A stretch of 64,000 nt of DNA from an uncultured Clostridia bacterium. GTDB lineage: Bacteria > Bacillota > Clostridia > Oscillospirales > Ruminococcaceae. The position numbers and the translations under genes were made by a program. The notes under the pieces were generated by a model that had not been told where the DNA came from, made no database searches, and saw only the letters and a program-made list of their open reading frames with translations. Of the stretch, positions 1 to 64,000 are shown in pieces; within the stretch, counting starts at the first letter, position 1; every line of letters starts with the position of its first letter. The DNA lies in contig CAMNXF010000012.1 of NCBI GenBank assembly GCA_946567425.1, forward strand, positions 1 through 64,000, read 5' to 3'.

Positions 1-20
1 TTGCTTGTTTCGCTGTTTTT

Positions 21-431
21 TTACTTTACTTTACATAATCGCTTTCTGGGCATAATGTTCCTTATGTACAGCTGTACATAAGGAACATTTTCAAATATAA
101 AATACCGAGGTCGCTTGGCTTCAAGGATTCTTGCGAGCTCAAAAAAGAGAGTACCTCTCGGGTCAGCGAACGACAAACGACGGCCCGCGTTGCTGAAGGG
201 TTGGCACGGAAAACCGCCGACGAGCAGGTCAAAATCCGCAAGGTTTTCAGTATTGATTTTCGTGATGTCGGAATAAAAATTCTCTCCTTCCGTATTGTAC
301 AAGGCTTTGTAGGCTGCGGCGGCGTACTTGTCGATTTCACAGCTCGCAACACATTCAAAGCCTCCCGCCATTTCCAGACCCGACCGAAAACCGCCGATGC
401 CCGAAAAGGCATCGAAAAATTTAATTGCTAT
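21..431 (-). pseudogene. C5-cytosine DNA methyltransferase, C-terminally truncated
   Basis: N-terminal part of a C5-cytosine methyltransferase, an enzyme that methylates cytosine in DNA. Reading leftward it shows the SAM-binding start FDAFSGIGGFRSGLE, motif IV GGFPCQPFS with the catalytic Cys, and ENVP (motif VI). Straight after ENVP the homology stops at a 36-bp palindrome, and the frame closes about 20 codons later. The target-recognition domain and motifs VIII-X are missing, so it should be inactive. The longest ATG frame begins at 371, but the conserved FDAFSG motif lies upstream; the frame is open to about 431, where only ATA or ATT starts are available behind an AGGA-type ribosome site. 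It follows the DUF4314 gene in the same leftward operon. It is either a broken gene or one half of a gene split by an element lying to the left. Confidence 0.75.
54..89. repeat. 36-bp perfect palindrome
   Basis: Arms of 18 bp, AATGTTCCTTATGTACAG and its exact reverse complement, with no spacer. It sits exactly where the C5 methyltransferase loses homology. It could be the arm or core of a recombination site, the end of an inserted element, or a strong operator. Confidence 0.9.
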
Positions 432-463
432 TAGATCACTTCCTATCCTTTTATTTGTTCGAT

Positions 464-730
464 TTACATCGACATTTTCGGCGACAAATCCTCCGTTTCC
501 GTCTGCTCGGAAATCTTATGGAAGCTGTCCACCTCGGGACAAATTCCGAGCGATCTGCCGTTGTCAAAATTGCAGAAAACCATTCCGCAATCATCGACAA
601 ACGATATTGTGCCTTTTGTTCCCGCAGGAATCGGTCGAGGATTAGCGTCCATTTTGTCAAGCTGTACACGAGTTCCTGGCGGGTACTGCTTTTTCAGATA
701 TTCGACCTGTCCTCTGCTCATTGTCCTCAT
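464..730 (-). CDS. DUF4314 family protein
   Basis: An 88-aa acidic protein resembling the DUF4314 family, common in Gram-positive ICEs. The family-like part is GTRVQLDKMDANPRPIPAGTKG and the following small beta-barrel-like stretch (about residues 18-65, ending near MVFCNFDNGRSLGI). The function is unknown; it is probably cytoplasmic. The start ATG at 730 follows GGGAGGTGAACGT; a second in-frame ATG lies three codons downstream. It ends in the residues MSM, the same tail as the ArdA protein three genes upstream. It lies between the 126-aa protein and the truncated methyltransferase in a leftward operon with short gaps. Confidence 0.7.
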   Translation of the reverse strand: MRTMSRGQVEYLKKQYPPGTRVQLDKMDANPRPIPAGTKGTISFVDDCGMVFCNFDNGRSLGICPEVDSFHKISEQTETEDLSPKMSM

Positions 731-775
731 ACGTTCACCTCCCGTCTGAGAAAATTTATGTTAAGGCTTTCGCCG

Positions 776-1156
776 TCACATCTTGAGTTCATTTGACTGC
801 TCGAGCAGCTCCTCACGCAATGTTTCATACGCCTTGTCCATATTCGCTGCGCCGTGAACGTCGTTCTCCGCAAAGGCATTTTCAAGTTCCTCGGCAGATA
901 TTCTCCATAGACCGTCGAGCTTATGGCACAGCTTGTTTACATCGCTGATTTTATCGGTTTCCGACAACCTGTCGCAGACTATTTTTGCGATTTCGTCCGT
1001 TTCATCTGTAGGGTAGAAGTCGAGGTATATTTTCTCGGAACAGCATATCGGAATATCCTCACGAATGCCGATACTGCCCAAATGGTCGAACAGTTCATTC
1101 GCAGGCAAGTCGAATTTTACGGAATTTCCGTCATTCATAATAAAAAATCTTATCAT
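776..1156 (-). CDS. hypothetical acidic ICE protein
   Basis: A 126-aa, strongly acidic protein that I do not recognise confidently. Its ATG at 1156 follows a good CGGAGGA ribosome site. Its acidity and its position directly beside ArdA are compatible with a DNA-mimic antirestriction accessory, but no ArdA motif is visible. The end is rich in Glu and Leu and looks alpha-helical (about residues 85-126). It has no signal peptide and no membrane segment. The 1-nt gap to the next gene upstream indicates translational coupling. Confidence 0.6.
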   Translation of the reverse strand: MIRFFIMNDGNSVKFDLPANELFDHLGSIGIREDIPICCSEKIYLDFYPTDETDEIAKIVCDRLSETDKISDVNKLCHKLDGLWRISAEELENAFAENDVHGAANMDKAYETLREELLEQSNELKM

Positions 1157-1157
1157 A

Positions 1158-1538
1158 TTAAATCCTCCGTTTCAGTATTTTAACGCCGTTTCTAAGGAGC
1201 ATAACTCCCGTAAAAATCGTCATCGTCGTGGGATCATCAATCAGTGTCCAATCACACAGCTCACTGAGCGAAATATCCGAATCGCCGTTATACACAGCTC
1301 TCGCCGCTTTATAAAGCGCGTAGCCCTCGGTAGATATCCCGCTCAAATCGATCATGCCGAAATTCACCGAATACCTTGCAAGTGCTTTTTCAGAGCGTTC
1401 CCACAGGAGCTTGTCGGCGGACAAAAGAAAAGCCGCGGCGACAAACTCGCTGCGGCTGCAGTAATAATCCGAATTTTTCGGAGAAATAAATCCCGTAAAA
1501 TTTTTTCTGTGCAAGACACTTTTAAATTTTATTTTCAT
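1158..1538 (-). CDS. hypothetical ICE protein, weakly DUF6075-like
   Basis: A 126-aa protein opening with KIKFKSVLHRKNF and containing SEFVAAAFLLSADKLLWE. The pattern (KFK-x-H near the start, then a helical segment about residues 30-60) faintly resembles the DUF6075 protein at 6776-7177, which begins TIKFKNEEHENR. This is only a hint. The start ATG at 1538 is preceded by GAGGTGCGAAG. It lies 9 nt after ArdA and 1 nt before the next gene, so it belongs to the same leftward operon. No transmembrane segment is evident and the function is unknown. Confidence 0.55.
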   Translation of the reverse strand: MKIKFKSVLHRKNFTGFISPKNSDYYCSRSEFVAAAFLLSADKLLWERSEKALARYSVNFGMIDLSGISTEGYALYKAARAVYNGDSDISLSELCDWTLIDDPTTMTIFTGVMLLRNGVKILKRRI

Positions 1539-1547
1539 CTTCGCACC

Positions 1548-2996
1548 TCACATCGACATTTCGGGAGCGTCACTCTGCTGCTGTTCGGGAAGGCTTTCCG
1601 AAATTTTTTCGCTCAATGTTTTGAGCTTTTCGCAATCATCAAAATTAAGGTCGCCGTTGTGCCTTGCGTTGAAATTCACGCACTTCCGAATATTTTCGAG
1701 TTCCTCAACATCGAATATCTTATTTTTGTCTATAAGACCTGATCGGGTAGCAAAATTTTCTTTTGCAGCCGCATAGTCGGTGAAGTAATTACCCTGCGTT
1801 ACGCCTTTATTATCGAATGTCCGCTCCCATGTGACAAACTCGAAGCCGTACTCGGTATTTTTTGCGGCAAGCACCGTGCCGTTAAACTCCGACAGACAAT
1901 GATAATCGCCTGTCAGCCCCTCCGCTTTTAACAACGGCGATTTCTCGTAAGCACCGCAATATTCATTGACAGTCCTGACAATACCCTTAATTTTCAAATA
2001 TTCCTCGTCGGAGCTGTCGTTTGAGTTGTTTATCATCCTGATATCGTTCACAAACGCAATTACCACGCCATTCAGCGAAACCATAAGGAAATCTCCGTTT
2101 TTAGCAGCATTATAACCCTCGCCGCGCAGCCTTTTCTCAACCTCGATCATAAATACACTTGCGGGCTGCTCCTGTTTCAAACATATGTCCTCGGTTTTCA
2201 GCATTTTGTTCAGACCAAAAATATCTTTGGTGTGCTTAACCGCGCTGATTTTCTCCCGCCACTCGTCGGAGAAATTTTGCGTGTAATCCACATCGAGTTT
2301 GCAGTCCTTAATACTGTCCGCTCCAAGCCTGCAAAGCGCCTTTTTTATTGCGATATCCTCGCACGGCAGTTCGACAAGCTCCGCCAAATCGCAATAAGAG
2401 ATCTCAACCGCTGCTGTTGAGTCGGGATCGCAATAATATTCGGGAAACGTGGTTCCGTTAAAAACTTCAGAAAACTCGATTTCCTCGTTCACAAAGAGCA
2501 GTCCGTACTCGGTTTGAATACCCTTGCCCGAATCCAACAGCTTCCTGCCTTCTTCGACAAGCCGTTCCTTATTTTCAAACTCCGAAGCGGGAATGCAGCC
2601 TTGAACATTAAGGATATGTGTCAGCCCAACTTCTTCAAGGTTGCTCGTATCCTCAATAAGCGTAAATCGACTAAGATTAAACGTAAGGTTGATTATATTT
2701 TTCAATCCCCACCCAATATCCACTTCATCACAGGTGAGTGCGGAAAAAAAACGGTTATGTTCTTGAGCGTCCATACCGTCCATGCGCTTGGCAAGATAGT
2801 TCAGCGCGTCAAGGCTGACTTCGCAGTCCTCCAACACCGACAGCTCAGTCGGTTCGATCTGCACAACCGTTGCGGCAGGGCAGGGGTGTTCGGGGTCCAT
2901 GCGCAGTTCATCGAGCCACTTTGAAAGCTGTGACTCTTTGCATGGGAATGCCATCTCCGTGACATACGGAGAATTTTGAATTGTTGCTTTGATCAT
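1548..2996 (-). CDS. ardA: ArdA-type antirestriction protein with C-terminal extension
   Basis: A 482-aa protein whose first ~270 residues match the ArdA-containing proteins of Firmicutes ICEs: LDALNYLAKRMDGMD, NIINLTFNLSRFTLIED, LLDSGKGIQTEYGLLFVNEE, and PCEDIAIKKALCRLGADSI. ArdA proteins are elongated acidic DNA mimics that block type I restriction enzymes, protecting newly arrived single- or double-stranded DNA. The C-terminal ~210 residues (from about VFMIEVEKRLRGEGYNAAKNGD) form a second region that I cannot name. The ATG at 2996 has GGAGGAACAAA ahead. It is preceded by an 82-aa gene and followed closely by small proteins, forming an early-entry defence operon. It is longer than plasmid ArdA (~165 aa), as usual for this ICE group. 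Confidence 0.85.
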   Translation of the reverse strand: MIKATIQNSPYVTEMAFPCKESQLSKWLDELRMDPEHPCPAATVVQIEPTELSVLEDCEVSLDALNYLAKRMDGMDAQEHNRFFSALTCDEVDIGWGLKNIINLTFNLSRFTLIEDTSNLEEVGLTHILNVQGCIPASEFENKERLVEEGRKLLDSGKGIQTEYGLLFVNEEIEFSEVFNGTTFPEYYCDPDSTAAVEISYCDLAELVELPCEDIAIKKALCRLGADSIKDCKLDVDYTQNFSDEWREKISAVKHTKDIFGLNKMLKTEDICLKQEQPASVFMIEVEKRLRGEGYNAAKNGDFLMVSLNGVVIAFVNDIRMINNSNDSSDEEYLKIKGIVRTVNEYCGAYEKSPLLKAEGLTGDYHCLSEFNGTVLAAKNTEYGFEFVTWERTFDNKGVTQGNYFTDYAAAKENFATRSGLIDKNKIFDVEELENIRKCVNFNARHNGDLNFDDCEKLKTLSEKISESLPEQQQSDAPEMSM

Positions 2997-3032
2997 TTTT
3001 GTTCCTCCATAAATTCTGAAATTCGGAAAGAG

Positions 3033-3281
3033 TTATCTCATTTCCATACCGAAGCCCTCATCGGGTTCATCGACCGAAGTTATATTGACATACTCGCCGA
3101 TTATCCCGAGCGCTTCCTCATAGCTGCCGCTTGCAAACACCTTGTTCGTCATTTCGGACGTTTCCTCGGGCAAGCCGTTTCGCTTTAAGGTTTTCGTTGC
3201 TATCCCGACAAGATGGAATATGTTTCCATCGGTCCCGATTAACGGACAATTGGGTTTTGTGTGCTTGTTTTCGTTGTTCAT
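3033..3281 (-). CDS. small conserved ICE protein
   Basis: An 82-aa protein with the core CPLIGTDGNIFHLVGIATKTLKRN followed by SGSYEEALGIIGEYVNI. This pattern recurs in small unnamed proteins next to ArdA in clostridial ICEs; no biochemical role is known to me. The ATG at 3281 follows GGAGGTAGCAA. It is cytoplasmic, with no membrane segment. It is the first gene after the terminator at 3318-3357 and so may be the first gene of the ArdA operon or depend on read-through. Confidence 0.65.
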   Translation of the reverse strand: MNNENKHTKPNCPLIGTDGNIFHLVGIATKTLKRNGLPEETSEMTNKVFASGSYEEALGIIGEYVNITSVDEPDEGFGMEMR

Positions 3282-3317
3282 TTGCTACCTCCGTAATTTT
3301 TGTTTGGAAAATAAAAA

Positions 3318-3357
3318 AGAGCCTGTAAACTGCTTTAAAAAACAATTTACAGGCTCT
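3318..3357 (-). terminator. Rho-independent terminator, T-tract on both sides
   Basis: Perfect 12-bp stem (AGAGCCTGTAAA with its complement) followed on the minus strand by TTTTTTATTTT; the plus-strand exit is flanked by A/T as well. It ends the 3356-3658 gene, whose TAG stop is embedded in the hairpin base. Confidence 0.85.
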
Positions 3358-3658
3358 AAAAAACGTAATAACTTTGTTCTTCAAGTTCAGATTTCAGCCT
3401 TGCTAAAAGCTGCTCCCCGTCAAGTTCTGTTAGCAGCGAAAACCACTCCGAACGAAAGAATTCCTTTAGCTCAACGAGCTTTTTCCGCAACTTTCGGTCA
3501 TCATGACCGCCGGAATATTCTTTCGTCCATTGACGGTAATCCTCGATCGCCTGAAGAATAACGGCGTTCGCCAATTCCTTGTAAGGGTCGATATCCGTTG
3601 GTGTCCTGTTTTCAACGGCTGCTCGAAGCGTCACACCGTTCACTTTTATATGGTACAT
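3356..3658 (-). CDS. hypothetical 100-aa protein
   Basis: A 100-aa, largely helical charged protein: VNGVTLRAAVENRTPTDIDPYKELANAVILQAIEDYRQW, then a Lys/Arg-rich helix and the end EEQSYYVF. The pattern of a helical segment with DYRQW resembles small proteins often found beside ICE replication or defence genes. I cannot assign a function. The ATG at 3658 lacks a strong Shine-Dalgarno: the upstream stretch contains GGTAGTGAATTAGGAGACT, so AGGAG is 5 nt away and is acceptable. It is the first gene of the leftward region and its stop lies inside the terminator stem. Confidence 0.6.
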   Translation of the reverse strand: MYHIKVNGVTLRAAVENRTPTDIDPYKELANAVILQAIEDYRQWTKEYSGGHDDRKLRKKLVELKEFFRSEWFSLLTELDGEQLLARLKSELEEQSYYVF

Positions 3659-3789
3659 AGTCTCCTAATTCACTACCTTTCATTTTTCAATTTCGTCATT
3701 TCGCCCAAATTCAACCGCGAAAATTTTGTTGCTGAAAGGGTTCGAATCACCTAAGAATCCTTTTGGTAACATCTTCGGGCAACAAAAAA

Positions 3790-3835
3790 GCGCCCATGAT
3801 TGACCTCTCATAACTGAGAGACCTCTCACAGGCGC
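3790..3835 (-). terminator. possible minus-strand terminator or attenuator
   Basis: GCGCC and GGCGC close a 46-nt structure containing the internal hairpin CTCTCAGTTATGAGAG; TTTTTT follows on the minus strand. It lies upstream of the leftward genes with no gene before it, so it may be a leader attenuator or the end of an untranslated RNA. Confidence 0.5.
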
Positions 3836-3943
3836 GTTGTGCGACATATACAAAAACGGACCAGAAAATTTTACATGGGAGGGTTCAAGTCCATTTTTGT
3901 GTCGAAAATATCTACGGACTGACATTTCCTTTTTTACAAGATT

Positions 3944-3983
3944 TATGCCCACAAATGGCTTTGTACCGCCGTTTGTGGGCATA
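3944..3983. repeat. inverted repeat, 15-bp arms
   Basis: TATGCCCACAAATGG and CCGTTTGTGGGCATA pair with one mismatch around a 10-nt loop. The flank ATTATGCCCA on the minus strand also occurs beside the 36-bp palindrome near base 50, a possible sign of related recombination sequences. Confidence 0.7.
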
Positions 3984-4006
3984 ATATCTTTTTGGTAACA
4001 ATTAGT

Positions 4007-4031
4007 TGGTGCGAGTGACGGGACTTGAAAC
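4007..4031 (-). other. tRNA 3'-end-like fragment
   Basis: On the minus strand the 25 bases read like the TΨC arm, acceptor strand and CCA end of a tRNA: GTTTCAAGTCCCG followed by TCACTCGCACCA. No complete cloverleaf could be built upstream. It resembles the 3' tRNA segment left by tRNA-targeting integrases, so it may be an attachment-site scar. Confidence 0.4.
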
Positions 4032-4362
4032 TATAAAGACGTTTATCGTATCTTTTAGAAAATCCCGCAAAACCGCATTACAAAGGCGTTTTAGGCTAGT
4101 TACAGAAGATGGTTTTTTCGTAACTTTCGGTAAGTTTTCATAGCAACAATGTACAAATAATGTACAGAAATCAATCACCTATGCTCTACCGTCTGCATTT
4201 TTTTATTGCATCGCTGAAAATATGAGACAAAGGAAATTCGTGATTTATCACAAAATATATGTGATAATTTCGGCAACTTTACCAAATCAAAAATATATCG
4301 GGATAATTAGTAAAAGTCGGTGCAATTCCGTCAATCCCGAAATTCATCAAATAACTTTTTAT

Positions 4363-4393
4363 GCGGAGAACAGAACACGTTCTCCGCTTTTTT
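4363..4393 (+). terminator. orphan Rho-independent terminator
   Basis: GCGGAGAAC, 7-nt loop, GTTCTCCGC, then TTTTTT. No CDS lies upstream on this strand, so it would end an untranslated transcript beginning somewhere in about 4030-4350, or insulate the genes downstream. Confidence 0.8.
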
Positions 4394-4568
4394 CTCAATA
4401 AGGCAATTATGACGATAACAATGTTGACGGCAAAATCTAACAAGTGCCGACAAGTTTTATCGTCATTTATAATAAGAATAAAGTGATAAATTTGTAATCA
4501 ATATCAAATCTTTCGGCAAAGTAGACAAATTATGTAACGTAAATCAACTACTGAGGGAGGTCTGACAG

Positions 4569-5018
4569 TTGAACAAAGTATTATTTTCGTCAAAAAATAT
4601 GTGCTGGTGTACGCCGCAAAGTTTTTTTGACAACCTTAACGAGGAATTTCACTTCGTGCTCGACGCGGCTGCTACCGCTAAGACCGCAAAATGTCCTATG
4701 TACTTCACTCCCGAAACGGACGGACTATCGCAAAGTTGGGATCGCGGAGGTGCAGTTTTCTGTAATCCGCCTTATGGACGCGAGATAAGCAAGTGGGTAA
4801 AAAAAGCATACACGGAAACAGCGAGAACCAAAAACCCTATTGTAATGCTATTACCCGCAAGAACGGATACGGCATATTTTCACGATTACATTTATAATAA
4901 AGCTGAGATACGTTTTATCCGCGGGAGGTTAAAGTTCAGTGATGAGAACGGCACGGCAAGCAACAGCGCACCGTTTCCGTCAATGGTGGTAATATTTAAC
5001 GGAAAGGACTTGAAATAA
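4569..5018 (+). CDS. phage-type N6-adenine DNA methyltransferase (Dam-like)
   Basis: A 149-aa protein of the phage N-6-adenine methyltransferase family. It begins with SSKNMCWCTPQSFFDNLNEEFHFVLDAAA, and the catalytic motif is NPPYGREISKWV (about residues 65-77). A later RGRLKFSDENGTASNSAPFPSMVVIF matches the family's conserved tail. It would transfer a methyl group to adenine in DNA, probably masking element DNA from host restriction. The start is TTG at 4569, chosen because GGGAGG lies 8 nt upstream; there is no suitable ATG. It is the first gene of the rightward accessory operon, with only 4 nt to the next gene. Confidence 0.85.
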   Translation: MNKVLFSSKNMCWCTPQSFFDNLNEEFHFVLDAAATAKTAKCPMYFTPETDGLSQSWDRGGAVFCNPPYGREISKWVKKAYTETARTKNPIVMLLPARTDTAYFHDYIYNKAEIRFIRGRLKFSDENGTASNSAPFPSMVVIFNGKDLK

Positions 5019-5022
5019 CGAT

Positions 5023-5463
5023 ATGAAGATTGTACCTATCGGCTTAAAAGCTGCCAACGAGTATGTAGCGGCACATCACCGACATCACAAGCCCGTCCGA
5101 GGTTGTAAATTCTGCGTATCGGTCGAGAATGACAGCGACGAGTGCTGCGGCGTGGCAATCTGCGGCAGACCGATCAGCCGCTATCTGGATAACGGCACAA
5201 CGCTTGAGATAACGCGCGTATGTACCAACGGAGAAAGAAACGCTTGCTCAATGCTTTACGGTGCTTGTGTGAGAGCCGCCAGAGCGTTGGGCTACAAGAA
5301 AGTGATTACATACACGCTCGTTTCCGAAACGGGCGCAAGCCTGAAAGCCGCCAACTTCATCAATGACGGTATCGCGGGCGGCGAGATATGGACAGGAGCG
5401 CGAAAAAAGAATAACGGAGTACCCGCCGAGAAAAAAACTCGGTGGGTTTTCTATATTAAATAG
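5023..5463 (+). CDS. XF1762 family protein
   Basis: A 146-aa protein of the XF1762 family, found in phages and ICEs. Recognisable stretches are ANEYVAAHHRHHKPVRGCKFCVSV near the start, GVAICGRPISRYLDNG, and the C-terminal GGEIWTGARKKN. The fold is likely GNAT-like (a small acyltransferase scaffold), judging by the LEITRVCTNGERNACSMLYGACVRAARALGYKKVITYT segment, but its substrate is unknown. It sits 4 nt after the methylase gene and 14 nt before a winged-helix gene in the same operon. The start is ATG with a weak upstream AACGAT, so it is probably translationally coupled to the gene before. Confidence 0.8.
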   Translation: MKIVPIGLKAANEYVAAHHRHHKPVRGCKFCVSVENDSDECCGVAICGRPISRYLDNGTTLEITRVCTNGERNACSMLYGACVRAARALGYKKVITYTLVSETGASLKAANFINDGIAGGEIWTGARKKNNGVPAEKKTRWVFYIK

Positions 5464-5477
5464 GGGGGCTGAACGTT

Positions 5478-5774
5478 ATGTCAATTGAGAAACAGGAACA
5501 GTCGGAGATCGGCGCGGCATATCTCCGTGACAGGAATTTAAGTGCGGCGGCGAGGGGCGTGTTGGCAACTCTGCTATCCTTGCCGAGGTATGAGGTCAAC
5601 AGTATCGAGGGCTTGACACGGCTCCTGCCTAACAAACGGGGAGCAATTTCAACGGCATTGAGCGAGTTGGAAAAGGGCGGTTATCTGAAGCGTGAAATGG
5701 AAAAGGGCGCGGACGGCAGATTTAAGTGGTATTACCGAATAAGCGCCGAGCCTGTGTTTGGGGGGAACGTATGA
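5478..5774 (+). CDS. winged-helix DNA-binding protein
   Basis: A 98-aa protein made almost entirely of one winged-helix domain: AARGVLATLLSLPRYEVNSIEGLTRLLPNKRGAISTALSELEKGGYLKREME. The layout (helix, recognition helix NKRGAISTALSELEKGGYL, then a wing) matches the N-terminal domain of the Rep-like protein at 8972-10003, so the two are probably related; this one lacks the C-terminal part. It likely binds element DNA as a regulator. The start ATG at 5478 follows GGGGGGCTGAACGTT. Its stop overlaps the start of the next gene (ATGA), showing translational coupling. Confidence 0.75.
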   Translation: MSIEKQEQSEIGAAYLRDRNLSAAARGVLATLLSLPRYEVNSIEGLTRLLPNKRGAISTALSELEKGGYLKREMEKGADGRFKWYYRISAEPVFGGNV

Positions 5775-6604
5775 ATATCGCAAAGGAAAACCGCGCCATA
5801 GAGTACCTCAGAGCATTTGAGCCGTATAACGAGCCGTATTTCTTGTGCTATTCGGGCGGCAAGGACAGCGATACAGTGCGGATATTAGCTGAGCTGGCGG
5901 GCGTTAAGTACGACTTGGTGCATAACCTTACAACGATTGACGCGCCCGAAACGGTCTATTATGTTCGCTCGGTAGGAGCGGAGATCGTAATGCCGCCAAA
6001 GTCAATGTGGCAGCTTATAGTTGAGAACGGTATGCCCCCGACAAGACTTGTGAGATACTGCTGCAAGGCTCTTAAAGAGGGAACGGGCGCGGGGCGCGTA
6101 AAGATAACGGGAGTGCGCCGTGCCGAAAGCGTTAATCGAGCGCAAAACAACGACGTTATAAAGATAGTCGGCAAGCCTAAAACCGTTCAAAAACTCGCGG
6201 AAAATGCTGAGGTGAAATACCATTTGAGCAAAAAGGGCGGCTTGCTGTTATCCGACGATAGTGACACCAACAGGCGGTTTGTCGAGGACATTCACAAAAC
6301 CGTATCGGTCAACCTCAATCCCATAGTGGATTGGACGGAGAGCGACGTGTGGGAATTTCTGCGTTATCACGGGTGTGAAAGAAATCCCTTGTATCAATGC
6401 GGATATAACCGTATAGGCTGCGTGGGCTGCCCGATGAAGAACACTAAAGGTATGCTTGCGGATTTTGCACGTTACCCCAAATACCGAAATCTGTATGTTA
6501 TGGCTTTTGACCGTATGATAAAGCACCGTGCAGAACGCGGTCTGCCGCCGTATAAGGATTGGCACTGCGGCGAGGACGTTATACGTTGGTGGATAGGCGG
6601 CTGA
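5771..6604 (+). CDS. PAPS reductase / adenine-nucleotide alpha-hydrolase family protein
   Basis: A 277-aa protein with a PP-loop ATP-binding motif SGGKDSD (residues 28-34) and the layout of phosphoadenosine phosphosulfate reductase-family enzymes, as in DndC/IscS-linked and phage PAPS-like proteins. It also has CCKALKEG and a C-terminal cysteine cluster YQCGYNRIGCVGCPMKN, fitting an Fe-S or zinc site. Family members activate or reduce sulfur compounds, and some modify nucleic acids; the substrate here is unknown. I start it at 5771 (ATGA overlap with the previous stop), where the conserved N-terminus begins, not at the longer upstream ATG. It is the last gene before a fresh promoter at 6695. 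Confidence 0.8.
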   Translation: MNIAKENRAIEYLRAFEPYNEPYFLCYSGGKDSDTVRILAELAGVKYDLVHNLTTIDAPETVYYVRSVGAEIVMPPKSMWQLIVENGMPPTRLVRYCCKALKEGTGAGRVKITGVRRAESVNRAQNNDVIKIVGKPKTVQKLAENAEVKYHLSKKGGLLLSDDSDTNRRFVEDIHKTVSVNLNPIVDWTESDVWEFLRYHGCERNPLYQCGYNRIGCVGCPMKNTKGMLADFARYPKYRNLYVMAFDRMIKHRAERGLPPYKDWHCGEDVIRWWIGG

Positions 6605-6694
6605 TAAGCCGGTGCAAATTCCACATACTTTTATACGGCAATTTGGTAAAGTCTACAAAAATCCGTTAATCCGACAGGAATTCAGGGAAAAGTA

Positions 6695-6723
6695 TTGACT
6701 TTACAACTTTAAAGCGTTATAAT
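6695..6723 (+). promoter_or_regulatory. sigma-70 type promoter
   Basis: TTGACT, 17-bp spacer, TATAAT. It reads into the DUF6075-parA-parB operon. The leader downstream holds a small hairpin GTTAGCGGAAACTAAC, a possible operator. Confidence 0.85.
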
Positions 6724-6775
6724 GTAAATGCAAGGCAAGTTAGCGGAAACTAACTAATTTTGAAAGGAGTTTTTT

Positions 6776-7177
6776 ATGACGATCAAATTTAAGAACGAGG
6801 AACACGAGAACAGGTACTATGAGATATTGGCAAGAATGGGCAGTACGGACTCATATCATAGCGCGGTCGCATATCTGCTTGCGCTTGATACCGACTGCTA
6901 CAAGCACATCGAAAGTCTGTACGATTTTGTAGAACACGGTATAATACCGTGGGGCGCGTTAAACCAAGCGTGGCAGACCGGTACATCGGTAAAAACTACC
7001 CGCTTGATTTTTAATCTTTGGAACACAAGGTGCTATGACCTTGACGACGATAGCCGCGAGATCAAGGAGAGTGCGCGGAAATACACGGTTGACGAAATTT
7101 TTTCTTCTGGTCTTGCCCTTTGGTACTTCGAGGCGGTCAAGCTCCGCTATCCGCATATAGAAATGGAGGTAGAGTGA
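6776..7177 (+). CDS. DUF6075 family protein
   Basis: A 133-aa protein matching the DUF6075 family of ICE/phage proteins: KFKNEEHENRYYEILARM, SYHSAVAYLLALDTDCYKHI, and LNQAWQTGTSVKTTRLIFNLWNTRC. The function is unknown; family members commonly sit beside partition or replication genes. The ATG at 6776 follows GAAAGGAGTTTTTT. It is the first gene after the promoter at 6695 and its TGA overlaps the parA ATG by one base, so the two are co-translated. No membrane segment. Confidence 0.8.
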   Translation: MTIKFKNEEHENRYYEILARMGSTDSYHSAVAYLLALDTDCYKHIESLYDFVEHGIIPWGALNQAWQTGTSVKTTRLIFNLWNTRCYDLDDDSREIKESARKYTVDEIFSSGLALWYFEAVKLRYPHIEMEVE

Positions 7178-7911
7178 TGAAATCAATAGCTATCTACAAC
7201 AACAAGGGCGGGTGCGGCAAAAGCACGAGCGTTATCAACCTCGCGTATGAGTTTTCGGTACATAGCAAGGTTTTAGTGATAGATACGGACGGTCAAAGCA
7301 ACACATCGCGGTTTTTCGTAGACGCGCCGAAAAACGGTCTGGAGCGTGTTCTGCTCGGCGAAAGTGAGGAATTAAACGCGGAGGGTACGTGCTACGACAA
7401 CATCAGCATTATCACCGCAACGGCGGCGATAAATAACACAGTCGGAACATTCGGCGGCTTTTCGGAGAAAAAGCAGCGCTGCATCGCGGAGAGTATCGTC
7501 AATGCAAAGGGCGATTTTGATTATGTAATAGTCGATCTGCCGCCCGCTATGAACGTTGTCACAGAACAGATTGTCGGCGCTTGCGATTATGTTTTCGTTC
7601 CCGTGGAACTCGGAACGTTCGCCATACAGGGCATACCTAAAGTCACAAACGTTATTGCAAAATGCAAGGCACAATTCGGCGGCGCGTTTATCAATAAGTT
7701 TGACAAAAAGAACAGCGCGGATATAACGCTTTTACAGATGTTCTCCGACTTAATGAGAGATAAGGCGCTGACAACAACAATTCCATACAGTAAGGTAATC
7801 AAGAACAGCATTTCATACAAAACGACCGCCCGTGAGTATATGGGCTGGACAAATGCGGGTAAGGCTTTCGGGCAGCTCACGGAAGAAATCGGTGAAAGGA
7901 TAGGTGGATAA
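7177..7911 (+). CDS. parA: ParA/Soj-family partition ATPase
   Basis: A 244-aa ParA-type ATPase. The deviant Walker A box is KGGCGKST (residues 10-17), followed by NLAYEFSVHSKVLVIDTDGQSNTS (A' motif), and the Walker B segment is FDYVIVDLPPAMN. Partition ATPases bind DNA non-specifically and, with ParB on centromere sites, position and stabilise replicons; in ICEs they stabilise the excised circle. The upstream in-frame ATG at 7120 lies inside the DUF6075 gene, so I start at 7177, where the family N-terminus MKSIAIYNNKGG begins. It is followed after 2 nt by parB. Confidence 0.92.
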   Translation: MKSIAIYNNKGGCGKSTSVINLAYEFSVHSKVLVIDTDGQSNTSRFFVDAPKNGLERVLLGESEELNAEGTCYDNISIITATAAINNTVGTFGGFSEKKQRCIAESIVNAKGDFDYVIVDLPPAMNVVTEQIVGACDYVFVPVELGTFAIQGIPKVTNVIAKCKAQFGGAFINKFDKKNSADITLLQMFSDLMRDKALTTTIPYSKVIKNSISYKTTAREYMGWTNAGKAFGQLTEEIGERIGG

Positions 7912-7913
7912 TA

Positions 7914-8843
7914 TTGAAACGTGAGATAGACAGCGCGATAAGCGCGGATTTAAAGGCTGCGTCGGCTGATACGTTTGCGGACAGCATTAAAATGCTCGAC
8001 GTATCGGAGATTATACCCAACAAGGATAATTTCTACGAAATGAGCGATATTGAGCTACTTGCGGAGGATATCGAGCGACAGGATTTAAAGCATAATCTTG
8101 TTGTCGCAAAGGATAAGGACAGCGGTAAGTATTGGCTCATCAGCGGTCATAGGCGGCTTGAAGCAATAAAATTTCTTATCAATGAGAAACGGCGGCAAAG
8201 CACAAAAATACCGTGTATCATAAACGGCGAGAAATCACAAGCCGAGAGCCGTCTGGACTTGATAATGCTCAACGCAACTCAGCGTAAGTACACGGATAAA
8301 GAGGTAATGAGCGAGTATGAGCAGCTCACCGAAACGCTTAAACAATTGGAAAGCGAGGGCAAGAAGATAGGCGGGCGTATGCGCGACGTTATGGCGAAGA
8401 TACTCAACGTTTCAAAGTCGCAGGTCGGGAAGATCGACAACATCAAGCATAACGCCGTACCCGCCGTGGAACAGGCGGTCAAGAGCGGAAAGATGTCAAT
8501 ATCCACCGCGAATGAAGTTGCGCGGCTCTCCCCCGAAAAGCAAAAGGATATTGCCGAGAAAAAGCCCGATATTACCCACAAAGAGGTAAAGGAAATTCAG
8601 AAAACATCTCTCCCGCCCTCAAAATCTGCTCCCTCGGTCAAACCTCCCGCCGTAAAAGCGGAAAGCGGCAATACCGCCCCGCCGCCAAAGATCGAGCAGA
8701 CAAAGCCTAAATACGCGCCTTGTACGCTCTCCGAGAGCGAAACCGAGGTGCTTTCAAGGTACATCAAGCAGCTTGTGAAATTGGCAAGCAAGGACGATAT
8801 AACGGTAATAAACGGTATCAAGGAAAGACTTACAAGAGTGTGA
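7914..8843 (+). CDS. parB: ParB/Spo0J-family partition protein
   Basis: A 309-aa ParB-like protein. N-terminal ParB/sulfiredoxin-type CTPase domain: LDVSEIIPNKDNFYEMSDIELLAEDI and the arginine patch ISGHRRLEA (GHRR at residues 78-81). A central helix-turn-helix follows (MAKILNVSKSQVGKIDNIKH), then a proline-rich linker and a C-terminal helix for dimerisation. It binds parS palindromes and partners the ParA upstream. TTG start at 7914, three bases after parA ends; the ribosome site is inside parA (GAAAGGATAGGTGG). Candidate target sites are the repeated TTGCCATATGTGGCAA palindromes described below. A strong terminator follows. Confidence 0.9.
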   Translation: MKREIDSAISADLKAASADTFADSIKMLDVSEIIPNKDNFYEMSDIELLAEDIERQDLKHNLVVAKDKDSGKYWLISGHRRLEAIKFLINEKRRQSTKIPCIINGEKSQAESRLDLIMLNATQRKYTDKEVMSEYEQLTETLKQLESEGKKIGGRMRDVMAKILNVSKSQVGKIDNIKHNAVPAVEQAVKSGKMSISTANEVARLSPEKQKDIAEKKPDITHKEVKEIQKTSLPPSKSAPSVKPPAVKAESGNTAPPPKIEQTKPKYAPCTLSESETEVLSRYIKQLVKLASKDDITVINGIKERLTRV

Positions 8844-8870
8844 ACGCGCCTTGAAAAACACGAGACATAA

Positions 8871-8906
8871 GCCGACTGCATTATTAGTGCAGTCGGCTTT
8901 TTTTGT
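8871..8906 (+). terminator. Rho-independent terminator after parB
   Basis: AGCCGACTGCA, 7-nt loop, TGCAGTCGGCT, then T7. A perfect 11-bp stem that ends the partition operon. Confidence 0.92.
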
Positions 8907-8971
8907 TTTTCAAGTGTGCAGTTTTTTGCAGTACGGTCTGTTTTATAATAAGCAAGAAAAGAGGAAACACG

Positions 8972-10003
8972 ATGTCAACGGTATTCAGAGTAGAGAAAAA
9001 CGCGAATTATACGGTAATGGCAAATTATCATTTAAAGGACAGGAGATTGTCGTACAAGGCAAAGGGTCTTTTGTCCGAAATGCTCAGTCTGCCGCCCGAT
9101 TGGGATTATACTCTTTCGGGGCTTGCGGTGATCGCCGCCGACGGTCTTGACAGCGTGAGATCGGCTATCCGCGAGTTGGAACTGTACGGCTATCTTGTGC
9201 GCTCTCAGAGCCGCGACGAGCGCGGGCGTATGTCCGTGAATGAATTTATCGTGTACGAAAATCCCGCGGACAATCCCGATCATATTACCGATGAGAACGT
9301 CGAAAAATCCGATGTGGAAAACTCGGTTGAAAACGTGTCAAACGGCTCTGCTAAAGTAAATTCGCCGTCATTGGAAAATCCCGTAACGGTGGGAAAATCA
9401 GATAAAAAGCAAAATTTTTTACGCAAACCGCCGTTGGAAAAATCGTCACCGACAAAACCGTTATCGGAAAATCCCACAACGGCTACTTATAATAAATTAA
9501 ATAAACAAGAATTAAATACTAATCAATCAAATCACTCAATCCTGCGCCCAAATTGCCGCAAAGCGGCAATTCCGCGCGGGGACGGGATTGATAGGACGGA
9601 TTTTTCAAGAGAAAAAGTTTATTCGTCACGCGAACGGGATTTTTATCTTGCGATAATCCGTGAGAATATCGAGTATGATTTTCTTGTTCAGAACCAAAAC
9701 AATCCTTTGCTGAAAATCAACATCGGAAAGATCGACGAGATAGTGTCGGTTATAGTAGACGTTGTGTGCAGTAAGCGTGAAACTATTCGCGTAAATGGTG
9801 AGCAACTGCCGCAAGAGGTGGTTAAAAAGCGTTTTCTTGAACTTGACGGAGAGCATATCGACTATGTTATCACGGCATTTGAAAAAAGCGCTTGCAACGT
9901 TCGGAACATAAGAGCCTATCTGATTACCGCGCTCTATAATGCGCCCGAAACGATTGACAGTTACTATGAGGCAATGGTAAAGCGTGATATGTACGGGAAG
10001 TGA
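8972..10003 (+). CDS. replication-initiator-like protein (winged helix + DUF6017-like)
   Basis: A 343-aa protein. Residues ~1-95 form a winged-helix domain (LSYKAKGLLSEMLSLPPDWDYTLSGL, then SAIRELELYGYLVRSQSRDERGRMS). Residues ~110-210 are a low-complexity linker rich in Asn, Ser and Lys. The C-terminal ~120 residues resemble the DUF6017 tail of ICE replication proteins (YLAIIRENIEYDFL, IRAYLITALYNAPETIDSYYEAMVKRDMYG). It probably initiates or controls replication of the excised element. ATG at 8972 with AGAGGAAACACG ahead; the longer upstream frame is not supported. The linker DNA is AT-rich and contains a 21-bp palindrome, possibly an internal origin. It is paralogous to the 98-aa protein at 5478. 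Confidence 0.7.
   Translation: MSTVFRVEKNANYTVMANYHLKDRRLSYKAKGLLSEMLSLPPDWDYTLSGLAVIAADGLDSVRSAIRELELYGYLVRSQSRDERGRMSVNEFIVYENPADNPDHITDENVEKSDVENSVENVSNGSAKVNSPSLENPVTVGKSDKKQNFLRKPPLEKSSPTKPLSENPTTATYNKLNKQELNTNQSNHSILRPNCRKAAIPRGDGIDRTDFSREKVYSSRERDFYLAIIRENIEYDFLVQNQNNPLLKINIGKIDEIVSVIVDVVCSKRETIRVNGEQLPQEVVKKRFLELDGEHIDYVITAFEKSACNVRNIRAYLITALYNAPETIDSYYEAMVKRDMYGK
9485..9571 (+). other. AT-rich tract plus 21-bp palindrome (candidate origin) inside the rep-like gene
   Basis: About 55 bases of A/T-dominated coding sequence with short AATCA-type repeats are followed by a palindrome at 9551-9571 (AATTGCCGC, AAA, GCGGCAATT). AT-rich DNA beside a hairpin, within the linker of the Rep-like gene, is the arrangement expected for an internal origin. 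This is unproven. Confidence 0.35.
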
Positions 10004-10040
10004 CCTCTTTTTTCAACTATGAATTTTAGGAGGATTATGT

Positions 10041-10955
10041 ATGAAAATCGGACTTCACGACGCGGACAAGGATAACCGCCGCAAACTGCGTAAGATTTTT
10101 CCGAATTACGCGTTAATGAAAATCTCGGCATATCACAAATCGCTCGGTGATACGGTCGAATGGTGGGATAAGGACAAGAAGTACGACAGGATTTATTCAA
10201 GCAAGGTGTTCAGTTATACTCCCGAAAATCCCGACTTGCCGCCCGATACGGTCAAAGGCGGCACGGGGTACGGATTATTTACGGAGCTGCCGCCCGAAAT
10301 TGATGAGATGTTCCCCGACTATTCGATATACCCCGATTGTGACTACGCCATAGGTTATATAACGCGCGGCTGCCCGAATAACTGCCGTTGGTGTATCGTT
10401 CCCAAAAAGGAGGGCAAGATACATTCGTACAGAGATTGGCGTGATCTGGTGCGCCCCGACAGCGACAAGCTGGTGCTTATGGATAACAATATACTCGCCT
10501 GCGATTACGGGATTAAACAGCTTGAAAGTCTTATCGACAGCGGTCACAAAATCGACCTCAATCAAGGAATGGACGCGAGGTTAGTGACCGACGATATAGC
10601 GCAAATTCTCTCAAAGCTGAAATGGATACGTTATCTGAGGTTTTCGTGTGACAGCACACCGCAGATTGCGGCGATACATAAAACGGCTGAGCTGCTCGGA
10701 AAGTACGGTATAAAGCCGTCGAAATTGTTTATTTATCTGTTGGTGACTTCCGATCTGGAGAACGCCGAGTACCGTGTGGAGCAGCTTAAAACGCTCCGCG
10801 GCATTAGCATATATGCGCAGCCGGAGAGAAACGAGAGTATGGGCATAACGCCCAACAAGCTCCAGCGGCAATTTGCGCAGAGATATGTTTACAGCGGATT
10901 GTTCCGCCAAATGTCGTGGACGGAGTTTGCCAAAGAAAGGAAGTTGATAGACTGA
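10041..10955 (+). CDS. radical SAM protein
   Basis: A 304-aa radical SAM family protein with the cluster motif C-x3-C-x2-C (TRGCPNNCRWCIVPKKEG; Cys111, 115, 118), which would bind a 4Fe-4S cluster and cleave S-adenosylmethionine. The N-terminal ~100 residues resemble the B12-binding/MTTase-like region of related proteins (LHDADKDNRRKLRKIFPNYALMKISAYHKSLGDTVEWW) but no complete cobalamin motif is visible. LMDNNILACDYGIKQLESLID follows the pattern after the cluster. The substrate is unknown; such proteins recur in clostridial ICEs. ATG at 10041 after TTAGGAGGATTATGT. Terminated at 10972-11007. Confidence 0.88.
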   Translation: MKIGLHDADKDNRRKLRKIFPNYALMKISAYHKSLGDTVEWWDKDKKYDRIYSSKVFSYTPENPDLPPDTVKGGTGYGLFTELPPEIDEMFPDYSIYPDCDYAIGYITRGCPNNCRWCIVPKKEGKIHSYRDWRDLVRPDSDKLVLMDNNILACDYGIKQLESLIDSGHKIDLNQGMDARLVTDDIAQILSKLKWIRYLRFSCDSTPQIAAIHKTAELLGKYGIKPSKLFIYLLVTSDLENAEYRVEQLKTLRGISIYAQPERNESMGITPNKLQRQFAQRYVYSGLFRQMSWTEFAKERKLID

Positions 10956-10971
10956 AATTAAATATATAACT

Positions 10972-11007
10972 GCCGACTGCCGATAAAAAAGCGGTCGGCG
11001 TTTTTTT
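10972..11007 (+). terminator. Rho-independent terminator
   Basis: GCCGACTGC, 10-nt loop, GCGGTCGGC (one G·U pair), then T7 after a G. It separates the accessory operon from the transfer operon. Confidence 0.9.
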
Positions 11008-11024
11008 GTGCAAAAATAGGCAAT

Positions 11025-11046
11025 GCGTTGCCATATATGGCAACGC
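11025..11046. promoter_or_regulatory. 22-bp perfect palindrome containing the TTGCCATA/TATGGCAA site
   Basis: Arms GCGTTGCCATA and its exact complement. The central 16 bases (11028-11043) belong to the repeated TTGCCATATGTGGCAA-type family. It lies about 30 bases upstream of the first transfer-operon gene. Candidate parS or operator. Confidence 0.8.
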
Positions 11047-11074
11047 AAACTTTTTTCCGAAAGGAGGGAGAACG

Positions 11075-11278
11075 GTGTGCGCGGAAGTGGCTATGAGTTC
11101 GGTTTTAGGTGCTATCGTCGAACGATTTATCGCGGACGGTAACGAGGATGAGATCGAAAACGTCCTCGGTACTTTTGAACAGACCGTATCATTTTTTGAC
11201 GATGATACGGAACAGCAGAACGGTTTGAGTTCTTTTAATTCTTTTCAAGGAGGTAACGGATTATGTCCGATGAAGTAG
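11075..11278 (+). CDS. small transfer-operon protein
   Basis: A 67-aa acidic protein, reading from the GTG start VCAEVAMSSVLGAIVERFIADG to SFQGGNGLCPMK. GTG at 11075 is chosen because AAAGGAGGGAG lies 4-8 nt upstream; the longer frame upstream would run through the palindrome and the terminator region. It overlaps the DUF3801 gene by 16 nt, and the AAGGAGGTAAC site of that gene lies inside this one, so the two are translationally coupled. I do not recognise the family. Its place at the head of the transfer operon suggests a regulatory or accessory part. Confidence 0.6.
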   Translation: MCAEVAMSSVLGAIVERFIADGNEDEIENVLGTFEQTVSFFDDDTEQQNGLSSFNSFQGGNGLCPMK

Positions 11279-13122
11279 CGTCCGCGGCGTTATCGTCAAG
11301 TCAAAAGGCGATTGAGGTCGCGCTGGAGCTTATCCGTATGCTTGCTCCAATGGCTAAAAAGCTGTTAGAGGAAGTATATCAAAAGACCGTCGGCGGCGTG
11401 AACACGGTCGGCGGCAAATTCGCAAACGCGAGGTCAATGGGAACGGTCACGAATAAGGGTTTAATTGCCGAGGCTCAAAAGGCAAATTCCCCTATTTCGA
11501 CTACAAGTAACTTTTTGGCGCGTGACGCGGAATTGGTCGCGGCAAAGGCAAAGGAATACAAGATACCCGTTGCAATTGTCGGTAACGGCGAGAAGCAGAC
11601 GATAGAATTTCTTGAACGCGACAAAGGCATTATCGAGCAGATAACAAACGAGATCATACAGGAGCGCCTGAGAGAAGCGCCACAGAGCGTGAGGTGCTTT
11701 TCCATAGGCGCGAATAACGTTTCGTCTATGAAAACGCTGTTTGAGGAGAACGGTATCGAGTGCCAGTTTGTCGCGGGCAAGGACGGAAAAATTTCTTGTA
11801 TCTACCCTGCCGAGTGCGCGGAACAGGTCGCGGTCATCAAGAGCGATTACAAGAATATCCACACGGGTATCGAGATGAACTTCGGAATAACTCCAAACGT
11901 ACCCGAAACCGAAAGGCAGCTTGAAATAAAATCTCGGATCGCGGAATTGGAAAACGCGCGTGATGATCCCGAATTGCGCGGCAAATTCTATGCGGAGATC
12001 GCCGCCGATACGGAAATAGAGTACCCCGTGTACAGCGAGAGAAATATGGAGCGCGTTTTTGAGCAAATGCCCTCCGCGACAAAGGTGGCGGGAAAAGCGT
12101 TTTGGGAGGAACAGGGCTATACTCTGAACGAGAACGCAAAGGGCGTTGAAATAATCGCGCCGCAAATGGACGAGGACGGAAATCCCGTGCTTGACGGAAA
12201 CGGTAAGCAGATGTTTACGGAAATTACCGTTTACGATATTTCCGAAACAAACGCGTTTGAGAAATCGTTGGATAAAGAATTAGACGGCTTGCGTCGCGAG
12301 TATGACGAGGAAAAGGTCAGCGCGTTTGATATGTCCGATGATAAAAAAGTCGTTCTTTCCGACGAGCAAAGCGGCAAAAGCGTTGAAATAAACGTTTCCG
12401 GCAAGCTGAAAAAATCCGACGTTTCGGAAATTCTGCGTAATGAATTGGGTTACTCCGAGGTGCAAGCGGATATTGCGGCAAATAAGCTGTGCTACGATCT
12501 GGAATTAGATAAGCGCACATTCTTTGCGAAGCCCACTCAGATAGATAATCTTGACGCGCTGAAAACAAATATCCGCTATCCCAGCGAGGATTTAACGCTC
12601 CGCGACGTTCGGTTTGACGCGGTTAATTTCAAGGACGGTCAAGATACTCACCTGATACTGCAAAACGGAGATAACGCGGTCGGGCTTACTCCCGCGAAAA
12701 TGTCCGAAACGGAAATGAAAAATCTCTGCGTAAATCAGCTTGGCTTGTCGGAATACCAAGCGGATAAGGCGGTAGCGAAAGCCGTTAAGATAGAAAGTCA
12801 AGTTCGGTCGCAGATCGAGGAGCGCACGGTTGACAAGCAGGGCATTTCAAGAGAAATAAATATCGAGCGTACAGCGGACAACACGTTTTCCGTAAAACTC
12901 GGAGATAAGGAAAAATTCTATAATTTCTCGACGATAAACCTTGACGTTAAAATAGCGGAGCATTTCGATATTCCCCGCGAGAACGCGCGGAATATTATCA
13001 ACAAGGCAAAGAAACAGAGCGTTTTGCAGAACAGAATTAACAATTCCGTCAAGAAGAAAAAGCCGCCGAAAGCCGCTGCGGAAACGCCGAAAATCAACAC
13101 AAGTAAGGGGTTGAAGCATTGA
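11263..13122 (+). CDS. DUF3801/PcfB-family conjugation protein
   Basis: A 619-aa protein. The first ~170 residues match PcfB/DUF3801: QKAIEVALELIRMLAPMAKKLLEEV, then KSVRCF-type SVRCFSIGANNVSSMKTLFEENGIECQF. PcfB proteins act as accessory factors that help the relaxosome dock on the coupling protein. Residues ~200-600 are a long acidic extension with repeated segments (SEILRNELGYSEVQADIAANKL and KNLCVNQLGLSEYQADKAVAKA are clearly related to each other), so it is much longer than classical PcfB (~130 aa). ATG at 11263 after AAGGAGGTAACGGATT. Its stop overlaps the TTG start of the VirD4-like gene. Confidence 0.82.
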   Translation: MSDEVASAALSSSQKAIEVALELIRMLAPMAKKLLEEVYQKTVGGVNTVGGKFANARSMGTVTNKGLIAEAQKANSPISTTSNFLARDAELVAAKAKEYKIPVAIVGNGEKQTIEFLERDKGIIEQITNEIIQERLREAPQSVRCFSIGANNVSSMKTLFEENGIECQFVAGKDGKISCIYPAECAEQVAVIKSDYKNIHTGIEMNFGITPNVPETERQLEIKSRIAELENARDDPELRGKFYAEIAADTEIEYPVYSERNMERVFEQMPSATKVAGKAFWEEQGYTLNENAKGVEIIAPQMDEDGNPVLDGNGKQMFTEITVYDISETNAFEKSLDKELDGLRREYDEEKVSAFDMSDDKKVVLSDEQSGKSVEINVSGKLKKSDVSEILRNELGYSEVQADIAANKLCYDLELDKRTFFAKPTQIDNLDALKTNIRYPSEDLTLRDVRFDAVNFKDGQDTHLILQNGDNAVGLTPAKMSETEMKNLCVNQLGLSEYQADKAVAKAVKIESQVRSQIEERTVDKQGISREINIERTADNTFSVKLGDKEKFYNFSTINLDVKIAEHFDIPRENARNIINKAKKQSVLQNRINNSVKKKKPPKAAAETPKINTSKGLKH

Positions 13123-15371
13123 AAAAGAAGAAATTAGACCCGCTTAATATCGCGCTGTACGGAATGATAATCTTCGCGGTGCTGTACGTTTCGGCGGCGC
13201 TAGGCGCGGCTATGGACTTGTCGGTCGGCGAGGACGGCGTTCTGGATTTTACGGCGCTTATGGCAAACGTTGAAGCGGTGCTTACATCTCCCGAAACGGT
13301 ATGGGCGCATTTCACAGACTTTTCGGGTTACGGCGCAAAAATAACACTGCTTGTCGCGTTTGCGCTCGGAATATACGCGCTGATGAAATACACATCAAAA
13401 AAGCGACTGCACCGCAAGGGCGTAGAACACGGCTCGGCGCGTTGGGCTAACGCCAAAGAGGAACAATTTCTCCGCGATAACGAGGATAAGAAAAAGCATA
13501 AGCACGATTGGATAGGCAAGCTGCCAAGGCTTTTAAAATTTCTCGAAAAGCCCCTGCGCATAGTGCTTAGAGCGCCCGCGTTTAAAGAAATACCATACGA
13601 AACGGACAACAACATAATTTTAACACAAGAGGTCAGAATGTCGCTGAATACCAGACAGCACCGCGAAAACTTAAACGTTTTGGTTATCGGCGGTTCGGGC
13701 GCGGGTAAATCGCGCTTTTACGTTAAGCCAAATTTAATGCAGCTTAATACAAGCTATGTCGTGACAGACCCCAAAGGCGAATTGCTACGTTCGTGCGGCA
13801 AACTGCTCAAAAAGGCGGGTTATGAGATACGCGTTTTCAATCTTATAGATATGGCGCACTCCAACAATTACAATCCGTTTAATTACGTTTACGATAAAAG
13901 CGGCGAAATGAACAAGACCTATGTTATGAAAATGGTCAACTGCCTGATGAAGAACACCAAACAGGAGGGCGCGTCGGGCGGAGAGCAATTCTGGGACGAT
14001 AGTACAAAGGCATTAACGCTTGCTATCGCGTTTTATCTGCTTGAAAAGAAAGACGCGAAAGACGGAAACGGCAACTCGCTTGACCGAAATTTTTCTACCG
14101 TTATGCGGCTGATGAGATTAGCCGAAATATCCGAACAGGACGAAAACCATCGTTCGGAACTTGACGATATGATGGACGAGTTGCGGGAGGAAAACCCGAT
14201 GAGTATAGCGGTGTCCTATTACGCGGATTTTAAAAAGGCTCCTGCCGAAACGGCTAAATCAATACTTATTTCGGCGGCGGTAAGATTTGCCGCCTTTAAT
14301 CTGCCCGAAGTCGCGGATTTAACGCACACGGACAATATACACCTTGATACCCTCGGTGACAAAAAAACGGCGCTGTTTGTAATCATTCCGTCCTCGGACG
14401 CGACATTCAATTTCCTCGCGGCGATGATGTACACGCAGTTATTCGATACGCTTTACGATACCGCAAATTTCAAGTACGGCGGTCGTTTGCCCGTACACGT
14501 CCGCTGTCTGCTTGACGAGTTCGCGAATATAGGCACTATCCCCGATTTCGATAAACTTCTCGCGACAATGCGTTCAATGGAGATATCCGCGAACATAATC
14601 ATACAGAATTTGGCGCAGTTGAAAAAAATGTATGACAAGTCGTGGGAGATCGTCACGGGCAACTGCGACAGCTTATTATTTCTTGGCGGCAAAGAGGACA
14701 GTACGCTTGAAGCCATTTCAAAATCGCTCGGCAAGGAAACGATAGACGTTGTTTCGCAGAACAGAACGCGCTCCCACAAATCTCCGTCAATGTCGGAGAA
14801 TAATTCCATTCTGGGGCGAGAGTTGATGACCCCCGATGAATTAAAGGTAATGAAAACTAACGAGTGTGTTTTAATGGTTCGCGCGTTGTACCCGTTTTTC
14901 TGCCACAAATTCGATATTGAAAAGCACGTTAATTACGCGTATCTGGAGGACAGCAACCAAAAATACGCGTATCTTATCGACGATCTGCACACGGAAAAAG
15001 CGCCCGATCCGAAGATCAACCATTCCGAAAAAATACCGCCAAAGGGAGTTTCAAAGCCTATCGACGATGAAAAACCGATAACTGACGTAGATATTCCCGA
15101 AGATGAAACGGAGGTGTATGAAATGGCGGGAGATAACCTTGACAATGAGTTTGTCGGCGATGAGAACGAGATAGCGGCGGCTCTTGCTCGGAACGAGCAG
15201 AACGCCGTTGTTTTGTCAAGCGACAAATATTACAATTCCGATGATAAATTGGATTTCGCTGACATAGAGCTGCCCGCGCCCGAAAATATTGCTCCGCTGG
15301 ATATGACCGAGCGGAAAATTTTTGGTGAGAGCGACTATAACGCTATGTTCGACAGCGCGGCTATTTTTTAA
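13119..15371 (+). CDS. virD4: VirD4/TraG-type conjugative coupling protein
   Basis: A 750-aa T4SS coupling ATPase. Two N-terminal membrane helices (IALYGMIIFAVLYVSAALGAAM and ITLLVAFALGIYALMKY), then Walker A GGSGAGKS (~191-198), VVTDPKGELLRSCGKLLKKAGY, and Walker B-like VRCLLDEFANIGTIPDF (~460-475). The family motif QNLAQLKKMYDKSWEIVTGNCDSLLFLGG is present. It sits in the membrane and pumps the relaxase-DNA complex to the channel. The C-terminal ~130 residues are acidic and variable, as usual for substrate-contact tails. TTG at 13119 overlaps the previous stop. About 70 nt separate it from the pilin gene. Confidence 0.93.
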   Translation: MKKKKLDPLNIALYGMIIFAVLYVSAALGAAMDLSVGEDGVLDFTALMANVEAVLTSPETVWAHFTDFSGYGAKITLLVAFALGIYALMKYTSKKRLHRKGVEHGSARWANAKEEQFLRDNEDKKKHKHDWIGKLPRLLKFLEKPLRIVLRAPAFKEIPYETDNNIILTQEVRMSLNTRQHRENLNVLVIGGSGAGKSRFYVKPNLMQLNTSYVVTDPKGELLRSCGKLLKKAGYEIRVFNLIDMAHSNNYNPFNYVYDKSGEMNKTYVMKMVNCLMKNTKQEGASGGEQFWDDSTKALTLAIAFYLLEKKDAKDGNGNSLDRNFSTVMRLMRLAEISEQDENHRSELDDMMDELREENPMSIAVSYYADFKKAPAETAKSILISAAVRFAAFNLPEVADLTHTDNIHLDTLGDKKTALFVIIPSSDATFNFLAAMMYTQLFDTLYDTANFKYGGRLPVHVRCLLDEFANIGTIPDFDKLLATMRSMEISANIIIQNLAQLKKMYDKSWEIVTGNCDSLLFLGGKEDSTLEAISKSLGKETIDVVSQNRTRSHKSPSMSENNSILGRELMTPDELKVMKTNECVLMVRALYPFFCHKFDIEKHVNYAYLEDSNQKYAYLIDDLHTEKAPDPKINHSEKIPPKGVSKPIDDEKPITDVDIPEDETEVYEMAGDNLDNEFVGDENEIAAALARNEQNAVVLSSDKYYNSDDKLDFADIELPAPENIAPLDMTERKIFGESDYNAMFDSAAIF

Positions 15372-15442
15372 AACTTGTTTTACGGATACTTCCGCATAAG
15401 GCGGTTGTACATAAATATTTTTTTCAAAGGAGGTTTTCTGTT

Positions 15443-15844
15443 ATGGAAAACAAGATCACACTCGCGGCTCGTAAGGAGCGCACAAATCCCATTAAGAGAG
15501 CATTTGCAGCGGCAAGCAAAAGGGTTCAGCGTGTTGTTACCACCGTTACGTCTATGCTCACGGTAACGCTTTTGACTACCATTTCCGCGTTTGCCGCGCC
15601 CGCTAGCGGCACTAGCGGCGGTACGGTCGATGGTGAGGCAGCGTTTAATTCGGTTATCGGATTTTTCGCCACTTGGATTGGGCGTATCGGCTTGGTTGTC
15701 GCGTTTGTCGGCGGCGTAATGTTCGCGCTTGCGATCAAGAATGACGACGCGGAAGCAAAAACGCGCGGTCTTATGACACTTGCCAGCGGCTTTGTTGTGT
15801 TCGCGCTCACGCTCTCACTTAATTTGTTCGGCATAACGGCATAA
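15443..15844 (+). CDS. Maff2-family pilin-like protein (VirB2 position)
   Basis: A 133-aa small membrane protein of the Maff2 family. It has a basic start, a first hydrophobic helix (TVTSMLTVTLLTTISAFAAPA) resembling a signal/VirB2-type leader with a possible Ala-x-Ala cleavage site, then two helices (FFATWIGRIGLVVAFVGGVMFALAIKN and LMTLASGFVVFALTLSLNLFG). It occupies the VirB2 position in this ICE family. ATG at 15443 after CAAAGGAGGTTTTCTGTT. The non-coding gap downstream is strongly structured, often a sign of differential expression of a pilin within its operon. Confidence 0.85.
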   Translation: MENKITLAARKERTNPIKRAFAAASKRVQRVVTTVTSMLTVTLLTTISAFAAPASGTSGGTVDGEAAFNSVIGFFATWIGRIGLVVAFVGGVMFALAIKNDDAEAKTRGLMTLASGFVVFALTLSLNLFGITA

Positions 15845-15875
15845 GCGCGGCAGATTAACGTTTCATTTATTTTTT

Positions 15876-15960
15876 GAAGCGGCGGCACGGTAAAGCAAAC
15901 ACGTTGCCATATGTGGCAAACACTACGCGACATCGTGTCGCGGATTTCCCGCGCCGCCGT
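15876..15960 (+). promoter_or_regulatory. structured RNA segment between pilin and VirB6 genes
   Basis: An outer stem CGGCGGC (15880-15886) pairs with GCCGCCG (15953-15959). Inside lie the palindrome TTGCCATATGTGGCAA (15904-15919) and a perfect hairpin CGCGACA-TCG-TGTCGCG (15926-15942). There is only a weak T-tract after it. It may attenuate or process the transcript. Confidence 0.6.
15904..15919. promoter_or_regulatory. TTGCCATATGTGGCAA palindrome, copy 2
   Basis: 16-bp site with perfect 6-bp arms TTGCCA/TGGCAA; identical in reverse orientation to the copy at 31805-31820. Confidence 0.75.
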
Positions 15961-15986
15961 TTCTCTTTTTCCCGAAAGGAGGTTTT

Positions 15987-16847
15987 ATGTGGAGTTACGG
16001 GCAATGTATGGATAATATAAAAAATATCGTTCGCGAACTGAATACGATGTTTTCAATGCTTATCGAGCTGCTCACGAATGACGGTCTTTTAACGACAGCC
16101 ACAACGTCGCTCCCGAATTTGGTCGCGGCGATAAAGGCTATGGCAATAACGCTTTGCGTTATGTTTTTCCTCATCGACTTTTTCTCAAAAACTCTCCACC
16201 TTCAATGGGTGACTTGGGAAAACGTACTGATGTTGTTTATAAAATTGGTTGTCGCAAAGGTGTGCGTGGATAACGCGGAATTATTCACGACCATTCTGTA
16301 TAAGGGCTTTAACAGCTTTGTCGGCGCTATAAGCGGCACGGTAACGCAGTACAGCTTTATAAGCGGCGATAATATGACTAAGGCTCAGTACTTTGTATCA
16401 GCGTCGGACGCACACCTTATCGTCAACGATACGAACGCGGGATTTTTGAATTTTCAACCCCTTTTAATGAATTTGCAGATAACAATTCAAGGTCTGATAA
16501 TGAAAATAGTGCTGATACTTGCCAACGTCGTGGTGATAGCAAGGCTGTTTGAGCTGACGGTCTACACAATGATAGCGCCCGTGCCGCTGTCTACGTTCGC
16601 TTGCGAGGGATTATCCGACGTCGGAAAGGGATTTTTGAAATCCTACGCGGCGGTTTCATTGCAGTCAATAGTGTTGGCGCTGATGTTTATATCCTATTCC
16701 GCGATAAACAACGCCCTTATAAGCGGTAACATAGGTAGCACGAATTTAACGCTCAGCGGAGTATCCGGCTTGATAACCACTCTGACGTTGGCAATGGGCG
16801 TAATGCAGTCGGGCGCGTGGTCGCGGAAGATTTGCGGCGCTATGTAA
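15987..16847 (+). CDS. VirB6/TrbL-like conjugation membrane protein
   Basis: A 286-aa polytopic membrane protein in the VirB6 position of the Tn1549-like transfer operon. Five to six hydrophobic segments are visible: LVAAIKAMAITLCVMFFLIDFF, a second after VTWENVLMLFIKLVVAKVCV, ITIQGLIMKIVLILANVVVIARLFEL, YTMIAPVPLSTF, LQSIVLALMFISYSAI, and a C-terminal GLITTLTLAMGVMQSG. The PVPLSTF motif after the helix is characteristic. It would form the inner channel of the T4SS. ATG at 15987 after AAAGGAGGTTTT. It is followed by a folded ~130-nt spacer before prgI. Confidence 0.82.
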   Translation: MWSYGQCMDNIKNIVRELNTMFSMLIELLTNDGLLTTATTSLPNLVAAIKAMAITLCVMFFLIDFFSKTLHLQWVTWENVLMLFIKLVVAKVCVDNAELFTTILYKGFNSFVGAISGTVTQYSFISGDNMTKAQYFVSASDAHLIVNDTNAGFLNFQPLLMNLQITIQGLIMKIVLILANVVVIARLFELTVYTMIAPVPLSTFACEGLSDVGKGFLKSYAAVSLQSIVLALMFISYSAINNALISGNIGSTNLTLSGVSGLITTLTLAMGVMQSGAWSRKICGAM

Positions 16848-16952
16848 ATCCCGAAAGCAGCTGTACAAGCGCAGAGAGCGAAGCGAACGGAGATTGTGCG
16901 GCTAGGCTAGACCGAATATTCGCAAAGCGGATATTCAGGCGGTTCGGGATTT
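16846..16952 (+). promoter_or_regulatory. long-range stem in the virB6-prgI spacer
   Basis: AAATCCCGAA (16846-16855) pairs perfectly with TTCGGGATTT (16943-16952), enclosing a second near-perfect hairpin GAATATTCG/CGGATATTC. It is followed by GCTTTTAAAA. It could be a partial terminator or an RNA-processing element. Confidence 0.6.
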
Positions 16953-16978
16953 GCTTTTAAAATATGGAGGTGCATAAA

Positions 16979-17389
16979 TTGATTGAAATCAAGATACCGA
17001 AAGAGATAACCGATTATAAGGAAAAATTTCTTTTCGGTCTGACTATTCGGCAATTCGTATCAGCGGTGGCGGCTCTCGCGGTCTGCATACCGCTGTTTAT
17101 TTTCGGCAAGGACTATCTCGGTGAGGATGTTATAGGGTGGGTGATTATCCTGATCGCCATTCCCATTTTCGCTTTCGGCTTTTTCAAATATGACGGTATG
17201 CCGTTTGAAAAATTTCTCGGTATGATATACCGCCAGAAATGGGTAGAGCCGCAGAAACGCGTTTATGAGGAATTGCCCGTGTTCTGGAGCTGCCGCGAGG
17301 AAATAATCGAGGACAGGATAGCACATCAGCTTGCCGAGATAAAGCGCGGTAAGAAGTTATCGAAACGAAAGGACGGTGCTAAACATTGA
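16979..17389 (+). CDS. prgI: PrgI-family protein (VirB3-like)
   Basis: A 136-aa PrgI-family membrane protein. The N-terminus EIKIPKEITDYKEKFLFGLTIRQF is typical. Two close hydrophobic helices follow (VSAVAALAVCIPLFIFG and DVIGWVIILIAIPIFAFGFF), then GMPFEKFLGMIYRQKWVEPQKRVYE. It is a VirB3-type subunit of the channel next to VirB4. I choose TTG at 16979 because GGAGGT lies 7 nt upstream; the ATG at 16964 overlaps that ribosome site. The 3' end overlaps virB4 by 4 nt. Confidence 0.85.
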   Translation: MIEIKIPKEITDYKEKFLFGLTIRQFVSAVAALAVCIPLFIFGKDYLGEDVIGWVIILIAIPIFAFGFFKYDGMPFEKFLGMIYRQKWVEPQKRVYEELPVFWSCREEIIEDRIAHQLAEIKRGKKLSKRKDGAKH

Positions 17390-19782
17390 GTAAACTCAAA
17401 AGCAAAAAGCCTATCGCGGACAATTCCGCAAAGATCGCGGATAAGGCTCGTATAGCAAAACAGCGCAAGCCCCGCAAGGTCAAGGAAAAAGCGGAGGTGC
17501 GCCGAGTGGCGCGTTCGGTACAGGACACCATACCTTACGAACACGTTCACGGAAAATATATTTTTGAGGTGGCGAAAAACCGCTATTCCGTGACCTACGC
17601 ATTTACGGACGTGACCTACAACGCCGCCGACGGAGCGGAACAGGAGCGTATCTTCTTAGCCTACGGCGATATGCTCAACTCCTTTGATACTACCGACGAT
17701 ATTCAGATAACGCTGCATAACAATGTTATAAATCAAAAGGAGTTTTCGGGGAAAATCCTTTTAAAGCCCGCAAACGACGGATTTGACGAATATCGCGAGG
17801 AATACAACGAAATGCTCCTTGACAAAATGCAGCAGGGGCAGAACGGTATAACCACCAAGAAATATTTCACGGTGACGGTAACGGCGGCTAACCTCGAATT
17901 GGCGCAGCAGAAGATAGCGGCGAGCGAGATTGCGCTCCGCACCAGCTTTCAGAAGATAGGCGCAAATATCGAAAAGCTGAAAGCCAACGAGCGCATACGT
18001 ATTATTGCGGATATATTCAGAGGGGTAAATCAGGAGATACGCCCGATAACCGCCGCTCAGTTTATGCGCGGTGCTGAAAAGTCGCTCTGCTGTCCCGATT
18101 ACTTTGAATTTAAAAAGGATTATTTCCTTTATAATGACAAATTCGCGAGAATGGTCTATCTGAAACATCTTCCGTCCTCGCTTGTGGACGATATTCTCAA
18201 AGACCTTTGCGAAACGTCGCTCCCGATAGTCGTGACCGTGAACATTTCTCCCGTCGAGCCGAGCGAAGCAATAAAGGTAGTTAAGCGGCAGCTTACGGCT
18301 ATGCGCTCAAATAAAATGCAGAAGGAGAAAAAAGCCGCGCAGCATGGCGTGTATACCGACGTTATTTCCGACGATCTGAAACAGTCGCTCGAAGAGGGCG
18401 AGGAACTTCTGAACGACTTGCAAAGCAAAAATCAGAAGATGTTTTTGCTTAACCTTGTCGTTATGATAACAGGGTCAAGTTTTGAGGAATTGGAAAACAA
18501 TACGGATAAGGTGGAAAGCGTTTTCCGCACAAAGGTCTGCACCACATCACGCGCGAATTACCAACAGGAGGACGCGCTTGCAAGCTGTCTGCCCCTCGGA
18601 AACTGCCGCCTTAAAGTGCGGAGAACATTGACTACCGAGAGCGCTTGCGTATTTATGCCGTTTAACTCAAAGGAACTTTCGCAGGAGGGCGGCGTGTATT
18701 ACGGCTTGAACCAGACCACAAATAACCTTATCGTGTTCAACCGCGCGTCGCTTATTAACGCGAACGGCTTTATTCTCGGCTGCCCCGGTTCGGGTAAATC
18801 GTTCTCGGCGAAAAGAGAAATGGTCAACGTGTTCCTTTCGACAACGGACGAAATAATCATCGTCGACCCCGAACGCGAGTATACAAACCTCGTTAAGGCG
18901 CTCGGCGGCGAGCTGCTTTACATTTCCGAGAGCAGCGATACGCACCTCAATCCGCTTGAAATATCCATTGAGGAATACAACAAGGGTGAGGACGTTGTAT
19001 CGTCAAAATATGATTTCTTCCTGTCATTCTTTGAGACGATTATGGGTAAGTCGGGCATATCTCCCGAACAGAAAACCATTATTGACAACTGCTTGCACGA
19101 GGTTTACCGTGATTTTCTGCTCGGCAAAACTACGGAAATGCCCACGCTCAAGGACTATTACGAAATTCTCTCAAAGGAACAGTCGGAGGAAGCAAAGCCG
19201 CTGTATATGTCGCTTGAACTCTATGTCAACGGCTCTATGAAAACATTCTCCTATCCGTCAAATGTGGACGTAAATAACCGTGTGGTGGTCTACGATATAA
19301 AGGATTTGGGAAAGCAGTTAAAGCCGCTTGGTATGATGGTCGTGCTTGAAAACCTGTGGGACAAGATCGTCCGCAACAGAGAACGCGGTATCCGTACACG
19401 CATTTATATTGACGAAATATATCTGCTGTTCCGCAACGAGGAAAGCGCGAATTTCCTGTTTGAATTGTACAAGCGTGCCAGAAAATGGGGCGGTATTCCT
19501 ACGGGAATTACCCAGAACGTGGAGGACTTGCTTAAATCCGATACCGCGCGGTCTATGCTCTCAAACTCGGAGTTTATACTTATGCTCAATCAGGCGGCAA
19601 GTGACCGCGATCAGCTTGCGCGGCTGCTGAAGATTCCCGAAACTATGATGAGTTTTGTCACGGGAGCGCCTGCGGGTTCGGGATTGATATATTGCGGCTT
19701 GAACGGCTCACTTCCCTTTAAGGACGATTTCCCGACGGACACAAAGCTGTACAAGCTGATGACAACAAAGTTTGGTGAGTGA
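17386..19782 (+). CDS. virB4: VirB4/TrbE-family conjugation ATPase
   Basis: A 798-aa VirB4-type ATPase that energises the transfer channel. Walker A GCPGSGKSF at about residues 465-473; Walker B region IIVDPEREYTNLVKALGG; conserved LNPLEIS; DEIYLLFRNEES later; and the FILMLNQAASDRDQL stretch near the end. The N-terminal ~60 residues are very basic. TTG at 17386 overlaps prgI. The protein ends two bases before the ATG of the next gene (GAGTGATATG). Confidence 0.93.
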   Translation: MSKLKSKKPIADNSAKIADKARIAKQRKPRKVKEKAEVRRVARSVQDTIPYEHVHGKYIFEVAKNRYSVTYAFTDVTYNAADGAEQERIFLAYGDMLNSFDTTDDIQITLHNNVINQKEFSGKILLKPANDGFDEYREEYNEMLLDKMQQGQNGITTKKYFTVTVTAANLELAQQKIAASEIALRTSFQKIGANIEKLKANERIRIIADIFRGVNQEIRPITAAQFMRGAEKSLCCPDYFEFKKDYFLYNDKFARMVYLKHLPSSLVDDILKDLCETSLPIVVTVNISPVEPSEAIKVVKRQLTAMRSNKMQKEKKAAQHGVYTDVISDDLKQSLEEGEELLNDLQSKNQKMFLLNLVVMITGSSFEELENNTDKVESVFRTKVCTTSRANYQQEDALASCLPLGNCRLKVRRTLTTESACVFMPFNSKELSQEGGVYYGLNQTTNNLIVFNRASLINANGFILGCPGSGKSFSAKREMVNVFLSTTDEIIIVDPEREYTNLVKALGGELLYISESSDTHLNPLEISIEEYNKGEDVVSSKYDFFLSFFETIMGKSGISPEQKTIIDNCLHEVYRDFLLGKTTEMPTLKDYYEILSKEQSEEAKPLYMSLELYVNGSMKTFSYPSNVDVNNRVVVYDIKDLGKQLKPLGMMVVLENLWDKIVRNRERGIRTRIYIDEIYLLFRNEESANFLFELYKRARKWGGIPTGITQNVEDLLKSDTARSMLSNSEFILMLNQAASDRDQLARLLKIPETMMSFVTGAPAGSGLIYCGLNGSLPFKDDFPTDTKLYKLMTTKFGE

Positions 19783-19783
19783 T

Positions 19784-20524
19784 ATGAAGATATTGCTTGC
19801 CTGTGAGGAAAGTCAGCGCGTGACGGTCGAGATGAGAAAATTAGGTCACGAAGCGTATAGCTGTGACTTAATTCCCTGTTCGGGCGGCTATCCCGAATGG
19901 CATATACAGTCGGACGTGCTGCCGCTTATAAACGGGAACTGCGATTTTACGACAGCGGACGGCGCTTTACATAAGATATCTGGCAAGTGGGATATGATAA
20001 TCGCCTTTCCCCCTTGCACCTATCTTACCAACGCGGGAACGCGGCACTTTTCGCCGAAATGCAGCACTCCCGAAAAAATAGCGACGCGTAAGGAATTGCG
20101 CGAAAGAGCCGCCGACTTCTTTATCAGTCTTGCGAACGCCGATTGTGAACGCATAGCGATTGAAAATCCCGTAGGATATATGAGCCGTCACTACAAGCCG
20201 CCTACGCAGATAATCGAGCCTTATTATTTCGCGGAAAGCGTTGACGATAAGGAAAATTACGTTACAAAGCGGACGTGCTTATGGCTAAAAGGCTTGCCGC
20301 CGCTGAAGCCTACCGCCGATCTGCCGCGCCCCAAGCCTATCCGTGAGTATACAAACATACACGGAAAAACAAAGTATGTGGGTTGGTGTATGAACGTCGG
20401 CGGCAAAAATCAAGCGGAACGCGCAAAGCGGCGCTCCAAAACGTTTTTCGGAGTAGCCAAAGCAATGGCGGAACAGTGGGCGGGAATTTTGCCGCCTGTT
20501 CCCTTAAAGGAGGTGGTAATCTGA
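19784..20524 (+). CDS. C5-cytosine-like DNA methyltransferase inside the transfer operon
   Basis: A 246-aa protein related to phage C5-cytosine methyltransferases. It starts MKILLACEESQRVTVEMRKLGHEAYSCDL (a motif I-like nucleotide fold), has WDMIIAFPPCTYLTNAGTRHFS (the PPC motif, equivalent to motif IV), then IENPVGYMS (ENP, motif VI-like). The end NQAERAKRRSKTFFGVAKAMAEQW is conserved. A methyltransferase in the middle of the transfer genes, between VirB4 and the VirB1-position protein, is unusual and probably protects transferred DNA. Start ATG at 19784, five codons inside the longest frame. It supplies the ribosome site AAAGGAGGTGG for the next gene. Confidence 0.75.
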   Translation: MKILLACEESQRVTVEMRKLGHEAYSCDLIPCSGGYPEWHIQSDVLPLINGNCDFTTADGALHKISGKWDMIIAFPPCTYLTNAGTRHFSPKCSTPEKIATRKELRERAADFFISLANADCERIAIENPVGYMSRHYKPPTQIIEPYYFAESVDDKENYVTKRTCLWLKGLPPLKPTADLPRPKPIREYTNIHGKTKYVGWCMNVGGKNQAERAKRRSKTFFGVAKAMAEQWAGILPPVPLKEVVI

Positions 20525-22491
20525 AAGTTATAATTGACAAAAACGGCATAAGCGGTCACGTTGTCAACGAAAAAGCGGAATTTACACACAAGGTCGGACA
20601 GAAAGACGCGCTCTCAAAGCGAACGGACGGAACGCTCTCAAACAAGAACACACGAACGGTCGGCGGGAACATTCCTCGCGCGAATGAAATGCCAAAAACG
20701 GGCGGAAGTTTTGAGGGTAATGTAAGAAATATCCATCGCCCTCTTGAAAAGACGGCGCGTTATTCGGGCGGCGATAAATTGAACGGCGATACGCGGAACA
20801 TTCCGCAAATAGTTGAACATCAGACATTCGGCGAAGTCAAAACCGAAAAAAGCGGTAATATCACGCACCATATCCCGAATATGGCGGCGCAAAAAGGTGC
20901 GGAACATTCGCCGCGCGGCTCTCCGAAATCGTCTTTGCAGAAAAACCTGCGGCTTGCGGATAAGAAAAAATACAAAGTCCTTAAAAACGGCACGGTTGAG
21001 GGAAACGCGCTCACCAAAAAGAAAATGCGCGTTATCAACCACAAAAAAGCGGCTAAACTGCAAAAGGCTAAGCTGAAAAAGCTGAAAAAACAGCGGATAA
21101 GGTTTGAAAAACAGCAGTCGCAGCTTATAGGTATAGCAATGGGCGGTTTTGCCGCGCCTAAAAAAGCTGACGTTTCCAAAATGGTCGGCGGCGCGAAAAA
21201 GGCGGTCAATCTCGCGAAAAAGCCCGTTGACGTTCTGAAACGGCAGTTTTACAGCCGAGCCGACAAATCCGACGATAACGGCGTAAAAGCCGCAAAGCTG
21301 GGTTTACAAATCGAGGAATACGGCACAAGCGCCCTGAAAACCGCCGTGCATACTGGTGCGAAAACCGTCAAGGGCGGCGCAAAAATAACCAAGCGCGTTT
21401 ATCGGAAAATACATAAGCCGACCTCTGCGGAGCTGCGGCGAAGATTGCGAAAACGCGTAAATCACAATTTGGTCGCAGAGGCTAAATTTCTGGCGAAACG
21501 CGCTGTGAAGAACGGTGCGAAAACCGCGGGAAAAGCAGCCGCAAAAGCCGCGAAAACAGGAGCAAAGGCAACGGCGAAAGCGGCGCAAGCCGCCGCAAAA
21601 GCGGTAGCAAGCGCAGTCGCTAAAATTGTCGGGCTTATTGCCGAAACTATGCCGTACAGTCTTATAGTGATTGCGGCTATCGCATTGGTGATAATTCTGG
21701 CGCTTATGTTTACATCACTTATAAGCGGCGCGGGCGGTTCTGTCGCGGGCGGCGGCGCGTGGCTTGTCGACGACGATAAAAACCAGACCCCCGAAGAAAT
21801 TTACGAGGGCTACAAGGAATTTATCGAACAGGCTAAAGACGTTATGGAAACACAAGCAAAGGACGCGCTGGAGGATAACGTGTCGGATTTCTGCAACGGT
21901 GATACGTCCGCACCTCGGAAAATCATTCAGTATGTTGACAAAAGCCATAATGTCACGTTTTATCCCGCAAGAGGCGCGGACAGCACGATAAACGGATATA
22001 TTGAGCAGTTCGGCACGGAGGACTACGCAGACTATATGTCCCTGCTTTTCGTGCTTATGACAAGGGAAAAGCAGCAAGCCGACGGCGTTACCGATGAGGA
22101 AATATACGACTTCGATTTCAAAAAATCCGATTTCGAGGAATTTATGAAAACGGTAAACGACAACATTTGCCGGTGGGGAGATACGTTTGTATATAAGACT
22201 GCGGTTGAAACCTCGCCGCACTCCTGCCCGGGACGGAATTGCAAAACAGAGTACATTTCGGGCTGTCATTGCGATTACTACATTGACGATGAGGATGAGA
22301 TACATTATTACTGCGGCGGTCATCCGTACTGCCCCGTTGATCATACAAAGCTCACAGTTAAGCTCTATACGGTCAAGGACTATTACAACAAGGAATATTC
22401 CGAGATATACGGCTTTACCGAAAACGAGAAAACGCGGTATGAAGCGTCGAAAGCAATAATTCAAGGCTTGCTTGAATATTGGGAGGGATAA
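20521..22491 (+). CDS. conjugation protein in the VirB1/CD1107 position, no peptidase domain seen
   Basis: About 656 aa. Residues 1-370 are very basic with Ala/Lys repeats (KAAAKAAKTGAKATAKAAQAAAKAVASAVAK). One membrane helix follows (SLIVIAAIALVIILALMFTSL, ~380-400), then an external domain with a Cys/His-rich segment SCPGRNCKTEYISGCHCDYY and YYCGGHPYCPVDH. In Tn1549-like elements this place holds a VirB1-like cell-wall hydrolase, but no NlpC/P60 or CHAP catalytic motif is visible here, so it may be a shortened or structural version. The start is uncertain: CTG at 20521 fits the strong ribosome site AAAGGAGGTGGTAAT, while the nearest upstream ATG lies inside the previous gene. Confidence 0.7.
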   Translation: MKVIIDKNGISGHVVNEKAEFTHKVGQKDALSKRTDGTLSNKNTRTVGGNIPRANEMPKTGGSFEGNVRNIHRPLEKTARYSGGDKLNGDTRNIPQIVEHQTFGEVKTEKSGNITHHIPNMAAQKGAEHSPRGSPKSSLQKNLRLADKKKYKVLKNGTVEGNALTKKKMRVINHKKAAKLQKAKLKKLKKQRIRFEKQQSQLIGIAMGGFAAPKKADVSKMVGGAKKAVNLAKKPVDVLKRQFYSRADKSDDNGVKAAKLGLQIEEYGTSALKTAVHTGAKTVKGGAKITKRVYRKIHKPTSAELRRRLRKRVNHNLVAEAKFLAKRAVKNGAKTAGKAAAKAAKTGAKATAKAAQAAAKAVASAVAKIVGLIAETMPYSLIVIAAIALVIILALMFTSLISGAGGSVAGGGAWLVDDDKNQTPEEIYEGYKEFIEQAKDVMETQAKDALEDNVSDFCNGDTSAPRKIIQYVDKSHNVTFYPARGADSTINGYIEQFGTEDYADYMSLLFVLMTREKQQADGVTDEEIYDFDFKKSDFEEFMKTVNDNICRWGDTFVYKTAVETSPHSCPGRNCKTEYISGCHCDYYIDDEDEIHYYCGGHPYCPVDHTKLTVKLYTVKDYYNKEYSEIYGFTENEKTRYEASKAIIQGLLEYWEG

Positions 22492-22796
22492 ATATTTTTA
22501 GGAAACTGTATTCTTACATCACGGGAAAAAGCGTTAAACAGCGTATCTGTATTTGCATAGTGCTTACCGCTATGCTTACGCTTTTGATTTTCACGGTCAA
22601 GGCGAATTTCTCTGATACGAATACGCCGAACACTTCAATCTCGGAGTCTGCCGACAATGGCGGGGAGAGCGAAACGGAGGATTACAAGCCGCCCGTTTTT
22701 CACATCAGTCTTATCGACAGCGGAGTGTTGCTTGCCGTGATCGCGGCGTATTCCGTACACAAAATACGCGAAAAGCGAAAGCAAGGGAGGTTGTGA
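22479..22796 (+). CDS. small two-helix membrane protein
   Basis: A 105-aa membrane protein: basic start, one helix (RICICIVLTAMLTLLIFTV), a short acidic/Ser-rich loop, then a second helix (HISLIDSGVLLAVIAAYSVHKI) and a basic tail. It overlaps the end of the preceding gene by 13 nt. The ATG at 22479 lies over the GGGAGG site, so the true start may be an ATA or ATT a few codons later. The family is not recognised; position and topology suggest an accessory T4SS membrane component. Confidence 0.6.
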   Translation: MGGINIFRKLYSYITGKSVKQRICICIVLTAMLTLLIFTVKANFSDTNTPNTSISESADNGGESETEDYKPPVFHISLIDSGVLLAVIAAYSVHKIREKRKQGRL

Positions 22797-22797
22797 T

Positions 22798-23181
22798 ATG
22801 CCGACCTATAACGACCGCCTGAGATACCAGAAAAAACGGCTCGGCGAAAAGGAAAAACAACTTGAACGGTTTACGGCAAGCCTTGAAACGGCAAAGGAAA
22901 ACATCAAGAACGTCAATAAGGAGATCGCCGATATAAAAGCCGAGATCGCTAATATCGAAACTCGGCTGCTTGCCGAGATGATAGCCCAAAAGGGTATCAG
23001 CATATCGGAATTGTCGGCGGCAATAGAAAAAGGTGTGCTTGCGAACATTACCGAAAAACCGTCCGATAAGTCTGAAAAAACAGACGTTGAAAAAAATGCC
23101 ATATGTGGTACAACCGAATTACCCGAAAAGGAGGGGTTAGATGAAGTTAGTAATAGCGGAGAAACCGTCGGTGGCTCGTGA
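22798..23181 (+). CDS. DUF4315 family protein
   Basis: A 127-aa coiled-coil protein of the DUF4315 family. The first 65 residues are a continuous coiled coil (QKKRLGEKEKQLERFTASLETAKENIKNVNKEIADIKAEIANIETR), then LLAEMIAQKGISISELSAAI. It is always found in this transfer operon, between the VirB1-position gene and topoisomerase; its role is unknown. ATG at 22798 after GGGAGGTTGTGAT. The tail overlaps the topB start by 41 nt, and a palindromic site (23097-23110) lies within it. Confidence 0.8.
   Translation: MPTYNDRLRYQKKRLGEKEKQLERFTASLETAKENIKNVNKEIADIKAEIANIETRLLAEMIAQKGISISELSAAIEKGVLANITEKPSDKSEKTDVEKNAICGTTELPEKEGLDEVSNSGETVGGS
23097..23110. promoter_or_regulatory. TGCCATATGTGGTA site, copy 3
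   Basis: 14-bp imperfect copy of the palindrome (TGCCATATGTGG conserved; last arm GTA for GCA). It lies inside the DUF4315 gene about 30 bases upstream of the topB start. Confidence 0.6.
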
Positions 23182-25231
23182 CATTGCTGCGGTTATAGGC
23201 GCTGATGAGAACATCAACGGCGTTTTGCGCGGTAACGGTTACATAGTTACCTCAGCGCGGGGGCATTTGGTGCGGCTCAAAGAGCCGCAGGAGTATGATC
23301 CGAAATATGAGAAATGGAATATTTCGGATTTGCCGATAAATCCCGATTTTGAGTTTTTGCCGATAGAAAAAGCGGCTGACGTTCTGGAACGGCTTGAAAG
23401 TCTTATGAACAGCGCGGAGGTCGACGAGATAATCTGCGCGACAGACGCGGGGCGCGAGGGCGAGTGCATTTTCAGATACGTCTACGATTACATTGGCTGC
23501 AAAAAGCCGTATTCCCGTCTGTGGATTTCCTCACTTACCGCCGAAAGCATACGGAACGGATTTAATAATCTGCTCCCCGCCGCCGATAAGGAAAATATGT
23601 TCGCGGCGGGAATTACCCGCGCCAAAATTGATTGGCTGTGGGGTATGAATTTAACGCGGCTCTACACAAAACATCTCGGTGCGCTCTGCCCCGTCGGGCG
23701 CGTCCAGACTGCCGTTGTCAATATGATAGTTCAGCGCGACGGCGAAATTGACGGGTTTACAAAAAAGCCGTATTTCAAGCTGCGTTTGAGCAACGGAGCG
23801 GAGTATTTTGACGATAGCGGCGATTACTTCACCACCTACGCCGAAGCGGAAAACGTCAAGGCAAAATGCGAAAACTCCGTTTGCAAGGTCGTTTCCGCTG
23901 AAACAAAGCTGAAAAAGGAAAACCGTCCTCTGCTTTTCTCGCTCACCTCTTTACAGATAGAGGCTAATGAAAAACTCGGTTTTTCGGCGGCGACAACGCT
24001 TACGGTAATGCAGACGCTTTACGAGAAAAAGCTGCTTACTTATCCGCGCACCGACAGCAATTATTTAACGGAGGATATGAGCGCAATACTGAATGACCGC
24101 GTTGGTATGCTCCGCGCATATACGGGCGCGGCGAGCGATCTGCTTGCCGAGGGGCTAACGGTTGATAGCCGTATTATCAATAACAGTAAGGTGTCCGATC
24201 ATCACGCGATCATTCCGACCGAATACATAGCGAACGTAAGCGGTACGGAATTATCAGCGAATGAGCGGGCAATTCTGGATATGGTGATAACGCGTTTTCT
24301 GGCGGCACTTTCGCCACAGTACGAATACACCGAAACGGAGTATGTGTTTGATGTGAACGGCGAGAGATTTCATTGCAAGTCAAAAAGCACCGTTAATCTC
24401 GGTTGGAAAAAATTCTATATCGAAACGGAAAATTCCGCGCTCGTTTCTTATTCGGAGGGTGACGAGTTTCCCGGCGGAAATATCGAGATCGCGGAATGTG
24501 AAACAACGCCGCCGAAACGCTTTACGGAAAGTACTCTGCTGAAAGCTATGGAGAACATAGACCGCCGTATTGAGGATAAGGAATTGTCCGAGTACGTTTC
24601 CGAACGCGGACTTGGCACTCCCGCGACCCGCGCCGCCATAATCGAGCGCATTATAAAGGTCGGGTTTGTGGAGCGCAAGGGCACAACTCTTGTTTCCACC
24701 GATAAGGGTAAAACGGTTATCGCCCTGCTCCCCGACGAGGTAAAGAGCATTGAAATGACTGCCGCTATGGAATTGCAGTTATCCGCTATCGAAAACGGAA
24801 CGGCTGCTGCGGACGAGGTAATATCGGGGATAATCGCTAAGATCAACTCGATAATCGCCCTTGAAAATTCAAGAGCGCATACCTCCCTCGCGCCCCCTCG
24901 TGAACCGCTCGGAATATGCCCTGTTTGCGGCGGCGCGGTATACAAATTTGCTAAAGACGATAAGACGGTTTATTACTGTGAAAACTCGCCGAAAGCGTGT
25001 TATTTCCGTTTATATGAGGACGATTATTTCTTCTCGTCAAAGGGAATGAAATTAACGGAAAGCATAATAAAGACTTTGCTCTCAAAGGGCAAGGTCAAGA
25101 TAAGCGGCTTTAAATCGGAGCGTACGGGGAAAAACTATGACGCGGCTGTTTCTTTTGCGGAGAGAACAGACAAGAACGGCAATAAAAAGGTCGGGTTTAA
25201 TATGGAATTTGATAATTCCAAGAAAAAGTAA
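23141..25231 (+). CDS. topB: DNA topoisomerase III
   Basis: A 696-aa type IA topoisomerase. TOPRIM domain from the start (KLVIAEKPSVARDIAAVIGA, then EIICATDAGREGECIFRYVYD). The catalytic tyrosine region is LLTYPRTDSNYL (Tyr in PRTDS context at about residue 300). DHHAIIPTE and a C-terminal Cys4-like zinc region (GICPVCGGAVYKF with later ENSPKAC) follow. It relaxes or decatenates DNA during transfer and replication. ATG at 23141 overlaps DUF4315, with AAAGGAGGGG ahead. Length is normal for plasmid or ICE TopB. Confidence 0.94.
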   Translation: MKLVIAEKPSVARDIAAVIGADENINGVLRGNGYIVTSARGHLVRLKEPQEYDPKYEKWNISDLPINPDFEFLPIEKAADVLERLESLMNSAEVDEIICATDAGREGECIFRYVYDYIGCKKPYSRLWISSLTAESIRNGFNNLLPAADKENMFAAGITRAKIDWLWGMNLTRLYTKHLGALCPVGRVQTAVVNMIVQRDGEIDGFTKKPYFKLRLSNGAEYFDDSGDYFTTYAEAENVKAKCENSVCKVVSAETKLKKENRPLLFSLTSLQIEANEKLGFSAATTLTVMQTLYEKKLLTYPRTDSNYLTEDMSAILNDRVGMLRAYTGAASDLLAEGLTVDSRIINNSKVSDHHAIIPTEYIANVSGTELSANERAILDMVITRFLAALSPQYEYTETEYVFDVNGERFHCKSKSTVNLGWKKFYIETENSALVSYSEGDEFPGGNIEIAECETTPPKRFTESTLLKAMENIDRRIEDKELSEYVSERGLGTPATRAAIIERIIKVGFVERKGTTLVSTDKGKTVIALLPDEVKSIEMTAAMELQLSAIENGTAAADEVISGIIAKINSIIALENSRAHTSLAPPREPLGICPVCGGAVYKFAKDDKTVYYCENSPKACYFRLYEDDYFFSSKGMKLTESIIKTLLSKGKVKISGFKSERTGKNYDAAVSFAERTDKNGNKKVGFNMEFDNSKKK

Positions 25232-25249
25232 CGGAAAGGAGAGTTTTAT

Positions 25250-27973
25250 TTGTATTTTTTTCGTATAGAGATTTCCAGCTTTGATGACGCGACAAAAACG
25301 CTGTTCGTCATTCCCGAACAGAACGCCGACGAACAGGGCGTACCGTTTGACGAAAAAATCCTTACACGGACAGAGGAATACAAGACGTTCATTAAGGAAA
25401 ACGCGACAAGTATGGTGGACGGTATCTACACGCAATTCAAGTGTGAGGAAGTCCTTGAAAACATTACCGAGGACGATTTCAACAGGTTATTGTCGGAGGG
25501 TAAGGCTCAGCAGCTTGACAGCAACAGCTTTTCCATTTCGACAGGCTTTAAGCCCAAGAAGTCGGGCGGAAAAAAGGATATGAAAACATATCTGATAATC
25601 GGCGGTATCGCGCTTGCTTTGGTGGTCTTGCTTATTGTTTCGGCAGTCGCGGGGCGCGACGGTGACGAGGACTTGACAACATCAACCGAAAGCACGGAGA
25701 GTTCCGAAATAACGGACAGTTCCGACAGCGCGGACAGTTCGGATATTTCCGACAGCACAAGTTCTACGGATAATTCCTCCGAGGACAGCAATTCCGAGCA
25801 GTCGGAAAGCACGACATCTTCCGAATATATTGACGAGCCGCCGACAGAGCCGCCCGACAACTCAACGGCTGATGAGAACGGCTACACGAACGTAGGGTAC
25901 AGACCGACAACAAACTCGTCAAGCGGCGGTCAAAGCGGCATATATCTGATCTCGTTCAACACAAACGGCGGCGAGGGAACACTTGACAGCATTTCTTCTC
26001 AATCGGGGCAATATGTGGTGCTGCCGAGTGCCGAGAGTGCCGCAAGGTCTATCAGTAAAAAGGGGTATAAGCTGATTGGGTTTTCTGACAACACGGAAAT
26101 CCCCTATCCGCTTTACCATTACAAAATGCCGTGCGAAAACGTGACAATGTTCGCGGTATGGGAGCCTGAAACATTCACGGTCACTTATAATTCCAACGGC
26201 GGCACGGGAACGCTTTCACGCGCGGAGGTAAAATTCGGCGCGGAAATACCGCTCCCTACGGACGTAGCTGTATATAAGGACGGACTTTTCCTTTCGGGCT
26301 GGGCTAAAACTTCAAACGCAAAAGTGCCGCTGAAAACCTTGACAATGCCCTCCGAAAATATAACGCTTTACGCGGTCTGGAGCAATAAAGCGCCTACGGC
26401 AAAAATTACCTTGCACTATGATGATAAACTCCAGATCATAGAAAAGGAGATCGGCTCGACCGTCAATATGCTTGACAGCTTCGGCGTGAGCAAGGACGGT
26501 TACACGGTCGAGGGTTGGTACTTTGAAAATTCCCCGACGCGGCTTGAAAACCTCCGTATTGACGGCGACTGCGACGTTTACGCGAAATGGCTGACAGCGG
26601 AATACATCACGGTTACCATTGACCGAAGTTACCTCAATAAGGGCGCGGAAACGTACAGAATACCGCTTGATATGACGGGCAAGGCAAAGCTGAAGCTGCC
26701 GAAGATCGACGATAAGACCGATATTTACAATCACGTTGCGGGCTGCACCTACGGCTACTCCGACAGAAAACAGACGGGCGAATTCGGTACGATAAAATAT
26801 TTCGGCGATACGGAGTGTGAATTTACCCGTGATACTACGCTTTACCGAGTGCTGAACGAATACGGAGGCGGCGCGGGTACGCGTGAAAATCCGTACATAA
26901 TCGGTTATTACGACCAGCTTATAAGACTTTCCGACAGACAGGCAAGCGGATATTTCGTCCAGACTGCGGATATTAAATTCCCGTCCGACGTTAAGCGCAA
27001 GCCCATTGACACAAAGATGATCTCGCGCGGCTATGAGAATAAGTCCTATGACTTTTTCGTATACGACGGCGGCGGTCACACGATAAAAGGCTTGACGGGA
27101 ACGGGCGGCTTGTTCGGGAATATATCGGGCGCGACTGTTAAGAACGTTATAATTGACGGCGCGAGGATAAGAGCGTGCGATTATGATAACGTTGGTATCC
27201 TGTGCAACGAAATATCCTCTTATTCGTTTGACGGCGCGGACGGAGCGCGTGATTACGCAACGGGCAACTCCAAAATTCAGAATTGCACCGTCAAGAGCAG
27301 TAAACTCGACGGAGAAAACGCCGTGAATATCGGCGGTATCTGCGGTTATGGCGGCGTTATTTCGGACTGCCTTGCAAGCGAGATAGATATAAACGGCGGT
27401 GAAAATGTTGGGGGCATAGTCGGGAATGCTTGCTCCGTGACAGGCTCTATTGCCAACGGCATAACCACCGGCGGCGAGATAAAATCTGCTGGCGGTATTG
27501 CGGGTACGGCTTACGGAGCGAAAATCTATGATACCGACGGAGAGGGCTACTATTCGGGCGGTAACATAATCGGCTGCGGAGTACGGACGTTCGTGTCGTA
27601 TGCCGAGAACAGCGGCGGTATTGTCGGAACGTCCACGGCTCGGACAGGCTCGGCATATATAAAGAGCTGCTATACCGCTAATATTTACCTCAACGGTAAA
27701 AACAACGGCGGCATCGCGGGCGCTGACGGTGAGTTTTTGCCGCATAGGATAGTGTACTGTCTGGTTGATAACGCCAACGGCTATGCGGTCATAGGTGGAA
27801 ATGATGTGCGGTCGGTGAGCAAGACTATGGTGCTTTCCGTACCGGCAGACAGCGGACTTACGGTTGACGGAGTGCTTTCGGTGCTGAACTCTGCAAGCAG
27901 CGGTTACGGCAATTGGACGCGCTTTGACGATAAAAACAACGGGTATCCCTACCCGTCAAAAATCAATTTTTAG
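25250..27973 (+). CDS. large surface protein with InlB-type repeats and GLUG-like motifs
   Basis: A 907-aa membrane-anchored protein. Residues 1-110 are cytoplasmic (EISSFDDATKTLFVIPEQNADEQ). A membrane helix LIIGGIALALVVLLIVSAVAG (~115-135) follows, then a Ser/Thr/Asp stalk. Residues ~230-460 carry Flg_new/InlB B-type repeats (SFNTNGGEGTLDSIS; TVTYNSNGGTGTLSR; GYTVEGWYFE). The C-terminal part has GLUG-like units (GGICGYGGVISDC, NVGGIVGNACSVTG, SAGGIAGTAY). This topology fits an exported adhesin that brings mating cells together. TTG at 25250 after GGAAAGGAGAG. Anchoring is by an N-terminal helix, not LPXTG. It replaces the usual DUF4366 gene. Confidence 0.8.
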   Translation: MYFFRIEISSFDDATKTLFVIPEQNADEQGVPFDEKILTRTEEYKTFIKENATSMVDGIYTQFKCEEVLENITEDDFNRLLSEGKAQQLDSNSFSISTGFKPKKSGGKKDMKTYLIIGGIALALVVLLIVSAVAGRDGDEDLTTSTESTESSEITDSSDSADSSDISDSTSSTDNSSEDSNSEQSESTTSSEYIDEPPTEPPDNSTADENGYTNVGYRPTTNSSSGGQSGIYLISFNTNGGEGTLDSISSQSGQYVVLPSAESAARSISKKGYKLIGFSDNTEIPYPLYHYKMPCENVTMFAVWEPETFTVTYNSNGGTGTLSRAEVKFGAEIPLPTDVAVYKDGLFLSGWAKTSNAKVPLKTLTMPSENITLYAVWSNKAPTAKITLHYDDKLQIIEKEIGSTVNMLDSFGVSKDGYTVEGWYFENSPTRLENLRIDGDCDVYAKWLTAEYITVTIDRSYLNKGAETYRIPLDMTGKAKLKLPKIDDKTDIYNHVAGCTYGYSDRKQTGEFGTIKYFGDTECEFTRDTTLYRVLNEYGGGAGTRENPYIIGYYDQLIRLSDRQASGYFVQTADIKFPSDVKRKPIDTKMISRGYENKSYDFFVYDGGGHTIKGLTGTGGLFGNISGATVKNVIIDGARIRACDYDNVGILCNEISSYSFDGADGARDYATGNSKIQNCTVKSSKLDGENAVNIGGICGYGGVISDCLASEIDINGGENVGGIVGNACSVTGSIANGITTGGEIKSAGGIAGTAYGAKIYDTDGEGYYSGGNIIGCGVRTFVSYAENSGGIVGTSTARTGSAYIKSCYTANIYLNGKNNGGIAGADGEFLPHRIVYCLVDNANGYAVIGGNDVRSVSKTMVLSVPADSGLTVDGVLSVLNSASSGYGNWTRFDDKNNGYPYPSKINF

Positions 27974-27985
27974 GAGGTTATCACT

Positions 27986-28225
27986 ATGGACAACAATTTC
28001 AGCGGTTTGAATGAAAAGGAGCGTATTGAATGGCTCGTTGACGGGCTCATCACGGCAGAGGAGGAACGCGACAGCGCCCTTGACCGCTTGGAGGAAAAGG
28101 AACTTGAGAACCTTTCGCTTCGCGGCAAGCTGAGTGCAATCGGCTACATTCTCTGCGAAGATGACAGCGGCGATGACACCGAAATTTCTGACAGCGATAA
28201 TATTGATATTCCCGATCTGTTTTAA
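27986..28225 (+). CDS. small coiled-coil acidic protein
   Basis: A 79-aa protein: a coiled-coil helix (VDGLITAEEERDSALDRLEEKELENLSLRGKLSAIGYIL) then an Asp/Ser-rich acidic tail. ATG at 27986 after TTAGGAGGTTATCACT. It lies 12 nt after the surface protein and 8 nt before ssb. The family is not recognised; it may bridge SSB to other transfer proteins, because acidic tails often contact SSB partners, but that is a guess. Confidence 0.6.
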   Translation: MDNNFSGLNEKERIEWLVDGLITAEEERDSALDRLEEKELENLSLRGKLSAIGYILCEDDSGDDTEISDSDNIDIPDLF

Positions 28226-28233
28226 GGAGGACT

Positions 28234-28626
28234 ATGATGTACAACAAGATCACGTTAATGGGGCGCTTGGTTTCCACGCCCGAACTCAAAGCTACAAAGG
28301 CGGGCGTTCCCGTCACTTCCTTCAGCATTGCCGTTGACAGACGGTACAAGGCTAAAGGTGAAAAGCGAAAATGCGACTTTTTCAACATCGTATGTTGGCA
28401 CAACAATGCGGAGTTTGTCTGCAGGCATTTCACCAAAGGCTCTATGATTTTGGTAGAGGGCGAAATGCAGACCTACCGCCCCGAAACGAACGGCGAGGGC
28501 AAAAATTACACTTGGTATGAGGTAGTTGCCGACCTTGTATCATTCACGGGAGAGCGTCGGAATGGCGAACGCGTGAACGACCCCGCGCCCGTTATTCCCG
28601 AACAGAACGGCATAACGGCTCTGTAA
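28234..28626 (+). CDS. ssb: single-stranded DNA-binding protein
   Basis: A 130-aa SSB with an OB-fold: KITLMGRLVSTPELKATKAGVPVTSFSIAVDRRY, then FFNIVCWHNNAEFVCRHFTKGSMILVEGEMQTY and the WYEVVADLVSFTGE strand. The C-terminal end ITAL lacks the acidic DDDIPF tip of chromosomal SSB, which is common in mobile-element SSBs. It would coat transferred single-stranded DNA in the recipient. ATG at 28234 after AAGGAGGACT; a second ATG follows immediately. Confidence 0.92.
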   Translation: MMYNKITLMGRLVSTPELKATKAGVPVTSFSIAVDRRYKAKGEKRKCDFFNIVCWHNNAEFVCRHFTKGSMILVEGEMQTYRPETNGEGKNYTWYEVVADLVSFTGERRNGERVNDPAPVIPEQNGITAL

Positions 28627-28681
28627 ATCTTACATTATAAAGCTGCGCTAACGGCTTTTTACGGGCAGAAAGGAGGACTTT

Positions 28682-30502
28682 ATGGCAGATGAAAACAAAC
28701 AGGATTGGCAGTTATACATAATCCCCGATCTCAGAACTTGGGCTTTTCCGAAAGAGTATGAGCAGCAGACCAAAATCGAACGTTTCAATACGCTTGACGA
28801 AGCGAAAAGGCGGTTTGACGAGCTGCGGCACAAGCCGTATATTTTCGAGAAAGCGGTCGGCAACGACGGACAGCCCTCGGCGCGGCTCACATTGGGCGTT
28901 GAAAAGGGCGCGGCGGCTTTTGATATTCTTCAAGTCCGCGGCGGCGAAAACGTATTAGTGACGGATTTTACACGGGATAAGGACTTTTCCTCCGATGAAA
29001 GTCTGTTGTCGGCTATCCGCAAGGTAGTTTCCGACGTCGGATTTGATAAGGTAAGTCATTATCCGAAATTGGAAAACGGTAAATTCGGCGCTCCCTCTCT
29101 TGTGCCGTTTCACGAGTGGACGGCTGAAAATCCGCAGTATGATCTGGCGTATAAGCCCGCGCCGCTTTACAATAAGCCGTTTGCATACGCAAAGGAAAAC
29201 GGCGAGATCGACAAATGGCGAAACAGCTTGCGTGAAACGGAAAAATGCGCTAAGTATATTGAAAAGCTTATCGGGCAATATCACGTTGATTATAATCTGA
29301 ACACCGACACAATAATCGAGGGCGCGGTCGGAAGATACGGCACGGAACACGTCACATTGGCTCTCGCGTCTACCATTCGTCATAAGGAATGGGACGGGCG
29401 CTTTTCACAGAAAAACAAGGATTGGGCTGACAGCATTGATTTCCCCGAAGAAGCACGTTACAAAGAGATAAATGTTAATTCCCACTCCACTCTGCTTGAC
29501 GCTGTTGTCAAGGATTACAGAGAATTTCTATTGACTTTGGAGAAAAATCTTGCCGAAAAGCAGGATATTTCAAATACCGAACATTCACAAGGAGGTACAA
29601 TTATGGCTGAACACAACACTACCTTTGAGGTGTGGTCAATGATGAAGACCGACGACGGCGGCAGGACAAAGGCGCTTGCAAATCTCATTATCAACGGCGA
29701 GATCGCGGTAAACAACGTTAAGGTTATGGAGGGCGAGAAAGGCTTGAATGTCGTTATGCCGGGCAAAAAGGTCGGAAACGGATATGAGGACGTTGCCCAC
29801 ACCACCACCAAAGAGGCATACGCGGTAATGAAAGAAGCCGTGATGAGCAGCTACGATAAGCTGATAGCGTCGGGAGAGGAAAAGCTGAAGAACGACTTGG
29901 GTTTGGATAAGACCAAGCCCGCCGTTTCGGATATCAAGGTTACGCTCCGAGAGGTCAAGCACGATACCGTAAAGGCGGCGGGTCAGATCAAGATCGACGA
30001 TTGCTTTGTTATCAATGATGTAAAGGTAATGAAGCCGAAAGACCCCGAAAAGCCGCTGTTCGTTTCTATGCCCTCTTACCCCAACCAAAAAGGCGGCTAT
30101 ACCGAATACGCGCTCCCCATTACAACCGCTATGCACGAAAAGCTTAATAATGAGGTAGCGGCAAAAGCGTTCCGCAATATGGAGCAGGTAACCTATAAGG
30201 GCGTGAAATATGCGGAACTCGGTGACAAGAACGCGGGCGAGATCGCGGCAACCTCTAAGCTGAACAACGTGTTTGCCGAAAAGCTGATGACTGAACTCGA
30301 CAAGGCGGGTATTACATATCAGGCACGTATCGGCTCTAACACGGGTACGATAGTTTCCGTAAATACCGCGGATAAGCCCTGTCTTGACGAGATACAGAAG
30401 GCACTTGTGGCAGTGCTCAATCCTCCCAAGGAGGAAAAAAAGCCCGATACGGCGGCTCCCAAACAGGACGAAAAGCCCAAGCAAAAGCATTCACGACATT
30501 GA
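28682..30502 (+). CDS. ICE protein with C-terminal tandem SpoVG-like domains
   Basis: A 606-aa fusion. Residues 1-~300 are an ICE-type domain with NTLDEAKRRFDELRHKPYIFEK, VSDVGFDKVSHYPKLEN and AVGRYGTEHVTLALASTIRHKEWDGRFS. From ~308 on, two SpoVG-like domains (FEVWSMMKTDDGGRTKALANLIINGE; VTLREVKHDTVKAAGQIKIDDCF with FVSMPSYPNQKG) and a third small module follow. SpoVG proteins bind nucleic acid and act in regulation. An in-frame ATG at 29603 has its own perfect AAGGAGGTACAATT ribosome site exactly at the domain junction, so a 299-aa SpoVG-only protein is probably also made. ATG at 28682 after GAAAGGAGGACTTT. Confidence 0.75.
   Translation: MADENKQDWQLYIIPDLRTWAFPKEYEQQTKIERFNTLDEAKRRFDELRHKPYIFEKAVGNDGQPSARLTLGVEKGAAAFDILQVRGGENVLVTDFTRDKDFSSDESLLSAIRKVVSDVGFDKVSHYPKLENGKFGAPSLVPFHEWTAENPQYDLAYKPAPLYNKPFAYAKENGEIDKWRNSLRETEKCAKYIEKLIGQYHVDYNLNTDTIIEGAVGRYGTEHVTLALASTIRHKEWDGRFSQKNKDWADSIDFPEEARYKEINVNSHSTLLDAVVKDYREFLLTLEKNLAEKQDISNTEHSQGGTIMAEHNTTFEVWSMMKTDDGGRTKALANLIINGEIAVNNVKVMEGEKGLNVVMPGKKVGNGYEDVAHTTTKEAYAVMKEAVMSSYDKLIASGEEKLKNDLGLDKTKPAVSDIKVTLREVKHDTVKAAGQIKIDDCFVINDVKVMKPKDPEKPLFVSMPSYPNQKGGYTEYALPITTAMHEKLNNEVAAKAFRNMEQVTYKGVKYAELGDKNAGEIAATSKLNNVFAEKLMTELDKAGITYQARIGSNTGTIVSVNTADKPCLDEIQKALVAVLNPPKEEKKPDTAAPKQDEKPKQKHSRH
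29591..29605 (+). promoter_or_regulatory. internal ribosome-binding site and second start
   Basis: GGAGGTACAATTATG lies inside the 28682-30502 frame at the boundary between the N-terminal domain and the SpoVG-like part, in frame. Confidence 0.7.
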
Positions 30503-30511
30503 TCTGTTACG

Positions 30512-30549
30512 ACCTCTCCCCGTTCTCTCGTTGTCGGGGAGAGGTTTTC
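30512..30549 (+). terminator. Rho-independent terminator
   Basis: ACCTCTCCCC, 14-nt loop, GGGGAGAGGT, TTTTC. It ends the transfer operon before a new promoter. Confidence 0.88.
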
Positions 30550-30593
30550 AACATTTTGTGGAAAACTGCGCCCAAATTATTTTTTAAAAAGGC

Positions 30594-30622
30594 TTGACTT
30601 TTGCGGTTTAATGTGGTAAACT
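30594..30622 (+). promoter_or_regulatory. promoter of the giant helicase gene
   Basis: TTGACT, 17-bp spacer, TAAACT (an overlapping TATACT lies 5 bases further). It sits 24 bases before the gene start. Confidence 0.65.
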
Positions 30623-31351
30623 ATACTTAAAGGAGGTACTTGCTAATGGCACGAATTGACGAGGTGCGTCAAAAATATGAGGAAGTCACGGAACGGCTCT
30701 TCTCCGACAAGGAAACGTTCGCGGACTATCTCAAATTCGCGGGCAAATTTTACAAGCTGCCCTCGGCTCAGAGTATGGCGATATACGGTGCAAATCCCAA
30801 CTCGGTTATGGTCGCGGACTATGACACTTGGAAAAGATTTGACCGACAGGTACGGAGAGGGACGAGCAGTATCGCCGTTCTCGATAACGGCAGTCTGAAA
30901 CATTACTTTGATATTACTCAGACTACGGGCGAAAAAATGCCGTATCAATGGAAACTTGACAAGGATATCGCCGCGGCGCTTATTGAGGAAACGTATGAAA
31001 GCGAGGGCAGACGTTTTCAATCGTTCGCGGGCTGCCTGAATTATCTCGGCGCGTACAAGGCGCGTGAAAATCTCGCAAGCACGGTAAACTCGCTCAACAT
31101 ATCCGAGGATGACCGCAAGGGATTTGAAAAATCCTTTATATCAATGGTGCAGTATTTTATTGCAGCACGGTGCGAGTTGGGCGGAGTTTTCAAGTACAGC
31201 GGCACGGCGGATCTGTCCGCGCTCGATATGCTCAACAGCAATGCCGAAAAGGAAAAGCTGTGTGAGTTCGTGCAGATAACGGGCAAGTCGGTGCTGTTAT
31301 CTATGGAACGCTCCATAAACAACATTATTATTCAAGGGAGGACAAACAGCT

Positions 31352-31786
31352 ATGGAAGAAATAAGACAGATATGGTGCGAGGAGGACAAGAGGTTTTATC
31401 CCGAAACCAAGACGGAGAACGGCAGAACGTACAAGCTAGACCCACAGACGTTCGTGTATCTGGAGCAAATGGAGTTGGGGCTGACGGACGAGGAACAGGC
31501 TCTGATGAACGAGGATATAGGACAGTACGGGGAGAAGTGGAGGACGTATATGACGGAGAACCACCCCGAAGTGATACCGTCGCTGCAAGGTCGGCTGAAA
31601 TGGGACTTGATACCCAGACAGATAGACAAGGAGGCTATGGAGTATCGGGAGCTGCTGAGGAAACAGTACGCGGAGAAGAACCCGCGCCCGACAACGTTCA
31701 CGGAGATAGCGGAGTGGGAGAACACGCTCGGAATGATGATAGACAGGGCGATAATGGAGGACATAGTGCTGCAATATCGGGATTGA
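31352..31786 (+). CDS. tnpV: TnpV-like protein nested out of frame in the helicase gene
   Basis: A 144-aa frame in +1 phase to the helicase. It aligns with TnpV-family transposon proteins: IGQYGEKWRTYMTENHP (family: IGxYGxxRxxYLxEH), GRLKWDLIPRQIDKEAMEYRELLRKQYAEKN, then a Trp/Asn helix ending DRAIMEDIVLQYRD. It has its own GGGAGG 10 nt before ATG. Codon usage is natural (G/C-ending codons), whereas the helicase frame here uses GGA/CGA-rich, low-complexity codons, so selection seems to act on the nested frame. The role of TnpV is unknown. It fills the variable linker of the helicase, so both could be translated. Confidence 0.6.
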   Translation: MEEIRQIWCEEDKRFYPETKTENGRTYKLDPQTFVYLEQMELGLTDEEQALMNEDIGQYGEKWRTYMTENHPEVIPSLQGRLKWDLIPRQIDKEAMEYRELLRKQYAEKNPRPTTFTEIAEWENTLGMMIDRAIMEDIVLQYRD

Positions 31787-31804
31787 GCAGTGAGGACGAA
31801 AAAA

Positions 31805-31820
31805 TTGCCACATATGGCAA
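31805..31820. promoter_or_regulatory. TTGCCACATATGGCAA site, copy 4
   Basis: Exact reverse complement of the 16-bp site at 15904-15919. It lies inside the helicase gene 18 bases after the nested TnpV-like frame ends. Confidence 0.75.
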
Positions 31821-34800
31821 CGAGGTTGCTCAGTTGCGGCGCGTCAGTGAGCCGCTTTCGTCAAACACTTTTCAGCATAGTGTTGACACAACTTCACAAC
31901 AGACTAAAGCGGAGGAATATTCCCCCGCTTTTTCTTTATCTGCCGATCAGAAGTATGTAGCCGACAAGACAGCGGAATTACTTGGTTATAGTGTCGATAA
32001 AGCCGTATTTGATAAGATTTATAACGGCGTATATGCGTATGCCTATGGCGCTAAAACGCCTATACAAAACATTCCCGATGATGAATTGAATGACGTTATT
32101 TCCGAGATCGCAAGCGCAATCACAAATACCGAAATTCCCGATGATCTGGATAAAATCTACGTTGACAGGGAGAATGAAACCGTCAAAATGGTCTATTACA
32201 ATCCCGACAGCACGACGGGAGGACAGCTTGTCTACAACGAGTTTGATTTTGATGATATAGCAGACGCGCTAACTCACGAAAATCCGATTGACTACATTTT
32301 GTCATCTTGCAAACAGGCCGCCATTGATGTGGATATGGATGGATTTGGCGGCGCGGCGCGGGAATTTCTCGCCGATACCGAGGACTTTAACTCGCGTGAC
32401 GAGAATTATCTTGATAAGCTGTTCGCACTTGCCGAGCCGACTTACACAATTTTGCAGCTTAAAGACGGTGACGATATGCGCGATTACCGTTTTGCCGATT
32501 TGTCGGAGCTCCGCGAGAAAGGACTTTCCGTTGAGCGCGGCAATTACAAAGCCGTATACAGCGGCAGACTTGAAAAAGGCATAACACTCGAAGATATTTA
32601 CACGAAATTCAATGTTGATATTCCCGATGATTTTCACGGTCACTCGCTTGCCGTCGGAGATGTTATCAAGATTACCCGTGACGGGAAAACTGCGGCGCAT
32701 TATGTTGACGGTTACGGATTTGAGGAAATTCCCGACTTTTCGATTGAAAAAACCGAAACCAGAAAAGCGGAGAGTACCGATATATCTGAACAAGACGAGG
32801 ACAAAGACAATAACATTACCTTTGATGATATTCTCTCCGAGGTGCGCGGCGGCAAACCCGTAAAGATAACCGAAAAAGCGGAGGAAGTACAGCGGATAGC
32901 GGACGCGCGTAAGATAAAGTTTACAAACATTCGTCTGCAATACAACGAGGATAACGGTTTTCACCTGACCGCCGATACGGATATGGTAAAAGGCGCGATA
33001 ATAACCGTTTTCGGACAGAATGAAAACGCGGTGAGGGATTACCTTTCGGAAAACGCGGAGCATACGGAATTGTCGCACACACGGCATATTGCTACGGTAA
33101 ACGGTACGGGCTATTATGTTATGGATAAGGCACTTTCTAATAGCACTCTTGCCGAAATAAGGGAGGAATGCGACAAATACGTTATTACCGCGCCCTCGCT
33201 GAGTTATCCCGAAGATACTCTCGCGGAGCATAACATAACGTTTCTGAAAATCGGCCGCGATATTACGGAGAACGTTTTTGAAAAGAACGCCGCTGATATT
33301 GTTTCCGCTATGGATTTGGCTGAAAAAGCCGTACTCAAAGGCGAGAGCAGTCTGCATTTCGGCTTGCTCGGCAACGGCATAACCGTTTATGACGTTTCAA
33401 AATGGGATAACGCGGCTGACGATTACCCGACCGTCGCGCATATTTCCAACGAGGGCGCTGTAAAGTATTACGTTGATAAAAATACCCTCGGCGATGAGGA
33501 TATTTTCCGTATCGAAAATGAAGCGGCAAGCGTTAAACAGCAATTTGCGGAGAGTTGGGAAAAGCTGCCGGTGGATATACGATACTCCAGAATATGGGAT
33601 AAAGCAAACGCATTGTCAAAACCGCAATGGGATATTTTCTTTGCGGATAAAACGGCTCTGAGTATGGAGGAAACAGTCAAGAAATATGAACACGCCCTGA
33701 TATACGGTGATGAGGATTTTCCCCCCGAAGCCAAAAGAACCGTAACCGCATACAAAGTAGGCGATTTCTACGAGGTGTTCAACGAGGACGCGCAGACAGC
33801 CGCCGATTTTCTGAACCTTACGCAGACAAAGCGCAACGGCGTACCTATGGCGGGATTTCCCGCGCACGTTTATGAGGATTACAGGCGTAAATTCGCTATG
33901 AACGGCTACTATCTGAAAATCGGTGATGAGCGCGAAATTGAAAAAATCTTTTCTGCCGCCGCTAAAGCTGCCGAGAGTACCATCACAAAATCCCCCGATG
34001 AATTAAAGGTCGGTGATCTTGTTCGCGGTAATGGTGAGATTTGGCGCATTACCAAAATAGACGGTGAATTTTCCGTTACTTTTGAGAATATCAACAAAGC
34101 GTCTAATTTATCCGTTCAATCAATTTGGGGGCATTGGAAAGAACAGTTTTTCAACACAGGATATGAATATGTTTCTCCCGCTGAACTTTCGCTAGATCAA
34201 TTGAGCGAGATCGAGCAGTCGGCGGCAACGAAAAAGAATGCTCCCCAAACCTCAAAGACCTCCAAAAAATCTACCGAGGAATACGGCGGCGAACAGCTTA
34301 GTCTTTTCGGTGAAACTATCAGCGAGGTTGAAAATGCCGAAAAGACCATTATAAACGGCGTTGATGTCGAACAGGCTCTCAATGACGATATTATTTCCAG
34401 CGGAACTATGTTTCGCGACGGGAAATTCCGTATAGAAGAGTACTACCGCACCCACAAGGGCAATACTAATGACTTTGCAAAAATTATCGCAAAGGAATAC
34501 GGCACGGGCGGTCATACGGTTGGCGGTTTTGACGGCAGGCTACGCGCCGTGAACTACGATAAAAAAGGTCTGGAAATAGTGATCAGACTTGAAAACGGCG
34601 AGAGTACAAGGGTCAATTGGAGTTGGAAGAAAATTGCCGACCGAATAGCGGCGCTTATCGACAAGCAAAAATATATCACACAAGAGGATATTGACGAACG
34701 TATCAAGAACGCCCGATATGAGTACAATCGCTATGAGAAAGGCTCGGAGGAACACGAACAGGCGGCGAAAATTCTTGATATGTACGGTGTGCGCCAAAAC

Positions 34801-37800
34801 GCCCCGCTTGACAGGACTGCTGCCGATAATGCCGAGGAACTTGAAAAGGGCGATAATATACGACTTGACGGCGAGGAATGGACGGTGCGCTCCGTCGGAG
34901 ATACCCATATCTCATTGACAAATTCCGACGGCAAGGAGCAAAATTTCTATAACGCACCCAACAGCAAGTGGTACGATACGCTCAACTCGCGCGGATTTGA
35001 GTTTATATCTGTTCCCGACGAGCCGCTTATCGAGAACGAGAAAAAAACTGATGATTTTTCTTCAACCTTGATGAGCGACGAAAGCGAAATACCCGAAACG
35101 GCAAAGCAAACCGCCGAGGACAATTTCCCTGTTAAAATGTCGATAACGACCAAATCCGAGGAAAGCATTAACGCAATTATTGATGTTGCGCTCGGAACAG
35201 GGGCAGCGGTAAAAATAAACGATCGTAACCTTCGTTATGGGGATCACGAAATTGACATTGATACTTGGGAAAGTCGTGCCGATGAGATCAAAAAATTTGC
35301 ACTGAACCAAGGTGCTGATGTTAATGAACACGGTGTTTTTCAAGTGGTGATTGACCTCGGCATTGACGGCGGTCTTGATGAGGGATATGATTACCGTTTT
35401 CTTGACAAGGCTATCCAAGACGCGCAAGAAAGAATAAACAACGGTGCTATCGGCGCAGCGATATATAATCTTGAAACAAAGAAAATCGAATTTACCATTG
35501 GCGAATTTGATGTTGAGCGTTCTTTTTTCGAGGACGTTCTCAAAGCAAACGGTTATCCTGCTGAGGAAAAACAGACCGACCTTGAACGCGCAAAGGAGCT
35601 TATCAACGATTTCTGCGACAGAGAGTACGGCGAGGTCGGCGATTTTACCGACTTAACGCGCGTTCCCATTGCGTACACAACCGATGAGGAAACCGATCTG
35701 CCGATAAACGTTTTCGCCGATCTGGCAAACAAGCGTATCATATCGCAGTTTAACAATGTTACCGTGAGGGTTGACGAATACAAATCCCTTAAAGAGATGA
35801 ACGATCTTGCCTTGTCGGAACTGAACTTTGACGAACTGATACTCGATACCATTTCATACAAAACGCCCACTATAACCTGTGAGTGGAGTGAAAGCAGCGT
35901 TTTCGAGGAGGGCAAGACATATTCCGTTGCCGAGTTTGACGCGATAATGAAAAAAGCCGATGATAAGCGCGTCGCGGGAAAAAATGCCGCGATAAAATAC
36001 TACGGCTCCGAAAAGGCTTGGATAGAAGCTGAGGCAAGTCGGGTCACTAAAACCGATAAATTTGGTGACTATTTCGGTTATGACAAAACCTCTTTTACCG
36101 TTAATATGCCCGATGGCAACAGTTTTACAGAGCGACAGGACATAGGTGACGGTTACGGCGGCGTTATCGACTTTTTACGGCGCATTGACAAATACAAGGA
36201 TATTGTACCGTTGTTGGAAAACGCACGATATGAGGATAACGCGGACAGAGTAGCCAAACTTAACGACAAATACGATTGGACGGTGTTTTCGGAAAAGAAC
36301 TACGAGGAAATAACCGCCGCAGTCAAGGCACACAATTATGAAAACCGTCACGACGTTTTTTCAATAAAGGGAAATACAAGTGAAACGGCGGCTTTCCCCT
36401 TGGAGATAGGCATTGCATACAGTGCCGACAAATGGGCGTTAAGCTATGATCTGTTTGACAACGAGGTCGGTGATATAATTCAAGTCGGTCATTTCGATGA
36501 GGATAAAATCCCCGATTACGTTACATTCGTTGAAACGGTGGATAGGGCGGTCAAGGCAAAGCTGACTGAAACACTCGATAAGAGCGCTGCCCAAACCGAA
36601 CAGGCGCACTCCGAAGAAACCGAAAAGTCCCTTGATATAAAGAATTTGGCGCAACTGAAACGCGCATTGACGGTAGGAGCGGAATTTGAGATAAAATCAC
36701 ATTGGAAAGAGAGCAGTTTAAATCAGCGGCGACAAGTGAAGTATGCCGATACTACGGGAATATACAGCATACGTCCCGACGCGCCCGATGATAAAATTAA
36801 CTCGGCAAACGGAGGGCGCGGTTCATATCTCGATTGGGGCAAAGCCTCTGATTGGGAATTTAAAAACGGGACGTGTACATTATATAATAAGGGCTTTGAG
36901 CATACCTCGGAAAATATGATAATGTCACTTGTTGTCAAGCCGAGGGTAATTGAAAAACATCAGACTGAAATTCCTGTAGAAAAAAAGCCTATGCAAAGAG
37001 AAGTTAAGGCAACGGATTTTGCGCAGTCAATGGGAATAAACGTTGTGGATATGAGCGGTGAGCATATCCCTGAAACAGACAAGAAATTGACAGTGCCGAT
37101 AGATAGCCCCATTGTGGAAAAGTTGTCTAATGTATTTTCGAGTGAAATGTCGGTACGGCTGTATGACGCGTTTGAAAACAGCAAAATGCCCGATTGGAAC
37201 GGAAATTCCGCGAAAATCAACCGTATAAAAAAGGCGTTATATGATATTATCGGCAGCGAGGAAAAGACGGAACAGGCGTTCAATATTATTTCGGCAACTT
37301 TATTTAATGCGAAAGACTTCACGATAACGGACGAACATTTGGGCGAAGGCGGCGCGAAAGCTAAGTTTGCCGCCAACATCGCGGCTATCCAAACGCTGAA
37401 AAATATAGATCGCGAAAACAGGCTTGCTACTCCCGAAGAACAGGAAACACTTTCCAAATACGTCGGATGGGGCGGTTTGCCGCAAGCCTTTGACCGCTCA
37501 AACGGGCAATGGGCGAAAGAGTATGAACAGTTAAGCAAGCTGCTTACCGACGATGAGTACCGTGCCGCCAGCGCCTCCGTGCTTAACGCACACTACACCA
37601 CTCCCACAGTAATCCGCGCGATCTATAAGGGCATACAGAACCTCGGCTTTGAGGGCGGGAATATTCTGGAGCCTGCTATGGGCGTAGGTAATTTCTTCGG
37701 CGCTATGCCCGACGAAATGAGGAAGAACAGCAATTTAAGCGGTGTGGAACTTGACAGCATTACGGGACGTATAGCAAAACAGCTTTACCCTACGGCGGAC

Positions 37801-40374
37801 ATTCAGATAAAGGGCTTTGAGAAAACGGATTTTTCGGACAATTTCTTTGACGTTGTCGTGGGGAATGTTCCGTTTGGCAGCTACGGCATTTCGGATAAGC
37901 GGTATAACCGTGAGAATTTCTTTATCCACGATTATTTTATCGCGAAATCTCTTGATAAGGTCGCGCCCGGTGGAATAGTCGCGGTCGTGACCACTAAAGG
38001 CACATTGGATAAGGAAAATCCGCGTGTAAGAGAATATCTTGCTAAACGCGCGGACTTGGTAGGCGCTGTGCGTTTGCCGAATAACGCGTTTAAGGCTAAC
38101 GCGGGTACAGAGGTAACGTCGGATATTCTGTTCTTTCAAAAGCGCAAGGAAATTGCGGTTGAATTGCCCGATTGGTGCTATGTAAGCGAAAATGCGGACG
38201 GAATACCCGTCAACAATTATTTCATAGACCACCCCCAAATGATACTTGGCACTATGAAACAGGGAATGGAATTTTCTATGTACGGCAACGACAAGGAAAC
38301 GGCTTGCGTTCCTATCGAGGGCGCTGTCCTCTCGGAACAGCTTGAAAAGGCGGTCGCAAATCTGAAACTCGACAAAGCCCTCCGTATACATAAGGAGCAG
38401 CGCGAAAGAGAAGCGGGGGTAATTCCCGCCAGAGCGGACGTGCGGAACTTTACCTTTGCCGAGGTAGACGGAAAAATGTACTTTCGCGAAAATAATATAA
38501 TGACCGAGGTCGTTGACAAAAATAATAATCCCATTTTAGGTAAAAAACTTGAACGGCTAAAGGCTATGAACGGATTGCGGCAGACATTCCGTGCTATTCT
38601 GACAGCACAGGAGAACGACTGCTCGGACGAACAGTTACAGACGTATCAGAAAACGCTCAATTCGCAGTATGACAATTTCGTCAAGAATTACGGCTATATC
38701 AACGACAGCGTGAATTTTCAAGCGTTCGGCAAAGATGATGATTATAATTCGCTGTGCGCCCTTGAGGTCATAGATGAGGAAACAAAGACTGTCACTAAGT
38801 CGGATTTCTTCAGCAAGCGCACGGTAAAGCACGTCACGGAGATAACGCACGTTGATACGCCGCAGGAGGCTATGTATGTTGCGATGGATACCCTCGGCAA
38901 GCTGGATTTTGAATATATGGCAAAGCTGTGCGGCAAGGAGCCGTCTGAGGTAGTTGACGCGCTCAAAGCCGAAAATATGATATATCTCAATCCGTATAAG
39001 GCAAACTCGGAAAACGATCTGGAGGGCTGGGAGGAAACTTCGGAATACCTTTCGGGCAACGTTCGGATAAAGCTGAAAGCGGCAGAGGTGGCGGCAAAAG
39101 ATAACCCCGCGTTTCAGCGTAACGTCGCGGCGCTTACCGCCGTTATCCCGAAGCGGATAGAAGCAGGCGAAATTTCGGCGCGTATCGGCGTGCATTGGGT
39201 AGATGTTAAGGATTATCAGGATTTTCTAACGGAATACGCGAAAGCGCGGTTTACGCAGCCTTTGCGCCGCGCGGTAAACGGCGAATACAAAATAGAACGC
39301 AAGGGTTGGGACCAGAGTGCGGCGGCTACGCAGATATACGGCACAAAGCGGCTTAATTCGCTTGAAATATTTGAAAATCTTCTGAATTGCCGTGACGTGG
39401 TAGTCCGCGATAAGAAATATGACCCCAACACGGACAGGGATATTTACGTTATCAACAAAAAGGAAACGGAACTCGCGCAGGACAAGGCAAACAAGATGAA
39501 AGACGCGTTTTCACGGTGGCTGTGGGCAGACCCCGACAGGCGCGAAAAGTACGTTACAAGGTATAACGAGCTGTTCAACAGCATTGTCGGCAGAAAATAC
39601 GACGGCTCACATCAGACGTTCCCCGGTATGTCGCCGTACATCAAGCTGAAACCGCACCAGTTGGACGCGATAGCCCGCGCGAAATTCGGCGGCAATACGC
39701 TGCTTGCTCACTGCGTGGGCGCGGGAAAATCCTTTGAAATGGTTGCCGCGACTATGGAGAAAAAGCGGCTCGGAATGATAAACAAGGCTTGCGTGGTCGT
39801 GCCGAAAAATCTTGTCGGTCAAATGGCTAACGAGTGGCTTAGGCTTTATCCGCAAGCAAAGATTTTAACGGCTACGGAAAAAGATTTTGACAAGGCTCAC
39901 CGACAGAAATTTATCGGTCGCTGCTGTACGGGCGAATATGACGCGGTAATTATGTCTTATGAGCAGTTTGAAAAAACATCAATGTCGTTTGAATACCGCC
40001 GTGATTTCATACAGCGCGAGATAGATACTCTCACCGAGGGAATAGAGGATTTAAACAATGATTATCGGAAAGCGCGTGAGGATCGCAGCTCTATAAAGGA
40101 TATGGAACGCGTAAAAAAGTCGCTTGAGAAAAAACTCGAAAAGCTGATACACGACAACGGCAAGATAAAGGATACCTCTCTGAATTTTGAGCAGTTGGGA
40201 TTTGACAGCATTGTCGTAGACGAGGCGCATAATTACAAAAACGGCTTGGTGGTGACAAAGATGAACCGAGTAGCGGGAGTGCAGACTACCCCTGCCCAGA
40301 AGTCCGAGGATATTCTGATGAAAACGCAGTATCTCAACGAAAATTACGGCGAGAGGAACATAATTTTTGCTACG

Positions 40375-40401
40375 GGAACGCCCGTTGCAGGACTGCAACA
40401 A
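40375..40401. repeat. IME left junction (attL) with inverted arm
   Basis: The helicase gene reads GGAACGCCCGTT up to 40386; the inward arm TTGCAGGACTGCAACAA covers 40385-40401. It mirrors the right-end arm with one mismatch (16/17). The recombinase stop codon begins at 40402, next to the arm. Confidence 0.85.
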
Positions 40402-41922
40402 CTAAATGCTAAATTCAATTTCAATTCCGTTTTCGTCGGAAACTCTCACGACCTCGATCATCGTCGCGGCTACCTCGCGCTTTTCTTCAAGCGATAAGCT
40501 GTCCCACTTTTTAAGCGGCTCGGAAAGCGGTTTCGTGTCTACTTCTTTTTGCTTTCGCTGTCGCTGATTGAGTTTCTTTTCGAGCGCGGTTTTCTTATCG
40601 TGCAGCTCGGCAATGCGGCTCTGTATGTAACCGAAAAGCACATTATCGGCTTTCGGCAGCTTTGCCATAAGGTCGCGGATCTCTTCGTCACAAGCGGCAA
40701 GCTCCGAGTTTATTTTTTCAACCTCGGCGCTTGGTTTAGAGCGTTTCTTTTTTGCAATTTCAAGCGTTTTTATGCGTTCTTTCATTGCCTCGAAAACCGC
40801 CTGTTCCACATCATCGGGATGCGTTTTCCACGTTTGCCGCAAACAGCCTCCGAAACGGCGATAACCGTTATCGTGATAATAGCGGTATTGCCTTGTGTGC
40901 TTTGTATTCCAAGAGGAAACGATAAACGGCGAATAACCGCAGTGGGCGCACTTTACAAGTCCCGTAAGCCACGAATTAACGGACGTTCCGTTGCTCGGAA
41001 TTTTATGATTGTGGCTCTTTTTGTCTTGAACGGCAAGCCAAGTTTCACTGTCGATCAAGCCCTCGTGATATCCGACTTTTATAAACGGCTTAATGCCCTT
41101 TCTGTTGTTGCGGTATCCGTGCAAAAACAGTCCGTGAACGCCGTCATAAGCGCTTATATCATCGAGCATTTCCACGCCCTGCGCCGCGTAGTAACGGTAA
41201 ATTTCCGCGTCCGCGCGGACATACAGCGGGCTTTCAAGCAAGCGTGAAATTTGCGTAACATCAATATTGAAATTTTCCTTACCGATAAAAATTTCACGCA
41301 GCCGCTTTATTACATCGCTTAACGAGTTGGACGGCTCTTTGTAAATCTCATAAGCCGCCGTAATTGCCGCCGCTTCATCGCCCGGAACAAGCACGGAACC
41401 CGTTTTCCCGTTGATCGTGCGGCGTTCGGGAACATACCCGAAATACACCTTTCCGCCTTGATAAAATCCCGTTTCACGCGCCTTTGTGTCGTAAGCGTCC
41501 GCAACTCTGGCGGCTATTGTTTCACGCTCAAATTCGGCAAAGTTCAGAAGATTGTTCCTCATCATTCTGCCCTCTTTTGTTTCCGTGTTGAACGGCTCGG
41601 AGAGCGAAATAACGCTTACTCCCAGCTTATCAAGTGTGTCCGTGATGTTGAGATATTCGCGCATATTACGCGAAAAACGGTCGTATTTCTTTACAATAAT
41701 GCGGGATATTTCACCGTTACGCGCGTCCGTCATCATCTCTTGGAAAGCGGGTCTATGCTCAATATCCTTGCCCGATTTCCCGTCATCACAGTAAATTCTG
41801 AAATCCGCCCCCTCGCCTAAAAATCTGATACATTCCTCTTTCTGCGCGGCTATCGAAAGAGAATTGTTTCCCTTATCCGCGTCGCTTACAGAACGGCGAA
41901 CATATATTGCAGTTGTTTTCAT
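40402..41922 (-). CDS. large serine recombinase of the IME
   Basis: A 506-aa large serine recombinase. N-terminal catalytic domain (1-~145) with YVRRSVSDAD (nucleophile Ser about residue 11), SISRIIV/KKYDRFSRNMREYL (arginine patch), and MMRNNLLNFAEFERE. Then a recombinase domain, a zinc-ribbon (LVKCAHCGYSPFIV … GGCLRQTW), and a coiled coil rich in Glu/Lys (KINSELAACDEEIRDLMAK). It cuts and joins attP with attB without host factors. It is encoded at the left edge with its 3' end against the arm, the usual arrangement. It reads toward the ICE helicase junction, antisense to the helicase read-through tail. ATG at 41922 after TAGGAGGCTGTATT. Confidence 0.93.
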   Translation of the reverse strand: MKTTAIYVRRSVSDADKGNNSLSIAAQKEECIRFLGEGADFRIYCDDGKSGKDIEHRPAFQEMMTDARNGEISRIIVKKYDRFSRNMREYLNITDTLDKLGVSVISLSEPFNTETKEGRMMRNNLLNFAEFERETIAARVADAYDTKARETGFYQGGKVYFGYVPERRTINGKTGSVLVPGDEAAAITAAYEIYKEPSNSLSDVIKRLREIFIGKENFNIDVTQISRLLESPLYVRADAEIYRYYAAQGVEMLDDISAYDGVHGLFLHGYRNNRKGIKPFIKVGYHEGLIDSETWLAVQDKKSHNHKIPSNGTSVNSWLTGLVKCAHCGYSPFIVSSWNTKHTRQYRYYHDNGYRRFGGCLRQTWKTHPDDVEQAVFEAMKERIKTLEIAKKKRSKPSAEVEKINSELAACDEEIRDLMAKLPKADNVLFGYIQSRIAELHDKKTALEKKLNQRQRKQKEVDTKPLSEPLKKWDSLSLEEKREVAATMIEVVRVSDENGIEIEFSI

Positions 41923-41997
41923 AATACAGCCTCCTAATTCAAGTCAGCCGATTATAAACAGTTCCTAAAAAAATTATATCATAATCAGCATAAAAAA

Positions 41998-42180
41998 TCA
42001 AGTGGGATTTTCGGAAAATTTATCATCATTTTCCGTATCATAATCATCGCTCTTTTTCGGCTTGAGAATGTCATACAAGCGGTTAATTTTCTCACGCTGT
42101 ATGCTTTCGGAAACGTGTTCTGGCAGCTTTATCGTGACCTTGAATGTCTTGCCTTTCCATTTGTCTTTTCTGTCTGGCAT
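41998..42180 (-). CDS. small IME protein
   Basis: A 60-aa basic-then-acidic protein: MPDRKDKWKGKTFKVTIKLPEHVSES, then a helix REKINRLYDILKPK and an acidic tail. ATG at 42180 after AAAGGAGAAGCACT. It lies between relaxase and recombinase in the same orientation. Short proteins of this type can act as relaxosome or excision accessory factors, but no family is recognised, so the function is unknown. Confidence 0.6.
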   Translation of the reverse strand: MPDRKDKWKGKTFKVTIKLPEHVSESIQREKINRLYDILKPKKSDDYDTENDDKFSENPT

Positions 42181-42207
42181 AGTGCTTCTCCTTTCTGTAT
42201 TTGCAAA

Positions 42208-43899
42208 TTAGCGTTTGTGGTGATTTTGCTGTTTGGACTTTGATTGTGATGATTGCTTTGCCTGTTGAGCCTTGATGAGGTTGTCGATGTAGTTCCCCTC
42301 AATAAGTTCGTCATAGGCTTTAAGCAGCTCATTTATCCGCGCCAGACGTTCCCTTTCGGGCGCAGGATTGCTGCCTTCGGCGCGTATCTCGTTTATATTT
42401 TCCATAATCTCGCAACCCTTTTTGACAATGCTTTCGCGGTCTGTCAATCTGAACTCGGCGATTGTATTCAACTGCTTAACAAGGTAATCAATATTAGCGT
42501 CATTATGGAAAGTGTAAATTTGTGCCTTGTCGGTCTTTTTCGGTTCGAGCCGAAGTTTTTTGACGGCGGTTGTGACGCTCAATATTTCGGTATAAAAAAT
42601 TTTCTCCGTGCAGGTTACCGTTTGAATTTTTTCATTTGTCGAATTAGCGAAATCATTACGGCTTGAAATACGCTGTTCGAGCCGACCTTGACAGTAATCA
42701 TCACCAAGCGATTTCAAGCGCACAAAACGTTCAGCGTTCGGGTGCTTGACGGCGATATATTTTCCTTGTTTTACCTCGTAGCCTAGCAATTTCAACCTGT
42801 TTAGCAAATCCTCAACAGCGACGGACGAATAGATCAGTCGGTCGATGTCTAAGGCTATTTGCTCACGAATGGTAACGGCATTTTCAAGCGGCGCGTAATG
42901 CGACAAAATTTCGCGCAACGTTTTGATCGCGTAGTTTGGAACATAAAGCGTGCTGCTTTCCGCAACGTGAGGAATTTTCGCACGCGCCAAACCATCTGCC
43001 GCGTATTGAAGTTTGTCGGGATTTAGAACGGTCACGGGGATAAACTTCGCTCCGAGCCGCTTGGTCAGACTTTCGATTTCCTGTTGGAGTTCGGTATACT
43101 TTTGCCGCAAATAATCGTTCTGATTATTAAGCAGCTCAAATTTCTCCGCTGTAAGTTCGGTCGGTTTTTTCTTTTTCAACTCATTGATTTGTTTGTTGAT
43201 TGCAAGGACTGCGGCTTTCTTTTCGGCGAAGTCCTTGTACTCGTCAACGGTCAAATGTTCGCGGTGGATGTTCTTGACATCACGTTCAAATCCGTGCTTG
43301 CGGAGAATTTTCGTCATATACTCAAACTCAGCATCTTTCCAGACTGCCCACTCGGATTTTTTATGCGACTGCGCCGTTATGCCCTGTTCTGCCAACGCTC
43401 TTTTTAAGGACACGCGAGTTGAAAGTCCGCGTGTTTGATTTGTGCATATCGGAACAAAATCAATGTGCAAATGTGGAGTTGCCTCGTCAAGATGAAGAAC
43501 GGCATTGAACACTTTCATATTCGGGTTACGTTCCTCGAATGACTTCATATATTCATCAAGCATTTCTTTCGCCAATTCCCGGTTGCCCGATTTTAAGCCG
43601 CAGCTCTCTGCATCTCCGAATTGAACCACGACCTCGGAAAACAGTTTTTCCTGTTTGCCGTTTTTTATGTGTTCGTAGTAGTCGGCTATTTTTTCGTTGG
43701 AGCGTTTTTTAGAATTGTATTCCGTCAGCGCTTTATCAAAAAGCTGATGATAAAGCTCTTGCAAATTTTCAGACTTGTAGATAACGTTATCGCACGTCCG
43801 AGAAGGGTCAACATTCTTAGGCAAAAAATTTCTGTTGTTATGCTCAATCACGCCGTCATCTACTCGGAACGAAATGGAGAGTTTTGATTTTTCGGTCAT
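42208..43899 (-). CDS. mobV: MobV (Pre/Mob) relaxase of the IME
   Basis: A 563-aa MobV-type relaxase. The N-terminal domain has KLSISFRVDDGVIEHNNRNF and the metal-binding motif HLDEATPHLHIDFVP (His-x-His near residue 145), with YEHIKNGKQ before it. A long coiled coil (QINELKKKKPTELTAEKFELLNNQ) follows, then a helical C-terminus ending ELIEGNYIDNLIKAQQAKQSSQ. It nicks and covalently holds oriT to start transfer. It is homologous along its length to the ICE relaxase at 52909. ATG at 43899 follows GGGAGGAATAAAA; the longer start at 43914 lies on that site. Confidence 0.92.
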   Translation of the reverse strand: MTEKSKLSISFRVDDGVIEHNNRNFLPKNVDPSRTCDNVIYKSENLQELYHQLFDKALTEYNSKKRSNEKIADYYEHIKNGKQEKLFSEVVVQFGDAESCGLKSGNRELAKEMLDEYMKSFEERNPNMKVFNAVLHLDEATPHLHIDFVPICTNQTRGLSTRVSLKRALAEQGITAQSHKKSEWAVWKDAEFEYMTKILRKHGFERDVKNIHREHLTVDEYKDFAEKKAAVLAINKQINELKKKKPTELTAEKFELLNNQNDYLRQKYTELQQEIESLTKRLGAKFIPVTVLNPDKLQYAADGLARAKIPHVAESSTLYVPNYAIKTLREILSHYAPLENAVTIREQIALDIDRLIYSSVAVEDLLNRLKLLGYEVKQGKYIAVKHPNAERFVRLKSLGDDYCQGRLEQRISSRNDFANSTNEKIQTVTCTEKIFYTEILSVTTAVKKLRLEPKKTDKAQIYTFHNDANIDYLVKQLNTIAEFRLTDRESIVKKGCEIMENINEIRAEGSNPAPERERLARINELLKAYDELIEGNYIDNLIKAQQAKQSSQSKSKQQNHHKR

Positions 43900-43914
43900 T
43901 TTTATTCCTCCCAC

Positions 43915-44279
43915 GAAAATTAAGGTTGTATTTTTGGCGAGCGTTTTTCTCGCGGTGTAATTTCGGCACTTGATTTTAGAGCCGATTTTTCAGCGTTACG
44001 GGAAAGTGATTAACTCAATAAGCACTTTCCGTAGTCTGCGACCACCGAAAGCGCCATTGAGTTGTGGCTGCACCCCAAACCCCGCCGTTTGTTTTTCGTT
44101 GCAGATGTGCAAAATGCCCGACTGCCGAAATTGTTTTTTGTTCGGGCAGGAGCAAAATGCTCCTTATCCGAAAATCCGTTATTATCAGCTTATTAACAAT
44201 ATTACATTTCGGCTCATTTTCTATTGCTGTCAATTTATTGATAAGATAGCTTTTTAGTCGAATTTGCTTTATTGTCAAG
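43915..44279 (-). other. non-coding region with candidate IME oriT
   Basis: 365 bases without a convincing gene, upstream of the relaxase. An inverted repeat TACGGGAAAGTG (43997-44008) pairs with CACTTTCCGTA (44023-44033, one bulge); its loop reads (minus) CTTATTGAGTTAAT. The octamer TATTGAGT is shared with the hairpin upstream of the ICE relaxase. Hairpin plus position fit a MobV-type origin of transfer. Further left on the minus strand it is GC-rich with short G runs. Confidence 0.5.
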
Positions 44280-44516
44280 CTATTGACAAGTTGGTACTTT
44301 GACCTCTTGCGGCTTGTCGGGTTCATACGAAATAATGTCGTAAACATCACAATCCATAATTTTGCACAGCTTATCCAAAGTCGCAGTTGAGATAGGTTTG
44401 CCGTGTTTCATTCGGTTTAGCGTGTTGCTGCTAATTCCGTGCTTTTTAATAAGGTCGTAGGTCGTAACTTTTTCATCGCGACCAACCTTCCACCAGAACG
44501 GCTTATAAGTAATCAT
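44280..44516 (-). CDS. XRE/Cro-type regulator
   Basis: A 78-aa XRE-family helix-turn-helix protein: VTTYDLIKKHGISSNTLNRMKHGKPISTATLDKLCKIMDCDVYDIISYE. This is the complete five-helix HTH typical of small Cro-like repressors. ATG at 44516 follows AGAGGGGGAAATTTA; the longer upstream ATG lies on that site. It likely controls IME mobilization or excision genes. Confidence 0.85.
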   Translation of the reverse strand: MITYKPFWWKVGRDEKVTTYDLIKKHGISSNTLNRMKHGKPISTATLDKLCKIMDCDVYDIISYEPDKPQEVKVPTCQ

Positions 44517-44696
44517 TAAATTTCCCCCTCTCAAAAAATGCTTGGCAACAAATTCGGAAAGAATATTTTACAAAGCCGAAAAAGAAAAACGGCGGGGAAG
44601 AGCCGAAAAAATATCAAGGAAATTTTCGTTAACCTAAAGATTATGTTCCGAAATGCTCCGCCTCACCGACACCTCATTTTCTTTCAGCCTTGTAAG

Positions 44697-44903
44697 CTAG
44701 TCCTCCGCGCTCGGTTCGCTTTCGTGTTCCCGTTTGATTTTCTCGATAGCCGCAAGCGCTTTGCGCTTTGTCGGCTCGTCCAACTCCTTGCGAAGCCAAC
44801 GGATAAAGGTCGGCTCGGACACGTCCAACTTCTCGGCGATCTCGTAAAGGAATACCCCCGCGCTCTTTGCGGCGGCGCGAATTTCCGTGTTGCGTTTGGT
44901 CAT
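44697..44903 (-). CDS. small HTH DNA-binding protein
   Basis: A 68-aa protein with a helix-turn-helix: AAAKSAGVFLYEIAEKLDVSEPTFIRWLRKELDEPTKRKALAAIEKI. The recognition helix EPTFIRWLRKEL and its size resemble excisionase-like or Cro-like ICE/IME regulators. ATG at 44903 follows GGAGGGTTACACA; an ATG 15 bases upstream lies on the ribosome site. It is divergent from the larger XRE regulator at 45106 and driven by the leftward promoter at 45003-45031. Confidence 0.7.
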   Translation of the reverse strand: MTKRNTEIRAAAKSAGVFLYEIAEKLDVSEPTFIRWLRKELDEPTKRKALAAIEKIKREHESEPSAED

Positions 44904-44940
44904 TGTGTAACCCTCCATCTAAAGATTTTTAAAATATCAC

Positions 44941-44969
44941 TTGACAAATAACCCGATTTGTGGTATTAT
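44941..44969 (+). promoter_or_regulatory. rightward promoter of the IME regulator switch
   Basis: TTGACA, 17-bp spacer, TATTAT. Preceded directly by AAAATATCAC, which has its inverse GTGATATTTT at 45040-45049. Confidence 0.8.
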
Positions 44970-45002
44970 TATTATAAAGGCGGTTATTGTGGTGATAGGT
45001 TT

Positions 45003-45031
45003 ATTATAGCACAGCCTTTACCCAATGTCAA
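45003..45031 (-). promoter_or_regulatory. leftward promoter of the IME regulator switch
   Basis: On the minus strand TTGACA, 17-bp spacer, TATAAT. It faces the rightward promoter 34 bases away, so each promoter fires into the other. Confidence 0.82.
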
Positions 45032-45105
45032 CCGCGAATGTGATATTTTATAGCATATTCCACAAATTAAATCTTTTGTGTGTCGAAAAAGGAGGAAACG
45101 ACAAT

Positions 45106-45726
45106 ATGAACGAGAAAACCACCACAAACGAAATCTTTGGTATCAGGCTCAGGGATTTACGCAAGCAGAACGGCTACACCATTGAGCAGTTCGCGGCGAA
45201 AATAGGCGTAGCAAAAAGCACACTGGGCTATTACGAAAACGAGAACCGTATGCCCGACATTGAGATTTTATGCCGAATTTGCAATGTGTTCAACGTCCCC
45301 GCCGATTATCTTCTCGGACGGACGAACACGGCGGCGGTCAAAGGGAAAATGAAAACCGTGTGCGAGCTCACGGGGCTTTCGGACGCAGCGGCTGATATTT
45401 TATCCGAGCTTCTCAAACATCAACGCTATGGAACGCTTGACAAGCTGAATTATCTGATTGAGGATTTTGCTAATGATTGTAATGAAGATTACGATATGCA
45501 AGGAAATAAGAACCTTGAAGATACGAGCAGTATCCTTAATGCGCTGTTTGGCTATATGGAGAAATATTCGCGTTATGAGAATGCGCTCGACTTTATGGAT
45601 ATTGAGGATGTTGCGCGTCAGCAGAAAGCTGAAACGGTTTACAGAGAACTGCTTATAAGGCGCATAATTGACGCGGTCAAGATCGGTACGGAGGAGTACA
45701 AGGAGCAGCATAAGCCGTGGGAGTGA
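45106..45726 (+). CDS. XRE-family transcriptional regulator
   Basis: A 206-aa protein with an N-terminal XRE HTH (FGIRLRDLRKQNGYTIEQFAAKIGVAKSTLGYYENENRMPDIEILCRI, then NVFNVPADYLLGR) and a ~130-residue helical C-terminus (LSELLKHQRYGTLDKLNYLIEDF) for dimerisation or sensing. This is the larger repressor of a divergent-promoter switch. ATG at 45106 follows AAAGGAGGAAACGACAAT; upstream in-frame ATG at 45025 is inside the promoter. It likely represses IME genes until a signal arrives. Confidence 0.85.
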   Translation: MNEKTTTNEIFGIRLRDLRKQNGYTIEQFAAKIGVAKSTLGYYENENRMPDIEILCRICNVFNVPADYLLGRTNTAAVKGKMKTVCELTGLSDAAADILSELLKHQRYGTLDKLNYLIEDFANDCNEDYDMQGNKNLEDTSSILNALFGYMEKYSRYENALDFMDIEDVARQQKAETVYRELLIRRIIDAVKIGTEEYKEQHKPWE

Positions 45727-45742
45727 CTTTCGGGCATAGAAA

Positions 45743-45771
45743 AGCCGCCGAACGTTTTGCGTTCGGCGGCT
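45743..45771 (+). terminator. strong hairpin after the XRE gene (weak T-tract)
   Basis: AGCCGCCGAACG, 5-nt loop TTTTG, CGTTCGGCGGCT: a perfect 12-bp stem. It is not followed by a clear T run, so termination is likely but not certain. Confidence 0.6.
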
Positions 45772-45785
45772 ATGTATCGCTTGTC

Positions 45786-46121
45786 ACAGCGAGGATATTT
45801 TCAGCCAGTGCAAATTCCAAGCGGATCGATACTATGGGGCAAGTGAAACAGGCGGCGGCGTGTGAGATCGCGGACAAGCACGACGTTAAGTCCGAGGACG
45901 ATATCGCCAATCTGGAGAAGAGTTTGAAGTTGCTCCAGAGCGAGGTTAAGTCGGTTAAGGCAGAGTTGTCCAACGAGCAATTAAAGCTCAAGCGCGTTTC
46001 AGATTTGATTGCGGCTTATGAGAAAATCGTTGAAGGGAATTACATTGACAGACTTATTAAAGCGCAAAAGAACCTCGCACAAAGCAGGACGGCAGAAGCA
46101 CCTACAATCATTATATCGTAA
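45786..46121 (+). pseudogene. 3' fragment of a MobV relaxase gene
   Basis: An open frame without its own start whose product matches the C-terminal ~100 residues of the ICE relaxase at 52909: RIDTMGQVKQAAACEIADKHDVKS against RLDTMEQVKQAAAREIADKYNVKS, and QLKLKRVSDLIAAYEKIVEGNYID against QLKLKRVSDLITAYENIVEGNYID. The N-terminal relaxase domain is absent, so it is non-functional. It points in the same direction relative to the secreted cassette as the ICE relaxase does, showing this DNA derives from a similar ICE. Homology begins about 45786. Confidence 0.85.
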
Positions 46122-46126
46122 AAAGG

Positions 46127-46168
46127 AAACCCTTTCCAAAAAAATAGTCGATTTTGGAAAGGGTTTTT
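46127..46168 (+). terminator. Rho-independent terminator
   Basis: AAACCCTTTCC and GGAAAGGGTTT enclose an 18-nt A/T-rich loop; TTTTT follows. It mirrors the terminator after the intact ICE relaxase in position. Confidence 0.85.
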
Positions 46169-46483
46169 CAAAACTGAACACGTCACGGATTTTAAAATTT
46201 TTATAGTAAGTGTATAAAGCTAAGTTATCTATTGAAAATGCGTCCCTTTAACAGAAGAAAGATGTCCGCAAATCCTAACGCGTTTGAATAGTTGAATAAG
46301 GTGTGTTTGCATTAATGATCAATGTTCGTCTGTTAGCAGATTTTCTGATACGAATTATAGCCTTGTTTTGCATAAATCCGTATCAAAGTTTATCCACTTC
46401 GATCAAAATGAACACTCTCAATCAAATATGGTATTTAATGCGCTTATTATCAAACATACTGGCATTATCAATTGATGGAGTAA
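46169..46483. other. AT-rich gap, nothing recognised
   Basis: About 315 bases, notably AT-rich. A short plus-strand frame (46303-46506) has no ribosome site and no family resemblance; I see no RNA gene or clear repeat. Probably decayed sequence joining the relaxase fragment to the secreted cassette. Confidence 0.5.
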
Positions 46484-47317
46484 TTAGACGGAGTAATCAA
46501 AAGTGAGCGGCTTTGCAACCGAGTCCTTCATTCCTGAAAGGTTAATTGTTACACCCAATCCATCTTTGGCAATTGTCAACGTGTTGAATAAACTCTGGTT
46601 ATGTACATATTCAACATTTATTGAGGTATGTCGGGTTTTTCCAGAGTAAATGTTTGACCTGGGTTGCAATGTAAACTTCGCAGTTCCTTTTTGAACCGTG
46701 GAAAAATTAGGGGAGCTCCCCATTTTTATGCTATAACCTAAACCACCTTGATTTAGTTGCTCGGGATCGCTTGACGTGTTAGTAACTATCCAATTGGTTT
46801 GATCACCGATTGAAGACGATAAATAATCTGTAGATTGAAATGAATTTGGTTTTAACAAGAAAATCGATGAGTCCCAATTCACCGACACCGCGTCTGTCAA
46901 ACGAAAGAACGGCTTTCCATTATACCATCGGTAATCAACGTACACATCGGTTTCAATTATCCGGAAATATGAGGACGATGTGCTTGATGCATCATATACA
47001 TTAACTTTTGTGATTTTCAACATCATGTCATCGCTGGGAATAACTCCAAGCAATGAAATATCAGACGGATCAGCTGTTTCAGTAAGACTAACGGTTTCTG
47101 TCCCAAGATACTCAACAGTCTTACCGTAGTATGACACATATATATCGTCTATATCCTGAGTTTCCTTATCGTTAAGAAAATCCTCAGGAATGCCTTGCGA
47201 AATTAAGTATTCTATTTTATCTTCCGTAGTAATCTCTACGGTCGATGCGGATACCATTGTAACGTTTACCATTGCCGTCAAAGCAATAGTCAGTAAGAAT
47301 ACGACTAGTTTTCTCAT
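46484..47317 (-). CDS. secreted protein of the IME cassette
   Basis: A 277-aa protein with a signal peptide (MRKLVVFLLTIALTAMVNVTMVSAS, likely cut after SAS or nearby) and no membrane anchor. It has a short helix (EDKIEYLISQGIPEDFLND) followed by beta-rich sequence with Ser/Thr/Tyr and SVNWDSSIFLLKP. I do not recognise the family. ATG at 47317 after GGAGGAAAACA. It is the terminal gene of the leftward cassette (sigma, membrane protein, secreted, small membrane protein, this one), so it is probably a target gene of the sigma factor. AT-rich relative to the ICE core. Confidence 0.6.
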   Translation of the reverse strand: MRKLVVFLLTIALTAMVNVTMVSASTVEITTEDKIEYLISQGIPEDFLNDKETQDIDDIYVSYYGKTVEYLGTETVSLTETADPSDISLLGVIPSDDMMLKITKVNVYDASSTSSSYFRIIETDVYVDYRWYNGKPFFRLTDAVSVNWDSSIFLLKPNSFQSTDYLSSSIGDQTNWIVTNTSSDPEQLNQGGLGYSIKMGSSPNFSTVQKGTAKFTLQPRSNIYSGKTRHTSINVEYVHNQSLFNTLTIAKDGLGVTINLSGMKDSVAKPLTFDYSV

Positions 47318-47475
47318 TGTTTTCCTCCTATATCACAACTTGAAATAATTAACAACAAACCTATAATTCCGATTGCTATGCCAACAAGGAACAAAATACT
47401 CCCTAAATCAAAGGTGGATCCGTTTGAAAGCAAAATTCCAAACAATAGCAATCCAATTCCCAATTTAAACTTCAT
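47314..47475 (-). CDS. 53-aa two-helix membrane protein
   Basis: A small gene, too short for routine calling: start at 47475 with AGGAGGGGATA before ATG, sequence MKFKLGIGLLLFGILLSNG, a short loop (STFDLG), a second helix (SILFLVGIAIGIIGLLLIISS), ending CDIGGKQ. The stop overlaps the next gene's start (AATGAG), so the two are coupled. Its topology (two short helices, basic start) resembles small immunity-type or accessory membrane proteins of secreted-peptide systems. No family assigned. Confidence 0.65.
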   Translation of the reverse strand: MKFKLGIGLLLFGILLSNGSTFDLGSILFLVGIAIGIIGLLLIISSCDIGGKQ

Positions 47476-47522
47476 TATCCCCTCCTAATAATCGAATGTA
47501 TAGACATAGAAGTTTTATACAT

Positions 47523-47969
47523 CTATACAATCTTTTTTTCAGAACTGTAAATGGTTATCGTTTCTTGCCTTCCGTTGTCATTCGTCAGCGTAAAAACAGA
47601 TTTTACACGATATGTCCCATTTTTGAGATTGGACTTAGTGTTGTACAGACAAACAAAGTTGAAGTCTGTGGTTTCTGTCCACGTTGCTCCATTTACATCT
47701 TCCCAAATCCACAAACCCCAGTACTTTTGCAAGGTTTGTGTTACGGTAATGCTTATAGCGTCTGTACCCTTCGCTATGCTTTTACACTCTGCTATTCCGC
47801 CTACAATTTCCAAATTGGATGAACAACTGTTTGTAATCTCATATGCGGGTGAAATTCCGTAGTTTGCAATCGATGTCACAGTTGTTGTGTCAGCATAGGT
47901 AACGACACTAAAATTTGAGCACAAAAGAATTGCTGCTCCAAGCGAAGCTATCTTTTCTTTGAGATGCAT
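47523..47969 (-). CDS. secreted protein, paralogue of 58833-59273
   Basis: A 148-aa exported protein. Signal peptide MHLKEKIASLGAAILLCSNFSVVTYADT with probable cleavage after YAD. The mature part (~120 aa) is beta-rich with TVTQTLQKYWGLWIWEDVNGATWTETT and YRVKSVFTLTNDNGRQETITIYSSEK. Nearly the same layout occurs in the protein at 58833-59273 (TLQKYWGLWFWDSVDGAEWTRTV; YRVKSVFTLTDQNGKSETITVYSSE), so the two are paralogues. ATG at 47969 after GGGAGGAGGAGTTACCG. A shared upstream region suggests common promoter control. Function unknown; could be a secreted effector or toxin-like protein. Confidence 0.7.
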   Translation of the reverse strand: MHLKEKIASLGAAILLCSNFSVVTYADTTTVTSIANYGISPAYEITNSCSSNLEIVGGIAECKSIAKGTDAISITVTQTLQKYWGLWIWEDVNGATWTETTDFNFVCLYNTKSNLKNGTYRVKSVFTLTNDNGRQETITIYSSEKKIV

Positions 47970-48067
47970 CGGTAACTCCTCCTCCCTTTGTATTATTAGG
48001 TTTTTTTCTCCCCTTACTTAATACATCTTTCGAGAAGCGGTTTGGGTAGGTCAAATTATAAAAATTT

Positions 48068-48790
48068 TTAAAGTTTGGTAATATTCAACAAACTCATAGC
48101 GCTGTTTTTATCTAAATCTGCCGAAATTTCAATTATGTAATCTCCATTATCCCAAACAAAAACCGAATTACTTCGCTTATCGCTACTTAAATCAATAAAC
48201 AACCTCATAGTATCGTTTAGCTCAAATTCTTCAAACGTTTTATTTTCGGTGTTGTAATGCGGCGTAAATTCGGATTTTACCCATTGGTTTAGAGTTATGA
48301 TTTGTTTTGTGGAACTGTTTAAATAAAGCGTACAAATGTTAGTTGTCGACGGTATAGTTTCGATCAACTCAAATCCCTCTGGTATGTTGGTTAAAACATA
48401 CTGATACGCTATCGTTTGGGGGCAGTTTTCCAAATTAGCAACAAACAACTGCGTATTATTCTCATAGACCGTTCCGTTAAAATGCTCTGAAACGAATTTA
48501 ACAACAGCGGTTACACAACCTGCAAGCAGCGTCATAAGGATAATGATAAGTGTAGCTATGAGTATACGCTGTTTTAAATTGTATCTTCTTGTCCTATTTT
48601 CGGTTATTGACGGTTTCTGAATTGTTTCGGCATTTCTCAGTTTACGAGCGTTTCTTTCAAATCGAGCAAATATCCTTTTCATAGCTATGCGATGTCGGAG
48701 AGAGGGATTGAAATTGGGCAGGTCATCAGGTACCCCGCACTCAATTTTGTGTACATCAAGCATAATCTCCCTAAGAACATTTTCACTCAT
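48068..48790 (-). CDS. membrane-anchored DUF4367-like protein (candidate anti-sigma factor)
   Basis: A 240-aa protein: a cytoplasmic N-terminus (~1-80) with SLRHRIAMKRIFARFERNARKLR, one membrane helix (ILIATLIIILMTLLAGCVTAVVKF), and an exterior domain resembling DUF4367 (QTIAYQYVLTNIPEGFELIE … NQWVKSEF … DNGDYIIEISADLDKNSAMSLLNI). An N-terminal cytosolic part plus an outer sensing domain next to a sigma gene is the architecture of anti-sigma factors. ATG at 48790 overlaps the sigma gene (AAAGGA 10 nt ahead), hence co-translated. Paralogue of 59375-60085. Confidence 0.72.
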   Translation of the reverse strand: MSENVLREIMLDVHKIECGVPDDLPNFNPSLRHRIAMKRIFARFERNARKLRNAETIQKPSITENRTRRYNLKQRILIATLIIILMTLLAGCVTAVVKFVSEHFNGTVYENNTQLFVANLENCPQTIAYQYVLTNIPEGFELIETIPSTTNICTLYLNSSTKQIITLNQWVKSEFTPHYNTENKTFEEFELNDTMRLFIDLSSDKRSNSVFVWDNGDYIIEISADLDKNSAMSLLNITKL

Positions 48791-49337
48791 TGCACTTGTT
48801 CCTTTCATCAATGAAATTTCTGATGTTTTTTCTTGCCGTTTTCAAATGCCATTTTACCGTTTCACGGGATATTTCCAATTGTTCGGCAATCTCGCTTATT
48901 GACAAACCAGTTATAACGCGCAGCTTGTACACAGTCCGCCTTTGTTCGGGCAACGTGAGTATGTATTTTATCAGTTCCTCGCGGGTATTTTTGGTTATAA
49001 CATCGTCTTCTATTCTCATACTCTCGTCAACTATATCCTCACGCAAATCCTGAAGTTTGCTTGTTCGATAGCTCTCCTTTTTGAACGTACCTATAGCGGT
49101 GTTTCTGACGAGTACGTCAACAAAAGTGACCCTTTCCTCTTTCGGAACATTAAAGAATATTTCGGGCTTATCCGCAATATCCGAAAAAACCTCTTGAATA
49201 ACATCCGCGGCGCTTTCCTCATCATTCACCTTTTGCATAGCTATATACATAAAGCGTTTGTAGTTTTCAGCATAGAAAACTTGTAGTTCATTACGTTGTA
49301 CGTCATCTGTGATAGTTGAAAACGTTATACCAATCAT
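48783..49337 (-). CDS. sigma-70 family (ECF-like) sigma factor of the IME cassette
   Basis: A 184-aa sigma factor. Region 2: FYAENYKRFMYIAMQKVNDEESAADVIQEVFSDIADKPE. Region 4: LPEQRRTVYKLRVITGLSISEIAEQLEISRETVKWHLKTARKNIRNFI (a LuxR/sigma-4 type HTH). It directs RNA polymerase to target promoters. ATG at 49337 follows AGGGGTGAGAATACT; the longer start at 49382 lies in the promoter. The promoter TTGTCA-N17-TATACT (49354-49382) is conserved with that of the sigma gene at 60627. It overlaps the next gene, fitting sigma/anti-sigma coupling. Confidence 0.88.
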   Translation of the reverse strand: MIGITFSTITDDVQRNELQVFYAENYKRFMYIAMQKVNDEESAADVIQEVFSDIADKPEIFFNVPKEERVTFVDVLVRNTAIGTFKKESYRTSKLQDLREDIVDESMRIEDDVITKNTREELIKYILTLPEQRRTVYKLRVITGLSISEIAEQLEISRETVKWHLKTARKNIRNFIDERNKCNE

Positions 49338-49353
49338 AGTATTCTCACCCCTT

Positions 49354-49382
49354 AGTATACAGTATAGCATATTTTTTGACAA
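49354..49382 (-). promoter_or_regulatory. conserved promoter of the IME sigma gene
   Basis: TTGTCA, 17-bp spacer, TATACT on the minus strand, followed by AAGGGGTGAGAAT. It is nearly identical over ~40 bases to 60642-60670. Confidence 0.7.
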
Positions 49383-49392
49383 AATACAATGC

Positions 49393-49550
49393 TTATTTCA
49401 TATTTACAACGAGGCAACCGATTTCATATCCGTTTTGCTCCGTTATTTCAAAGTCTAGTATACACGAAACGCTTATCCCCATGCCGTCCGCAAACAGCAG
49501 CTTGAAGAAAACATCATCAAGCCGCTTGATTGTGCCGATTTTCACAACAA
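49393..49550 (-). pseudogene. 3' fragment of a YolD-like gene
   Basis: The frame on the minus strand encodes KIGTIKRLDDVFFKLLFADG and SCILDFEITE, which match the C-terminal 40 residues of the YolD-like protein at 60720-61127 (KVGTVKRIDEVFFKLLFTDG; SDILDFNITE). The first ~90 residues are missing and the stop is displaced by 14 codons. It lies just upstream of the sigma gene, as in the intact ICE locus, so it marks the right breakpoint of the captured segment, about 49550. Confidence 0.8.
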
Positions 49551-49584
49551 GCAAACATTTTGCAGATGATTGACGCAATGAAAA

Positions 49585-49624
49585 CAGCCCCTTGTCGATT
49601 TTCTCTCGGCAAGGGGTTGTTGTT
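49585..49624 (+). terminator. hairpin near the IME right end
   Basis: CCCCTTGTCGA and TCGGCAAGGGG (one wobble) with a 7-nt loop, then TTGTTGTTT. It insulates the IME from the helicase 3' part or ends transcripts coming from the ICE. Confidence 0.6.
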
Positions 49625-49656
49625 TAGGAACGGTTCTATAATCGGCTTTGTCATAT

Positions 49657-49687
49657 TTGTTGCTGTCCTGCAATCGGCACGCCTGTT
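49657..49687. repeat. IME right end: inverted arm and attR junction
   Basis: The arm TTGTTGCTGTCCTGCAA (49657-49673) is the inverse of the left arm with one mismatch. ATCGGCACGCCTGTT follows and the helicase resumes at 49688. The shared GTT (49685-49687 and 40384-40386) is the likely crossover region. Confidence 0.85.
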
Positions 49688-51550
49688 AGCAACAGTATGG
49701 TCGAATTATACATTATGCAGAGATATCTCCGTCCGTCGCTCTTGGCACAGGCGGGTATGCAGACGTTCGACGATTGGGCGAACACGTTCGGCGAGGTCGT
49801 TTCCAAAGCCGAATTAAAGCCCGCGGGCAACGGTTACAGAACCAAAAAGCGATTTGCCAAATTCAACAATCTGCCCGAGTTAATGGCAATGTATAAGGAA
49901 TTTGCAGATATTCGGACAGCGGATATGCTGAATTTACCTGTTCCCGAAGTAAAGGGCGGCAAGCCCGAAACCATTGTAGCAACTACAAACGACTTTCAGA
50001 AGGCATATATGCAAATTCTCGCGGAACGCTCCGAGGCGGTACATAACGGGAGCGTTGAAGCAACGGTAGACAATATGCTGAAAATAACGGGAGAAGCGCG
50101 TTTGCTCGGATTGGACGCGCGGTGCTTAAATCCCGACGCGGAAAATTATCCCGACAGCAAGGTCAATCTCTGTATCGACAAGGTTATGGAGATATACACC
50201 AGAACGACAGCGCAAAAGGGCGTACAGGCTATCTTCTGCGATATTGCCGTAAACGGCGATAACGAACAGGAGGAACTGACCGACGATAAAAAGAAGAAAA
50301 CGGTCAAGCCGAACGATGAGGGGAAGTTTTCCGTCTACAACTACATTAAGGCTGAACTTATCCGGCGCGGTATTCCCAAAGACGAAATATGTTTCGCGGG
50401 CGACGCGAACACGACAAAACAGCAAAACGAGATGAAGGCTCAGTTACGGTCGGGGACAAAGCGCATAGTCATCGCGTCCACATCAAAACTCGGTACGGGC
50501 GCGAACATTCAGAACAAGCTGGTCGCGCTCCACAACTTGGATATTCCTTGGAAACCGTCCGATTTAGAGCAGCGCGTTGGTCGAATAGTCCGTCAAGGCA
50601 ACGAAAACAGCGCTGTGGAATTGTACAATTATGTTACCAAGGACACGTTTGACGCGTATATGATGAACATAATCGTCACAAAGCAGAAATTCATTTCTCA
50701 GCTTATGAGCGGTGATACCTCGGCGCGTTCCTGTGAGGACGTTGACGAAATGGTTTTGAACTATACCGAAATGCAGGCGTTGGCTACGGGCGATCCGCGT
50801 ATCAAGGAGAAGATAGAACTCGATACGGACGTTGCGCGTTTGAAAATGCTTGAAAGCGAATACTACAACGAGCAGTACAGACTTGACGATACGATTAAGG
50901 ACGCGGAGATCGGCATAAAAAATCTGGAGCATAACATCTCGGCGGCAAAAGCCGATATTGAATTTGCAAAGGAGAACGTGCTGCCAAGCGAGGAATTCAG
51001 AGTTGAAATAAGGGACAAGGTTTTCACGGAACGCAAGGCGGCGGGCGAGGCGCTGCGGCAGGAGGCGGTCGCCTTTCTCGCAAACGATAACGGAACCTTG
51101 CATTTGTCGATTGGAAATTTCCGAGGTTTTGAACTGGCGATTGAAAGAGGTCACGATTATTTAGGCAAGGCGGTTGCCGAGGTTGCCGTTCGGCACGGAA
51201 TAACCTATACCGCTGCTATGGAAATCACGGGCGATATTGGAAACGTTACCCGACTTGAAAATCTTGTAAATGACGGTATCGGTAAGAAACTTGCGGCTAT
51301 GGAGGACAAACTTGTCGTGTTGCAAGGCGATTTAAAGGCGGCTCTTGAAAGCAAAGGCAAACCGTTTGAACACGCGGAGGAACTTGAAACAAAATCGAAG
51401 CGGCTCACTCAGCTTAACCTTGAACTTGAGGTCGGGAAAGCTGACGAGGTTATTATGGACGAGAAGGAAGATGAGGACAGGGATAGTCCAAGACGCGATA
51501 ATCCCGAAAACGACCGCGACAAGCCCAAACCCTCACGCGGCAGACATTGA
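49688..51550 (+). pseudogene. SNF2 helicase, 3' part (split by IME)
   Basis: 620 codons completing the giant helicase. It starts exactly after the IME with SNSMVELYIMQRYLRPSLLAQAGM, the continuation of the GTPV motif. The C-terminal RecA-like lobe then shows IFCDIAVNGDNEQ, IASTSKLGTGANIQNKLVALHNLDIPWKPSDLEQRVGRIVRQGNEN (motifs V-VI with arginine finger), and SQLMSGDTSARSCEDVDEMVLNYTEMQALATGDPRIKEKIELD. A coiled-coil and acidic tail close it. Frame 1 before and frame 2 after the element, with element length 9301 = 3n+1, agree exactly with a restored gene on excision. An ATG at 49697 could allow translation of the fragment alone, but there is no strong ribosome site. Confidence 0.92.
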
Positions 51551-51565
51551 TTTCATTTAACTTAT

Positions 51566-51598
51566 GCCCCCGCCGTTAATTCGGCGGGGGCTGTTTTT
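51566..51598 (+). terminator. Rho-independent terminator
   Basis: GCCCCCGCCG, 6-nt loop, CGGCGGGGGC, TGTTTTT. It follows the helicase gene. Confidence 0.9.
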
Positions 51599-51613
51599 AT
51601 AGGAGGTTTTACT

Positions 51614-52585
51614 ATGTACTATGGTTTTACTGACGAGCAGTTACAAGCCGCCAGAGGTGCAAATCTCGCGGAGTACTTTCAAACTCACGGCTACGACTGT
51701 GAGCTGCGGCGAAATGAGCTGCACGTCAAGGGCTTTGGCGGCTTTTACATAAAAACCGATACCAACGAGTGGTACTGCTTTTCAAAGAGCGGCAAAAACG
51801 GCGGCAGAAACGCCGTAAACTGTTTAATGGAAATGCTCGGAATGGATTTGAAAACCGCTGTTTCCGAGTTGTCGGGCGACTCATACTTTTGTCCGATCTC
51901 CTATGAGCGATATTCCGAACCGCCGCCCAAAAAGCGGGAATTGGATTTGCCCAACCGAGCGGACAATATGAAAAACGTATTTGCTTATCTTTGCGGAACG
52001 CGTAAGATCGACAGCAATATCGTTTACGGTCTGGTATGTGACAGCCTGCTTTATCAAGATAAACGCGGCAACGCCGTTTTTCTCCATAAGAACGAGGACG
52101 GGAAAATCATCGGTGCGGAACTGCAAGGCACGAATACATACAAGCGTTTCAAGGGAGTAGCCGCGGGAACATCGGACAGCTTGTTTGCGGTCAAGATTGG
52201 AACGCCCGACAGAGCCTACGTTTTCGAGAGCGCAATAGATTTGTTGTCGTTCAAAATGCTTGCTAATCAAGATAAAATACAAAACTCCGTTCTTGTATCT
52301 ATGGCGGGGCTAAAGCCGAACAGCCTAAAACCTTTGTCGGAGAACGGATTACGGCTTTATGCCTGTGTGGATAACGACGAGGCGGGTATCAAGTTTACCT
52401 CGGATAACGGCATGATACCCTGCAACAGGATTTTACACGAGAACGGTGTAAAGGATTTCAACGAGCTGCTCCAACTGATAACGCACAATCGAGAAATGGC
52501 GGCGAAAAGCACCGCGCCGCAAAATCAGCCCGACACTCGGAATGAGGTCAAAACCGTTGCTAAAGTAAATCATACTCACCGCTGA
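51614..52585 (+). CDS. DUF3991/TOPRIM primase-like protein
   Basis: A 323-aa protein. The N-terminus has a CHC2-like degenerate fold (HGYDCELRRNELHVKGFGGFYIKTDTNEWYCFSKSGKNGGRNAVNCLMEMLGMDLKTAV). The TOPRIM domain begins RAYVFESAIDLLSF, with the acidic LYACVDNDEAGIKF. Proteins of this family act as ICE primases or DNA-processing nucleases that prime complementary strand synthesis. ATG at 51614 follows TAGGAGGTTTTACT. It lies between helicase and relaxase, the usual place. The Lys/His-rich tail is of no clear function. Confidence 0.85.
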   Translation: MYYGFTDEQLQAARGANLAEYFQTHGYDCELRRNELHVKGFGGFYIKTDTNEWYCFSKSGKNGGRNAVNCLMEMLGMDLKTAVSELSGDSYFCPISYERYSEPPPKKRELDLPNRADNMKNVFAYLCGTRKIDSNIVYGLVCDSLLYQDKRGNAVFLHKNEDGKIIGAELQGTNTYKRFKGVAAGTSDSLFAVKIGTPDRAYVFESAIDLLSFKMLANQDKIQNSVLVSMAGLKPNSLKPLSENGLRLYACVDNDEAGIKFTSDNGMIPCNRILHENGVKDFNELLQLITHNREMAAKSTAPQNQPDTRNEVKTVAKVNHTHR

Positions 52586-52908
52586 ACAAGGGCAAAAATC
52601 CAAAAGCCGTTTCGGGTTTGCTGTGATTTCTTCGGCAAAAATTTTTCTTTCAGAAAGATTTTGCCGGTAAGTTCATTGTGAAGTCCATTTTGGAATTTAC
52701 AATTTTGCCCGACTTTTTTAAGGTTGGACGCGAGGGGTCTTAGGGGATTTCCCCTAACGAAATGTGAGATTGATAAGCTGCGCTTGTCAATCTCACTATT
52801 GAGTATAGTGACATTGACATACACCCTAAAAATTAGCAGCGAAAAAGTCCTTTAAAATAGCAGCGCCTACGGGCAATTTTTTTCAAACTCAAAGAGGGGG
52901 TAACACTT
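52586..52908. other. 323-bp non-coding region holding the candidate ICE oriT
   Basis: It contains a hairpin CGGCAAAA … TTTTGCCG (52633-52666) just after the TOPRIM gene and, nearer the relaxase, three inverted repeats (52740-52810). No CDS. Its position directly upstream of the relaxase is that of a MobV origin of transfer. Confidence 0.5.
52740..52810 (+). other. candidate ICE origin of transfer (MobV type)
   Basis: TTAGGGG-ATTT-CCCCTAA (52740-52757), then GTGAGATTGATAAG/CTTGTCAATCTCAC (52764-52796, one G·U pair, 5-nt loop), then CACTAT-TGAGT-ATAGTG (52794-52810). The TATTGAGT heptamer/octamer also occurs in the IME's hairpin. MobV oriT sites carry exactly such short nested inverted repeats. 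The nick site is not determined. Confidence 0.5.
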
Positions 52909-54816
52909 ATGAACGGGCAAAATGCCAAAAGCCTATCAATATCGTTTCGCATAGACAAAGGGATAATCGAACATAACAATCGGGAATTTATTGCTAACAA
53001 CGTTGACGGTGAACGCATAAGCGACAACATAACTTATATGCGGCGTGACATTCGGGAGATGTACAATGAGCTGTTCGGACAGGCGCTTTCCGAGTATAAC
53101 GCAAAACAGAAAAGAAGTGACCGCAGGATAGCCGACTATTACGAACACGTTAAAAAAATCGGTTATGTCAAGCCGTTCTATGAGGTGGTAGTGCAATTCG
53201 GAGATATAGATACTTGCGGCTTAAAGTCGGGAAAGTGGGAAACGGCAAAGCTGATGTTGGATGATTATATGAAAGGCTTTGAGAAAAGAAATCCTAATAT
53301 TAAAGTGTTCAACGCGGTTATGCACCTTGATGAAGCTACTCCGCATTTGCATATAGACTTTATTCCTGTCGCGCACAAAAACCAAAAGGGTTTATCAGTG
53401 AAAAACTCTATGAGCGGAGCACTACGGGAACAGGGATTTACTTCGTCTAACCACAATCAGAACGAATGGTCGGCGTGGGAAGAACAGGAGCGCGATATAA
53501 TGATCGATATTCTCCGCAAGTACAATTTGAGCCGAGATATAAAGAATGTCCGCCGCGAACATCTGACAGTTGACGAGTACAAAACTCACGCGGCTCAAAA
53601 AGCCGAGATACGCAAAATCAACGAACACATCAACGAACTGAAAAAGAAAAATCCCGCCGATCTTACGCCCGACGAAATAGAACTGATAAAAAATCAAAAC
53701 GATATTATGCGCTCCGAGATATTAAAGCGCGATGAGAAAATATCCTCGCTATCGCGCAAACTCGGTGCTAAATTCGTACCGCTTGAGATTTTTTCCGATG
53801 ATAAGCTGCAGTACGTCGCGGCTGAACTTGAAAAGGCTAACGTGCCGTCCGTCGAGGAAAGCAACACGCTACACATTCCCGACTACGCGCAAAAGACCGC
53901 CGCCGCTATCGCCGCAGCTTACAAGCCGACCGCCGAGCGGAACGGAGTGCGTGACAGAATTAGGCTCGATATTGACAGGCTCGTCTACTGCTCCGAAAAT
54001 CTTGGTGACTTGTTCGACAAGCTGAAAGAGCGCGGCTACCAAATCAAGAACGGAAAGTACCTTGCGGTAAAGCCGACGTTCGCGGAAAGATTTGTGCGGC
54101 TGAAATCTCTGGGCGAAGCATATCTCCCGAAAAATCTTGAACAGCGCATAGCCGAGCGCGACAAATTCCCGACTGCCGTTCGCGAGAAATTTGTAACGGC
54201 AAACGCTGTTGAAAAGAAATTCCACATCGCGATCACGGACGTGATGATCGCGGTCAAGCAATTCAGAATTACGCCGCGTAAGACCGACCCAAAGCTGATT
54301 TATGCTTTCAAGAACGACGCACATATAAATTATTTATCGGAGCAGCTTTGCACGATAGCGGAATTTAACCTCGGTTCACGGGAGCAAATCTACTCCAAAG
54401 CCGAGGAACTGAAAAACGGCATTGACGGGAAAACGGCAAAGCTGAAAGAATTGTCGGGCGAGATACCTACGCTCAAATCCGATATAACTCAACTGCGGCG
54501 ATTGTTCTCCGTTGGGGATAATCCGAAAAGGCTTGATACAATGGAGCAAGTGAAACAGGCAGCGGCGCGGGAGATCGCGGATAAGTACAACGTGAAGTCT
54601 GCGGAAGATATTGCCGATCTGGAGAAACGTTTGAAGTCGCTCCAGAGCGAGGATAAATCGATCAAAGCTGAATTGTCCGACGAGCAGCTAAAGCTAAAAC
54701 GCGTTTCCGATTTGATAACGGCTTATGAGAATATCGTTGAGGGTAACTATATTGATAATCTTATTAGGCTACAACGGGAGCAAGAACAAGTGAAAACAAT
54801 TGACAAGAGAACATAA
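52909..54816 (+). CDS. mobV: MobV (Pre/Mob) relaxase of the ICE
   Basis: A 635-aa relaxase homologous to the IME relaxase. Motifs: KSLSISFRIDKGIIEHNNREF (N-terminal core), YEVVVQFGDIDTCGLKSGK, and HLDEATPHLHIDFIPVAHK (metal-binding His-x-His). A long coiled coil follows (INEHINELKKKNPADLTPDEIELIKNQNDIM), then the conserved C-terminal RLDTMEQVKQAAAREIADK and IVEGNYIDNLIRL. It cuts oriT and pilots the strand to the VirD4 protein. ATG at 52909 after GAGGGGGTAACACTT. The oriT-like repeats lie directly upstream. Relaxases of related ICEs are often MobP; MobV is less usual at this place. Confidence 0.92.
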   Translation: MNGQNAKSLSISFRIDKGIIEHNNREFIANNVDGERISDNITYMRRDIREMYNELFGQALSEYNAKQKRSDRRIADYYEHVKKIGYVKPFYEVVVQFGDIDTCGLKSGKWETAKLMLDDYMKGFEKRNPNIKVFNAVMHLDEATPHLHIDFIPVAHKNQKGLSVKNSMSGALREQGFTSSNHNQNEWSAWEEQERDIMIDILRKYNLSRDIKNVRREHLTVDEYKTHAAQKAEIRKINEHINELKKKNPADLTPDEIELIKNQNDIMRSEILKRDEKISSLSRKLGAKFVPLEIFSDDKLQYVAAELEKANVPSVEESNTLHIPDYAQKTAAAIAAAYKPTAERNGVRDRIRLDIDRLVYCSENLGDLFDKLKERGYQIKNGKYLAVKPTFAERFVRLKSLGEAYLPKNLEQRIAERDKFPTAVREKFVTANAVEKKFHIAITDVMIAVKQFRITPRKTDPKLIYAFKNDAHINYLSEQLCTIAEFNLGSREQIYSKAEELKNGIDGKTAKLKELSGEIPTLKSDITQLRRLFSVGDNPKRLDTMEQVKQAAAREIADKYNVKSAEDIADLEKRLKSLQSEDKSIKAELSDEQLKLKRVSDLITAYENIVEGNYIDNLIRLQREQEQVKTIDKRT

Positions 54817-54917
54817 TCTATTTGAAAATACATTTTTATTATCTTGACAAATTGGGAATGGGATGTAAAAAATACACTAAATTTGTAATTTTTAAATTTT
54901 CTTTAAGTTTAGTAAAA

Positions 54918-54956
54918 TTACAGGCAAACAAGTTTTTTCCGCTTGTCTGCCTGTAA
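54918..54956. terminator. hairpin between convergent genes
   Basis: TTACAGGCAAACAAG and CTTGTCTGCCTGTAA pair 14 of 15 with a 9-nt loop. AAAAGAATTTT follows on the plus strand and TTTTACT on the minus. It serves the relaxase gene and the convergent cassette. Confidence 0.8.
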
Positions 54957-54963
54957 AAGAATT

Positions 54964-55467
54964 TTATAAATTTGTTGTTAATAAGGGGGAGTCATTCCCA
55001 AGACCCATCAACCAAAATATTCGAAAATTGTTTGAAACGTCTGCGATATTACACGGCTCATTGTCAAGGAATACTTCCGTCACGTCATTGTCGGTAATAA
55101 CCCCCCAACAAATGTTTTGTCGTGTTTGACCGTCATCAAACGAAGAATAAATGTATGTGCCAGCATTGGTAATGTCAAGTGAGCCACTAATCTCAAGTGT
55201 TCTGTAGTTGAAAAAATTCTTCTTAATCACAGCACAATTAAATAATCCTCGTCGGTCGATGTAAAAAACAACATCGAAACCTGTGTCTAGCGTTTCTTGA
55301 TATAACATTTCCGATGGAGAAATTAGATTATCGCTGTTACTTTTTTTCAAATAATCGTATGGTGTCTGCTTTCCTTTCGTAATAATGAGCGATACACATA
55401 GAACCAGTATAACGACGGAAAGCGATACGACTATTATTTTCTTTACAGTAATTCGTCGTGACATCAA
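54964..55467 (-). CDS. membrane-anchored extracellular protein
   Basis: A 167-aa protein with an N-terminal membrane helix (KKIIVVSLSVVILVLCVSLIITK) and an extracellular remainder containing DVVFYIDRRGLFNCAVIKKNFF and TYIYSSFDDGQTRQNICWGVI. It is a single-pass protein or uncleaved secreted protein with an acidic outer domain. The family is not recognised. It is the last gene of the cassette, 22 bases after the 324-aa secreted protein gene, in the same orientation. ATG at 55467, ribosome site AAAAGGGGAAACACTTTTGATG. Confidence 0.6.
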   Translation of the reverse strand: MMSRRITVKKIIVVSLSVVILVLCVSLIITKGKQTPYDYLKKSNSDNLISPSEMLYQETLDTGFDVVFYIDRRGLFNCAVIKKNFFNYRTLEISGSLDITNAGTYIYSSFDDGQTRQNICWGVITDNDVTEVFLDNEPCNIADVSNNFRIFWLMGLGNDSPLLTTNL

Positions 55468-55488
55468 AAGTGTTTCCCCTTTTTATCG

Positions 55489-56463
55489 TTAACATTTAAG
55501 ACCCGTAAGCGTGCACACAATCGACCATTGTTTATCCACGCCGGTCAAAGAAAAGCCGCCACTAACAACGCCGCTGCTGTTCGCCGTAATCGAAACACTA
55601 CCCTTAGTAGAACTAAAAGTATGAATGTACTTCATAACAGTTTCAGCTTCATTATCACCAATATTGTTTTTCACAAGTTTCATATCTATACTGATGTTTG
55701 TATAATGGTTAGGAAGAGTGTTAGCCCCAAGAAATGTTTCCCAATATTCATAAAACTCCCACACCCTTCCAGCGCTAGGAACGGCATCGCACAAAGTCGG
55801 AGGAAGAGGCGGGGCAAAATACGAGTCATCAATACTCCTGTAGGTAGTGGTGTTAATTTGGGGTGAGCCAGAGACTGTGTAACCACCAGACCAAGTTACC
55901 CCTATATAGTCAGCACCAGAGGCAGGATTATTATCACGATCAGACGTCCATAACCATCCGCTGGGAGACCAAGAAGCACTTGCGTTAAGGTCATAGGTCA
56001 CGTTTTTGCCAGAGATGGTTCCTCCTCCAGAAAAGCTGATAGAGAGACTTCCGCGACCATTGACTGCTGCGCGTGTTTGCATTAACTCAGATACAGCGTC
56101 TTGTCTGACATCCTCCATATTTTCAAAGTTTTCCAAGCCGATTTCAAGGACTTCGCTCTCTGACAGCAGCCTGCTGGATATTGTTATGGGGTTTCCGTCG
56201 TTGTCAAACCCGTACTCTTCTTCAACAAAGACAGTAGCGGAGACCGTCTGAGTAGTCGAATGCGATATTGACATCTCCGTAGTTCCGTTCTGAAGAATGT
56301 ACGCATCGGGAAATTCGGGCGAATAAATTGACGGCGCAGATGTGGACGAAAAAACAGGCACTGCGTTTGTCGTTTCGGCAGGTGCTTCACATATAGCCAT
56401 TGCCGGTGTGGAAAGCCCCAAGCACACTGCACACGAAAGAATTGTTGATAATACCTTTTTCAT
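55489..56463 (-). CDS. secreted protein with beta-rich domain
   Basis: A 324-aa protein with signal peptide (MKKVLSTILSCAVCLGLSTPAMAIC, cut after AMA). Residues ~85-140 are acidic and helical (LLSESEVLEIGLENFENMEDVRQDAVSELMQTRA). Then a Gly/Ser/Tyr-rich beta region (GSLSISFSGGGTISGKNVTYDLNASASWSPSGWLWTSD) and a final CTLTGLKC. The WSPSGWLW and VTWSGGYTVSGSP stretches suggest a beta-sandwich, perhaps carbohydrate or surface interaction, but this is weak. ATG at 56463 after TAGGAGGTTTTCT. No homologue in the IME copy, which is therefore shorter. Confidence 0.6.
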   Translation of the reverse strand: MKKVLSTILSCAVCLGLSTPAMAICEAPAETTNAVPVFSSTSAPSIYSPEFPDAYILQNGTTEMSISHSTTQTVSATVFVEEEYGFDNDGNPITISSRLLSESEVLEIGLENFENMEDVRQDAVSELMQTRAAVNGRGSLSISFSGGGTISGKNVTYDLNASASWSPSGWLWTSDRDNNPASGADYIGVTWSGGYTVSGSPQINTTTYRSIDDSYFAPPLPPTLCDAVPSAGRVWEFYEYWETFLGANTLPNHYTNISIDMKLVKNNIGDNEAETVMKYIHTFSSTKGSVSITANSSGVVSGGFSLTGVDKQWSIVCTLTGLKC

Positions 56464-56634
56464 AGAAAACCTCCTAAAAGATACAAAATTTATAATTGTC
56501 GTAAAAGTGTTAATTTATTGGGCTATTAACCTCCTTTATGTAATGAGTAAAGTGCTTTTATGGCTCTTTATCTTCACCACTGTAAATTGTAATGATTTCA
56601 AATGAGCCGTTTAAGTAAAATCTAAGCATTCTAG

Positions 56635-57843
56635 TTATGTGCCACAATTATTTCGCGATATCGCCCTTCCGTCATCACGAATGATAAGTCCGGTAACAAC
56701 GTAATCTGAGGATTTAGGCATAAATGGCACAAAAGTAGTGAGTTCTCCTGTTGACAGTGAAAATTCCGCATAAGCGTATGACATATCACGAGTGTTCTCC
56801 ATAATACCGCAAAATGTGTCACCAACACAATAACTATCTTTTCCTCTTGTGCTAAAATAATAATTTGCATTGTTAGGGAAAGAGATTACAGAAGCACCCT
56901 CTTGAGAAAAAGCTGTATTTGAATAGTCAAATCCATACTTGTACAAAAAGGTATTATTGCTGTATCCCTCAGAGTTATACTTATTGTATAGAACTATGAT
57001 CCCGTCCTCGGCACAAAATATTTGTTGAACACCCGCAATACTCTCAATTTTTACATTTGAATATTGCTTTGTTTCAAGATTGTATGCGGTAATCCAACCG
57101 CATTGATCAGTGAACACGTCAGATATACAAAAGAGAGTTCCGTCCTTAATGAAAATAGCATTTTCTTTAACGTCCCTTTCGATATCGTTCAGCCCCATAC
57201 TCAAAAATGGTATTTCAATTTCATCGTATGTCGTATTGTCACCCCACATAAAGCTGCGAACGACAACACTCATACCCTCTTTCTTTCTAGGGCAATTAAA
57301 GACAAAAAGTCGGTCGTCTGTAATTTGTATTGACTTAACGCCGGTTATTGTATGTTTGCCGCCAAGAGCGATTTTTAAAAAATCATTGCCGTCTCCGTAA
57401 ATCAGCGTTTGCTCCTCATCCGCCAAAAGGAGCGCACACCTATCACCAAGTTCAGAATAAAAATATGGCTGTCCTACACTCGTCAATGCCTCATCAAACG
57501 TTTTTGTTCCTGTCATTTTCTGTAATGAATTTACAGGACAATAACCAGATGCAGCAAAACAAGCATTATTGGACTCGTTCACATATTCGGAAGAAATATC
57601 AATTGAAACGCTGTTGTTGTATTGGAATACCTGTGTCATACCAATCTCAACAATACGGTTCGTCCGCATATCACAAACATCAGCGTTATACTTTATATAC
57701 TTTTTATTCGCAACTTCAAAATCATCAAAGTTAGCAAGCAAAGGATCTGTAATGTTTGTCGTGTGTTCTCTCAAATCTCTGTTGTTACACCCAGACAATA
57801 AAACTGTGCAAATAGAAATAAAGACAATAAAAAATTTCTTCAT
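56635..57843 (-). CDS. lipoprotein with beta-propeller-like repeats
   Basis: A 402-aa lipoprotein: signal MKKFFIVFISICTVLLSGCNN with lipobox LSGC, so anchored at the outer face of the membrane. The mature part has repeating segments (FLKIALGGKHTITGVKSIQITDDRLFVFNC; GTLFCISDVFTDQCGWITAYNLETKQYSNV; GIIVLYNKYNSEGYSNNTFLYKY), suggestive of a beta-propeller or repeated beta sheets. The family is not identified. It lies between the cysteine-hydrolase gene and the 324-aa secreted protein, spacing 6 nt to the former. It probably acts with the secreted proteins at the cell surface. Confidence 0.65.
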   Translation of the reverse strand: MKKFFIVFISICTVLLSGCNNRDLREHTTNITDPLLANFDDFEVANKKYIKYNADVCDMRTNRIVEIGMTQVFQYNNSVSIDISSEYVNESNNACFAASGYCPVNSLQKMTGTKTFDEALTSVGQPYFYSELGDRCALLLADEEQTLIYGDGNDFLKIALGGKHTITGVKSIQITDDRLFVFNCPRKKEGMSVVVRSFMWGDNTTYDEIEIPFLSMGLNDIERDVKENAIFIKDGTLFCISDVFTDQCGWITAYNLETKQYSNVKIESIAGVQQIFCAEDGIIVLYNKYNSEGYSNNTFLYKYGFDYSNTAFSQEGASVISFPNNANYYFSTRGKDSYCVGDTFCGIMENTRDMSYAYAEFSLSTGELTTFVPFMPKSSDYVVTGLIIRDDGRAISRNNCGT

Positions 57844-57849
57844 ATAGTG

Positions 57850-58680
57850 TTAGCCGTCCTCGCCCCAAACATAAGGTTTCGTGTGCCCCCAACCAAGGGT
57901 ATACTTCATCGAAAGCTTATCGGAATTTTCGATGACAAAATCACTCGGCATAAACATTCCACCTATATAGCTATCAGCCCAATAACCCTGGAATTCAATG
58001 TCGTTAGCGTAATAGGCTTTCCATATAAGGGTCGCACAATTCATATATGTTTCATTTCGCCTGTTAGCGTGTATAGCGTATTCCCAACCTACCAAGTTAT
58101 TTTTTGCATAGTCAACAATCTTTTTGCTAAGAGCGTCCTCCCCCCTCTTGGGAGTATCGTTCACAACCTGATCGCACTCATAAATTCTCAGAGTTTTGCA
58201 ATGTCTCCACACTACCGCCATATCGGCATATACACTAAGTCCCGTAGCACCTTTTAAACCGCCGGATTTCGGTCCGTAATGCTCCACGGTTTTGCCATCA
58301 CCACACGAAAGCGCAGCGTGACCGTGATCTATAGCCAATGTTGTGCAATCTCTTGTGATAAGTATGTCGGCAGCTGAAGCATTCTCCTTTACTTTACCCC
58401 AAAGGATATCGTTCATCGAATAATCGAAGTCAACAGTTGCGCTATACGGTTCAACAAGTCCCGAAGGATCAACATTCGCAGAGTACATATCATTTTCAGT
58501 ACTGATGTACGAAATATTCTCTATATAATCTTCACGATTTGTGTCGTATGTACCGTCATTAGCTATTTGGTAATCATATATTACCTCACAATCGCTCGCA
58601 AACGCCGTTAGCGAAAATGTGCCAATAACCGAAACCGCCGAGATAACTGCACCTAACTTTTTTAAAAAAGCCTTTTTCAT
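57850..58680 (-). CDS. secreted YiiX/NlpC-P60-like cysteine hydrolase
   Basis: A 276-aa exported protein. Signal peptide MKKAFLKKLGAVISAVSVIGTFSLTAFAS. The catalytic elements are ADILITRDCTTLAIDHGHAALSCGDG (His in HGHAAL) and a later ETYMNCATLIWKAYY (Cys in NCATL), the circularly permuted YiiX-type papain-like layout. It would cleave peptide or amide bonds, possibly in the cell wall. ATG at 58680 after TAGGGGGAACACT; the long upstream frame is not the start. The ICE's usual VirB1-type hydrolase gene lacks such motifs, so this enzyme may substitute, or serve the cassette. Confidence 0.7.
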   Translation of the reverse strand: MKKAFLKKLGAVISAVSVIGTFSLTAFASDCEVIYDYQIANDGTYDTNREDYIENISYISTENDMYSANVDPSGLVEPYSATVDFDYSMNDILWGKVKENASAADILITRDCTTLAIDHGHAALSCGDGKTVEHYGPKSGGLKGATGLSVYADMAVVWRHCKTLRIYECDQVVNDTPKRGEDALSKKIVDYAKNNLVGWEYAIHANRRNETYMNCATLIWKAYYANDIEFQGYWADSYIGGMFMPSDFVIENSDKLSMKYTLGWGHTKPYVWGEDG

Positions 58681-58832
58681 AGTGTTCCCCCTAAATGAAA
58701 TCATAACTAAATTTAGCGACACAACTAATTCAACAATGTATTGCAAAGACAATCTGCTAATTCACTTTGTAGCTGAACAAATTGTGTCTCTTTTCCATTG
58801 TACCAAACGAATTTGTCCTGTGCCTATATAAT

Positions 58833-59273
58833 TTAAGACACCTCCTGTTCGCTGCTGTAAACTGTAATGGTCTCACTTTTGCCGTTTTGGTCGGTCAATG
58901 TGAAAACAGACTTTACACGATATTTGCCGCTGTCAAGACCACTTTTGGAATTAGTTAAGCTAATTGAATTGCGTTCGACCGTCCTTGTCCACTCCGCGCC
59001 GTCCACACTATCCCAAAACCACAACCCCCAATACTTTTGTAAGGTTTGTACCACCGTTATTCTAACCGCACCTTTGCCTTTAACTGAACTGATACATTCC
59101 GCTGTCCCGTTTGTAATGTTTAATGTGGATACAGGATTATCGGCTATTTCATACATTAACGAAATTCCACTATCCACATACGGCACAGTTGCTTCGGCAT
59201 AAACTGCTGTACTTGAAGTCGTACAAAAGCACAATATTACTCCAAGCGAAGCCATTAACTTTTTCAGCTGCAT
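58833..59273 (-). CDS. secreted protein, paralogue of 47523-47969
   Basis: A 146-aa secreted protein: signal peptide MQLKKLMASLGVILCFCTTSSTAVYAE, then beta-rich mature part with YEIADNPVSTLNITNGTAECISSVKG, TVVQTLQKYWGLWFWDSVDGAEWTRTV, YRVKSVFTLTDQNGKSETITVYSSE. It aligns end to end with the IME protein at 47523-47969, which confirms the cassette duplication. ATG at 59273; the ribosome site is GAAAGGGGGGAACTAA. An upstream block with ATGTAT, GGG and AAAAACCT elements is conserved between the two copies (see findings), suggesting a shared target promoter. Confidence 0.7.
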   Translation of the reverse strand: MQLKKLMASLGVILCFCTTSSTAVYAEATVPYVDSGISLMYEIADNPVSTLNITNGTAECISSVKGKGAVRITVVQTLQKYWGLWFWDSVDGAEWTRTVERNSISLTNSKSGLDSGKYRVKSVFTLTDQNGKSETITVYSSEQEVS

Positions 59274-59374
59274 TTAGTTCCCCCCCTTTCTGTATACTAT
59301 TCTGAGGTTTTTAGTCCCTATATTATATACATTCTTTTTTTTATACGATTAGGGAGATTAACTATTCCTTTCTT

Positions 59375-60085
59375 TCAAAGTTTGTTCATTTTTAATAAAT
59401 CTATCGTGCTTTCTTTGTCTAAATCTGCCAACACTTCAATTATATAATCGCCGTTATCCCATACCATCAGAGTTTGCTTATATGCCGTGTCGCTAAAGTC
59501 AATACACAATGCTGTGCCGCTGCTTACATTAACTTCTTCCAATTTGTAATGCTCTGTATTGTAATTCGGCTCAAATTTTGTTTTTACCCATTGGCGCACT
59601 TCTATTGTTTGTTGGGTAGAACTATTCATATATAGCGTGTAATAGTGTATCGATGATAAGTCTGTTTCCTCCACTTCAAATCCTGACGGAACATTCATCA
59701 AGGCGAATTTATATTCAATGGTTTGGGGGCAATCCTTATAGTTTTTGGCAGTAATCTGTGTGTAGTCGTGATACACAGTACCGTGAAAATTTGACGAAAC
59801 ATACACAGCTACCCAGCCAACCAAGAACGACATAAGAATAATAATTAACATTGCGATGAGCAGTTTCTGCCTTATGCTATGAATTGGTCTATATGTGGTT
59901 GTCCGCGTTGGTTCTGCTATCTCGCTTTTACAGAGTTTTCGCACATTCCTTTCGTATCTCGCAAAAATCCGTTTCATAGCAATACGGTGTTTGAGAGAGA
60001 ATTTGTGATCCGGTGTATTGTCAATATCCGCATATTCATTCAATACCGCCTTTTCCAAAATTGACTTGAATATTTCTTCGTTCAT
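59375..60085 (-). CDS. membrane-anchored DUF4367-like protein (candidate anti-sigma factor)
   Basis: A 236-aa protein homologous to the IME copy at 48068-48790: SLKHRIAMKRIFARYERNVRKL in the cytoplasmic part, membrane helix QKLLIAMLIIILMSFLVGWVAVYV, and outer domain QTIEYKFALMNVPSGFEVEETD … VRQWVKTKFEPNYNTEHYKLEE … DNGDYIIEVLADLDKESTIDLLKM. It likely holds the sigma factor inactive until an outside signal arrives. It starts 2 nt after the sigma gene ends. Relatedness to the IME copy is clear throughout. Confidence 0.72.
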   Translation of the reverse strand: MNEEIFKSILEKAVLNEYADIDNTPDHKFSLKHRIAMKRIFARYERNVRKLCKSEIAEPTRTTTYRPIHSIRQKLLIAMLIIILMSFLVGWVAVYVSSNFHGTVYHDYTQITAKNYKDCPQTIEYKFALMNVPSGFEVEETDLSSIHYYTLYMNSSTQQTIEVRQWVKTKFEPNYNTEHYKLEEVNVSSGTALCIDFSDTAYKQTLMVWDNGDYIIEVLADLDKESTIDLLKMNKL

Positions 60086-60087
60086 CG

Positions 60088-60627
60088 TTAGCTATGCCTT
60101 TCATCAATATATTTTCTAACCGTTCTCCGAGCAATTGTTAAATGTTTGTTTGCGGCGGTCACTGTAATATTTAGTTTTTGTGATACTTCATCAATTGATA
60201 AACCTACAAGACAACGCATAATAAGAACACTCCGCTGCATTGTTGGAAGTTGATTTACACAAGTCATAATCTCATCGTGTGAGATTTTATCCATAAGATA
60301 ATCATCAAGCGAAATAGTTTCAGCATCGAAATCATCAGTTAATGGTTCAATAGGTTCTTTACTTTTTGCATTGAACATTTTCATAGAGATGTTTCTTACC
60401 ATAACATCAACATAAGCTATTCTCCTATTTGGAGGTAGTTCAAAGAATTTCTCTGGCTTATTTGCGATCTCTGAAAAGACCTCTTGAACCGCGTCCTCTG
60501 CGTCCTGCTCGTTATGTATTTTTGATAAAGCGATAGAGTATAATCGCTTTTTGTACTTTTCGTAAAATTCGGCTAATTCGTTGCGCTGTTCTTCATTTTC
60601 AATTGTTGATAGGATAAAGTCAATCAT
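60088..60627 (-). CDS. sigma-70 family (ECF-like) sigma factor
   Basis: A 179-aa sigma factor. Region 2: FYEKYKKRLYSIALSKIHNEQDAEDAVQEVFSEIANKPEKFFELPP. Region 4: LPTMQRSVLIMRCLVGLSIDEVSQKLNITVTAANKHLTIARRTVRKYID. It is homologous to the IME sigma factor, with the same two-domain layout. ATG at 60627 follows GAGGTGAACATT. The promoter at 60642-60670 is conserved with the IME copy. It is followed by the DUF4367-like gene, and both would control the secreted genes downstream. Confidence 0.88.
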   Translation of the reverse strand: MIDFILSTIENEEQRNELAEFYEKYKKRLYSIALSKIHNEQDAEDAVQEVFSEIANKPEKFFELPPNRRIAYVDVMVRNISMKMFNAKSKEPIEPLTDDFDAETISLDDYLMDKISHDEIMTCVNQLPTMQRSVLIMRCLVGLSIDEVSQKLNITVTAANKHLTIARRTVRKYIDERHS

Positions 60628-60641
60628 AATGTTCACCTCTT

Positions 60642-60670
60642 AGTATTAAGTATATCACAAATTCTGACAA
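60642..60670 (-). promoter_or_regulatory. conserved promoter of the sigma gene
   Basis: TTGTCA, 17-bp spacer, AATACT on the minus strand, preceded by TTGTATTTTG and followed by AAGAGGTGA. The equivalent at 49354-49382 shares these elements, giving a conserved ~40-bp promoter. Confidence 0.7.
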
Positions 60671-60719
60671 AATACAAGATTTTTTCATATTAACAACAAT
60701 GCGGCTGATCTCAACCGCA

Positions 60720-61127
60720 TTATTCCGTTATATTAAAGTCAAGAATATCCGAAACACATATCTCCGCTCCGTCCGTAAACAGCAGCTTGAAGAAAACCTC
60801 GTCAATCCGTTTTACCGTACCGACTTTCGTGACATAAGCACCGCCGTCCTTGCGCTCATCGGGGACGAAATAACATACCTTAACTTGTGGGCGTTCCTCG
60901 TCCTCGTTCAGTCTTTGCGCAAGAACTTGAAATTTCCTGTTGAGTACCTCTATCTCGTCCTCCGACAACTCTATTTTGCTGCCGACAAGCCGTGCTGTTT
61001 CGTCCATTTGCTCATCAAGCCCGACCAGAGCCGCGAACGCCGAGAACTGCGCGGCTCGGTCAACTGCGGACAACTTCGGGCGCGAACTCGCGGGGCACTG
61101 CTGATTTATCAAATAATCGTACTTCAC
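60720..61127 (-). CDS. YolD-like protein
   Basis: A 135-aa YolD-family protein: RPKLSAVDRAAQFSAFAALVGLDEQMDETARLV, a helical region, then GAYVTKVGTVKRIDEVFFKLLFTDGAEICVSDILDFNITE. YolD-like proteins accompany Y-family DNA polymerases, and in Bacillus they assist or modulate UV-damage repair. The ATG at 61127 overlaps the 3' end of the polymerase gene (ATGA), so the two are translationally coupled. Its last ~40 residues are repeated as a fragment in the IME at 49393-49550. Confidence 0.85.
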   Translation of the reverse strand: MKYDYLINQQCPASSRPKLSAVDRAAQFSAFAALVGLDEQMDETARLVGSKIELSEDEIEVLNRKFQVLAQRLNEDEERPQVKVCYFVPDERKDGGAYVTKVGTVKRIDEVFFKLLFTDGAEICVSDILDFNITE

Positions 61128-62617
61128 GCTCTATGCCCTCCGATCTGCTGATTGCGCTCCCGCATTGTCGCGCCGTCCTCGAAATTCATTCCCTTTAGAA
61201 TTGCGTTCTTCCCGAACTTATGTTTTATTTTCAGCACGGCAAGCTGTATATCTTCATCGCGTTTTTGCGCGGCGATCTCAGCTTCCCGTGCGGAGTAATC
61301 GGTGAACAAGTCGAGCTGCTCCCCCTCGTACCCGTCGGTCTGTTCAGACCTTACTGTGACATCACAAGCGCAGATAGTCACGCGCCGAATAAGCAGCTTG
61401 GGGTTTATAATGCGGTCGAACAGCCGCACCGCCGCGTCCGCTATCGTGTGCGGAGAGTAGGTCTTGCGGTCGAGGTTTTCCGTTCCGTGCGCGTGTTTTG
61501 GTATGTTCCGACCGTAAAAGTCCGTTGTTATTTCTCCTTGATAAGCTGCCGCTATCTGAGGATTAGTTATACTTTCCGCGTCATAGCCGACCGTGAGCGT
61601 AAGTTTGTTGGTAACAAGATTATTTTCCGCGAGTGAGAGCGACAGATCGTCCGCCATTTCGCGAACTATAATACGCGCCTTTTTACAAGAATACGGCTCC
61701 TGCAGAACTTGACCGTTGCTCAAACTGTTGGCTCGCGGTTTATAAGCCTTGATATCCGCGATAGTCGTAGGCTCGATACCCCAAGCGTGATCTATCAGTA
61801 ATTCGGCGTTCACTCCAAACAGTTTGAACAGCGTGTCCTCGTCGTAAGTCGAGCGCTCCGCAACGTCGCCGAGCGTGTACATTCCGTTCTGCTCCAGCGT
61901 TTTCGCGTACCCTCTGCCGACGCGCCAGAAATCCGTCAGCGGACGGTGTTCCCAAAGCATTCTCCTAAATGATTTTTCGTTCAGCCTTGCGATACGAACG
62001 CCGTTTTTATCGGCGGGAATGTGCTTTGCGACGATATCCATAGCGACTTTGGCAAGAAACAAGTTAGTGCCGATACCCGCGGTCGCGGTAATTCCCGTCG
62101 TTTTCAGAACGTCGAGTATCATTTTTGACGCGAATTCGCGCGGGGTCAATTTGTAGGTTTTCAGATAACCGGTCGCGTCGATGAACACTTCGTCTACCGA
62201 ATAAACGTGTATATCTTCGGGAGCGACGTATTTCAAATAAATTCCGTAGATACGAGAGCTTATCTCCATATATTTTGCCATTTGCGGCGGTGCGACAATA
62301 TAATCGACCGCCAGAAAGCGGTTGCTGTTAAGCTGCGAGAGATAAACGGACTTTCCCGAAAACATTTTGCCGGGCGTATGATACTTACGCGCCTTGTTAA
62401 CATCGCGTATCTTCTGAACGATCTCAAACAAGCGCGGTCTGCCGCCCGTGCCAAACGTTTTAAGCGCGGGAGAAACGGCAAGGCAGATCGTTTTTTCGGT
62501 GCGGCTCTCGTCCGCTACGACAAGATTTGTGTCAAGCGGGTCAAGACCGCGTTCCACACACTCTACGCTTGCATAAAAAGACTTTAAGTCGATTGCTATA
62601 TAAGTTCTATTGTTCAT
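61124..62617 (-). CDS. Y-family (UmuC/DinB-like) DNA polymerase
   Basis: A 497-aa translesion polymerase. Motifs: YIAIDLKSFYASVECVERGLDPL (catalytic Asp region), DIHVYSVDEVFIDATGYL (second catalytic SVDE), TATAGIGTNLFLAKVAMDI, and the helix-hairpin-helix area DFWRVGRGYAKTLEQNGMYTLGDV. A C-terminal little-finger region follows, and LDLFTDYSAREAEIAAQKRDEDIQLAVLKIKHKFGKNAI closes it, as in plasmid UmuC/UvrX-type. It bypasses DNA lesions. ATG at 62617 (weak ribosome site GGCAGGCGATAAT). The promoter is at 62649-62677 and two palindromes lie upstream. Confidence 0.9.
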   Translation of the reverse strand: MNNRTYIAIDLKSFYASVECVERGLDPLDTNLVVADESRTEKTICLAVSPALKTFGTGGRPRLFEIVQKIRDVNKARKYHTPGKMFSGKSVYLSQLNSNRFLAVDYIVAPPQMAKYMEISSRIYGIYLKYVAPEDIHVYSVDEVFIDATGYLKTYKLTPREFASKMILDVLKTTGITATAGIGTNLFLAKVAMDIVAKHIPADKNGVRIARLNEKSFRRMLWEHRPLTDFWRVGRGYAKTLEQNGMYTLGDVAERSTYDEDTLFKLFGVNAELLIDHAWGIEPTTIADIKAYKPRANSLSNGQVLQEPYSCKKARIIVREMADDLSLSLAENNLVTNKLTLTVGYDAESITNPQIAAAYQGEITTDFYGRNIPKHAHGTENLDRKTYSPHTIADAAVRLFDRIINPKLLIRRVTICACDVTVRSEQTDGYEGEQLDLFTDYSAREAEIAAQKRDEDIQLAVLKIKHKFGKNAILKGMNFEDGATMRERNQQIGGHRA

Positions 62618-62648
62618 ATTATCGCCTGCCTGTGTACGTTTTTTATTC

Positions 62649-62677
62649 ATTATAGCACATAAAACGTGAAATGTCAA
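62649..62677 (-). promoter_or_regulatory. promoter of the polymerase-yolD operon
   Basis: Minus strand TTGACA, 17-bp spacer, TATAAT. An inverted repeat AGCTTTA/TAAAGCT (62679-62695) abuts the -35 box, a likely operator. No LexA-type CGAAC/GTTCG box is present. Confidence 0.85.
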
Positions 62678-62715
62678 TAGCTTTATTGTAAAGCTGTCTG
62701 GTAATTTGTGGAAAC

Positions 62716-62731
62716 GTGCCATATGTGGCAC
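62716..62731. promoter_or_regulatory. GTGCCATATGTGGCAC palindrome, copy 5
   Basis: Core TGCCATATGTGGCA identical to the 15904 and 31805 sites. It lies upstream of the polymerase promoter. Confidence 0.75.
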
Positions 62732-62761
62732 AAAAAAGACGGCGCTATAAAAACACCGTCT
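62731..62761 (-). terminator. Rho-independent terminator of the XRE gene
   Basis: On the minus strand AGACGGTG … CGCCGTCT (one G·U pair) followed by TTTTTTG. It ends the gene at 62763-63122. Confidence 0.75.
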
Positions 62762-62762
62762 A

Positions 62763-63122
62763 TCAAGTTTCTTTATCAGACCTTTTATCAGTTTTATTTT
62801 TCGTGCCAATACGGAGTGCGTCCACAAAAACTGTAATCATTCTCTCAACCTGTTTGCGCAAGTCCTCCGGTAAAGCGGAAATCATAGAGTTTATCTTGGC
62901 GTTTTCCTTGTAAGGAGTAGAACCGTAAATAAGATAATCGGTTGTTACATCAAGCGCAGTAGCTATCTTCCCTATGTTCTGCGCTGTTATACCCTTTTTG
63001 CCCGCTTCGATTTCCCACAAAAAAGAGGTAGAAATATCTGCATACTCAGCAAGCTGTTCACGGGTATAACCTCTCTGCTCTCGTATTTCGCGTATCCTCG
63101 CTCCAATAAGCGCATTTGACAT
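62763..63122 (-). CDS. XRE-family transcriptional regulator
   Basis: A 119-aa protein: HTH IGARIREIREQRGYTREQLAEYADISTSFLWEIEAGKKGITAQNIGKIATALDVTTDYLIYG, then a short helical C-terminus (LPEDLRKQVERMITVFVDALR). It is probably a repressor of neighbouring genes or of its own promoter. ATG at 63122 follows AAGGGGGAGATAGCGGTGGAT. An operator-like inverted repeat CCAGTTT … AAACTGG (63158-63184) lies in the promoter region. The longer frame upstream (to 63314) is not credible. Confidence 0.85.
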   Translation of the reverse strand: MSNALIGARIREIREQRGYTREQLAEYADISTSFLWEIEAGKKGITAQNIGKIATALDVTTDYLIYGSTPYKENAKINSMISALPEDLRKQVERMITVFVDALRIGTKNKTDKRSDKET

Positions 63123-63157
63123 ATCCACCGCTATCTCCCCCTTTGAATAATAGTATA

Positions 63158-63184
63158 CCAGTTTTTCTACTGTTATTAAACTGG
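63158..63184. promoter_or_regulatory. operator-like inverted repeat
   Basis: CCAGTTT and AAACTGG, 7-bp arms with a 13-nt spacer, about 36-60 bases upstream of the XRE start, overlapping a TATACT box. Confidence 0.55.
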
Positions 63185-63225
63185 CTAAAATGTCAAATAA
63201 ATTTATACTATAGCGAAAAAAGTTA

Positions 63226-63254
63226 TTGACATTATGGCTCACAAAGGGTATAAT
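63226..63254 (+). promoter_or_regulatory. rightward promoter running antisense to the next gene
   Basis: TTGACA, 17-bp spacer, TATAAT. Transcription would enter the hairpin 63263-63291 and then the XRE gene at 63326-63565 in antisense. Confidence 0.75.
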
Positions 63255-63262
63255 ATAATAAA

Positions 63263-63291
63263 GAACGGAGAGCAAAAAACGCTCTCCGTTC
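63263..63291 (-). terminator. strong hairpin, terminator for the leftward XRE gene
   Basis: GAACGGAGAGC, 7-nt loop, GCTCTCCGTTC; on the minus strand TTTATTATATT follows. It also lies just after a rightward promoter. Confidence 0.75.
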
Positions 63292-63325
63292 ATCAAAAAT
63301 GCAACAAGGAACACACATTGATATT

Positions 63326-63565
63326 CTAGTCAATATCCTCGGGCTCAAGTGTGCGAAATGTTTCCGTATCAAAGAACTCCACAATAGAGATACCCATACC
63401 GTCACACAAGAGTTTAAGGGTCACAATGCCCGTGTTCTTACTTACGCCATAGATGATATTTTTAACGGTAGAGGGAGGAACGGCAGCCAGCCGCGCTAAC
63501 TTCGTCATATTAAGGTGTTTCTGTTTTATCAGTTCCAACAGCCTTTTAGCGACTTCTTCCTGCAT
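63326..63565 (-). CDS. XRE-family regulator
   Basis: A 79-aa XRE protein: RLLELIKQKHLNMTKLARLAAVPPSTVKNIIYGVSKNTGIVTLKLLCDGMGISIVEFFD. A compact HTH with no extra domain. ATG at 63565 follows GAGGGGGAGAACA. It is divergent from the SLOG gene, and the repeated TATAGACTA motifs between them are candidate operators. It is also overlapped by a predicted antisense transcript. Confidence 0.88.
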   Translation of the reverse strand: MQEEVAKRLLELIKQKHLNMTKLARLAAVPPSTVKNIIYGVSKNTGIVTLKLLCDGMGISIVEFFDTETFRTLEPEDID

Positions 63566-63597
63566 TGTTCTCCCCCTCGCTATTACTTCTAATGTAA

Positions 63598-63680
63598 TTA
63601 TAGACTATTTATAGCCTTTTAACGGTCTTTATATAGACTTTTTTGAAAAAATATGTTATAATAGACTATATGTAGACCGC
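63598..63680. promoter_or_regulatory. repeated TATAGACT motifs and promoter of the SLOG gene
   Basis: ATAGACT occurs about 63600, 63634 and 63662, with a related GTAGACC at 63672. One copy supplies the -35-like TAGACT, 17-bp spacer to TATAAT (about 63654). Repeats around the promoter fit operators for the adjacent XRE protein. Confidence 0.55.
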
Positions 63681-63707
63681 ATTTGTTTTTGGGGGAGGAA
63701 CGATTAT

Positions 63708-64000
63708 ATGAACAACAAGAAAAAAACCGTATGCTTTTCGGGACATAGACTATTACACGAACCTAAAGAGGTTGTTGAAAAGAGCCTAGAGATCGCGATA
63801 AGGCAATGTATCTCCGAGGGAGCGGAAATATTTATGACAGGCGGGGCGCTTGGCGTAGACACGATAGCGGCTTGGACTGTAATCCGTTTACGAAAAGAAT
63901 TTCCCGAAATACGACTTGTACTTGCTCTGCCTTGTCCGTCAGTGGAACAAACGTTGAAGTGGTCTGACAGTCAAAAGGAAGAATATCAGAAAATTCTCGA
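63708..64000 (+). CDS. SLOG-family (DUF1273-like) protein, partial
   Basis: The first 97 residues of a gene running off the window. Start ATG at 63708 after GGGGGAGGAACGATTAT. Sequence TVCFSGHRLLHEPKEVVEKSLEIAIRQCISEGAEIFMTGGALGVDTIAAWTVIRLRKEFPEI is the Rossmann-like nucleotide-binding fold of SLOG/YspA-DUF1273 proteins (CFSGHR and TGGALGVD). They are thought to bind nucleotides or their derivatives and are found in ICEs near regulators; the ligand is not known. It is divergent from the XRE gene at 63326-63565 and probably controlled by it. Confidence 0.85.
   Translation, partial: MNNKKKTVCFSGHRLLHEPKEVVEKSLEIAIRQCISEGAEIFMTGGALGVDTIAAWTVIRLRKEFPEIRLVLALPCPSVEQTLKWSDSQKEEYQKIL

Follow-up and report, generated by a model that had tools for sequence, protein, structure and literature searches.

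When a mobile element settles inside a gene of an ICE, which bases does it use, which gene does it interrupt and does it thereby hold up its host? These questions are raised by a stretch of 64,000 nucleotides from an uncultured Ruminococcaceae bacterium (the window), where a 9,301-bp segment splits a long ICE gene. A sequence-only reading had proposed a nested integrative and mobilizable element (IME) in an ICE helicase, with an in-frame empty site and a crossover at GTT. The nested IME-like element and the in-frame empty site are retained here, while the crossover dinucleotide and the likely nature of the gene are revised. Very probably, a DarB-like ICE gene was invaded by an IME whose integrase joined attP to attB at an AC dinucleotide.

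Host ICE, split gene and inserted element

Judged by its genes, the host is an ICE of the CD1110/CD1115 type (the Tn1549/CTn kind), since VirB4 and VirD4 proteins of that type are encoded in the window together with a relaxase (Table 1). A tyrosine-integrase-like ORF, named by eye, lies past the window at C12:70089-71267. The interrupted gene begins as ORF 30640-40497(+), which continues into the inserted segment, and its C-terminal half restarts at ATG 49697(+), in agreement with the earlier claim that a nested element splits the ICE gene; the split falls after GTP. Both halves match the DarB-like family PHROG 10089 at consecutive profile positions, with E = 0 for the N-terminal piece and 2e-135 for the C-terminal part when the pieces are searched separately. 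Pfam matches to Eco57I and SNF2 in the split gene are weak and below the curated cut-offs; the organization found is that of an adenine methylase fused to an SNF2/SWI2 motor and homologous to DarB-like proteins. In addition, the YodL and LPD25 domains of the N-terminal part are described in their source only from polyvalent proteins of conjugative elements (PMC5512222). The split gene thus looks like one for a DarB-like methylase-SNF2 antirestriction protein rather than a part of the core transfer machinery.

In the recombinase of the inserted element, the resolvase N-domain, the recombinase domain and the zinc ribbon all exceed Pfam cut-offs. Its relaxase, which scores above the cut-off in Pfam and below the curated cut-off of the NCBIfam MobV family, is 53% identical to the ICE relaxase across 498 residues. 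The best predicted fold of the element's candidate oriT differs from the TGAGT-loop hairpin. Neither cargo ORF has a match in NCBIfam or Pfam; the DUF4367 protein is a likely anti-sigma partner, and the 73-aa protein is, speculatively, a candidate directionality factor or regulator. No VirB4 or VirD4 match was found in the ten ORFs scanned between the junctions. With an integrase and defined ends of its own, its own relaxase and no mating-channel genes, the 9.3-kb element is best classed as an IME, presumably mobilized by a helper.

Table 1. Features of the host ICE, the interrupted gene and the inserted element (window coordinates)
Feature	Position	Strand	Basis or remark
ICE VirD4-like coupling protein (CD1115 family)	13119..15371	+	family match
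ICE VirB4-like ATPase (CD1110 family)	17386..19782	+	family match
N-terminal part of interrupted ICE gene	30640..40377	+	polyvalent: YodL, MutS_I, LPD25, ResIII; weak methylase and SNF2 matches
Crossover core AC, left junction (Thr codon of GTP)	40378..40379	.	mosaic in 26 related left junctions; attP symmetry; identity step against L009
Left (P') arm of element	40380..40401	.	arm match and symmetry
Large serine recombinase/integrase	40402..41922	-	Resolvase, Recombinase, Zn-ribbon
MobV/Mob_Pre-type relaxase, 568 aa	42208..43914	-	family match
Weak oriT candidate TTATTGAGT	44000..44050	-	about 100 bases upstream of element relaxase start
Small Cro/C1-type HTH regulator (HTH_26)	44280..44534	-	family match
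73-aa protein	44697..44918	-	relatives at 6/16 related loci tested
HTH_3 repressor-like regulator	45025..45726	+	family match
Relaxase remnant ORF	45717..46121	+	last 105 residues match ICE relaxase C-terminus (69%)
Cargo ORF	46484..47317	-	signal-peptide-like N-terminus (by eye)
Cargo ORF	47523..47969	-	signal-peptide-like N-terminus (by eye)
DUF4367 protein	48068..48811	-	family match
ECF-type sigma factor	48783..49382	-	family match
Right (P) arm of element	49654..49678	.	arm match and symmetry
Crossover core AC, right junction	49679..49680	.	junction comparison with relatives
C-terminal part of interrupted gene (helicase C-terminal domain)	49681..51550	+	native frame open from junction; first ATG 49697
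ICE Toprim/DUF3991 protein	51614..52585	+	family match
Candidate ICE oriT, TGAGT-loop hairpin	52785..52819	+	about 110 bases upstream of ICE relaxase start
ICE relaxase (Mob_Pre/MobV-like)	52909..54816	+	family match

Crossover core and use of the site among relatives

The 17-bp inverted arms noted earlier, matching at 16/17 positions, are present (TTGCAGGACTGCAACAA, 40385-40401, against the reversed TTGCAGGACAGCAACAA), and the recombinase ORF directly adjoins the left one, as had been proposed. Common to both junctions is GG-x-ACGCC-y-GTT. The choice of its GTT as the crossover was not borne out and is rejected, because host/element mosaics of related junctions place the crossover at the AC within the Thr codon. 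Among 26 related left junctions, ACGCC is constant in all, whereas the base preceding AC follows the host (A in 14, C in 10, T in 2); at eight right junctions the preceding base is C in seven and A in one (G579:C41), and at 16 empty genus sites the base following AC is G in 9, T in 6 and A in 1. Compared with the related locus L009, the window shows 34 to 38 identities in each of the four 50-base blocks before the core; beyond the core, the first block is identical at 50/50 positions and the following seven at 44 to 48. The joined element ends form a pseudo-palindrome centred on AC and symmetric at 40/50 positions. This symmetry is beyond chance, as none of 100,000 arm shuffles reached it and the best gave 32. 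Such a pseudo-palindromic attP of about 50 bp with a 2-bp core fits a large serine integrase, for which contacts with about 50 bp of a pseudo-palindromic attP have been reported (PMC3783163). The segment predicted to excise keeps its length and residues, but its ends move from 40387-49687 to 40380-49680, the best bounds; AC and GTT give the same rejoined residues, as they differ only in a synonymous Pro codon (CCC/CCT).

We compared 74 related recombinase loci, 43 genomes of the genus and 28 genus target sites. Ten of these sites are occupied, 16 are uninterrupted (ATGTPVSNS-like) and two are ended by contig ends; the uninterrupted ones, which include a gene 85-87% identical (G578), match the predicted in-frame empty site. 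The left half of the same helicase stops at the same codon beside the recombinase in 26 of the 74 loci, and the right half lies beside it in one (L043). Close relatives (L009/G603) have a recombinase 97% and a relaxase 94% identical to those of the window, the latter over 466 residues up to a contig end, whereas the helicase flanking them is only about 65% identical and carries the insertion at the same codon. Nearly the same recombinase (97%) is thus found in two clearly different helicase genes, at one and the same codon, and therefore the element moves. What is read directly from the DNA is the target with its core and occupancy, the fact that different elements have used it repeatedly, and the presence of both relaxases; one related gene is interrupted twice. 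Target choice is not exclusive: when only loci with the recombinase end intact and 150 or more flanking bases are counted (62), 34 have no helicase match at the junction; nor is every occupant an IME, since some, such as that of G602, have no relaxase match.

Several individual loci call for comment. Insertion in both orientations was considered for L043, which seemed inverted, and rejected: its junction keeps GGC-AC on the element side, and we read its recombinase gene as sitting at the opposite end of its element. In L065 the recombinase is cut by a contig end and the helicase piece is short of about 130 residues. In G567, contigs C36 and C31 share 104 identical bases rightward from the core and then diverge, so the pairing of element ends with ICEs is uncertain there. 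A coexisting empty allele in this genome, suggested by the contig-end lengths of C46, was not used, as a k-mer break against another occupant fits the flank lengths equally well or better; a hybrid ICE at C31 is unsupported, both halves being closest to the same three genomes (G579, G585, G594). Two relatives, L126 and L127, come from viral contigs, and when the recombinase and the two halves of the gene were searched against plasmids and phages, more distant relatives alone came up. PADLOC, applied for defence genes to eight ORFs of the sibling occupants L160, L164 and L165, left seven without a match and gave partial matches for one ABC-ATPase of L164.

Consequences for the host ICE

In our reading, attB is made up of the Gly-Thr-Pro codons conserved in the SNF2 domain, and the integrase crossed over at AC within the Thr codon. 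With the element in place the gene consists of two ORFs, the motor being cut, and precise excision would rejoin it in frame. Excision by large serine integrases normally needs a directionality factor. The element would then either travel in cis as part of the ICE or, once excised, rely on its own relaxase and on the mating channel of the ICE. Integrase activity, excision, mobilization and loss of gene function are what we infer from this arrangement. In our judgement, the insertion more probably weakens the protection of the ICE in new hosts than prevents its transfer.

The sequence-only reading went further and suggested that ICE transfer may depend on excision of the element, a possible parasite-host switch. 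Excision as a gate for transfer is an idea already published for streptococcal IMEs (PMC5357655). An obligatory switch, with no ICE transfer before excision, is possible but not favoured, and on balance improbable. In its favour, both halves are open in the window with the native frame kept, and between two interrupted copies dN is about 0.05, dS being near saturation at about 1 to 2; however, open halves may mean no more than that the insertion is recent, and some of the occupied siblings look broken. In streptococci, re-transfer of a composite with a Tn1806-like ICE in snf2 was reported at only 8.6e-8, with some nested copies moving alone (PMC12942858). A snf2-interrupted ICE of S. suis gave no transconjugant with an S. 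suis recipient in the experiments described, yet S. thermophilus received the same ICE at about 2e-3 and passed it on, without detectable excision of the IME (PMC7168690), and ICESp2905 is reported to transfer while an IME occupies its snf2 (PMC5357655). Moreover, the gene resembles antirestriction rather than core transfer functions, and the circle junction (attP) of the window element is absent from the 43 genus genomes at up to two mismatches and, as an exact pattern, from viral contigs.

The same absence would suit a dead end in which the element no longer excises and both elements decay, as would the relaxase remnant inside it and the short frames in three of ten occupied genus copies (210 residues in G579, 215 with a stop in G606:C45, 196 in G580:C151) against none of the 16 uninterrupted ones, whose open frames span at least 752 residues. 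Defective related elements and truncated snf2 genes are also reported in S. suis (PMC7168690). We nevertheless regard this as rather unlikely: the recombinase, the relaxase and both gene halves are open in the window, the arms are nearly symmetric, a close relative occupies a different helicase gene, and the short frames of the siblings may stem from further insertions instead of decay. Still less probable is that the halves are made separately and reassemble, the insertion being tolerated without loss. Both are long open frames, with ATG 49697 at the start of the right one and promoter-like plus-strand matches at 49316-49345, 49376-49404 and 49541-49570 (four over both strands, against a mean of 1.1 in shuffles), but this ATG encodes the Met that belongs natively to SNSM and recurs in most of the uninterrupted copies seen, inspection by eye shows no obvious ribosome-binding site ahead of it, and the cut falls within what we take, from the motif order, to be the first lobe of the SNF2 motor. 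Finally, the source genome is a 40-contig draft, but an assembly chimera, or a chance similarity of element ends and target, is hardly credible, since the same junction recurs at 27 of the 74 loci, found across several studies and in genomes of Ruminococcus strains too.

Invasion of a DarB-like gene by an IME therefore remains the preferred reading. A bolder extension, which we consider unlikely, would have several distantly related elements with serine integrases converging on separate conserved motifs (GTP and IPWKPSD) of the antirestriction motor in gut ICEs, in some cases on both within a single gene, where they would serve as reversible on/off locks on the counter-defence of the ICE. If so, an occupied ICE could establish itself only where the host lacks matching restriction, and protection of both partners would return with excision in the course of transfer.

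Relation to known systems

IMEs inside ICE snf2 genes are already known from streptococci, and the window element adds to that kind. It extends a nested-IME habit described mainly there to gut Clostridia, including strains of Ruminococcus flavefaciens and R. albus, and the many insertions and empty alleles provide natural material for a test of whether elements lodged in ICE genes control their host. Our data also suggest that what is called the "snf2 helicase" in ICEs disrupted in this way may more aptly be regarded as an antirestriction gene of the DarB-like type. Such a role would go some way towards accounting for ICE transfer that continues when the gene is disrupted.

The reported streptococcal cases are IME_SsuT15_SNF2, IME_Spy2096_SNF2 and the tet(O) fragment of ICESp2905, in snf2 of Tn5252-superfamily ICEs (PMC5357655, PMC5704250). 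As there, a serine-integrase IME uses one fixed point and disrupts a conserved snf2/methylase gene of an ICE, and the recombination site adjoins the 3' end of the integrase gene, as described for one of the two streptococcal snf2 IMEs. Unlike them, the window element belongs to another host group and ICE lineage, the likeness drawn here being one of element type and target gene. Many snf2 IMEs of S. suis are reported to carry resistance genes, whereas none was found in the ORFs scanned here. The S. suis IMEs in Tn1549_COG4646, found by in silico search (PMC7168690), occupy an SNF2-like gene of a Tn1549-related ICE whose conjugation genes are probably closer to those of the window; the likeness drawn is at the level of the gene. 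The window gene resembles the DarB-type methylase-SNF2 polyvalent proteins (PMC5512222; PHROG 10089) by family similarity only. Site-specific nesting in a snf2 methylase-helicase gene is likewise described for Tn1806-like ICEs in ICESpy009 (PMC12942858), where the guest is a full ICE and mating has demonstrated partial independent excision and transfer.

Crossover core and sites in the genus

The sequence-only reading had placed the crossover of the guest element at GTT, within the stretch GG-x-ACGCC-y-GTT common to its left and right junctions. This placement is not borne out: the host/element mosaic of the junctions, a step in identity against the related locus L009 and the symmetry of the joined ends (the predicted attP) all pick the dinucleotide AC. 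In 26 of 74 recombinase relatives the 3' end of the recombinase gene is flanked by the same helicase codon; ACGCC is present at all 26 of these left junctions, and the base preceding AC is A in 14, C in 10 and T in 2. At eight right junctions (the window, loci L043 and L160, and genus genomes G602, G598, G567 on contigs C31 and C36, and G579) the preceding base is C in seven and A in one, and the following base varies; at 16 uninterrupted genus sites the latter is G in 9, T in 6 and A in 1. Compared in 50-base blocks, the window and L009 agree at 34 to 38 positions in each of the four blocks that precede the core, at all 50 in the first block past it and at 44 to 48 in the following seven. When the guest ends are joined, 40 of 50 positions obey a symmetry centred on AC, a count that never exceeded 32 in 100,000 shuffles of the arms, and the centre of symmetry is independent of the join position chosen inside the common stretch. 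The joined ends agree with the attP sites of large serine integrases, described in the accessible text of PMC3783163 as pseudo-palindromes of roughly 50 bp. With AC as the core, the guest extends from 40380 to 49680 (9,301 bp). The post-excision residues GTPVSNSM are as originally predicted, the choice of AC over GTT altering one synonymous proline codon only.

The left helicase part was matched in 21 of 43 genomes of the genus. Of the 31 match rows, 28 were inspected and three partial ones left out; 10 of these 28 sites are occupied at the GTP codon, 16 are uninterrupted and 2 end at or before the site. These counts overlap with those of the 74 loci, several contigs being in both (G603 is L009, G602 is L019). 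The uninterrupted gene of G578 is 85-87% identical to that of the window, its two match halves lying exactly one codon apart, and G606 has one copy occupied and another uninterrupted, with 97% DNA identity between their left parts. One uninterrupted gene (L214, G583:C3, near 28793) reads GTLCSNSM in place of GTPVSNSM, a possible scar of imprecise excision or a simple mutation. The right flanks of G567:C36 (L170) and G567:C31 (L165) do not differ in the first 104 bases from the core, beyond which identity falls to about 67% over 891 bases, perhaps through local gene conversion or an assembly effect.

The split gene, its guest and the host ICE

We infer that the interrupted gene, initially called an ICE helicase, more probably encodes a DarB-like antirestriction protein, because both pieces match the PHROG profile "DarB-like antirestriction" and the domains are those of polyvalent proteins (PMC5512222). 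Queried separately, the 1,025 residues before the junction match profile positions 1569-2594 (E = 0) and the right half positions 2602-3232 (E = 2e-135), consecutive across the two pieces. The methylase and SNF2 matches in the left ORF are weak and under Pfam cut-offs. In the available portion of PMC5512222, P1 DarB, which protects DNA in cis, is the archetype of the methylase-SNF2 dyads of polyvalent proteins, and YodL and LPD25 are among the domains restricted to conjugative-element polyvalent proteins.

Features of the host ICE, the split gene and the guest (window coordinates unless stated)
Feature	Position	Strand	Basis or remark
ICE VirD4, CD1115 family	in window		NCBIfam/profile match
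ICE VirB4, CD1110 family	in window		NCBIfam/profile match
907-aa ICE ORF, probably a surface repeat protein	25250-27973		weak sub-cut-off matches to internalin-model repeat regions and Listeria-Bacteroides repeat
Split gene, left part	30640-40497		YodL, MutS_I, LPD25, ResIII above Pfam cut-offs
Large serine recombinase	40402-41922	minus	NCBIfam/Pfam
MobV-type relaxase	42208-43914	minus	NCBIfam/Pfam
Two HTH regulators and 73-aa ORF	between junctions		
Relaxase remnant ORF	45717-46121		last 105 ICE-relaxase residues matched at 69%
Two guest ORFs	between junctions		no match in NCBIfam and Pfam
DUF4367/ECF sigma pair	between junctions, within 47701-49543		NCBIfam/Pfam
Split gene, right part	49697-51550		helicase C-terminal domain
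ICE relaxase, Mob_Pre	52909-54816		profile match
Tyrosine-integrase-like ORF	C12:70089-71267, outside window		named by eye

The predicted guest content fits an IME, none of the 10 guest ORFs scanned against NCBIfam and Pfam matching a mating-channel gene. The guest and ICE relaxases are 53% identical over 498 residues; in DNA, the remnant and the ICE relaxase are 83% identical over a 232-base stretch, which looks like the trace of a recombination event between the guest and host relaxase genes. The DUF4367/ECF-sigma cargo has homologues in the host ICE (59011-60828) and on another contig of this genome, C25 (L123, G000:C25:1-9000); they have diverged, the longer stretches showing about 66-69% identity in DNA. 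The source genome comprises 2.9 Mb in 40 contigs, the window's contig C12 having 97,185 bases. None of 40 window ORFs exceeded the NCBIfam cut-off for a resistance family, the VanU match of a small HTH regulator being weak and far under it.

A strong hairpin with a TGAGT loop (z -3.4) lies upstream of the ICE relaxase and is unique in the window at a threshold of at least 9 of 14 pairs around the loop. In four places, namely the ICE, its guest, contig C20 of the window's genome and the G567:C31 element, the motif TATTGAGT precedes the relaxase start by about 100 to 115 bases. The match extends further among the ICE, C20 and G567:C31 (CTATTGAGTATAG), and the best predicted fold of the guest there is a different hairpin. 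This suggests related candidate oriTs, least clearly for the guest.

Target choice and movement of the guest

Besides the 26 loci with the left half at the GTP site, one of the 74 (L043) has the right half there and one (L051) is inserted elsewhere in the same gene; 34 loci with enough flank gave no helicase match at the junction, four had less than 150 bases of flank and eight a truncated recombinase. A tree of 59 recombinases, built without three that have internal stops and without partial ones, scatters the helicase-site members across several clades, and near-identical recombinases are also found at other places; the putative DarB-like gene is therefore a favoured target, not the sole one. 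Related recombinases of L021 and L012 lie at GTP-like codons of other genes; on inspection by eye, the gene hit in L021 resembles another SNF2 helicase.

The same gene is cut in other ways as well. In G602:C28 (7443-33502; L164, L168) a single gene is cut twice by two different elements, at GTP and about 298 residues downstream at IPWKPSD, the second recombinase having 26% identity. The DarB-like ICE gene on C20 of the window's own genome (L121, G000:C20:1-9557) is also cut at IPWKPSD, by an insert that encodes a serine recombinase and a relaxase, a type II pair of methylase and restriction enzyme, and a related HTH repressor. In R. albus AR67 (L040:11600-14600) the gene contains a group II intron (Rfam RF00029, RF02004), some 45 residues upstream of the site. 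Similar breaks were seen near residue 148 in L026, L049, L051 and L080.

As judged from pairwise comparisons, the guest is an element that moves, because a closely related guest occurs in a diverged helicase and a diverged one in a closely related helicase. The closest recombinase relative among named records (97% identity) is that of L009/G603, uncultured Clostridia bacterium isolate Lapin-023, a name pointing to rabbit gut; its relaxase is 94% identical to the window's (466 residues compared) and its flanking helicase about 65%. The reverse is seen in G602, with 92-93% for the helicase and 64% for the recombinase. The same site is occupied in Ruminococcus flavefaciens YRD2003, YAD2003 and FD-1 and in R. 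albus AR67 (L028, L029, L035, L062, L040).

Guest excision and ICE transfer

The sequence-only reading had raised a possible switch, in which transfer of the ICE would depend on excision of the guest; published tests lean against an obligatory one. In the accessible text of PMC7168690, S. thermophilus received an S. suis ICE with an IME in snf2 at a frequency of about 2e-3, IME excision being undetected, although the same ICE gave no transconjugant with an S. suis recipient, and ICESp2905 is described as transferable with an IME in snf2 (PMC5704250, PMC5357655). When a Tn1806-like ICE was nested in snf2, the resulting composite was rarely re-transferred and some nested copies were mobile alone (PMC12942858); triggering of IME excision by induction of conjugation has been hypothesized (PMC5357655). 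The window has both gene halves open, and two interrupted copies compared with each other gave a dN of about 0.05 and a dS of about 1 to 2; the open halves and low dN may only reflect a recent insertion. At the other extreme, the guest might no longer excise, both elements decaying. We consider this unlikely, even after raising its weight because of short open frames (196 to 215 residues, one with an internal stop) in 3 of 10 occupied genus copies, versus frames of at least 752 residues in all 16 uninterrupted ones; the short frames could result from either decay or further insertion. The guest circle junction (49680 joined to 40380) was not found in 43 genus genomes, nor, by exact pattern matching, in viral contigs.

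In gut Firmicutes, IMEs with serine integrases are reported to be common (PMC6907783), and an IME family from the gut has already been published (PMC12904643). Literature on SNF2/serine-recombinase IMEs, Ruminococcus, COG4646 and nesting in Clostridia, surveyed by title and start of abstract with subscription papers mostly outside the scope, yielded these streptococcal cases and no paper plainly on this Clostridia family. Added here are the mapped AC core, the suggested DarB-like nature of the target, its repeated and double occupation, and the host range of the same-site occupants. Nesting in an ICE snf2 gene, as in the window, is known from streptococci (PMC7168690, PMC5704250, PMC5357655, PMC12942858, as far as their accessible text goes); unlike those cases, the one described here belongs to Clostridia.
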